Source: a virus. Taken from it: a stretch of 30,504 bases of DNA. This document shows positions 1-30,504 of the stretch, one piece after another. Each line of letters begins with the position of its first letter. Position 1 is the first letter of the stretch. The notes under the pieces were generated by a model. The model made no database searches, was not told the origin of the DNA, and saw nothing but the letters and a program-made list of their open reading frames with translations. Location: positions 1 to 30,504 of the IMG/VR virus record IMGVR_UViG_3300046791_000394; one strand, written 5' to 3'. The position numbers and the translations under genes were made by a program.

Positions 1-518
1 GCGGCGAGGTCTTCCTCGCTCTTGCCGTCAGCGCGGGCGCCACCGAACAGCTCTCCACCGTCACCGCTTGACGGCTCGGCGGCGTCGCCGGTACCTTCCT
101 CTTGCCGTCGCTCGGACTCTGGCTGCGCCTGCTTGGCTTTGCCGTTCGTCTTGAGCGTCGGCTTCTCCTGCTTCACCCGGATCGCCTCGCCACTGTCGCT
201 CTTCGGCTCCTTCTCGGCGCGCAGCGTGATCGCCTTGCCGATCCATTCGGTGACCTCGGCGCCGTAGAGCGCCATGATCCGCTTGCCGTTCGTCTTGTTG
301 CAGATCATCCCCTTCTCGATCTTGCGACCGTTCGGTGCCTTCAGCCACAGGAGCGGCTTGTTGTCCTTGCGGTTGCCTGCGCCGACGAGCTCGTGCCGCG
401 GCTCGATCGCGTCGATGATGACCGTGACCTCCCTGCCTTGGAGATCGCCAGCCTTCAGGTACTTCGACGGGAACAGCAGATCGAAGTGGCGGAATCCGTC
501 CAGACCGTCCTTGCTCAT
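1..518 (-). CDS. Phage early protein of unknown function, 'FPSKYLKAGDL' family (partial)
   Basis: The frame is open from an ATG at 518 to the window edge (172 codons, no stop), so the C-terminus is missing. The ATG overlaps the exonuclease stop as ATGA, so the gene is the last visible member of the leftward early operon. The N-terminus has the pattern FPSKYLKAGDLQGREVTVII, followed by ICNKTNGKRIMALYG and EWIGKAITL. This pattern is familiar from small phage proteins encoded beside recombination or single-strand-DNA genes, which are normally annotated as hypothetical. The core (about residues 1-110) looks like a compact beta-rich domain. The tail (about 120-172) is low-complexity, charged and Gly/Glu-rich. 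A DNA-binding or recombination-accessory role is inferred only from the neighbours. An annealing protein partner for the exonuclease is not visible and may lie beyond the left edge. Confidence 0.82.
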   Translation of the reverse strand, partial: MSKDGLDGFRHFDLLFPSKYLKAGDLQGREVTVIIDAIEPRHELVGAGNRKDNKPLLWLKAPNGRKIEKGMICNKTNGKRIMALYGAEVTEWIGKAITLRAEKEPKSDSGEAIRVKQEKPTLKTNGKAKQAQPESERRQEEGTGDAAEPSSGDGGELFGGARADGKSEEDLA

Positions 519-1414
519 ATCGCTTCGCCTCCAAAGGTGAGTTGCTCTTCCATCTCGGACATCGCGTACGCGGGCAGCACGAGCTCGACCTCCTCGCCGT
601 TCGCACGCCCGGGCCAGACGCCGAGCTTCGCGCACTCGACGAGTCGGTCGAGCGCAGGCTCGATCTTCTCGCGCGCGGCGGCCTGCACTGCCTCGGGCAC
701 GGAGAAGACGACGACGTCGTACGGCCGCACGTTCTCGCACGTGGCGAGCTTGTAGGGCGGCATCCCCAGTCCAGCGGCGGCGGCCCCGTCGCAGTACCAC
801 GCGTCCTGGATGTGGTAGCCGAGCTTCGCGGCGTCGGCCCCGAACTTCCCCGGGTCCGGGTTGCGCGTCATCTTCAGGTCGAGGAGCACCGAGCAGAACT
901 TGTCGAAGCGTGCGCGGCAGCGCAGTCCGGTGCGCGCGTGCGTCCAGAGAACGGTCAGCTCGTTGCGCCCGGTCTCGCGCAGGTAGCGGCTCGCGCACGG
1001 GTCGCGCAGGAAGGCGTCGCGGATCGAGAGCGCCGTTCGGTACTGCGCCTCGGTCAGGATGGTGCGCCCCTCGTTCGCCGCTCGGAAGTCGTCCCACTTG
1101 TTGCCGAAGCGGCGCCCGTTCTTCGCCGGCCAGAGCGCATACTCGATGAGGAAGCGGTCCATCTCGAGCGTCGCCGTGTGGCACGCGCGCCCGAGCCGGA
1201 ACGTGTCGCGGTCGGGCTTCTCGATCTGCGTCAGGTCCCAGAGGTGCAGCGGGCTCACGAGCAGCGCGCGCACCATCGAGGAGCTGAGCTCGTCCCGATC
1301 GTGGTAGACCTCGGCCGGCTCGCCTTCGATGATCTCCGGCGCCATGTCCGGAGCGAACATCGGCGTCCACGCCTTCGGTAGAAGCGGTGCCTTGACGGAC
1401 TGTGCGCGCGCCAT
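515..1414 (-). CDS. RecE-like PD-(D/E)XK exonuclease (DUF3799 type)
   Basis: 299 aa. It is recognised as the phage exodeoxyribonuclease VIII-like nuclease family that resects DNA ends for annealing-based recombination. Visible landmarks are GRACHTATLEMDRF near residues 75-88, NELTVLW near 151, the catalytic strand pair GLRCRARFDKF then LLDLKMTRNPDPGKF (D171, D179, K181), and the family motif LGYHIQDAWYCDG at about 198-210. The ATG at 1414 is preferred to the upstream in-frame start at 1624, because the extension reads as low-quality Arg/Pro-rich sequence overlapping the gene before it. A GGAGG-type site sits about 9 nt upstream of 1414 on the minus strand. The next gene (518) starts inside its stop codon. 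It should work with a single-strand annealing protein, which was not found in the window. Confidence 0.9.
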   Translation of the reverse strand: MARAQSVKAPLLPKAWTPMFAPDMAPEIIEGEPAEVYHDRDELSSSMVRALLVSPLHLWDLTQIEKPDRDTFRLGRACHTATLEMDRFLIEYALWPAKNGRRFGNKWDDFRAANEGRTILTEAQYRTALSIRDAFLRDPCASRYLRETGRNELTVLWTHARTGLRCRARFDKFCSVLLDLKMTRNPDPGKFGADAAKLGYHIQDAWYCDGAAAAGLGMPPYKLATCENVRPYDVVVFSVPEAVQAAAREKIEPALDRLVECAKLGVWPGRANGEEVELVLPAYAMSEMEEQLTFGGEAI

Positions 1415-1416
1415 GG

Positions 1417-1617
1417 TCAGAGGCCCTCCGCAAAGTTCAGCGCCGCGCACACTTCTTCGTGCTCCTCGATCCTGCGCATGAGCCCTTCGAGCGCGTTGCG
1501 CCGGCTCTTCCGCGTCGGGAAGAACGGGAACACGTGCAGCTTCGACGTGCCGACCAGGAAGAAGCGGTCGGCGCTGCGGCTGATGTGGAACGGTCGCCCG
1601 TTGCGTGTGAGCTTCAT
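1417..1617 (-). CDS. Small phage protein of unknown function (66 aa)
   Basis: The ATG at 1617 overlaps the stop of the preceding membrane-protein gene as ATGA. Only 2 nt separate its stop from the exonuclease ATG, so it is embedded in a translationally coupled operon, which is the main reason to call it real. The first half is basic and beta-like (MKLTRNGRPFHISRSADRFF, then HVFPFFPTRKSRRN). The second half is an amphipathic helix rich in Arg, Glu and Leu (ALEGLMRRIEEHEEVCAALN). No family is recognised. A DNA- or protein-binding accessory role is possible but not shown. Confidence 0.7.
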   Translation of the reverse strand: MKLTRNGRPFHISRSADRFFLVGTSKLHVFPFFPTRKSRRNALEGLMRRIEEHEEVCAALNFAEGL

Positions 1618-1823
1618 CGGCCACCCATCAGGGCCCAAGTCGTCACGATCAGAATCATCCCGAGCGTGATCCCGAGCGCGACCAGTCCGGCGCGCTGCTT
1701 GAGGCGCTCGCGGCGGCTCTGCTCGGCCTGGTAGCGGAGCAGCGCATCGCGGCGTGCCTGCTGTTCAGCCGCGGCGACGTCGTAGCCGTCGCGCTGCCAC
1801 ACGAGGCGGAGATGGAAGCTCAT
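1614..1823 (-). CDS. Small single-pass membrane protein (69 aa)
   Basis: The ATG at 1823 overlaps the upstream stop (ATGA), and its own stop overlaps the next ATG, so the gene is coupled on both sides. The first 45 residues are charged and helical, with many Arg, Gln and Ala (WQRDGYDVAAAEQQARRDA and on). They are followed by a C-terminal hydrophobic segment, LVALGITLGMILIVTTWALM, and a short GGR tail. This predicts a tail-anchored protein with a cytoplasmic helix. The upstream in-frame extension to 1925 is Arg/Pro-rich and is rejected. The function is unknown. Small membrane proteins in leftward early operons sometimes affect host physiology or exclusion, but nothing here proves it. Confidence 0.68.
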   Translation of the reverse strand: MSFHLRLVWQRDGYDVAAAEQQARRDALLRYQAEQSRRERLKQRAGLVALGITLGMILIVTTWALMGGR

Positions 1824-2335
1824 GGCTCGCTCCGCGAGTCTTCGTACGCCTGGTCGCGGGCCGCGCGCTCCGTCTCGATCTCCTCGCACTGCTCGCAGAC
1901 CGGGCCGAGTCCGAGGCCGCGGCATTCCATCCGCGCGACGATCGGGGTCGACTGGCAGATGTGGCAGCAGCCCGCGCCCGAATCGTTCGCCGGCTCATGC
2001 GGGACGATGCCGAAGTGCGCGCTGAGCTTTCCGAGGAGAGCCGGGAGTTGGAATCGGATCGCGCTGCGACCGAGGCGCTTCTCCTGCATCGCCTTGGCGC
2101 GGAGGTAGATACCGAGCATGCGGGCGCACCGGTTCGCGTCGGCCAGGAACTCGACGTTGCCCGTCGTCAGGCGCAGACCGAGCAGCAGGCCCTGACGGAT
2201 CTTGACGCTCTCGATCTTGGCGTCGAGGTCGTGGTCGGTGCAGCGCTCTGCGTCCCGGGCTACTCGGTTGCAGCCGAGGTGAGCGCAGGGTCGGAACGAG
2301 TGCGGGGCCAGGTCGGTGCTGTCTGGGTCGAACAT
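1820..2335 (-). CDS. Zinc-binding early protein, first gene of the leftward operon
   Basis: 171 aa with two cysteine clusters. The first is N-terminal, CAHLGCNRVARDAERCTDH (about residues 17-35), a C-x4-C...C-x2-H set like those of small phage zinc proteins. The second is C-terminal, CCHICQSTPIVARMEC and then GPVCEQCEE (about 124-153), a pair of CxxC knuckles. A charged helical middle separates them. The start is supported by GGGAGG 5 nt upstream on the minus strand and by a well-placed promoter (2362-2390). Being promoter-proximal, it would be among the first leftward products made when repression is lifted. No named family is recognised. A regulatory or nucleic-acid-binding role is inferred only from the zinc ligands and position. 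Confidence 0.8.
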   Translation of the reverse strand: MFDPDSTDLAPHSFRPCAHLGCNRVARDAERCTDHDLDAKIESVKIRQGLLLGLRLTTGNVEFLADANRCARMLGIYLRAKAMQEKRLGRSAIRFQLPALLGKLSAHFGIVPHEPANDSGAGCCHICQSTPIVARMECRGLGLGPVCEQCEEIETERAARDQAYEDSRSEP

Positions 2336-2353
2336 GATTGCCTCCCGTTGTCA

Positions 2354-2368
2354 GTAACAGCACGTTAC
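2354..2368. promoter_or_regulatory. Operator O1 (left pair)
   Basis: The 15-mer GTAACAGCACGTTAC is a near-perfect inverted repeat (GTAAC five spaced bases GTTAC). It belongs to a four-member set sharing half-site GTAACA. It covers the -10 hexamer of the leftward promoter, so bound repressor should block that promoter. Confidence 0.78.
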
Positions 2369-2390
2369 CAAACCAAAGGCGGGAGTGCAA
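2362..2390 (-). promoter_or_regulatory. Leftward early promoter (pL-like)
   Basis: Read on the minus strand: -35 TTGCAC (2390-2385), a 17-bp spacer, and -10 TAACGT (2367-2362). The expected start lies near 2355, leaving a leader of about 20 nt that contains the GGGAGG site of the gene at 2335. The spacing and hexamers match the rightward promoter at 3324-3352 almost exactly, and both -10 boxes lie inside an operator. The match between two independent promoters is the strongest support. Confidence 0.72.
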
Positions 2391-2398
2391 GAGAAAAA

Positions 2399-2413
2399 GT
2401 AACATCGTGTTCT
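2399..2413. promoter_or_regulatory. Operator O2 (left pair, weaker)
   Basis: GTAACATCGTGTTCT has one perfect half-site and one with two mismatches to the GTAACANNNTGTTAC family. It lies 45 bp from O1 and directly abuts the -35 box of the putative lipoprotein promoter at 2414. It may therefore support cooperative binding with O1, or activate or repress the lipoprotein gene. Confidence 0.62.
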
Positions 2414-2442
2414 TTGGAATCAGCGCGTCCGCGGCTGATAAT
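2414..2442 (+). promoter_or_regulatory. Putative promoter of the lipoprotein gene
   Basis: TTGGAA (2414-2419), a 17-bp spacer and GATAAT (2437-2442) make a good sigma70-type promoter just upstream of the gene at 2462. The predicted start near 2449 leaves only about a dozen bases of leader, but they include the GGGAGG site. The operator O2 touches the -35 box without covering it, which would allow expression in the lysogen. Confidence 0.55.
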
Positions 2443-2461
2443 GGATTCCCGGGAGGTAGTC

Positions 2462-2857
2462 ATGCGTCTGTCCGGAATTGCGCTGCTCGTTGTCGCCTGT
2501 GGGCCTTTACTGGACGAGGGTGACTATGATGTAGCGTTTACGACCCAGCGCGATTCATGCGGTGCGCCGGCGCCCGAACCGGCGATTTGGCGCATGTCTG
2601 AGGCCGGTGGGGCGTGGTCCCTCACGAACACGCGCAACGACTTCACCGCCACCGGGCGCGAGGCCGACGATCGCCTGAAATTCGACACGACCCAATATCA
2701 GACGAACGGGGCCGGGTGCCGTCTACGCGGCGACTACTCGATCGACCTGGATCCGGCCGGAGACGCCTTCGGTGGTGACATGCAGATTACGATCACGGCC
2801 GAGTGCGATGGGTCGATGTGTTCCGCGTCGTTTCTCTGCGATGGGGAGAAGCGCTAG
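2462..2857 (+). CDS. Prophage lipoprotein in the rex-like position (possible superinfection exclusion)
   Basis: 131 aa. The N-terminus MRLSGIALLVVAC has a basic n-region, a short hydrophobic core and a lipobox VVA-C (Cys13). The residue after the cysteine is Gly, so an outer-membrane destination would be expected under the enterobacterial Lol rule. The mature part has several further cysteines (RDSCG, GAGC, AECDG, MCSASFLC) that could form disulfides, and alternating beta-like stretches. The start at 2462 follows GGAGG by 5 nt; a longer in-frame reading upstream is rejected. The gene is convergent with the repressor gene (their stops overlap) and lies between the two operator pairs, where lambda carries rexB and rexA. 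Constitutive expression in a lysogen and a role in host surface change or exclusion are inferences. No family was recognised. Confidence 0.78.
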   Translation: MRLSGIALLVVACGPLLDEGDYDVAFTTQRDSCGAPAPEPAIWRMSEAGGAWSLTNTRNDFTATGREADDRLKFDTTQYQTNGAGCRLRGDYSIDLDPAGDAFGGDMQITITAECDGSMCSASFLCDGEKR

Positions 2858-3264
2858 TCGATCTTCTTCATCGCGCGGTAGGCATCGAGCGCTAGAAGGT
2901 AGGCCCGCGCCGTCATCGACCGGCCTTCGGGCGCCTCCAGGTTTTCCAGAAACTCGAGTTCGTCGGGCTGGACCTCGCCGGTTACCGCTTCGCTGGCTTC
3001 GAGCATCTTGTTGAGCTCGGGGTTGCGCGGCTGCTTCTCCTCACCGCGCTTTAGAAGGTCGTCAACGCTCACTTTTAACACCCGCGCCACGGCTCGGAGC
3101 GTGGCCGCACGACCTGACCCGCGTTTGAGCAGCATTTTCACCGAAGAGATCCCGGCCTCGTGGGCTAGCTCGTCCTGCGTCAGACCGAGAGTATCCATCC
3201 GGTCTCTGACATTTCGACGAAGGGCCGCGCGCTCGGCGGGGCTCAGGTTGGTCGTGTTGTCCAC
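2854..3264 (-). CDS. CI-like HTH repressor, short form without a peptidase domain
   Basis: 136 aa from a GTG at 3264. Residues about 15-70 form an HTH_3 (Cro/CI) domain: RDRMDTLGLTQDELAHEAGI, then SSVKMLLKRGSGRAATLRAV, then VLKVSVDDLLKRG. The C-terminus (about 75-136) is a short, acidic, helical segment with no S24 Ser-Lys dyad, so RecA-driven self-cleavage is not expected. The in-frame ATG at 3333 is disfavoured because it would put operator O3 inside the coding region. GTG lacks a clear Shine-Dalgarno site, and a leaderless or weak maintenance transcript is possible, so the start remains uncertain. It faces away from cro with operators O3 and O4 between, the standard layout of a lysogeny switch. 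Confidence 0.85.
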   Translation of the reverse strand: MDNTTNLSPAERAALRRNVRDRMDTLGLTQDELAHEAGISSVKMLLKRGSGRAATLRAVARVLKVSVDDLLKRGEEKQPRNPELNKMLEASEAVTGEVQPDELEFLENLEAPEGRSMTARAYLLALDAYRAMKKID

Positions 3265-3299
3265 CGAGCAAACGTAGCGGGCCGCGACAGGACGAGCAG

Positions 3300-3314
3300 C
3301 CAACAGCGTGTTAC
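3300..3314. promoter_or_regulatory. Operator O3 (right pair)
   Basis: CCAACAGCGTGTTAC has one perfect half-site and one with two mismatches to GTAACANNNTGTTAC. It lies upstream of the repressor start and 46 bp from O4, almost the same spacing as O1 to O2 (45 bp). On the minus strand it contains TAACAC, which could be a -10 for a weak repressor-maintenance promoter, although no good -35 is seen. Confidence 0.68.
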
Positions 3315-3323
3315 TTTTTACGC

Positions 3324-3352
3324 TTGCGCCCAAACGCGCAGGATGGTAACAC
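3324..3352 (+). promoter_or_regulatory. Rightward early promoter (pR-like)
   Basis: TTGCGC (3324-3329), a 17-bp spacer and TAACAC (3347-3352). The predicted start near 3359 leaves about 20 nt before the Cro ATG, including an AAGGG ribosome site at 3369. It mirrors the leftward promoter (TTGCAC, 17 bp, TAACGT), and its -10 is covered by O4. Confidence 0.72.
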
Positions 3353-3360
3353 GATGTTAC
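3346..3360. promoter_or_regulatory. Operator O4 (right pair, perfect palindrome)
   Basis: GTAACACGATGTTAC has perfect 6-bp arms around a 3-bp centre, making it the best match of the four-site family. It covers the -10 and the predicted start of the rightward promoter, so occupancy should shut off cro and the replication operon. Confidence 0.82.
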
Positions 3361-3378
3361 TCACGCACAAGGGAAAAA

Positions 3379-3594
3379 ATGAGCGCGCTCGGCAGGAACG
3401 TTAAACGCTTACGAACCCGAGCGGGGCTGACCCCTGCTGAGCTGTCGCGCAGAGCCGGGATTGCGTCGGTCCGCATGGTCGAGCGCAGAAGCGCGGCGCG
3501 GCTCGAGACGATCGAGAAACTGGCCGAGGCTCTTGGCTGCACCGTCTCCGACCTACTCAGCGAGCCGCGGCGGGCCAAGAGGGTCCGCCCGTGA
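3379..3594 (+). CDS. Cro-like HTH regulator
   Basis: 71 aa consisting almost only of an HTH domain: GRNVKRLRTRAGLTPAELSR, RAGIASVRMVERR, then TIEKLAEALGCTVSDLLSE. The recognition-helix region (AGIASVRM) is nearly the same as that of the repressor (AGISSVKM), and the final TVSDLL matches SVDDLL. The two probably arose from one ancestor and read the same operators. The start at 3379 is preferred to 3343 because it has AAGGG 5 nt upstream and lies downstream of the predicted transcription start; the longer form would begin inside the promoter. It is first in the rightward operon and its stop overlaps the next GTG. Confidence 0.85.
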   Translation: MSALGRNVKRLRTRAGLTPAELSRRAGIASVRMVERRSAARLETIEKLAEALGCTVSDLLSEPRRAKRVRP

Positions 3595-3746
3595 ATCCCG
3601 AGCATCTCGACCGCCCCCTCCGCGAGTCCTTCGCGAGGGCCCTCGTGCTCATCGACTGCCTCGCTCCCGCCATCAAGGCGCGTGAGCCGAGGCCGATCGC
3701 GTTGCTGTTGCCGAAGCCGTTAGTGCGAGAGGCGCGGCCGTCGTGA
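3591..3746 (+). CDS. Small protein of unknown function (51 aa)
   Basis: GTG at 3591 overlaps the cro stop as GTGA, and its own stop overlaps the next GTG in the same way. The translation begins MNPEHLDRPLRESFARALVL and continues as a helical, then Pro/Arg/Leu-rich segment. It has no motif and no membrane span. It is supported by the unbroken chain of GTGA/ATGA junctions on both sides rather than by similarity. Confidence 0.55.
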   Translation: MNPEHLDRPLRESFARALVLIDCLAPAIKAREPRPIALLLPKPLVREARPS

Positions 3747-3865
3747 GTCGTCACCTCCTCATCGCCGCCCTGGTCACGATCCTCGGCTTCGCGTGCGGGG
3801 TGATCGTCGCGTACTACGACGACTGCCCGAGCTCTGACCCGGAGTGCGAGGTCGCGGCGCCATGA
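3743..3865 (+). CDS. Tiny membrane protein (40 aa)
   Basis: GTG at 3743 overlaps the previous stop, and the next ATG overlaps its stop. The product starts MSRHLLIAALVTILGFACGV, a hydrophobic segment of about 18 residues after a short basic n-region. It is followed by IVAYYDDCPSSDPECEVAAP, an acidic tail with two cysteines that would lie outside the cytoplasm if the n-region stays in. FAC-G could be a poor lipobox, but a plain membrane anchor is at least as likely. The function is unknown. Confidence 0.55.
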   Translation: MSRHLLIAALVTILGFACGVIVAYYDDCPSSDPECEVAAP

Positions 3866-3966
3866 CCTGGTCCACCTCCGAAGTCGCGGCGATGTCGATC
3901 GGGTTCTTTCTCGCCGGGTCCGTCATGACGGTCTGGGTGATCGTGATGCTGAGGTCAAGACCGTGA
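3862..3966 (+). CDS. Tiny membrane protein (34 aa)
   Basis: The ATG at 3862 forms an ATGA overlap with the previous stop; the stop overlaps the GTG of the next gene. After MTWSTSEVAAMS comes one membrane span, IGFFLAGSVMTVWVIVML, and a basic RSRP tail, giving an N-out, C-in prediction by the positive-inside rule. With the gene before it, it makes a pair of consecutive tiny membrane proteins between cro and the replication genes. The function is unknown. Confidence 0.52.
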   Translation: MTWSTSEVAAMSIGFFLAGSVMTVWVIVMLRSRP

Positions 3967-4230
3967 GCTTCCCGACTCCGTCACCGCTACCAAAGCAGCT
4001 CGAGCTTCGTCGCGTGACCGTCTGCGCGTGCGTCGAGGGCGGCCCGGTGCACGCGATGGGGATGTGCCGCGCTTGCTACGGGTGGTGGCGCAGGCACGGC
4101 GAAGAGATCGTCTCGCGCCGCCTTCGAGAGTCACTAAACCGCCAGAGCTCGCCGCAGTCCGGGATGGTCCGGGCTGATGTGCTCGCCGAGGCAAATGACG
4201 TCCAGCTGGGACGAATAGAAGCGGGGCGGC

Positions 4231-4259
<29 letters not shown>
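3963..4259 (+). CDS. Small zinc-finger-like protein
   Basis: 98 aa from GTG 3963 (GTGA overlap). The recognisable element is VCACVEGGPVHAMGMCRACY at about residues 20-39, followed by GWWRRHGEE. The pattern (C-x-C, then H-x-x-G-x-C-x-x-C-Y) recurs in small phage zinc proteins and in the metal-binding part of some HNH-like proteins. The rest is basic and helical. Its last 29 bases overlap the start of the initiator gene at 4231. Nucleic-acid binding is likely from the fold type, but the role is unknown. Confidence 0.65.
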
Positions 4260-5111
<852 letters not shown>

Positions 5112-5112
<1 letters not shown>

Positions 5113-5771
5113 TGGACGAACAAGAATTTCAGCGCGTGTTCACGAACGCGACGAGCCTATACGCAAACCCAGGCGTTCACGAGGGCAGCGCGTCGGCGTA
5201 CTGGCAGCACCTGAAACGCTACCCGACGACAGCGGTCAAGGCAGGCTTCGGTCGGGCGGTGAAGAGCTCGCCGGATTTCTTCCCGAGCGCTGAGCGGGTA
5301 CGCGAGTGCGCCGAGGCAGCGGCCAAGACAGCGTCGCTCGTGAAGCCGGACTACACGCGGCCTGCGCTACCTGAGCGGCGCGAGTTCGTCCCGGCGATCG
5401 GAGCCGGTCACGAAGCGTGGGTAAACGAGGGCACGAACGCGCTCGAGCGATTGGGGCGAACATGGCAGGTGGAGAGCAAGCACGAGGGGTGGGATCACGG
5501 CAAACCGATGTCCGAAGAGCGTGGGCAGCAAAGGTTCAAAGAGTTCTGGGCGGCGTGGGCGAAGACGGAGCAGGAGGCGAAGGAGAAGAGAGCCGCCTCG
5601 AGGACTGCGCCTACGAGTGGCACGCGCCAGGCGGTCAGTGCTTCGCCGTCGACCGGCAATGGATCGAGCGCGTCGCCGCAGTCGAGCGCGAGCTCGGGGG
5701 CAAGGCGATCGCATGGCGCAGGCTGCGTGTGTGAGGCCTGCTTCGCGGCGCTCATGAGGCAGACGCGATGA
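5112..5771 (+). CDS. Helicase-loader-like protein (lambda P / G39P position)
   Basis: 219 aa from ATG 5112 (GTG at 5109 is an alternative; both overlap the initiator stop). The N-terminal 75 residues, with LYANPGVHEGSASAYWQHLK, RYPTTAVKAGFGRAV and PDFFPSAERVREC, follow the helix pattern of G39P-type helicase loaders (Trp/Tyr, 'L..YP...V..A', then 'FP....'). The middle is charged and helical (FKEFWAAWAKTEQEAKEKRA). The tail is Ser/Gly-rich and ends in a small cysteine motif, CVCEACF. Loading the host DnaB-type helicase at the origin is the expected role from its place after the initiator, but the similarity is modest. Confidence 0.62.
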
Positions 5772-6244
5772 AGTCCTACACCCGCAACCCAACGCCGCTT
5801 GAGCACGACGAGCAGGTCACCGTGGTCCAGTGGCTCGAGTGGCAGCAAATCCCGTTCTTCGCCGTGCCCAACGGGGCCCGCGTCAGACCGAGCCAGGCCC
5901 GCAAGCTCAAGGCCGAGGGTATGCGCGCCGGCGTACCCGACCTGTGGCTCCCTGTGCATCGCATCGTGATCGAGATGAAGCGGCGCGATGCGGTGCCGAG
6001 TGACACATCGCCCGAGCAGCGCGCCTGGCTCGAGAAGCTCAAGACCGCCGGATGGGATGTCGCCGTGTGCCACGGGGCCGATGTCGCCATCGACTGGCTT
6101 CGGTCGCTCGGCGTCGAGCGATACGGTCACCGGGATGAGCGTCCGCCAAGAGCCGAGGACTACATGCGAACGGGTGAGAGCAATGGCGCCGCGATTGGAC
6201 GCGGGGCGAGACGAGCGCCGAGCCTCGTGCGAGCGAAACGATGA
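5768..6244 (+). CDS. VRR-NUC family nuclease
   Basis: 158 aa with ATGA overlap at the start. The VRR-NUC fold is visible: EHDEQVTVVQWLEWQ (about 12-26), then the PD-(D/E)XK core GVPDLWLPVHRIVIEMKRRD, with Asp58, Glu69 and Lys71 as metal and catalytic residues, and a following Gln84 in SPEQRAWLEKL. Stand-alone phage VRR-NUC proteins are structure-specific or nicking-type endonucleases of about 90-160 aa, encoded in replication modules. The C-terminal 45 residues are an Arg-rich extension beyond the core domain. It probably processes replication or recombination intermediates. Confidence 0.88.
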   Translation: MKSYTRNPTPLEHDEQVTVVQWLEWQQIPFFAVPNGARVRPSQARKLKAEGMRAGVPDLWLPVHRIVIEMKRRDAVPSDTSPEQRAWLEKLKTAGWDVAVCHGADVAIDWLRSLGVERYGHRDERPPRAEDYMRTGESNGAAIGRGARRAPSLVRAKR

Positions 6245-6477
6245 CGCCAGTCCGGCTCGACTCTGGGACGGTGCATCTACGCGATGGTGATACGACCGCC
6301 TGCGGACTGCCAGCGAGCTACGCAATCGAGGCGCACGAGCGCGGGAAGACCGGGCGCTGCGCGCGATGCCTGCGCGTGGCTTCGATCCGCGGGACCCTCA
6401 CCGATGCGTGGCTGAGCAAGAAACCGGTCAACCGGATGGCGCTGCTCAGGGAGCTTGCTGACTTGAGGAGCAAGTGA
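6241..6477 (+). CDS. Small cysteine-containing phage protein (78 aa)
   Basis: The start overlaps the VRR-NUC stop (ATGA). The sequence VHLRDGDTTACGLPASY and then GKTGRCARCLRVAS gives His, Cys and a CxxC pair that could bind one zinc, a layout seen in many short phage proteins. The C-terminal part is a short helix (PVNRMALLRELADLRSK). No named family. It is believed real because of overlapping junctions on both sides. Confidence 0.65.
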   Translation: MTPVRLDSGTVHLRDGDTTACGLPASYAIEAHERGKTGRCARCLRVASIRGTLTDAWLSKKPVNRMALLRELADLRSK

Positions 6478-6965
6478 TGAAAAAGCATTTAGCGCTGTAC
6501 GGCAACGCAAAGATAACCAGGGGTTGGTGCTACGTGTGCCGTCGGTACGCCTTCGTTGTAGATGGCGCCATTCAGTGCTGCGATCGACCCGTCGATGACC
6601 AGGCGCCGACTAGGGCCAGGAGGATGAGCGAACCGCTCCAATCCAGAAAGCTACCTCCGCCCAAATGGCGCGCATGGAGGATGGAGCAGCAGGGGTTCAG
6701 GTGTTTCTACTGCGATCGGGCGTTCGATTCGTCTGTGGTCACCATGAGCGGAGGCAGGGTGAAGAAGAGGAGGCTGATGGCGGTTTGGGATCACATGACC
6801 CCGTTCAAGTATTCTCAGGACAACCGCGACCACAACTTTGTCGCAGCGTGTTGTTTATGTAACGGAATCAAGCGCGACAAGATTTTCCAGACGATCGAGG
6901 AGGCGCGCTTGTTCCTGGCGGCGCGGTGGGCTGAAATCCTAGTGACAGAGGCGGCTTTAGCGTAG
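6477..6965 (+). CDS. HNH endonuclease with N-terminal zinc knuckle
   Basis: 162 aa from ATG 6477 (a GTG one codon upstream is also possible). The N-terminus has cysteines in GWCYVCRRYAFVVDGAIQCC (about 17-35), probably one zinc site. The C-terminal half is an HNH domain: GFRCFYCDRAFD (CxxC at 76 and 79), WDHMTPFKYSQDNRDHN (Asp105-His106 and the central Asn/His), then CCLCNGIKRDKIF (CxxC and the trailing Asn/Lys). It is last in the rightward early operon and lies just before the terminase genes. HNH proteins beside terminases can assist packaging; a homing or host-DNA nuclease role is the alternative. Confidence 0.85.
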   Translation: MKKHLALYGNAKITRGWCYVCRRYAFVVDGAIQCCDRPVDDQAPTRARRMSEPLQSRKLPPPKWRAWRMEQQGFRCFYCDRAFDSSVVTMSGGRVKKRRLMAVWDHMTPFKYSQDNRDHNFVAACCLCNGIKRDKIFQTIEEARLFLAARWAEILVTEAALA

Positions 6966-6971
6966 TACCAT
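6942..6971 (+). promoter_or_regulatory. Putative late promoter
   Basis: GTGACA (6942-6947), an 18-bp spacer and TACCAT (6966-6971), within the end of the HNH gene. The -10 forms the left arm of a 14-bp palindrome. The gap that follows is the longest between plus-strand genes in this area and divides early from late genes. It is weak on its own; the palindrome makes it credible. Confidence 0.45.
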
Positions 6972-6979
6972 GCATGGTA
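6966..6979. promoter_or_regulatory. 14-bp perfect palindrome at the early/late junction
   Basis: TACCATGCATGGTA is fully self-complementary and unlike the GTAACA operators. It overlaps the putative -10 at 6966 and ends 23 nt before the first late gene, so it could be an operator for a second regulator of late transcription. Confidence 0.5.
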
Positions 6980-7002
6980 TCGCAGCGTAGGGCGAAAACC
7001 CC

Positions 7003-7338
7003 ATGTCGGTAGTCTCAGCACTTCTCCCACTCGAGCGCACCCGATGGTACCGGGACAAGGACGGCAACCTCTCGACGTCCAAGCGCTTCGACGAAATCGT
7101 AGGCTTGTCGCTCGACTTCACGGACCATCTTGCGTCGGCCGAGACGGTGAGCAGTGTGTCAACCGTGCCACACGGGGTGACCATCAGCGGTGCGAGCCTT
7201 GCCACGCCGGTTTGGACCGCGAACGTGACTGGCGTAGGGTATCTGGAGTGGACGGCGACGCTCAGCACCGGACGCGTGTTGCAGAGCTTGGTTTGCTTCT
7301 ACGGGACGGACGAGGCGCTGTTGAGCGATTACCGCTGA
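7003..7338 (+). CDS. Small beta-sandwich structural protein (fibre-tail adaptor-like)
   Basis: 111 aa. After a short N-terminus the sequence SLDFTDHLASAETVSSVSTV, then GVTISGAS and YLEWTATLSTGRVLQSLVCF follows the strand pattern of short Ig-like phage structural proteins annotated as fibre-tail adaptors ('DF...L....I.S...V....G..........V.......G..Y.....T.....GR'). No membrane segment. It lies between the early/late boundary and the terminase genes and is the first gene of the late block. The family assignment comes from pattern recall and is moderate. Confidence 0.6.
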   Translation: MSVVSALLPLERTRWYRDKDGNLSTSKRFDEIVGLSLDFTDHLASAETVSSVSTVPHGVTISGASLATPVWTANVTGVGYLEWTATLSTGRVLQSLVCFYGTDEALLSDYR

Positions 7339-7353
7339 GAACAGGATTGCTGA

Positions 7354-7659
7354 ATGGCATTCAGTAAAGGTCAGAGCGGCAACCCAGGTGGTCGGCCCAA
7401 GGCTGTCGTCGGCGTGGCCATGGTGGCGCGTGAGAACTGCCCGCGCGCCATCGAGCGTCTCGCCGAGCTCATGGATAGCGACGACGAGCGCGTTGCCGTG
7501 GCCGCATGCAACGCGGTGCTCGACAGGGGCTTGGGAAAGCCGGCGCAGTCTATACGCAAGACCGTGACCCACGTCCGCAAAAACCCGCGCGAGTTGTCGC
7601 TCGAGGAACTCGAGAAGCGCCTGGCAGAGCTGAGTGCGCAGGAGCCGGCACCCCATTGA
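7354..7659 (+). CDS. terS: DUF5681-type protein, probable small terminase subunit
   Basis: 101 aa. It opens with FSKGQSGNPGGRPK (about 3-16), the diagnostic DUF5681 signature that resembles an AT-hook. Helices follow: REN..RAIERLAELMDSDDE, RVAVAACNAVLDRGLGKPAQ and SLEELEKRLAELSAQ. Proteins of this type commonly sit just before the large terminase and are taken as the DNA-recognition subunit. AGGA lies 7 nt before the ATG. The large-subunit gene starts inside its last 26 bases, consistent with coupled synthesis. Confidence 0.75.
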   Translation: MAFSKGQSGNPGGRPKAVVGVAMVARENCPRAIERLAELMDSDDERVAVAACNAVLDRGLGKPAQSIRKTVTHVRKNPRELSLEELEKRLAELSAQEPAPH

Positions 7660-9112
7660 CGCCGAAGCGATCAAGGAAGAAATCCGCGCGCGCGTCCACG
7701 CGGCGCACGGCCTCCTCTCGTTCGCGAGGTACACGCACCCGAGCTGGCAAGCAGGGCCGCACCACGAAGCAATCTGCGACCTGCTTGAGCGAGTCGAGTC
7801 TGGACGAGTGCATCGGGCGATTATTGAAGCGCCTCCACGACACGGAAAGTCTGAGCTCGTTTCTCGTCGTTTCCCCGCATGGTACTTGGGTCGAAACCCC
7901 GAGCGCGAGGTCATCTCGACCGCGTACGGTGCCGACCTCGCGATAGACGAATACGGGCGCAAGGTCCGCAACATCGTCCGCGACCCAGCGTTCGGGAACG
8001 TCTTCCCCAACGTCGAGCTCGCCGAAGACTCGCAAGCCGCCGGCCGCTGGAACACGAACAAGGGCGGCGGCTACCTCGCAGCCGGCGTAGGCGGAGGCAT
8101 CACGGGACGCGGCGCGCACCTGTTCCTCGTCGATGACCCATTCAAGGGCCGCGCCGAGGCCGACAGCGAGCGCGAGCGCGCCATGGTGTGGAGCTGGTAC
8201 GACTCCGAGGTGAAGACGCGTCTTGCTCCGGGCGGCGCCATCGTCATCGTCAACACGCGCTGGCACGAGGAAGACCTCGCCGGCATGGTGTTGAAGCATC
8301 ACGGCGACGAGGGCTGGGAAGTGCTGAAGCTCCCCGCCATCGCGAACGAGGGTACCAAGAACGAGGCCGCGTTGTGGCCCGAGCGCTTCGACCTTGAATA
8401 TTTATGCGCGCTCCGCTCGAGCTACATGAAGTCTCACCCGCGCGAATGGCACGCGCTCTACCAGCAGTCGCCGCGGTCCGAGACGGGCACCTACATCAAG
8501 CGCGAGTGGTTCCAGCAGCGCTACGACAAGGCGCCAAAGACGAACGTATACATCGCCAGCGACTTCGCCATCACAGAGGCGGAGGAGGGCTCGGACCCGG
8601 ACTACACCGAGCACGGCGTGTTCGGGCTTGGCGCCGATGACAAGCTCTACGTGCTCGATTGGTGGAGCGGGCAGAAGACCACGGACGTGTGGGTCGAGGA
8701 ACTGTTGCGGCTCGTGCAGAAGTGGAAGCCGCTCTGCTGGTTCGGTGAGGGCGGCGTCGTCGGTAAGGCGGTCGAGCCACTCATGGTGCGGATGATGCGC
8801 GAGCGGCGGATCTACTGCCGCACCGAGAGACTGTCACCCATCCACGATAAGGCGACCCGCGGGCGTGCGTTTCAGGGCAGAGCGCACGCTGGGCACGTGC
8901 TGTTCCCGGGCGGGCAGGAGTGGGCCGAGCGCGTCATTAACCAGTGCGTCGCGTTCCCTGGCGGGGCGCATGACGATGCGTTCGACGTCATGGCGTGGAT
9001 GGGGCTTGCGATCGACCAGGCGCACCCGGCGATTGCGCGGCCTGCACCGAAGCCGGCCAAGCGACGCGACTACGCTGAGCCGCCAGTCGCCAACACTTTC
9101 AAAATCGTGTAG
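7634..9112 (+). CDS. terL: Terminase large subunit
   Basis: 492 aa from GTG 7634; no other start would keep the N-terminus. The ATPase domain shows Walker A EAPPRHGKSE (65-74), Walker B HLFLVDDP (162-169) and a coupling motif VNTRWHEEDLAG (206-217). The RNase H-like nuclease shows Asp310 in VYIASDFAIT, Glu372 in WFGEGG and an aspartate cluster in GAHDDAFDVMAW (444-455). The full length fits phage headful or cos packaging motors. It would dock on the portal, whose gene unexpectedly lies on the other strand. Confidence 0.96.
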   Translation: MRRSRHPIDAEAIKEEIRARVHAAHGLLSFARYTHPSWQAGPHHEAICDLLERVESGRVHRAIIEAPPRHGKSELVSRRFPAWYLGRNPEREVISTAYGADLAIDEYGRKVRNIVRDPAFGNVFPNVELAEDSQAAGRWNTNKGGGYLAAGVGGGITGRGAHLFLVDDPFKGRAEADSERERAMVWSWYDSEVKTRLAPGGAIVIVNTRWHEEDLAGMVLKHHGDEGWEVLKLPAIANEGTKNEAALWPERFDLEYLCALRSSYMKSHPREWHALYQQSPRSETGTYIKREWFQQRYDKAPKTNVYIASDFAITEAEEGSDPDYTEHGVFGLGADDKLYVLDWWSGQKTTDVWVEELLRLVQKWKPLCWFGEGGVVGKAVEPLMVRMMRERRIYCRTERLSPIHDKATRGRAFQGRAHAGHVLFPGGQEWAERVINQCVAFPGGAHDDAFDVMAWMGLAIDQAHPAIARPAPKPAKRRDYAEPPVANTFKIV

Positions 9113-9121
9113 GGAGGAACC

Positions 9122-9304
9122 ATGAACGGTAAAGGCTCATCCCCGCGCCCGATGACCGTGTCGCGCGAGGAGTTTCGGGAGAGATGGGAGGAGACGTTTC
9201 AGCGATCGCCGAGCCGTAGCTCGCGCCGAACGGCCTCAACGCGCTCGCGGGTGACCGGGGGCGAGCATGGCGGCGAGCACTCCAGCCAGACGCACGGCCG
9301 GTAG
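9122..9304 (+). CDS. Small ORF with strong ribosome site; possible truncated gene
   Basis: 60 aa. GGGAGGA sits about 4 nt before the ATG, one of the best ribosome sites in the window. The first 28 residues (SPRPMTVSREEFRERWEETF) look like a genuine charged helical protein. From about 9200 onward the reading becomes Ser/Arg/His/Gly-rich, just where it starts to overlap the minus-strand gene ending at 9199. This is what would be expected if a real gene had been joined to inverted DNA. It could also be an intact small protein. Confidence 0.42.
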   Translation: MNGKGSSPRPMTVSREEFRERWEETFQRSPSRSSRRTASTRSRVTGGEHGGEHSSQTHGR

Positions 9305-9375
9305 TTGGCCAGGCCGTAGCCAGACAACCTCGTCCGCCCCGGTTTGCAGCGCCGGCCGCAACGGTTGCAGGTCAA
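9199..9375 (-). CDS. Small cysteine-rich protein at the end of the minus-strand block
   Basis: 58 aa, taking TTG at 9375, which forms a TTGA overlap with the stop of the upstream gene; a longer ATG start at 9438 would overlap that gene heavily. The sequence TCNRCGRRCKPGRTRLSGYG, then YRPCVWLECSPPCSPP has six cysteines in CxxC-like spacing, suggesting a zinc knuckle. It ends in a charged helix (ERVEAVRRELRLGDR). It overlaps the plus-strand ORF at 9122-9304 tail to tail, so at most one of the two may be functional over its full length. Confidence 0.45.
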   Translation of the reverse strand: MTCNRCGRRCKPGRTRLSGYGLANYRPCVWLECSPPCSPPVTRERVEAVRRELRLGDR

Positions 9376-9779
9376 CGCCCGCTCATCGGCCGCGTCAGCC
9401 TGTCCTGATGCGTGATCATCCGCGCCGCGATGATGCACGCCGACACGAGCCGCCCCGGGATGTTGGTCTCACCGGCCTTCCCGTCCGACACGCGCTTGCC
9501 GACGACGCGGAACATGTTGGTGTGCGGGTTGTAGCCGAGAATGCGACCGACGCCGAAGCCGGTATCCCAGCCGACAGCCGCAACGCCTAGCTCGGCCTCG
9601 TACAGCGATAGGTCAGCCTCGGTCATGCGGATACCAGGCCCGGGGCCAGCCCACGCCTTGGCCCGCGCCGTGTCGAAGTAGCGCCGCCCGTCCAGGTGTG
9701 TCGCCCACCGGTCACGCTCCGGCTTATAGAGGCGGTTGTTCCGACGCCCAACGCGGGCCTCTTTGATAATGGCGACCAT
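9372..9779 (-). CDS. Protein of unknown function downstream of the portal gene
   Basis: 135 aa. The ATG at 9779 shares one base with the portal stop, and a GTG one codon upstream is an alternative. The sequence is mixed alpha/beta with no membrane span: RNNRLYKPERDRWATHLDGR, TEADLSLYEAELGVAAVGW, FGVGRILGYNPHTNMFRVV and GKAGETNIPGRLVSACIIAA. No family is recognised. Its tight coupling to the portal suggests a virion or portal-assembly role, but this is inference. Confidence 0.7.
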   Translation of the reverse strand: MVAIIKEARVGRRNNRLYKPERDRWATHLDGRRYFDTARAKAWAGPGPGIRMTEADLSLYEAELGVAAVGWDTGFGVGRILGYNPHTNMFRVVGKRVSDGKAGETNIPGRLVSACIIAARMITHQDRLTRPMSGR

Positions 9780-11875
9780 CACACTCCTCCAGGCGGACCC
9801 ATGCCGCCGCTGAACGCACCGCTCATCTTCTCGCCAGCGCTCGCAGCGTGGAGCATCGACTGCGCCTTGCTCTGCTCGATGTCGGCCTGGGCTTTCGGCC
9901 CGGTCGTCTGCGCCTTCGCCATGCTCTCCGCGGCCCTCGCCTTGTTGAGCTGGGCCATGGACTGCGTCACGTCGAGCTGAGCTTTCGCGCCGGCCATCTG
10001 CATCTGCTGTTGCATCTGCTGCTGTTGGGCCTGTTGCGGGTTCGGCGGCTTGTCCATCTCTTTGAGGATCTCGCGCTTGTCGCGGAAGGCGGACAGCTTG
10101 ATCAGCGTCTTCACGAGCAGGCCGGCGAGGTCCGGGCGGGCCTGCAACGTCGGCGCGAACAGCTCGGACAGCTTCGCGAACTCCTCATCCTCGAGGACCG
10201 CGGTCTCGGGCGCTTCGGTGATGGTGATGTCGACCATTGCCTCGGCGACATCGTTCTCGATGATCTGAACCTGCATCGCCGGGTCCTGAGCGATCATCGC
10301 GAGCATGTGCTGCTCGCCGCCGGGCGGTGGCTGACCCATCATCATCGCCTGCTCCGACATGAACTGGTGCATCTGCTGGACGCGTTGCATGATGCTTTGC
10401 GCGTCCTGGGCCGCTGCGGTCTGGAACGCGACCGGCATCGGCACGCCCTTCTGGAGGAGCTCCTGCATGCGCTGGGTGCGCGTCAGGCGGCGGTTCAGAC
10501 CGACCCAGCGGTAACCGGCGGTCTCCTCCTCGTCGGTGACACGCAGCCACAGTTCATCCGTCCAGAACTGCTTGATGCAGCCGTAGATGTGCCAGTAGGT
10601 GTTGAGGCGCCACTTGCCGAAGATCTCGAAGACGGGGCCGTTCGCTCGCGCCGCGCTCTTCTGGCGAGCCATGAACGCACGGCCCGATGCACCCTGGGGC
10701 AGGTCGGGCAGGTTGGCCGAGGCGGGACCGACGCCATCGAGCGCCTGCTTTGCCTCCTGTAGCATCGCGACCTGGCCGTTGGTCATGTCGGCGCCGGTGT
10801 TGATCTGGATACGCCCTTCCTGGAGCGCTCCGGGACTGACCTTCACCGCGCCGTCGGGCCTCGCGAGCTCCTCGAGGGCGTTGTTGATGTCCTCGACTGA
10901 GCCGTCCTCGTAGACGACCTGGCGCGTGTTCGTCTGGTGCAGCCACTTCGAATAGCGCTTGTTCACCTCGTCCTGGGGCGAGATCATGTCCCGCACCGGT
11001 CCGTGCGCCATGTTGTCGTCATCGACATAGCAGCGGATGGCGACGATCGGGCACCATGGCCGTCCCGTGCGCGGGTCGAGGTAGGCCGAGGGTGCAAACT
11101 CGCTCAGCTCGATCGAGTCGGTGAAGTCGCTGCGGTACCAGTCCTTGCCGACCCGCTCGTACATCTCGCAGATCTTGACCCGCTTGCGCTTGCCGTCGAA
11201 CCAGAACTTCGGCCGGTCATCGGTCGTGTCGTCGCCTACGCCGAAGTGGCGCTCGCAACCCTTCTCGAGCTCGGCGGCCTTGTCGGGGTAGATCTCAAGC
11301 GCGTCGTCGAGATCGAACCACTGGATGTTCGCGATCCACTTCGCATCGGAGCAGTCGCGGCGATGCGCCTTCGGGTCGATCGCGAGCTGCTTCCACGGGA
11401 TATGCAGCGCGGTGCAGCGGTAGCCGTCGTCGCTGTCGCTCTGGATGATGCTGCCGCCGTAACCCGCGTTGAGCAGGTCGAGCATCACGTCGCCGCCGAT
11501 CTCGTCGAGCTGCTGGTCCTCCTCGACGAACCGGAGCGCATCCGTCATCGCCCTGGCGCTGTCCTCGTGCTTCGGAGTGCGCGGCTTGGCTACCGGGTCA
11601 ACGCGCTTGTCGATCTCCTCGCCGCGGATCGAGTTGACCTTCCCGCGGATGAGGTTGCGGACGGTGGGCGGCTGCTTGCGCTTGTTGAGCGCTCGCAGTT
11701 CCTCCGCGGTGTACTGCTTGCCATAGTAGTACTGCTCGTCTCGGAGGCTCTCCTGTCGTGCATCGGCAGTCGACGCCATCCAGTCGTCAATACGGTCCAC
11801 GCGCGAGGACAGAGATGGAGCCTCGACGGCCTCAACCTCGACTTCGACCACCGCGACGGGAGCCGCGTCAGCCAT
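9779..11875 (-). CDS. Portal protein, P22 type
   Basis: 698 aa, close to the 725 aa of the P22 portal. Typical features: YYYGKQYTAEELRALNKRKQ, PPTVRNLIRGKVNSIRGEE near 70-85, FVEEDQQLDEIGGDVMLDLL, YGGSIIQ and IPWKQLAIDPKAHRRDCSDA (about 165-185), RDMISPQDEVNKRYSKWLHQ, and GASGRAFMARQKSA followed by FGKWRLNTYWHI. The C-terminal 90 residues are a Gln/Ala/Met-rich coiled coil, comparable to the P22 portal barrel. It should form the dodecameric DNA gate at the capsid vertex. The ATG lies 3 bp after the fibre-like gene and has no strong ribosome site, so translation is probably coupled. Its strand is opposite to terminase and capsid, unlike P22. Confidence 0.93.
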   Translation of the reverse strand: MADAAPVAVVEVEVEAVEAPSLSSRVDRIDDWMASTADARQESLRDEQYYYGKQYTAEELRALNKRKQPPTVRNLIRGKVNSIRGEEIDKRVDPVAKPRTPKHEDSARAMTDALRFVEEDQQLDEIGGDVMLDLLNAGYGGSIIQSDSDDGYRCTALHIPWKQLAIDPKAHRRDCSDAKWIANIQWFDLDDALEIYPDKAAELEKGCERHFGVGDDTTDDRPKFWFDGKRKRVKICEMYERVGKDWYRSDFTDSIELSEFAPSAYLDPRTGRPWCPIVAIRCYVDDDNMAHGPVRDMISPQDEVNKRYSKWLHQTNTRQVVYEDGSVEDINNALEELARPDGAVKVSPGALQEGRIQINTGADMTNGQVAMLQEAKQALDGVGPASANLPDLPQGASGRAFMARQKSAARANGPVFEIFGKWRLNTYWHIYGCIKQFWTDELWLRVTDEEETAGYRWVGLNRRLTRTQRMQELLQKGVPMPVAFQTAAAQDAQSIMQRVQQMHQFMSEQAMMMGQPPPGGEQHMLAMIAQDPAMQVQIIENDVAEAMVDITITEAPETAVLEDEEFAKLSELFAPTLQARPDLAGLLVKTLIKLSAFRDKREILKEMDKPPNPQQAQQQQMQQQMQMAGAKAQLDVTQSMAQLNKARAAESMAKAQTTGPKAQADIEQSKAQSMLHAASAGEKMSGAFSGGMGPPGGV

Positions 11876-11878
11876 GGG

Positions 11879-13168
11879 TTACTGCGGGCCGCAGTAGTAG
11901 TTGACGAGCTTGACGTCCGGAGCCGACGCGCCCGAGGCCCCGATGATGATGGTCGGGACAACGACCGTCGCCGCGGTGAACGTGAACGCTACCGCACTCG
12001 CGTCGGTCGCGAGGGCAGCGTAAGCAGCAACCACAGCCGCCTGCATCTGGGCCGCCGTGGAGCCGGCCGGGGTTGTCGTCGCGAGCTTGTAGGTCACGAC
12101 GCCGCCGGCGGACACGTTGACCTCGATGGCCAGAATGTCGCCGTTGGCCGCCGCTGCATGAGCGAGGGCGGTCGAAACGTCGACGTTCGCCTTGCTCGTC
12201 TCGGTGGACAGCGCCCCGGCGTTGTCCTTGATGCCGATGCACGCCTTTTCCGGGTAGGCGGTCTGAAACTCGGCGAGCGTGCTGGCCGTTACGTATGCCC
12301 CGAGCACACGGAAACCGGCCATGAGGTGGGTAATGTTCGCGCGGGTCGTGACGAGGAAAGCGCACCGGAGCTTGAACGCCGCAGACGTTCCGGTCAGATA
12401 CGAGCGGGCCGAGCCGAGCACGATGCCCTGCGTGATCTCGAGACTGTCGGTCGCTGTATTGTCGAGAGTGAGCAGCCAACCGGTGGTGCTCGGGGTGAGC
12501 CCGTTGGCGGCAAGAAGCGTGTCCGCGCCGAGCGCGCCGACACCCTGGGCGAGCTCGAAGTAGTGCTCCGGGCTGCCGACCCAGAAGAAGTCCTGCTGTG
12601 CATTCGCCGCGGTCTTGATGGCACCGGTCGTCTTGGCGAAAAGCGGGACCTCGCGCTCCTGGGTGAAGTCGATCGAGGTGGCGTTGCTGATCGCCGAGGC
12701 CATCGACACCCATGATGGGACGAGCCCGTCCGTGGTGGCCAGGACAGTGTTCGCGGCGCCGATGCCCAGGCGCGCCAGCGTCGAGGCCGTGGCCTTGTAG
12801 ATCAGGTCGCCCGCGGCCTGGCTGGCCTGGGTGATGTTGATCAGGGCCGTCAGCCCGGCCGAAGACAGCGTGATGTCACCCGTGACCGCCTGCGAAACGA
12901 CGTCCGTGCCGTCGCCCATGACGATCTGGCCGGCGGCCTTAGCTGCGAATCGTTCGAGCGCGGATGTTCCGCGCCTGAGCAGATCGCCGCGGACGTTGTT
13001 GGCCACCTCGAGGTCGGCCGTGATGCCGGTCGCGTCGGCCCGAGCGACAACCGAGTCGGCGATCACCAAGGCGAGCTGGCTGGCTGTCTTGTCCCAGTAG
13101 ACGCCGTACGACTGGCCGTAGACGGTCCCGCCGGTGGCCCTTACGTAGCGATCAGGATTCAGCGCCAT
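11879..13168 (-). CDS. Fibre-like virion protein with C-terminal beta-sandwich
   Basis: 429 aa. The first 170 residues contain short fibre modules: GDLLRRGTSALERFAAKAAG, QIVMGDGTDVVSQAVTGDIT, SSAGLTALINITQA and GDLIYKATASTLARLGIGAA, like repeats in phage tail and head fibres. Residues about 185-429 form a larger beta-rich domain (FFWVGSPEHYFELAQG ... AFKLRCAFLVTTRANITHLM ... APDVKLVNYYCGPQ) resembling concanavalin-like modules found on phage virions. GGAGTAA precedes the ATG. It has no signal peptide. Lying directly before the portal, it may be a head or tail decoration or a receptor-binding fibre. Which of these is unknown. Confidence 0.68.
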   Translation of the reverse strand: MALNPDRYVRATGGTVYGQSYGVYWDKTASQLALVIADSVVARADATGITADLEVANNVRGDLLRRGTSALERFAAKAAGQIVMGDGTDVVSQAVTGDITLSSAGLTALINITQASQAAGDLIYKATASTLARLGIGAANTVLATTDGLVPSWVSMASAISNATSIDFTQEREVPLFAKTTGAIKTAANAQQDFFWVGSPEHYFELAQGVGALGADTLLAANGLTPSTTGWLLTLDNTATDSLEITQGIVLGSARSYLTGTSAAFKLRCAFLVTTRANITHLMAGFRVLGAYVTASTLAEFQTAYPEKACIGIKDNAGALSTETSKANVDVSTALAHAAAANGDILAIEVNVSAGGVVTYKLATTTPAGSTAAQMQAAVVAAYAALATDASAVAFTFTAATVVVPTIIIGASGASAPDVKLVNYYCGPQ

Positions 13169-13174
13169 GCGTCG

Positions 13175-13342
13175 TTACTCCGGGCAAATGCAGTCGTAGT
13201 CGCCGATCGCGTCGTGCTGGCAGATCTCATCGCGCGCATCGCACGGCGGCGCCGGGACAGGCGGGCGTGTCTTCGGGCCACAGCAGTACACGGCGACCCC
13301 TAGACCGGCGGCGAGCACGATCGTGGTGATGAAGCGGACCAT
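13175..13342 (-). CDS. Small exported or membrane protein, Cys/Pro-rich (55 aa)
   Basis: ATG at 13342, 5 bp after the stop of the lipoprotein gene; its stop is 6 bp before the fibre gene. MVRFITTIVLAAGLGVAVYC gives a basic n-region and hydrophobic span ending in Cys-Cys. The rest, CGPKTRPPVPAPPCDARDEI and then CQHDAIGDYDCICPE, is Pro-rich with five more cysteines. VYC is a poor lipobox, so either an uncleaved anchor or an atypical lipoprotein is possible. A long alternative reading through this region (to 13948) is antisense-like and rejected. The function is unknown. Confidence 0.6.
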   Translation of the reverse strand: MVRFITTIVLAAGLGVAVYCCGPKTRPPVPAPPCDARDEICQHDAIGDYDCICPE

Positions 13343-13347
13343 CGCGG

Positions 13348-14277
13348 TTACTCGCGCTGCCAGGCGCAGCGGATACGGTCGACGAGCAAGTCGGGGGTGG
13401 TGGTGCCGCTCGTCTTCTCGATGTGGACGGCGGGCTGGATCGCCTTGTCGAGGCCGATCGAGAAAGTCGTATTGGGCAGGTAGCGGGTCCATGCCGCGCC
13501 CGTGGTCGTGCGGATGAAGAAGCAAACGTTGGTCGGCGAGCAGTAATCGCCCGGGTCGTTCGTGCCGTTGTGCATCGAGTTCATCGAGACCATGTATTCG
13601 TACATGGTGCCGGCAACCATGTCCGCGGTGGTGTCGGTGGCGTTGACGTCGGTGGAGTTGTCGTCGGACATCGCGTCGATGTTCAGGTCGGCGCCGGCGA
13701 CACTGAACCCCGCGTTGACGGTAGTCGAGTCGATCAAGTCGTTCTGGGCGCTCGTGAAGCCCCAAAACAGGGTGTCGGCTGCGGCTGGCGCGACCTGGGC
13801 GGTGAGCCGGAACACGCAAAACGGCTCGGTGTCGCTGTCGATACTGAGGTAGTTGCCGAAATTCACGTCGCAGTCGCCGACCTCGCTGCCGTTGTCGAGC
13901 AGGAGCTCCATGGCGCCGTTGTCGTAATCGTCCTTCGCCGCCGGGCACCCAGCGGTCGCTGTGTCGTCACCATTCCACGGGCCCTGGGCGAGGTCGTTGG
14001 TATCGATGTCCGGGAGCACGGTCAGCCCGAGGAAGTCCTCGTCGATCGAGACATACAGCGAGGAGTTGAACATCGCGTCAATCTCGCTATTCGTGACGAG
14101 CCCGGCCCCCTTGTTGTCGACGTCGAAGCCGATACCGTCACTGCGGCCAGAAAACGGGCCCTTGTTGCCCATCCGGTACTCGTTCTGGATGTCGGTCGAG
14201 CCAGCCGCGGACGCCTCGGTCCGGGTGCATGCCGCCAGAGCCAGCACAGCGAAGAGGAAGATCGAGGTGTTTCGCAT
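13348..14277 (-). CDS. Lipoprotein carrying a virion-type beta-sandwich domain
   Basis: 309 aa. MRNTSIFLFAVLALAAC has a textbook lipobox LAA-C (Cys17); the next residue, Thr, predicts the outer membrane. The mature part is a large beta-rich domain: SIDEDFLGLTVL, PFCVFRLTAQVAPAAADTLF, WGFTSAQNDL, GTMYEYMVSMNSMHNGT, CFFIRTTTGAAWTRYLPNTT, and PAVHIEKTSGTT then LLVDRIRCAWQRE. This order (comparison of variant, synthetic-looking strands ending in 'D.IR..WQR') recalls concanavalin-like or decoration domains of phage structural proteins. At least six cysteines could form disulfides. AAGGAG lies about 10 nt upstream. It is first in the minus-strand block, opposite the double-palindrome control region. 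An exported virion-like protein is unexpected; receptor masking or exclusion is one idea. Confidence 0.75.
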   Translation of the reverse strand: MRNTSIFLFAVLALAACTRTEASAAGSTDIQNEYRMGNKGPFSGRSDGIGFDVDNKGAGLVTNSEIDAMFNSSLYVSIDEDFLGLTVLPDIDTNDLAQGPWNGDDTATAGCPAAKDDYDNGAMELLLDNGSEVGDCDVNFGNYLSIDSDTEPFCVFRLTAQVAPAAADTLFWGFTSAQNDLIDSTTVNAGFSVAGADLNIDAMSDDNSTDVNATDTTADMVAGTMYEYMVSMNSMHNGTNDPGDYCSPTNVCFFIRTTTGAAWTRYLPNTTFSIGLDKAIQPAVHIEKTSGTTTPDLLVDRIRCAWQRE

Positions 14278-14323
14278 CTAAGACAGTCTCCTTGTCCTGA
14301 TATCGAGACACCACTACGCCCGT

Positions 14324-14340
14324 TTTGACAAAATGTCAAA
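14324..14340. promoter_or_regulatory. Palindromic operator copy 1 in the divergent control region
   Basis: TTTGACAAAATGTCAAA is a perfect inverted repeat (7-bp arms, 3-bp centre). It contains the consensus -35 hexamer TTGACA on both strands. An identical copy follows 22 bp downstream, two helical turns apart, as expected for cooperative binding of a dimeric regulator. On the minus strand, TTGACA (14339-14334) is 17 bp from TAGTGG (14316-14311), a poor -10 for the lipoprotein operon. Confidence 0.75.
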
Positions 14341-14345
14341 GATTG

Positions 14346-14362
14346 TTTGACAAAATGTCAAA
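14346..14362. promoter_or_regulatory. Palindromic operator copy 2 in the divergent control region
   Basis: An identical 17-bp palindrome to the copy at 14324, separated from it by 5 bp. Its plus-strand TTGACA (14347-14352) supplies the -35 of the scaffold/capsid promoter. A protein bound here would therefore compete with polymerase or recruit it. Confidence 0.75.
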
Positions 14363-14376
14363 ACTGGGTGTAACCT
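14347..14376 (+). promoter_or_regulatory. Promoter of the scaffold-capsid operon
   Basis: TTGACA (14347-14352), an 18-bp spacer and TAACCT (14371-14376). The -10 is of the same TAAC type as the early promoters. The predicted start at about 14383 is within a few bases of the scaffold ATG at 14386, so the first message may be leaderless. Confidence 0.58.
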
Positions 14377-14385
14377 CCTCACCGC

Positions 14386-15222
14386 ATGAGCGAGACGCCC
14401 ATCGGAACCCCCGTCCAGCACCAAGAAGGTGCCGGCGCTAGCGCTAAGCCGGAGACCGGCGCGGCTGCGAGCGATACCCAGGCCAGAACCACCCAGTCGA
14501 GCGAGACGCAGGCTGGCGGGCAGACTGAACCGGCGGAAGATCCGATTGCAGGGCTGAAAAGCGCCCTAGGGAAAGAGCGCGAGCGGGCCGGGCGGCTCGA
14601 AAAAGAGACCAAGGCGGAGAAGCGCGAGCGTCAGAAGCTGGCGATGCAGCTCCAGCAGATGACGAGCGAGCTCGCCACCCTACGGACGGCCTCTCAGCAG
14701 GTCGATCCGAAGGCGCTGGCGGACAAGTTCTACAGCGGGCCGGAGACGTTCGTCACCGAGCAGGTATCGTCCGTCAAGCAGGAGATCTTCAAGACCCAGA
14801 TGATCGAGCGCGTCGAGACCAGCAAGGAGCTCGCGCGCGATCGCTACGAAGACTTCGACGAGGTTGAGGCCGCGTTCCTCGAGGCGGCGCAGAAAGACGC
14901 CTCGCTGTGGAACGGGGTCAACGAGAGCCGCTTACCGGCTCTGCTCGTCTACAAGAGGGGCAAGAAGCTCCTCGAATCCTCGGGCGCTCCAGCCGCCGAG
15001 GACCGAATCGCAAAGCTCGAGGCGGAGATCGCCTCTCTCAGGGCCGGCCGTGATGGCGGGCAAACCACTACGGAGACCGAGACGGTTACCGCGGCGGCGC
15101 AGAAGCCATCCATCCAGAAATCCAACGTCGGCGCTCGCGGAACGAGTGTCGGCAAAACCACCACGTGGGCCGGGCCGACTCCAGACGAAAAGATCTGGGG
15201 GCGTCAGCGGGCTGCGCGGTGA
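14386..15222 (+). CDS. Scaffolding protein
   Basis: 278 aa, placed directly before the major capsid gene. Residues 1-55 are disordered and Ala/Thr/Gln-rich. About 60-110 form a charged coiled coil (GKERERAGRLEKETKAEKRE ... LAMQLQQMTSELATL). The middle is helical (FYSGPETFVTEQVSSVKQEI, RYEDFDEVEAAFLEAAQ, ALLVYKRGKKLLE), then a second coiled coil (RIAKLEAEIASLRAG), then a Thr-rich linker and a short basic end (DEKIWGRQRAAR). This acidic, helical plan with a basic C-terminus is usual for phage scaffolds, whose tail contacts the coat protein. No Shine-Dalgarno site precedes the ATG; the upstream CCTCCT is the complement of one. Confidence 0.8.
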   Translation: MSETPIGTPVQHQEGAGASAKPETGAAASDTQARTTQSSETQAGGQTEPAEDPIAGLKSALGKERERAGRLEKETKAEKRERQKLAMQLQQMTSELATLRTASQQVDPKALADKFYSGPETFVTEQVSSVKQEIFKTQMIERVETSKELARDRYEDFDEVEAAFLEAAQKDASLWNGVNESRLPALLVYKRGKKLLESSGAPAAEDRIAKLEAEIASLRAGRDGGQTTTETETVTAAAQKPSIQKSNVGARGTSVGKTTTWAGPTPDEKIWGRQRAAR

Positions 15223-15237
15223 CGTAACGGAGTTACG
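15223..15237 (+). other. Hairpin enclosing the capsid-gene ribosome site
   Basis: CGTAACGGAGTTACG is a perfect 6-bp stem with a 3-base loop GGA, just after the scaffold stop. GGAG, the ribosome site of the capsid GTG (7 nt downstream), lies in the loop and stem. It could modulate translation, but a three-base loop on a short stem may be weak. Confidence 0.35.
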
Positions 15238-15239
15238 CC

Positions 15240-16349
15240 GTGCCCGATACCTCAATCGCGACAGCGAACCAGCTCGCACAGTGGGCTGACGAGCATCTCG
15301 TCGAGTACGTCCGGATGAACCCGTTGAACGACCTCGCGGGCACCGATGACGGCTCGATCATCCACGTCAAGACGGACCTCTCGAAGTCGCGAGGCACGTC
15401 GATCACGTTCCAGCTCGTGGGTCGTCTGAACGGCGCCGGCGTCACCGACGACGCGCAGTTGATGGACAACGAAGAGCAGCTCGACACCTACGGCTATGCT
15501 GTCACGGTGCACCAGCTCCGCAACGGCGTGCGCCGGGGCGAGTACGAGCAGCAGAAGTCGAACATCGAAGTCCTGAACGCGGCGAAGACCGTGCTCCGGA
15601 TGTGGTGGGCCGACCAGGACCGCGACCTCTGGATCGCGCGCATGCTGTCGCCGAACGTCGACGGCGTCACGACCTACGCCAACTCGACCGAGACCCAGAA
15701 AGACACCTGGCTCTCGACCAACAACCCGAGCACGGCGAACCAGCGCATCCTCGTGGGGGCGGCGAAGGTCAGCACGGTCAGCGGCGACCACAGTACCTCG
15801 CTGGCTCTCATCGACGGCTCGGCCGATGACCTGCACCCGGACATCGTCTCGCTGGGCAAGCGCCTGGTGAAGACGTGCGACCCGCATATCCGCCCGTACA
15901 AGATCAAGGATGGCGGCGAGGAATGGTACGTGCTGCTCGCCGGCTCGATCGCCTTCCGCGACCTGGCCGCGAACATGAGCACGATCCATCAGAACGCGGC
16001 ACCGCGCTCGATGGACGAGAACCCGCTCTTCCGTGACCGCGACCTTGTCTATGACGGCGTCATCATCAAGGAGGTCCCGGAGATGTCGCGCGAGCACACC
16101 TCCGGCGGCGCTCTCATCTCGAACGTCGGCGACAGTGGCACGACCGAGGTTGAGGCGACGTTCCTGCTCGGAGCTCAGGCCGTGTGCCACGCGGTGGCGC
16201 AGAAGCCGGCCGTGCGCACGGATGACTTCGACTACGGCAATCTGAGCGGCGTGGCGGTCACGATGACCCGCGGCGCCGGCAAGGCGACCTTCAACAACAG
16301 CATCCAGCACGGCATGGCGACGGTCTACGTCTCCGCCGTCGGGGACTAA
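15240..16349 (+). CDS. Major capsid protein, N4-gp56 / DUF4043 type
   Basis: 369 aa from GTG 15240 with GGAG 7 nt upstream. Family landmarks: LNDLAGTDDGSIIHVKTDLS, KSRGTSITFQLVGRLNGAGV, TDDAQLMDNEEQLDTYGYAV, TVHQLRNGVRRGEYEQQKSN (about 60-105), then AAKTVLRMWWADQDRDLWIA. The 'G..ITF.L...L.GAGV..D..L..NEE.L' motif is characteristic of this HK97-fold capsid group. Later parts include IRPYKIKDGGEEWYVLLAGS and FLLGAQAVCHAVAQKPAVRT. Strong expression is expected. The combination with a P22-type portal and tail proteins is consistent with a podovirus-type particle. Confidence 0.92.
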   Translation: MPDTSIATANQLAQWADEHLVEYVRMNPLNDLAGTDDGSIIHVKTDLSKSRGTSITFQLVGRLNGAGVTDDAQLMDNEEQLDTYGYAVTVHQLRNGVRRGEYEQQKSNIEVLNAAKTVLRMWWADQDRDLWIARMLSPNVDGVTTYANSTETQKDTWLSTNNPSTANQRILVGAAKVSTVSGDHSTSLALIDGSADDLHPDIVSLGKRLVKTCDPHIRPYKIKDGGEEWYVLLAGSIAFRDLAANMSTIHQNAAPRSMDENPLFRDRDLVYDGVIIKEVPEMSREHTSGGALISNVGDSGTTEVEATFLLGAQAVCHAVAQKPAVRTDDFDYGNLSGVAVTMTRGAGKATFNNSIQHGMATVYVSAVGD

Positions 16350-16352
16350 GCG

Positions 16353-16880
16353 ATGAGGACCGCGAATCAGAAGGACAGGTTGGCCAAGCTCAAGCAGGGC
16401 GAGGGCGTCTTCGTCTACGCCGGAGGCGCCTTCGACACCGAGGCGATCCCGGGCGTGCCGCTCATCGGCAAGGACGGCAACCAGGTGCGCACGGTGCCGA
16501 TCATCGAGGTCGAGCAGGAGGACGGCACCAAGGTCCAGGTCGCCGACCCGAAGGCCGGCAACAAGGGCGTCCTGGTCTGGAAGCGGGCGCCGCAGTTCAA
16601 GCGAACGGAGATCGCCGTCTTCAGGCTGCCCATCGCAGGCGTGTTCGGCGAGTACGACGAGTCCAGCAAGAGCTACATCGTGAAGCCGGATGTGCACGGC
16701 GAGGTCAAGCCGCTCTTCTTGGAGTTCAAGAAGGGCGACCCGGTCTTTGTCGGCGATCCGCGCCAAGCGCTGAAGCTCCGCTGCCTCAAGTGCTTCAAGG
16801 AAGTCGAAGACGTCTCGAAGCCGGCGGCGCCGGTCGAGTCCAAACCGAAGGCCAAGGGCGAGAAGTCCGCGGCGGTCTAA
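16353..16880 (+). CDS. Hypothetical head-region protein
   Basis: 175 aa, starting 3 bp after the capsid stop. The core (about 15-145) is mixed beta with repeated charged turns: GEGVFVYAGGAFDTEAIPGV, PIIEVEQEDGTKVQVADPK, KRTEIAVFRLPIAGVFGEY, LFLEFKKGDPVFVGDPRQ and LKLRCLKCFKEVEDV (a CxxC). The tail is a Lys/Pro/Ala-rich linker. There is no signal or membrane segment. Its position between the capsid and gp4-like genes suggests a capsid decoration or head-completion part, but no family is recognised. Confidence 0.72.
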   Translation: MRTANQKDRLAKLKQGEGVFVYAGGAFDTEAIPGVPLIGKDGNQVRTVPIIEVEQEDGTKVQVADPKAGNKGVLVWKRAPQFKRTEIAVFRLPIAGVFGEYDESSKSYIVKPDVHGEVKPLFLEFKKGDPVFVGDPRQALKLRCLKCFKEVEDVSKPAAPVESKPKAKGEKSAAV

Positions 16881-16895
16881 CCCTGGAGGCAGCCG

Positions 16896-17249
16896 GTGGC
16901 GACGATTTCCAAGGCGACACTGGCCACCCGCGTGCTCCAGCGCCTCGCCATCATACCGGCGGGGGAATCCCCGTCCGCGGATGACGATGCGCTCGTGCAG
17001 GCGAAGATTGACACCGCTTGGTCAAAGCTCCGCGGGCTAGGGGTCCTGACCTTCACATCGTCGACGCTGGCCACGGCCATCCCGGAATGGGCCCAGGACG
17101 AGCTCGAGCGCTACGTCGCGGCTGAAGTGGCGCCGCACTTCGGCAAGCAGGTCAACAAGGACGCGGAGCAGTTCGCCGCGGAGAAGGAGCTGCGCCGGCA
17201 ATCCGCCAGCCACAGGCATCAGGTGCGCGTCACGCCGGACTACTTCTAA
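16896..17249 (+). CDS. P22 gp4-like head-completion / tail accessory protein
   Basis: 117 aa from a GTG with GGAG about 8 nt upstream. The helical N-terminus (KATLATRVLQRLAIIPAGES, DDALVQAKIDTAWSKLRGLG) and PEWAQDELERYVAAEVAPHF match the pattern of P22 gp4-type adaptors that bind under the portal and close the packaged head. P22 gp4 is longer (166 aa) and has peptidoglycan-hydrolase activity; the short form here probably keeps only the adaptor part. The gp10-like gene follows with a TAATG overlap, the same order as in P22. Confidence 0.72.
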   Translation: MATISKATLATRVLQRLAIIPAGESPSADDDALVQAKIDTAWSKLRGLGVLTFTSSTLATAIPEWAQDELERYVAAEVAPHFGKQVNKDAEQFAAEKELRRQSASHRHQVRVTPDYF

Positions 17250-18643
17250 TGGAGCGCTGGGTCGACATTCCGCTCGGGACGCGGACTTACCAGCCTAGGT
17301 CCGGGACGCAATCGGTGGCCCGGCTGGTAAACCTCTATGCAGAGCCGAGCGAAGAGGGCGGGAAGACGCCGGCAACGCTCTACGGCGATCCCGGTCTCGT
17401 CTCGTTCGCAACGGTGGGCACGGGTCCGATCCGCGGGTTGTGGCGCGCTTTCGGCTACATCTGGGTCGTCTCCGGGCAAGAGCTCTACGCGGTCAGCGAA
17501 TCCAGTAGCGCCTCCAGCCTCATCGGCGACATCGCCGGGCTGCAGCCGGTCCGGATGACGAACAACCTGACCCACATCGGCATTGCGACCGACACGTACT
17601 TTTACGCTGCGAACGCGAGCGGCATCACGACCGTAACCGGGATCTCCGGCCTCATCGGACTGTGCTTTCAGGACGGCTACGGCATCGCCGTCGAGCGCCT
17701 GACACAAAAACTGTGGATCACGGGCCTCGACGACATGACCACGATCAACGGGCTCGACTTCACGACCGTCGATCGCAAGACCGACAGCGTCATCACCTGC
17801 GTCAGCGACCAGGGCGAGGTGTGGGTCGGCAAGCAGGACACGATCGAGGTCTTCGCCAACAGCGGGCAGGCTGCGTTTCCGTTCACGCGCGTCGGCATGC
17901 TCGAGTACGGCGTGGTGTCACCGGGCTCGATGGTCGGCGCCGGCGGCTCCGTGCTGTGGCTCGGCAACGACGCTGACGGGGCTACGCAGGTCTACCGCTC
18001 GTCGGGTTACCAGGCGACCAGCATCTCGACGCCAGCGATCGAGCGCCTGATCGAAGCGCAGGTGAGCCCGAACACGGCCGAGGCGTTCGTCTACTCGCAG
18101 GGCGGGCACACGCACTATGTGCTGTCGTTCTCTGAGATGACGCTCGTCTACAATATGACGACTGGCTCTTGGCGCGAGCGCTCATCCTTCGGAGAACTTC
18201 GTTGGCGCGGCCAGTGCCACATGTCTTCTGGGACTACGCACTACGTCGGCGACTTCGAGACGGGCGACGTGTACACGCTCAGCCTCGACACCTACGACGA
18301 CAACGGCGACCCGATCCAGCGCACCATGATTTCGCCGCCTCTCTCCGATGAACCGAACGAGATCATCGTGCACGAGTTGTTCGTGGACATGGAGGCCGGC
18401 GTCGGTCTCACGAGCGGCGACGGTAGCGATCCGACTCTGCTGATGTCCTGGTCCGATGATGACGGCCGCACCTACTCGAACGAGCGAGAGATGAAGATGG
18501 GCGCGCTCGGCAAGTACCGGCACCGCGCCAAAGCTACGCGCCTCGGCAAATGCCTCAACCGCTCGTTCCGTTTCCGCACGAGCGACCCGGTCAAGATCGC
18601 CATCCTTCGGGCTCGGGCGCGCATCGAGGTCATCGGGCAATGA
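17249..18643 (+). CDS. P22 gp10-like packaged DNA stabilisation protein (tail hub)
   Basis: 464 aa, close to P22 gp10 (472 aa). The diagnostic N-terminus is present: WVDIPLGTRTYQPRSGTQSV, ARLVNLYAEPSEEGGK, LYGDPGLVSFATVGTGPIRG, then repeated beta-propeller-like strands (LWRAFGYIWVVSGQELYAVS ... GYGIAVERLTQKLWITGLDD ... TTINGLDFTTVD ... GEVWVGKQDTIEVFANSG). The C-terminal part ends RSFRFRTSDPVKIAILRARA. It forms the hexameric hub below the gp4-like ring and carries the central needle or spikes. Overlaps at both ends show tight coupling. Confidence 0.92.
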   Translation: MERWVDIPLGTRTYQPRSGTQSVARLVNLYAEPSEEGGKTPATLYGDPGLVSFATVGTGPIRGLWRAFGYIWVVSGQELYAVSESSSASSLIGDIAGLQPVRMTNNLTHIGIATDTYFYAANASGITTVTGISGLIGLCFQDGYGIAVERLTQKLWITGLDDMTTINGLDFTTVDRKTDSVITCVSDQGEVWVGKQDTIEVFANSGQAAFPFTRVGMLEYGVVSPGSMVGAGGSVLWLGNDADGATQVYRSSGYQATSISTPAIERLIEAQVSPNTAEAFVYSQGGHTHYVLSFSEMTLVYNMTTGSWRERSSFGELRWRGQCHMSSGTTHYVGDFETGDVYTLSLDTYDDNGDPIQRTMISPPLSDEPNEIIVHELFVDMEAGVGLTSGDGSDPTLLMSWSDDDGRTYSNEREMKMGALGKYRHRAKATRLGKCLNRSFRFRTSDPVKIAILRARARIEVIGQ

Positions 18644-18915
18644 GGCTCGACATGCTCAGAGTCGAGCAGCCCGCGGTCCAGGGGCGAAGCGAGCCGCTCG
18701 ATCGGGAGTGGTTCAGGTGGCTCCGCGATCTGCTCGCCGAGCTCAGTCGAATTTCCGCCAAGGCGTGGAACGCATCGACCTCCGAGGCGCTGCAGCTCCC
18801 GTCGATGACCACGGCCGAGCGCGATGACATCGATGCAGAGAACGGGATGGTCATCTACAACAACTCGACCGACGCTGTGCAGGCGTACGTCGCTGGATCG
18901 TGGGTGGATCTGTAA
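18640..18915 (+). CDS. Small tail-region protein (91 aa)
   Basis: The ATG overlaps the gp10-like stop (ATGA) and its TAA overlaps the next ATG (TAATG). The N-terminal half is helical (PLDREWFRWLRDLLAELSRI). The C-terminal half, LPSMTTAERDDIDAENGMVI and YNNSTDAVQAYVAGSWVDL, is a short beta motif common at the tips of phage fibres and tail proteins ('...G.VIYN..T...Q.Y....W..L'). A minor tail or needle component is possible. Confidence 0.68.
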   Translation: MRLDMLRVEQPAVQGRSEPLDREWFRWLRDLLAELSRISAKAWNASTSEALQLPSMTTAERDDIDAENGMVIYNNSTDAVQAYVAGSWVDL

Positions 18916-20369
18916 TGGGCAAAAGCATCCTTGCCGGCCTGGACCCATTCGGCGACGTCTACGCGGCCGAGCAGCAGAAGAAAGCCCAGGATGAGGCGTT
19001 AGCCGCGCAACAGCAGGCGTCGGGGGACGCGCAGGCGTACTTCGGGCAGGCCACATCCGACAGCATCGCGGGTGTCGAGGGCGCGTCAGATCTGGCGCGC
19101 TACTACCTCGGGATGGGCGCGCAGGAGGCTGCGTCAGCTAATGCGCAGGGCTACAGTGCAGGGCTCAGGACGTACAGCGACGCCCTCGGCGCTTCTCTAG
19201 GCGAGCTTTCCGGCGGGTACGATCAGTCGAGATCTGACATCGGCGCCGGCTACGACCAGGGGCGCGGCGACATCATGTCGGGGTTCGGGCAGGGTCGATC
19301 TGACCTTGGCGCTGGATACCAGCAGGCCCGCGGTGCTGCCGGGCAGATGGCCGGGATGCAGTCGATTGGCGCTACTGACGCCTACGGCGGGTCGATGCTC
19401 AACCGGCCCGGAGGTCTATACGGCGGCTTCGAGCAGGACCCCGGCTATCAGTTCCGTCAGCAGCAGGGCGAACAGGCGATCAACCGCCAGGCGGCTGCTC
19501 AGGGTGGGCGCGGCGGTGGCGCCACGATGAAGGCACTCGCCGACTACAATCAAGGGCTTGCGTCGCAGGAGTTCGGCAACTACGCCGCGCGTCAGCAGTC
19601 CGCCGCCGGGCTCGAGTCAGGCTACCTCCAGAGCCAGGCCGGGCGCGCAGACCAGGCCGGGTTGGCAGCCCAGGGCTACAGGGCCGCCGGGTTAGGTCAG
19701 CTCGGGCAGTATGGAATGCAGTACGGCCAGGGCATGTCCGGCATGGGTGTTGGCCAGGGGCAGGCTCTAAGCGGCATGTCGACCCAGCAGGGGCAGCAGT
19801 TGGGCGCCATGGCGTACGGCTACGGCTCTCAGCGTTCCGGGATGCAGAATCAGTACGGCCAGGATGCCGCGGGGTTGTCCCAGCAGCACTACGGCGACAA
19901 AGCATCCCAGGCGATGTCTTACGCCAATCAGCAGGGCCAGATCGGGATCAACGCAGCCAACAATGAGGCGAATCTCAGAATCGGCCTCGGCACGAACAAC
20001 CAACAGAACGCGAACTCCATGATGGGGGCCTACGCCAACTACGCCAACTACGGTGGCATGGAGGATCAGGCGCAGGCGAACTCCAACAAGGAATTCGCCG
20101 CAATGATGATGTCCATGTTCTCCGATCGCCGCCTCAAGTCCGACATCGGCCGTATCCGCGGCTCGCGCTACGAGCGCCTCGGCCTCAACGGCTACGGCTG
20201 GACATGGAACGACCACGCGAACCGCCTCGGCTACTTCGGCAAGGCCGAGGGAGTCATCGCTCAAGAAGTCGCCGAGAAGTACCCGCATGCAGTCGGCACC
20301 GACGTCGGCAGCGGGTGGATGTACGTCGACTACGACGAACTCGAGCAGATGCTCGCGAAGGCTGCGTAA
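18915..20369 (+). CDS. Ejection-type virion protein with C-terminal S74-like chaperone domain
   Basis: 484 aa. The N-terminal and central parts (1-390) are very rich in Gly, Gln, Ala and Tyr and helical or disordered (VYAAEQQKKAQDEALAAQQQ). Four 11-residue repeats with the pattern G-Y/F-x-Q-x-R-x-D occur near residues 100-143. The C-terminus (about 405-484), SDRRLKSDIGRIRGSRYERL, YGWTWNDHANRLGYFGKAEG, VIAQEVAEKYPHAVGTDVGS and YVDYDEL, resembles the intramolecular chaperone (Peptidase_S74) domain, including the SDRRLK motif where self-cleavage occurs in other proteins. It is first of a run of ejection-type genes after gp10, as with the P22 injection proteins. The start at 18915 overlaps the previous stop. 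Confidence 0.75.
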   Translation: MGKSILAGLDPFGDVYAAEQQKKAQDEALAAQQQASGDAQAYFGQATSDSIAGVEGASDLARYYLGMGAQEAASANAQGYSAGLRTYSDALGASLGELSGGYDQSRSDIGAGYDQGRGDIMSGFGQGRSDLGAGYQQARGAAGQMAGMQSIGATDAYGGSMLNRPGGLYGGFEQDPGYQFRQQQGEQAINRQAAAQGGRGGGATMKALADYNQGLASQEFGNYAARQQSAAGLESGYLQSQAGRADQAGLAAQGYRAAGLGQLGQYGMQYGQGMSGMGVGQGQALSGMSTQQGQQLGAMAYGYGSQRSGMQNQYGQDAAGLSQQHYGDKASQAMSYANQQGQIGINAANNEANLRIGLGTNNQQNANSMMGAYANYANYGGMEDQAQANSNKEFAAMMMSMFSDRRLKSDIGRIRGSRYERLGLNGYGWTWNDHANRLGYFGKAEGVIAQEVAEKYPHAVGTDVGSGWMYVDYDELEQMLAKAA

Positions 20370-21451
20370 TGGGCGGCTACTACGCACTCCTCGCGCGTCA
20401 GCCCGACCTGCTCCAGGCGATGCAGGCCGGCGGGCTCACGAAGGCGCAGCGCGATCAGCGCGAGTTTCAGCAGCAGCAGCTAACGCGGCAGGACGACCAG
20501 TTCAAGTTCCAGCGTGAGCAGTATCTCGCGGAGCGCGAGGCGGACAGGGCTGCAGCCGAGAACAAGGCGAAAGAGGCCGGGGCGACGCAACTCGCGAATC
20601 GAGAGCGCTATTTCGCTCGGGCGTATGAGGCGAACCAGGGCAATCCGGAGATGCTCGCGCGGATCGACACTGCGGCACAGGCGCAAGGCGTGAAGGTCGA
20701 TCGACCGATCAGTCTGAATCTATCGGGCGGTGAGACCTACACCGAGGGGCAGCCATCCGGGGACGAAATTGCGATGCAGCTCGAGGGGCGAGCATCCGGG
20801 CGGCTCGGGCCACCGAAGCCGGAGGAGATGCAGAAGCCCCCCACCACGGGCGACATCACGGAGTTCGAGAGGACCCACTCGGCTCTCCAGCGCGGCACCC
20901 CCACGTACGAGGTCGCCCTTACCGACTGGCTCACCGGGCAAAAGCAGAAATCCAGCCCAGGGGGCTTCAAGGGCTCGCCGACCGTTGTGCTTCGCGAGGA
21001 GTGGCAGGGTCAGCAGGTCTACAAGGACACGCAGCAGATCGCGGCGGCACTGTCGAAAGCGCAGTCGAGCTCGGCGACTCCGGCCGGCGATATGAGCCTC
21101 GTGTTCGCCTACATGAAGCTCCTCGATCCGAATTCGACGGTGCGTGAAGGCGAGTACGCGTCTGCCAAGGACGCGACCGGCGTCCCGGGTCAGGTCCTCA
21201 ACATGTACAACGGCGCCCTCAAGGGACGCATCTTGAACGACGAGCAGCGCGCCAACTTCATGGGCGAGGCTGGACGTCTGTTTGGCGCCCAGAAGTCCCG
21301 CTACCAGTCAAAGGCCGAGCAGTATCGAAGGCTCGCGGCGAAAGCTGGCGCCGATCCTAATGACGTGGTTCTCCCCGACTCGTTCTCACGGCATGGCCAG
21401 GGTCCGTCCGACGCCGAGATCGACGCCTTGCTCGACGCAGGAGGTCCGTGA
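20369..21451 (+). CDS. Probable DNA-ejection / internal virion protein
   Basis: 360 aa, TAATG overlap at the start; an upstream in-frame extension is rejected. The N-terminal third is a charged coiled coil (QREFQQQQLTRQDDQFKFQR ... YLAEREADRAAAENKAKEAG). The C-terminal third carries the pattern GDMSLVFAYMKLLDPNSTVR, EGEYASAKDATGVPGQVLN, MYNGALKGRILNDEQRANFM, which recurs in internal virion or ejection proteins of podoviruses. No enzymatic motif. Location between two other ejection-type genes supports a role in forming or passing through the DNA-translocation channel. Confidence 0.75.
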   Translation: MGGYYALLARQPDLLQAMQAGGLTKAQRDQREFQQQQLTRQDDQFKFQREQYLAEREADRAAAENKAKEAGATQLANRERYFARAYEANQGNPEMLARIDTAAQAQGVKVDRPISLNLSGGETYTEGQPSGDEIAMQLEGRASGRLGPPKPEEMQKPPTTGDITEFERTHSALQRGTPTYEVALTDWLTGQKQKSSPGGFKGSPTVVLREEWQGQQVYKDTQQIAAALSKAQSSSATPAGDMSLVFAYMKLLDPNSTVREGEYASAKDATGVPGQVLNMYNGALKGRILNDEQRANFMGEAGRLFGAQKSRYQSKAEQYRRLAAKAGADPNDVVLPDSFSRHGQGPSDAEIDALLDAGGP

Positions 21452-21858
21452 TGCCGAACTACTACACGATGGCCAACGCCCAGTTACCGAACATGGGCGA
21501 GATTGCCGCTCGCATGAAGGCGAAGCGGGCCGCGAGAAAAGGCAGCGCTGGCGACACCCCGGCCGACGCCACCGGCGAACAGCGGTCTGTCATGCTCCCA
21601 GGCGAGGCGCCGATCCAGGCGCAGGGCGTGTCAGGACAGCAACCGGTCGGCGTAACGATCGGGGCGCCGCAGATGCAGCAGGCGCCGTCCCAGTCCTACC
21701 AGATGCAGCCCATGCAATTCCAGGTTCGTGGCCAGCCGCAACAGCAGCCCATCAACGCGCAGGCGAACATGGATCCACGCGCGGCCAGAGTCCGCGCGCT
21801 GATGTCGCAGGGGCTCTCCTACGAACAGGCGATGCAGAAGGTCCAGGCCGGTGGCTGA
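21451..21858 (+). CDS. Gln/Met/Pro-rich small virion protein
   Basis: 135 aa; the ATG shares a base with the preceding stop, and a GTG one codon upstream is possible. The first 30 residues are helical and basic (MGEIAARMKAKRAARKGSAG). The middle is low-complexity (MQQAPSQSYQMQPMQFQVRG). A conserved-looking C-terminal helix, RAARVRALMSQGLSYEQAMQ, resembles short UBA-like or 'G...EQA' helices also present near the start of the following protein. It probably is a minor ejection or connector component. No family is known. Confidence 0.6.
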   Translation: MPNYYTMANAQLPNMGEIAARMKAKRAARKGSAGDTPADATGEQRSVMLPGEAPIQAQGVSGQQPVGVTIGAPQMQQAPSQSYQMQPMQFQVRGQPQQQPINAQANMDPRAARVRALMSQGLSYEQAMQKVQAGG

Positions 21859-23800
21859 TACGGCGCAATACGGAGGGCGACCGATCGACGAGACTCGGCC
21901 GATCATCCATAACGCGGACGGGTCTTTCTCGACCGAGCGCACGATTACCGTCGAGGCCGATGGGCGCCACTATGTGATCCCCACGATCGTAGGTGGAAAG
22001 CCCAGGACGCCAGACGAGGCCGTGGCGCTATGGCGAACAGGAAAGAACCAGCCCGTTGGCGTCTTCGCCAACGCGGACGAGGCCGAGAGTTATGCTGTAG
22101 CTCGCTCGAAGAGGATCGGTAACGTACGCGGGGACGAGGCCGGACAACAGGGGCCGGTGGCTGACGCGGCAACACAGGACCGCGCCGCCCAGCGCGAGGC
22201 GGTGCGCGCACTTGTCAATGCCGGGATCCCGCTTGAGGAGGCGGCCTCGCGCGTGCGGGCCAGGGTGGCGGCGCGAGCTCAGGCGCCGGCGGCGAAGGCT
22301 GGTGCTCCGGTCGAGCCGAAGATGGGCGTCTTCGAGGCTGCCGGGCTCGGCATCGGCAAGGGCGCGCTCCTTGGCGCCGACGAGGAGATCGGTGGCGCGC
22401 TCGAGTCCATCACGCCTGGGCGCTCGCCGGGGTTCCCTCCGGGGTACACGCTGACCAACGGTCGGCTCGTGAAGCCAGAGGACCAGCCGCCGCGGCCGTC
22501 TTATGTGGAGGCCAGGGACGCGCGAGTGGCCAAGAGCGAGAAGGCCCACGAGGACCAGCCCGTGGCCAACATCGCCGGCCAGGCCATCGGCACCATTGCC
22601 ACGGCCCCGTTCGCGCCGGCAGCCTCGACGTGGAAGGGCGCCGTGGCAGTCGGCGCCGGGTACGGCGCGATCACGGGCGCCACGGACTCCAAGTCCGACC
22701 TGACCAAGGGAGAAGTCGGTGGCGTGCTCGCCGACTCAGCGATCGGCGCCGGTGTCGGCGCTGCGGCCGGAGTGGCCGGACACGCCGTCGCCCAGGGCGT
22801 CACGGCCGGCGTGCGGACCGTCAAAGCGGCTCTGCAGGAGTCGAAGCTGGCCACCTCTCTCACCAAGTACCTCGGTGAAGTAGCCGAGCGCGGCGGCAAC
22901 CCCGAGATGCGACGCCAGGCCGCCGGCAAGCTGATGGAGGAAGCGATCAGTGCCTCCGGAGATGCCCAGATCCCGCTGGAGTCGTTCAAGCAGTACGCCG
23001 CGGACGTCATCGCCAGAGGCTCCAACCCCGCGGCTGGCGGCGCCAGCGCGCTGGAGAAGGAGTTCACCAAGGCGTCGCAGCAGCTTTTCAAGACCCGCAA
23101 GAACGGCATCACCATGCGCGAGATCCAGAACGCTCTGAGCACATGGAGCGAGAAGATGGCCGACGCGGGTGACGACGCCGGGGCGAGGCGTCTGGCGTCT
23201 GGAGCCCGCGAGGCGCTCATCAACGACCTGAATGCCGCTACCGAGAACCCGATGTTGGCGCGCGCCGCCGACCTGCTCGACGCGAGGTCGGACTACTTCA
23301 GGGCGATGCGCGACAAGGATTTGCAGACCATCGTCAAGAAGTCCATCGATGCCTCGAGCGAGGGTGGCGCTACGATCAGCCCGCAAAAATTCGCCTCGTT
23401 GAACACGGGCGAGCGCTGGGACGAGATCGTCAAAGCTTTCGGAAGCGACAAGGCCGGTCTCGAGGCTTGGAAATCAGGCGTTGAGGCCGCCCGAGCTCTC
23501 GTTCGCGCCGGGAAGGGCAAGAGCTGGCTCCCGGAGGTCATCACCAAGCTGTCGCCGCAAGCTACGAAGTCGTTCAATCAGATCGCGAACTACCGAAACA
23601 TCTCAAAAATGTTCACTCAGCCGGAGATGAAAAGCGACTTCTTGCGCCTCATCTCGCCGGAGATGGGTGACAAGCCGCGCGAGGCTCTCGCGATCCTGAC
23701 GCGGCTATCGGGCCGCTTGGCGAAAGAAGAATACAGCGCCGCGGTCGCCGCTCGTGACGAGAAGCCGACGCCCGCGTTCGCCTCGAAGGGGCTGCAGTAA
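21851..23800 (+). CDS. Large ejection-type virion protein
   Basis: 649 aa from GTG 21851, overlapping the previous gene by 8 bp. The N-terminal 95 residues form a recognisable phage module: IIHNADGSFSTERTITVEAD, GRHYVIPTIVGGKPRTPDEA, VALWRTGKNQPVGVFANADE, AESYAVARSKRIGNVRG. It is found at the start of several internal virion proteins. Two Gly/Ala-rich hydrophobic stretches near 225-320 (VANIAGQAIGTIATAPFAPA, GVLADSAIGAGVGAAAGVAG) could insert into membranes. The remaining 330 residues are helical (LTKYLGEVAERGGNPEMRRQ onward). It is the last gene before the tailspike and is consistent with a protein injected to build the envelope channel. Confidence 0.78.
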   Translation: MADTAQYGGRPIDETRPIIHNADGSFSTERTITVEADGRHYVIPTIVGGKPRTPDEAVALWRTGKNQPVGVFANADEAESYAVARSKRIGNVRGDEAGQQGPVADAATQDRAAQREAVRALVNAGIPLEEAASRVRARVAARAQAPAAKAGAPVEPKMGVFEAAGLGIGKGALLGADEEIGGALESITPGRSPGFPPGYTLTNGRLVKPEDQPPRPSYVEARDARVAKSEKAHEDQPVANIAGQAIGTIATAPFAPAASTWKGAVAVGAGYGAITGATDSKSDLTKGEVGGVLADSAIGAGVGAAAGVAGHAVAQGVTAGVRTVKAALQESKLATSLTKYLGEVAERGGNPEMRRQAAGKLMEEAISASGDAQIPLESFKQYAADVIARGSNPAAGGASALEKEFTKASQQLFKTRKNGITMREIQNALSTWSEKMADAGDDAGARRLASGAREALINDLNAATENPMLARAADLLDARSDYFRAMRDKDLQTIVKKSIDASSEGGATISPQKFASLNTGERWDEIVKAFGSDKAGLEAWKSGVEAARALVRAGKGKSWLPEVITKLSPQATKSFNQIANYRNISKMFTQPEMKSDFLRLISPEMGDKPREALAILTRLSGRLAKEEYSAAVAARDEKPTPAFASKGLQ

Positions 23801-26662
23801 ATGGGCGTTCTCCGCGACGCAGGCTGGCAGCCGCTCGACAACACCGGCGCGATCATGTCCGGCGCCAAGGCGTACTGGTACAACACCGGCGCCTCGACGA
23901 CACCAAAGAACACGTACAGCAACTACGGGCTGTCGAGTGCGAACGCGAACCCGGTTGTAGCCGACGCCTACGGCCGCTTCGGGGCGATCTTCGGCCTCGA
24001 CGACGCCGGTTACCGTCTTGTACTCAAGACGTCCGCCGACGTCACCATCGGCACCTACGACGAGCAGTACGCGAAGTCTCTCGTGGTCGACGAGGAGACG
24101 CGGCGCACGTCGATCGTCACATCGCCGCGCGACTACGGTTGCGTCGGTGACGGGTCGACGAACGACGCCACCCACTTCGGCCAGGCCCTGGCTGCGGCTG
24201 TCGTTCTCGACGGCGAGGGTCTGACCTATAGGGTCGATTCATCGAGCAACGTGCGCAGCGGTATGACGCTTCGCAATATGACAGCCGATTTCTCAAACGC
24301 CTCGCTGCTCTATGGCCTTGGCGTCCCGGGGTCGGTTGGTTCTCCTGTAGCTGTATCGAGCGCGGTGACCGGCGGTCAGAGCATTACGCCGAACAGCGTA
24401 TCTGGCCTGTCTGCGGGCGACCTGATCTTGCTCTATAGCACGGACACGCTCGCGACGAATCATGCCTACGCAGAGCTTTTCGTAATCGAGCAGATCTCCG
24501 GTGGGGACGTTTTGGTCAACGGAATCATCCTCGGCACCTATTCGACGAACGTCAATCTGCGAAAGGTTACCGACGTCGCCGACGTGGTGCTCGAGGACAT
24601 GACCATCATCGCGCCGAATGGCGGGATCCCGCTGTTTCTCAGCTACGCCCGGCGCGTGAAGTGCCGGAACGTGAAGATCAAGAGCTCCGATGCAACCGAG
24701 TATGTAAGGGTAGACAATTGCTACGGTGTCGATATTGAAGGCTGCTCGCTGAGATCTGGCGACTCTGGCGAAGCGGGAGGAGTTGTTATCGGCGGGGCCT
24801 CCCGCGACATCACACTACGCGGATGCCGCATCGAGCGCGCCCTTGCCGCCATCACGGTTGGCGACAACTACGCCCAGTTAGATGGCATTGCACGGGATGT
24901 GCGTATCGCCGGTTGCGAGCTGGTGTGGTGCGGCGGCATCGTCGTCGCAGAGGGTGGTCGGTACGTCGAGATCGATGGTTGCAATCTGATGTGCGACGCA
25001 TCGCCATCCGTTGCGTCGACACCAGCGATCCTTGTTGGCGGGGCAGATGTAGCGGTGCGCGGCAATTCGATCCGCAACCCGGAAGGTCCGGCGATCACGG
25101 TAACGCCGTTGCTGGATTGCGATTACATCAACATCACTGGGAATAGGATCATCGGCGGCGAGACGCACGCTGTCGTATTGTCCGACACGGCTTTTACGGT
25201 CCGCCACGTTGAGATATCACGCAATCTGATCCGCGGGAACGCCGGGGACTATGTTAGGTGCCTAGGGACTACCGTCACCGAGCTCTTCGTCGAAGGCAAC
25301 GATCTCGCCGCCGCTACGGTGGGAACCAAGGCGATCAATCTAACGATGGCCGATGCCGCGGACCTAGTATCGGCATCGCGCAACAAGATCACATTCGGGG
25401 CTACCTCATTCACTCATGGAATCTACTATTCCGTGGGCAGCGGGACGACGGGTCGCGCCGCTTTCGACGGGAACATAATCGACGGGACATCGGCAGCAGC
25501 CACCATCACCGGAATTGGTGTTGTGAACGGCAGCGGGAACCTGGGGCAGATTGGCGTTTGCGACAACCGGATAACCGCTATCGTTACCGGGATCAACCAG
25601 GCAGCGTCGACTGCCGACGCACGCATCGACGGCAACACTGTGCGGGCTCGGGTTAATGTCACCGGTACCGGTATTGCGGGCGCGACGGGCGGGAGCATTT
25701 CGAACAACACGATCGGGCGTGTCGCTGGAGCGTCCGGTGTGTTCACCGGGATAAGTGCCACTGGCAGCTCCGGCATGCAGGTGCTCGGGAACAATGTCAT
25801 AGCTTCACAGTCCGGCATCGTGGTCACCGGAAGCGGCGGTACCGACGACGGTGTTACCGTGTCCGGCAATGTCGTAACAATCACCCCGGAGGGCGGTGCG
25901 AATTGGTACGGGATCAGCCTCCCTGGATCCACTCTGCGCCGGGTGTCGGTTTCGGGTAATGTGGTTGTGTTCTCCTCCGGTGGAACCACGTGTCTCAACA
26001 TTGGCACCGTGGACGGCATTTCGATCATCGGGAACACGTTCACCGGCGGATCAACCGGGATCGTCTTCGGAACGGTCACCGAGGCTATCCAGTCCGACAA
26101 CGTGTTTTCTGGCAATACCGCGACGAGCGGCACCTACACCAACTCGTCGGTCAATACAGGGTACATCAACCTCGACATCACAACCGTCCGCCTTATCCCG
26201 GCCAATGTCATCCAGAACACCACCGAGGCCGGGGTGCCGGACGGAAACACCGCGCCGCTGATCGAGCGCATCAATGGAGCTACGGACAAGGCGCACCGAC
26301 TGGTCTGGGCGGCGGCCGGGGTGGTTGAAATCGACTTCGCCCCGTTCGCGTACCCGCCTGATCTCGATGACGCGCAGAACCTCACCGTCAACCTATTGAT
26401 CAGCAAAGACACCAACACCGACAGCGCGGCGGTGGTTGCCGTCTCCTACTTTGAAGGAATTGGCGACTCGAACGCCGGTGGCAATACGGCCGCCCTCGCG
26501 ACCGCAGCGATCACCAAATATACGGTGACGATCGCCGCCAATGATGTCGGCGCGTACCCGACAATGGCCAAGGTCGGTCTGACGCCAGGAGCGCACAACA
26601 ACGACGCGATCCGCCTGCATGCTGCGTGGATCGAATACGCCAGCAAGAAGCACACAGCCTAG
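23801..26662 (+). CDS. Tailspike / receptor-binding beta-helix protein
   Basis: 953 aa; the ATG immediately follows the preceding stop. Residues 1-95 are a head/hub-binding domain (GAKAYWYNTGASTTPKNTYS, NPVVADAYGRFGAIFGLDDA, YRLVLKTSADVTIGTYD). Residue 109 begins a pectate-lyase-like entry motif PRDYGCVGDGSTNDATHF, after which come many turns of right-handed beta-helix with 'G..I..N.I' periodicity (ITGNRIIGGETHAVVLSD, ISRNLIRGNAGDYVRC, IDGNTVRARVNVTGTGIAG, VSGNVVTITPEGGANWYGIS). The last 150 residues are a different beta domain (TEAGVPDGNTAPLIERINGA). It probably binds and may degrade a host surface polysaccharide. Catalytic residues cannot be assigned by eye. Confidence 0.88.
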   Translation: MGVLRDAGWQPLDNTGAIMSGAKAYWYNTGASTTPKNTYSNYGLSSANANPVVADAYGRFGAIFGLDDAGYRLVLKTSADVTIGTYDEQYAKSLVVDEETRRTSIVTSPRDYGCVGDGSTNDATHFGQALAAAVVLDGEGLTYRVDSSSNVRSGMTLRNMTADFSNASLLYGLGVPGSVGSPVAVSSAVTGGQSITPNSVSGLSAGDLILLYSTDTLATNHAYAELFVIEQISGGDVLVNGIILGTYSTNVNLRKVTDVADVVLEDMTIIAPNGGIPLFLSYARRVKCRNVKIKSSDATEYVRVDNCYGVDIEGCSLRSGDSGEAGGVVIGGASRDITLRGCRIERALAAITVGDNYAQLDGIARDVRIAGCELVWCGGIVVAEGGRYVEIDGCNLMCDASPSVASTPAILVGGADVAVRGNSIRNPEGPAITVTPLLDCDYINITGNRIIGGETHAVVLSDTAFTVRHVEISRNLIRGNAGDYVRCLGTTVTELFVEGNDLAAATVGTKAINLTMADAADLVSASRNKITFGATSFTHGIYYSVGSGTTGRAAFDGNIIDGTSAAATITGIGVVNGSGNLGQIGVCDNRITAIVTGINQAASTADARIDGNTVRARVNVTGTGIAGATGGSISNNTIGRVAGASGVFTGISATGSSGMQVLGNNVIASQSGIVVTGSGGTDDGVTVSGNVVTITPEGGANWYGISLPGSTLRRVSVSGNVVVFSSGGTTCLNIGTVDGISIIGNTFTGGSTGIVFGTVTEAIQSDNVFSGNTATSGTYTNSSVNTGYINLDITTVRLIPANVIQNTTEAGVPDGNTAPLIERINGATDKAHRLVWAAAGVVEIDFAPFAYPPDLDDAQNLTVNLLISKDTNTDSAAVVAVSYFEGIGDSNAGGNTAALATAAITKYTVTIAANDVGAYPTMAKVGLTPGAHNNDAIRLHAAWIEYASKKHTA

Positions 26663-26670
26663 GAGACATG

Positions 26671-27159
26671 ATGAAGCTCAGCACCGCTACCGCCCTGTTT
26701 GCCGCGCTCCTCGCCCCGTCATTGGCCTTGTCCGCGCCAGCCCCATCCGCTGACACCGCCCAGGCAAACAACGCGCTGTCGGGTGTTGCTCTCAATGCCT
26801 CGGCCGGAACCCGCACGCTCACCGCGAGCTTCGACTACAAGGCCGGTGTGCCGGCGCCGTTCACCAAGTGGCGCGTTTCGGTGTTCTACACCTACTCGGC
26901 GGCAACGACGGTTACGGCGGTCTTCTCGTGCGCGCAGGACGGCACGAACTATGCGAGCCTGACGAGCCGGAGCATTGCGGCCGGTGCCTCGACGGTCTCG
27001 ATCGTCACCGACACGTACACCACCAGCGGCGCGAGCGCAGACCTCATGCTCGAGTACGATATTCAGGGGTGCGCCAAGGCAAAGATCGTCTTCGGTGGGG
27101 CGTCCGCTGGCGCTGGTGACCTCATCACGGTCGACTGGGTTGCCGTGGTGGGTGGATAA
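26671..27159 (+). CDS. Exported beta-sandwich protein next to the tailspike
   Basis: 162 aa from ATG 26671, 5 nt after AGGAG (an ATG one codon earlier is too close). MKLSTATALFAALLAPSLAL followed by SAPAPSADTAQ looks like a Sec signal peptide with AxA-type cleavage near residue 22. The mature part is all beta: RTLTASFDYKAGVPAPFTKW, RVSVFYTYSAATTVTAVFSC, AQDGTNYASLTSRSIAAGAS, LMLEYDIQGCAKAKIVFGGA and ITVDWVAVVGG, a jelly-roll-like order with two cysteines. It lies within the tail-fibre region, where export signals are not expected. It could be a virion protein that passes the membrane, or a surface modifier. Confidence 0.72.
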   Translation: MKLSTATALFAALLAPSLALSAPAPSADTAQANNALSGVALNASAGTRTLTASFDYKAGVPAPFTKWRVSVFYTYSAATTVTAVFSCAQDGTNYASLTSRSIAAGASTVSIVTDTYTTSGASADLMLEYDIQGCAKAKIVFGGASAGAGDLITVDWVAVVGG

Positions 27160-27160
27160 T

Positions 27161-28123
27161 ATGCGAACCTGGCTCCTCGCCGCAGCTCTCGTCATGATCG
27201 GGTCCGCAGCGATCGCGACGGACAACTACGGCCTGATCGAATCCAAGCCCAACGGCGCTGCGTTCACGCAGAACGGTGACGTGACGTTCGGCGCCACCAA
27301 CGGCCCGTTCATCGAGAACGCCGCGAGCTCCACAACTAACCCGACGCTCGTGCCGGACAAGGCGAGTCCGACCGCAGGCGTCGGTGGAACGAGCGGCGAC
27401 GTGGACATCATCACGGCCGGCGTGTCCCGCATCAATGTGGACACGGCGGGCGCAGTAACCAACGCCACGAGCACTACGTTCAATGCGAACGTGGTGCTGA
27501 TCAGCAACAGCGAGGCAAACTTCGGCACCGGCAGCCTCGCGAACATCGCCTACCGCACCGAGCAGACGCCGGATAGCTGGATTTTCGCCGTTCCGCCGGC
27601 CAGCAACGCGCTTCTCATCATGGAGAGCGCCGACCGCACGACCGACATGGGGCACGCGCAGCAGACGAACCCCACCGTGTATCTCCATAGCGCCGACGCG
27701 ACCAATACGGCGCAGTGGGTGAGCCTAGTTCACAACCAGACGAACGCCGTAGTTTCCACCGGGGCCGGCGACCTCAGCGTTACCCCGGCCGGTCTCGATG
27801 TTCTGGTCACGGGCCGTATCTCATCGGTGCCGACCACGCTGATTTCCCTCGACGCCGCCACGGCCATTGCCATCACGCGCAATTTCCACAACGTCGATTG
27901 CGTCGGGGCCGAGACGATAACGACAGCCACGGGCGGCACGGCCGGGATGATTCTGACGCTGCTGTTCAACACGGATTCCGACGTCTGCACTCTTACAGAC
28001 ACCGCCGCGGCCACCGCCGACACGTTCAACCTGAGTGCGGCGTTTGCCTCGACGACTGGAGACACCATCACGTTCATCCATGACGGAACGAAGTGGTACG
28101 AGATTGGGCGGGCCGTAAACTAA
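27161..28123 (+). CDS. Exported fibre-like protein A
   Basis: 320 aa, starting 1 bp after the previous stop; the upstream in-frame extension is rejected. MRTWLLAAALVMIGSAAIA is a good Sec signal peptide, with mature start TDNYGLIE. The body is beta-rich and Thr/Asn/Ala-rich (FTQNGDVTFGATNGPFIENA, VDIITAGVSRINVDTAGAVT). The C-terminus, TLLFNTDSDVCTLTDTAAAT, LSAAFASTTGDTITFIHDG and TKWYEIGRAVN, matches the capping domain of many phage fibres ('...G..I.L......W.E'). It shares the exported A-[TS]DNYGL motif with the protein at 28206, so the two are probably paralogues. Confidence 0.75.
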   Translation: MRTWLLAAALVMIGSAAIATDNYGLIESKPNGAAFTQNGDVTFGATNGPFIENAASSTTNPTLVPDKASPTAGVGGTSGDVDIITAGVSRINVDTAGAVTNATSTTFNANVVLISNSEANFGTGSLANIAYRTEQTPDSWIFAVPPASNALLIMESADRTTDMGHAQQTNPTVYLHSADATNTAQWVSLVHNQTNAVVSTGAGDLSVTPAGLDVLVTGRISSVPTTLISLDAATAIAITRNFHNVDCVGAETITTATGGTAGMILTLLFNTDSDVCTLTDTAAATADTFNLSAAFASTTGDTITFIHDGTKWYEIGRAVN

Positions 28124-28209
28124 TGCGTCTCTCGTCGCTCACGCAAACCACGCTGCGGGCCTACTATCGCGTCAACATGATGGGGCCGGGCGAGCCGCTG
28201 CCGCAATGA
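28123..28209 (+). CDS. 28-codon mini-gene coupling two exported proteins
   Basis: The ATG at 28123 forms a TAATG overlap with the stop of the previous gene, and its TGA overlaps the ATG at 28206 (ATGA). Translation starts MRLSSLTQTTLRAYYRVNMM and ends with PGEPLPQ. There is no other reading in the gap between two large genes, and its junctions are the same as those of real genes here. It may serve only as a coupling leader. Confidence 0.45.
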   Translation: MRLSSLTQTTLRAYYRVNMMGPGEPLPQ

Positions 28210-29267
28210 TGATTCTCGCGCTCGTGGCCGTGGTCGCCTCGGACAACTACGGCCTGGTCCAGGTAAATTCCCCGTATTTTACGGTCGGCATCGAGGCCAC
28301 AGATGGAATTCTCGGGACGCGCACGTTTATGAAGTTGGGCAGCGCCGCGCACGGCGCCGTCTATGCGGCAGCGGACGGCGAGTCGGTTGACCTGGCCGGT
28401 ACGTCGGTAAACTTGTGGCTGCGCGACACCCCTCCGCTTGTCGACGGGACGGCATTCCAGATCGAAGAAGAGGATGAAGCGCGGATTGCCACCATCGACT
28501 ACGTCGGCGGGATCCCTGAATTTAACACAACCATGCCGTTCTATTTCCAAAACGGGATCATAGGCCAGGACGAGACGCCATCAACTACCTTCGCGCTCCG
28601 CGGCAAGCCGGTCATGCTCCAGACACCGACCGTCTCGACGGGGCAGCTCTTCGGCGTCGTCAACGGCATCGGCGGCGGGTCGGTGACGCCGCTCTCGTAT
28701 GACATCGCGTCGGGGATCTACACGCTCTCGCTCGGCTCCGGTGTCTCGCTCAAGCTTCAAGCCGACACCTCGGTAGGGACGGGCGTCATCAAGGCCGGCG
28801 CCTCGAACGGTGCGGTCAGGTATGGCGGTGAGGCTGAGATCGGCATCGACACGACGGCGACCGCTACGACGTTCGTGGCGAGTGTAGCGAAGTCGATCAC
28901 GACGAGCTCAAAGACGCTCGTTCACTCCTGGTACGGCAGCGGGCTCGATGCTGACTGGATCTCGCAGACGGCGACGTGCACGGCCGGCGTGGTCACGGTC
29001 GATGTCCAGTCGCCGTACATCGCCATCCAACCGAACAACGCGGCCTGCACGGTGACGTTTACGAAGACGACGGCGAACACGATCGGGAAGCCGATCCGCG
29101 GCGTGGTGGCGATGGTGACCAACTCTCCCGGCGCCGGAACCGTTAAGTTTGCCGGCCTCACGTACAGCCCGACGCTCTGCTCGACCACCGGCATTGTGCT
29201 CGGCGAGTCGATCACGATCGCCTACGACACGGTCCTGGATTCGTGGACCACGCAGGCTTGCGACTGA
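28206..29267 (+). CDS. Exported fibre-like protein B
   Basis: 353 aa, first ATG at 28206 (a second at 28209). MMILALVAVVA followed by SDNYGLVQV is a short hydrophobic leader without a basic residue; its cleavage site aligns with that of the gene at 27161 (IA-TDNYGL versus VA-SDNYGL). The body is beta-rich (YVGGIPEFNTTMPFYFQNG, IIGQDETPSTTFALRGKPVM, GGGSVTPLSYDIASGIYTLS). The end, CTVTFTKTTANTIGKPIRGV, KFAGLTYSP and SITIAYDTVLDSWTTQACD, again resembles a fibre cap. It may be a paralogue with a decayed signal or a different anchoring mode. The start codon choice is not decided by a ribosome site. Confidence 0.72.
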   Translation: MMILALVAVVASDNYGLVQVNSPYFTVGIEATDGILGTRTFMKLGSAAHGAVYAAADGESVDLAGTSVNLWLRDTPPLVDGTAFQIEEEDEARIATIDYVGGIPEFNTTMPFYFQNGIIGQDETPSTTFALRGKPVMLQTPTVSTGQLFGVVNGIGGGSVTPLSYDIASGIYTLSLGSGVSLKLQADTSVGTGVIKAGASNGAVRYGGEAEIGIDTTATATTFVASVAKSITTSSKTLVHSWYGSGLDADWISQTATCTAGVVTVDVQSPYIAIQPNNAACTVTFTKTTANTIGKPIRGVVAMVTNSPGAGTVKFAGLTYSPTLCSTTGIVLGESITIAYDTVLDSWTTQACD

Positions 29268-29707
29268 TGTCCGACGCCGGCCGCAAAACCGACACCCCGC
29301 TACCCGGATCGCGCGCCAACGGCAAGCGCAACGCGCTCGGCATAGTCAGCGTGCTCGGAATCATCGGCGGGGCGATCACCGTCCTTGTCTATCTCGGCGT
29401 CCCGTCTCCGAGCGACGTGCTGACTAAGACGGCAGCCAAGTCGGTGACGGACAAGATCGAGTCCGATGTCGCCAGCGTCTCGGTGAAGCTCGAGGCGCAT
29501 GCGGCGCAGGAGACTGCCCGCGTCGGCAAGCTGGAGACTGACACGGCAGTTCTCGGCGAGCAGGCACGATCGGTAGGGAAGGCGCTGGACCGTTTCGACC
29601 GGGTGATCGAGGCGCAGACCGCGAACATCGAGACGCTGATGCGGGCGGTGGAGGTTCCGGAACGGAGCATACGCAAGGCGCGCGCCCCAAGGGATGAGGA
29701 CCGATGA
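29267..29707 (+). CDS. Membrane-anchored coiled-coil protein (lysis-region, spanin-like topology)
   Basis: 146 aa; TGATG overlap at the start. A basic N-terminus (RKTDTPLPGSRANGKRNA) precedes one membrane span, LGIVSVLGIIGGAITVLVYL (about 25-44). The remaining 100 residues are a soluble coiled coil (VTDKIESDVASVSVKLEAHA, ARVGKLETDTAVLGEQARSV, DRFDRVIEAQTANIETLMRA). N-in topology with a long outer helix resembles an inner-membrane spanin (Rz), but no overlapping outer-membrane partner (Rz1) was recognised, so this remains a topology argument. Confidence 0.62.
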   Translation: MSDAGRKTDTPLPGSRANGKRNALGIVSVLGIIGGAITVLVYLGVPSPSDVLTKTAAKSVTDKIESDVASVSVKLEAHAAQETARVGKLETDTAVLGEQARSVGKALDRFDRVIEAQTANIETLMRAVEVPERSIRKARAPRDEDR

Positions 29708-29937
29708 CAGACAGCAATGGCGCCGCCCACGCGTTGCAGCGGGTGGAGGAGCTCGAAGCCCGCGCCGCCGATCTGGAGGCGAAGACGCTCGCCGCGATCC
29801 GGGAGATGCGCGAGCTGATGGTCTCCCAGCTCATGGCGTTCGGCGGGGAGGTCACCCACCTGTCCGCCACCGTGGCCGATCTTGCGACCGAAGTGCGTGA
29901 ACGACTGCCGGCACGAAGCCGGCGCAAAGGAGCATGA
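29704..29937 (+). CDS. Small coiled-coil protein
   Basis: 77 aa with ATGA overlap at the start. Nearly the whole length is one amphipathic helix (LQRVEELEARAADLEAKTLA, AIREMRELMVSQLMAFGGEV, THLSATVADLATEVRERL) with a basic RSRRKGA end. It has no membrane span or signal. Its position between the TM-coiled-coil protein and the holin suggests a lysis or tail-fibre accessory role, but the function is unknown. A stem-loop formed by its last codons precedes the holin ribosome site. Confidence 0.6.
   Translation: MTDSNGAAHALQRVEELEARAADLEAKTLAAIREMRELMVSQLMAFGGEVTHLSATVADLATEVRERLPARSRRKGA
29907..29923 (+). other. Stem-loop just upstream of the holin ribosome site
   Basis: GCCGGC-ACGAA-GCCGGC gives a perfect 6-bp GC stem with a 5-base loop, ending 2 nt before the AAAGGAG ribosome site. 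Lambda has a similar stem-loop that adjusts the choice between two holin starts. Confidence 0.5.
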
Positions 29938-29939
29938 CC

Positions 29940-30119
29940 ATGGACAAGCTCAAGCAGCGCGAGTTGTGGATGAGCCTCGCCGGCATCGTCTCCACCGCGC
30001 TCGGGCCGAAGCTCGGCCTCAACGCGGAGCAGGTCTACACGATCGGGGCGATCGTCGTGGGCTACGCGCTCAGCCGGGCGCACCACAAGGCCGCCGAGGC
30101 GAAGGCGGGGCAGCCGTGA
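29940..30119 (+). CDS. Holin (two-TM, dual-start motif)
   Basis: 59 aa from ATG 29940; an upstream ATG at 29934 (Met-Thr-Met) gives 61 aa. AAAGGAG ends 7 nt before the second ATG but only 1 nt before the first, so the short form should dominate. Two membrane spans are visible: LWMSLAGIVSTALGPKLGL (about 9-27) and VYTIGAIVVGYALSRA (about 32-47), joined by a short turn (NAEQ). The C-terminus is basic and cytoplasmic (HHKAAEAKAGQP). It resembles small phage holins ('LK.R..W......V...........L....'). It would time lysis by forming membrane lesions for an endolysin that is not in the window. Confidence 0.75.
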   Translation: MDKLKQRELWMSLAGIVSTALGPKLGLNAEQVYTIGAIVVGYALSRAHHKAAEAKAGQP

Positions 30120-30504
30120 ACCGCCTCACCTCTGGTCCGCTGAAATACTCCGAGGTGAAGGGGCTGCACCGGCTCGACTCCGACTGGTGGATCGACATCG
30201 ACATCAAGGGTAGCGCCTTCCGCCTGCTGGGCTACGACGACCACGATGGGTCAGAGCTCGGCGAGGGTGGCCGGTTGTTCTGCCGGGCCGGCTACCTCTG
30301 GGATGGGAGCTCGGGCCCGACCGTTGACGGCGCCGCGGACCCGGTCCCGAGCTTGGTGCATGACACGCTCTACGAGGCCTTCAGGACGAGCCGCCTCGAC
30401 GCGGCGCTCGCCCCCGTCGTGGACGCGCTCTACCGCGATCTCCTCATCGAGCGCGGGATGTCCCGCTTCCGCGCCTATGCCCGCTGGGCGGGTCTGCGTA
30501 TGGT
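30116..30504 (+). CDS. DUF1353-like phage protein (partial)
   Basis: The GTG at 30116 overlaps the holin stop as GTGA. The frame stays open to the right edge (129 codons), so the C-terminus is missing. FCRAGYLWDGSSGPTVDGAA, then PVPSLVHDTLYEAFRTSRLD is the DUF1353 signature (Trp-Asp-Gly-x-Ser and a His-Asp-x-Leu-Tyr helix), a small family often found near phage lysis and tail genes, whose conserved His/Asp suggest an enzyme. The N-terminus is beta-rich (SDWWIDIDIKGSAFRLLGYD). The biochemical role of the family is not established. Confidence 0.72.
   Translation, partial: MNRLTSGPLKYSEVKGLHRLDSDWWIDIDIKGSAFRLLGYDDHDGSELGEGGRLFCRAGYLWDGSSGPTVDGAADPVPSLVHDTLYEAFRTSRLDAALAPVVDALYRDLLIERGMSRFRAYARWAGLRM

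Follow-up and report, generated by a model that had tools for sequence, protein, structure and literature searches.

Twin palindromes in the gap between the divergent portal and scaffold-coat operons of a P22-like phage: a candidate late promoter/operator

How might the portal and coat genes of a phage be controlled when they are read away from each other out of one short gap? The question is raised by an uncultivated P22-like phage from an IMG/VR virus record. The window, meaning the whole stretch of DNA that was analysed, is 30,504 bp long and classed as linear. It contains a divergent intergenic region of 108 bases (14278-14385) between the starts of ORF 13348-14277 on the minus strand and ORF 14386-15222 on the plus strand. 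The leftward operon consists of five minus-strand ORFs with gaps of 5, 6, 3 and -4 bp. The first (13348-14277) has a lipobox-like N-terminus (MRNTSIFLFAVLALAAC) and probably encodes a virion or surface protein, with no relative in PHROG, Pfam or phages. It is followed by a small ORF with a lipoprotein-like start (MVRFITTIVLAAGLGVAVYCC...; 13175-13342, part of ORF 13175-13948), the gene of an accessory structural protein weakly like that at 6655-7749 of locus L324 (11879-13168), the portal gene (9779-11875; family match to phrog_156) and a last gene matching no family (9372-9782). The first gene of the rightward operon (14386-15222) encodes the scaffold protein, as assigned by tblastn matches to the gene directly before coat in 27 loci. 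Next comes the gene of the major head (coat) protein (15240-16349; family match to phrog_334), and the genes, also packed, continue through the tail towards the contig end. The TerL gene (7634-9112), read rightward, and the leftward operon converge.

Since the five leftward ORFs are too tightly packed, the portal promoter is expected in 14278-14385 unless it is intragenic. This is the sole non-coding stretch able to start both operons, and the gene layout makes its role as a divergent control region well supported. The AT skew flips sign here, consistent with the switch of coding strand.

The relatives of this phage are arranged differently. Coat relatives (35-46% identity) comprise 80 IMG/VR loci and the phages Pan3, Pam1, Pam5 and CBW1004C-Prop1. 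Portal and coat genes are co-directional in 66 of the 66 relative loci in which both were detected; the window alone has an inverted portal block. The block spans 9372-14277 and is inverted relative to both TerL and coat. IMG/VR held no close relatives of the two genes flanking the gap, and phage records gave no close relatives of the leftward-operon genes. Site-specific inversion was considered and rejected, as no 10-mer in either orientation is shared between 9001-9420 and 14231-14430. Misassembly of the block may account for the inversion, though the tight operon and the well-formed starts speak against it. No tRNAs were found.

The gap contains two copies of TTTGACA-AAA-TGTCAAA, one at 14324-14340 and one at 14346-14362. 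As reported in the earlier note, the copies are identical (17 of 17 bases) and their centres, 14332 and 14354, are 22 bp apart. The same note placed a TTGACA hexamer on both strands of each palindrome, and counting agrees with it: TTGACA occurs three times and TGTCAA four times in the whole window, and two of each belong to the twin site. Its description of the spot as the most AT-rich is also borne out, 14278-14385 ranking first in the window at scales of 30, 40, 60 and 100 bp (75% AT over 40 bp at the twin site versus a window GC of 64.7%). Strictly, each 17-mer is a 7-bp inverted repeat flanking a non-palindromic AAA core that points the same way in the two copies. The rest of the 30,504-bp window has no further copy of the pattern at up to three mismatches, and 100 dinucleotide shuffles gave 0 matches. 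The twin palindromes are real and are not a product of chance. Both are probable operators; the sites are new and most likely serve, as a pair, to bind a regulatory protein.

The dyad symmetry reaches past the palindromes, from 14315 to 14372 (TACGCCC-G-TTTTGACA ... TGTCAAAAC-T-GGGTGTA), forming an extended imperfect dyad, TACGCCCG...CTGGGTGTA. As RNA this stretch folds with a z of -8.0, a value that carries the caveat that two inverted palindromes necessarily pair with one another. The flanking match alone is of modest significance, being reached by about 2% of random pairs (p about 0.02). An RNA element could be read into this fold, namely a scaffold-leader hairpin of 58 nt that stands in for the RNA hairpins of relatives. 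The stability of the fold (z -8) agrees with that, as does the structured RNA found in the corresponding slot of relatives. The hairpin is however the automatic outcome of the two inverted palindromes, its identical AAA cores would fail to pair and on either strand transcription is predicted to start only beyond it, near 14304 (minus) and 14384 (plus), and we consider an RNA element here extremely improbable. Searching the twin site against Rfam returned only weak microRNA and snoRNA matches far below threshold, as expected by chance.

Each palindrome supplies a candidate -35 element found by hexamer search. For the leftward promoter this is TTGACA (6/6; 14334-14339, minus strand), followed after a 17-bp spacer by a weak candidate -10, TAGTGG (2/6; 14311-14316, minus strand), read from the sequence. 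For the rightward promoter it is TTGACA (6/6; 14347-14352, plus strand), followed after an 18-bp spacer by the equally tentative -10 candidate TAACCT (3/6; 14371-14376, plus strand). A sigma-70 consensus scan of the gap found no promoter at 9/12 or better. With perfect -35s and weak -10s, the predicted promoter activity owes more to gene layout than to sequence. The earlier proposal of two-way control over the portal block and the coat operon is upheld as to the divergent gap and its paired sites; TTGACA may act as a -35, though neither -10 is good. The first leftward gene has a Shine-Dalgarno sequence, AAGGAG (14288-14293, minus strand), 10 nt before its ATG. None precedes the scaffold gene 14386-15222, and TAACCT ends 9 nt ahead of the scaffold ATG, so the scaffold mRNA may be leaderless. 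TTGACA on both strands between divergent genes could also mean a constitutive bidirectional promoter that serves without any regulator, its -35s being palindromic by chance. This is quite improbable, as it leaves unexplained why two identical 17-mers have the same core and a spacing, 22 bp, that recurs elsewhere.

The reading towards which we lean is that 14278-14385 is a divergent late promoter/operator, where dimers of a helix-turn-helix regulator on the twin palindromes shut off both operons. Two dimers of one such regulator would sit two helical turns from each other, on one side of the DNA. The 10-bp spacing of half-sites fits a helix-turn-helix dimer. At the left palindrome the -35 of the portal-block promoter, which reads leftward, would be masked, and at the right palindrome that of the rightward promoter of the scaffold-coat-tail operon; binding of the regulator would silence both promoters and its release would turn both on. 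A protein probably binds the twin palindromes, and it would be a repressor rather than an activator because the sites overlap the -35s. It may well be encoded by the phage. That it is XRE-like is a fair guess and no more, made from the layout that the sites have in common with the immunity operators of this phage. Its gene may be missing from the contig, which is linear and 30.5 kb long versus 35-39.5 kb for related complete genomes. In favour of the repressor model are the twin sites with their lack of shuffle matches, the recurring 22-bp geometry in viral contigs and the gene packing. Against it are the poor -10s, the scan without a promoter and the outer bases, which are unlike those of the immunity operators. 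Conservation is unusable as support, since no relative checked carries the twin site: it is absent from the four known relatives (Pan3, Pam1, Pam5 and CBW1004C-Prop1), and the IMG/VR coat relatives have no full TTGACA-N3-TGTCAA at 0 mismatches.

Two divergent XRE genes (2854-3333 and 3343-3594; a CI/Cro-like pair) lie in the immunity region, together with four operator-like GTAACA-N3-TGTTAC sites in two pairs. One site reads GTAACA-CGA-TGTTAC (3346-3360); the others are the variants CCAACAGCGTGTTAC (3300-3314), GTAACATCGTGTTCT (2399-2413) and GTAACAGCACGTTAC (2354-2368). The centres in the pairs 2354/2399 and 3300/3346 are 45-46 bp apart. Together the four sites (2354-2413 and 3300-3360 of the window) make an OL/OR-like layout around the two XRE genes. 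The late palindromes had been described as unlike these operators. Comparison with the four sites does not sustain this: TTGACA departs from GTAACA in its outer bases, but the 6-N3-6 symmetric layout and the ACA-N3-TGT core are common to both. Like lambda-type OL/OR operators, the late sites are paired symmetric palindromes. They depart from the immunity consensus GTAACA-N3-TGTTAC, with a half-site match of 4/6 and TTG in place of GTA at the outer bases. They also differ in the spacing of centres (22 bp versus 45-46 bp) and in lying among late genes. Repressor sites outside an immunity region are familiar from the cluster A mycobacteriophage L5, whose stoperators lie over a -35-like TGTCAA and, in difference from the twin site, are many per genome. 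Stoperators are described as single sites that lack symmetry and are bound by a repressor acting as a monomer (PMC9283540).

Divergent transcription of portal and capsid genes has a precedent in phage P2. Its P-Q operon (terminase, portal) runs leftward and its O operon (scaffold, capsid) rightward, and the annotation places an activator site at 3057-3087, between the P-Q operon start at 3016 and the O operon start at 3127. In the window, too, divergent portal and scaffold/capsid operons flank one non-coding gap and would come under shared regulatory control. By layout, and by layout only, the phage might be counted as P2 type. P2 is an unrelated phage, and the distance from its annotated activator site to either start is about 55 bp. 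In the present gap the -35s are overlapped by a pair of identical palindromes, and TerL reads rightward so that only the portal part is divergent. The earlier note had called a two-way switch in a virion-gene cluster unusual, a view at odds with the P2 divergent late promoters pP and pO, which share one activator site. Given P2, the control gap is of an ordinary kind; its form is new, as is its occurrence in this phage group. Taken further, the likeness suggests that a late activator, Ogr-like in role, could act from about -50 on the distal promoter and turn both operons on late. The predicted distances from palindrome to start are about -29 and about -50 to -52, the latter being that of each palindrome centre from the opposite predicted start. 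This recalls the single P2 site about 55 bp from both starts in a similar gene layout, and the weak -10s would fit a promoter needing help. Repression is nevertheless favoured by the two perfect -35s, over which the sites lie, and no activator gene turned up in the window: Pfam found no Ogr/delta-type zinc-finger activator among 20 window ORFs, on a contig that may be incomplete. We regard late activation of this kind as possible but unlikely. Whatever the regulator, a P22-like phage appears to have attained the P2 solution, with portal and capsid operons running apart from one control gap, by means of different sites.

The twin motif is common in bacterial genomes, where it tends to TTGACAC-N-GTGTCAA. 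Cellular pairs have spacings of 26, 36 and 41-43 bp, with 22 bp at one of about 120 loci. Of 248 sites, 95 have a CNG core and 104 others have one of the two bases. In the cases tested, 4 of 4, the motif lay next to TetR_N genes. Paired TTGACAC-N-GTGTCAA operators beside TetR-family genes are widespread, in Alphaproteobacteria, Clostridia and others (loci L132-L250). The motif frame is common to several protein families, so it is spacing and core that tell the families apart. The late site has the TTGACA-N3-TGTCAA frame of the cellular TetR-type operators, which are frequently paired in promoters. It differs from them in its AAA core (theirs being of the C-N-G type), in its spacing of 22 bp rather than 26, 36 or 41-43 bp and in its place among phage late genes. 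The sites could have been acquired from a host regulator, for example one of TetR type, through which moron-like leftward lipoprotein genes of the prophage track the state of the host. Such pairs are indeed common in bacterial promoters beside TetR_N genes, and the first leftward genes have lipobox-like starts; the mismatch in spacing and core, and the presence of the portal gene in the same leftward operon, make host control distinctly unlikely. The FNR/HcpR box, with the consensus TTGAC-N4-GTCAA and even spacing (PMC545781), was rejected, as the twin site is TTGAC-N5-GTCAA and has the wrong spacing.

The twin layout recurs in other viral contigs. Five unrelated contigs have two full-arm copies of TTGACANNNTGTCAA spaced by exactly 22 bp, and with 5-bp arms the twin form at 22 bp is found in 54. 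Among spacings of 18-48 bp, 22 bp is the commonest. In phage records, twin-site DNA gave only short chance-like matches. The 22-bp contigs split into at least two classes, the many with arrays in O-like initiator genes and those with intergenic, promoter-like twins. The latter make up three of the five full-arm contigs (L122, L123 and L126); here the right copy forms a -35, and TATAAT, TAGTAT or TATATC follows exactly 17 bp on. The L126 twin matches that of the window at 16 of 17 bases, and its array precedes a TerS-TerL-phrog_156 portal operon; the L257 array is upstream of a TerS gene. Single palindromes were rejected as promoters: single TTTGACANNNTGTCAAA copies in viral contigs lie mostly in coding DNA, with no -10 peak at 17 bp or at any fixed distance.

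Origin iterons are the most likely explanation for the arrays that lie within the O-like replication initiator genes. TGACA-N3-TGTCA arrays of this kind were seen in diverse phages (L264, L265, L267-L269, L292, L294, L297-L299 and L306). Their repeats, 21-23 bp apart, resemble the twin site; they differ in their coding location, in outer bases that are often G/C and usually in having more copies. The twin site might itself be a set of origin iterons bound by a lambda-O-like initiator, since such arrays are found in the initiator genes of many phages, the L292 initiator is HTH_36/DnaD-like and the twin site is the AT-richest DNA. With only two copies, placed between structural genes and outside an initiator gene, with outer bases TT..AA, and with none in the initiator-like ORF of the window (4231-5112), this is very improbable. 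In that ORF, 12-bp CTCCTGCTCCTG tandem repeats (4601-4666) encode a Pro-Ala linker.

The slot before the scaffold gene is filled differently in relatives. Of 84 coat-bearing loci, 70 have a unit of the form stem-G[CTA]CGCCG-stem-linker-CGGGCG upstream of the scaffold gene; 39 carry two copies of it and 5 carry three. Its 3-bp stem forms, through CG, GC, AT and TA pairs, in 85 of the 102 distinct units, whereas 500 shuffles gave 14.9 on average and never more than 24. An alignment of 25 rows, picked for similar unit length, has a covariation score of 0.436 versus 0.123 after shuffling, and all slid versions fall below it. The invariant loop CGCC is able to pair with an invariant downstream GGCG as an H-type pseudoknot; the invariance is neutral on that helix. 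The covarying hairpin (stem-GCCGCCG-stem-n-CGGGCG) was seen 400-1300 bp upstream of the coat gene in loci L324-L403 and L310-L313, for example at about 8630-8690 of L344. In several relatives a terminator-like hairpin with a T-run precedes the units. A scan of the window and four loci gave no Rfam match that reached the gathering score, and for one slot a limit of E up to 5 brought up nothing beyond chance-level matches. Sigma-70 promoters in the scaffold gaps of relatives were rejected, being no more frequent than in shuffles (mean 5.2 versus 5.5). P22 itself lacks such a leader, as only 13 bp separate its portal and scaffold genes.

The RNA hairpin is a candidate control of scaffold/coat expression. 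It is absent from the window, where the twin palindromes occupy its slot. It may tentatively be suggested, though with considerable doubt, that the slot before the scaffold gene is dedicated to the control of head assembly, usually by structured RNA, often in tandem and with a conserved loop able to form a pseudoknot, and here by a twin-operator DNA switch that, with the portal inversion, couples portal and coat transcription. The twin site offers a compact 60-bp target for tracking down a late-gene regulator. Attention is also drawn to the gap before scaffold genes in general, the covarying RNA of the relatives being a natural candidate for control of the scaffold-to-coat ratio.

Signal-peptide or lipobox-like starts are found in accessory virion-type proteins at several places in the window (13348-14277, 13175-13342, 26668-27159, 27159-28123 and 28206-29267). 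The same kind of start is seen in L324 (6655-7749) and L370 (5368-5730). Such starts are odd for virion-type proteins, which are put together in the cytoplasm.
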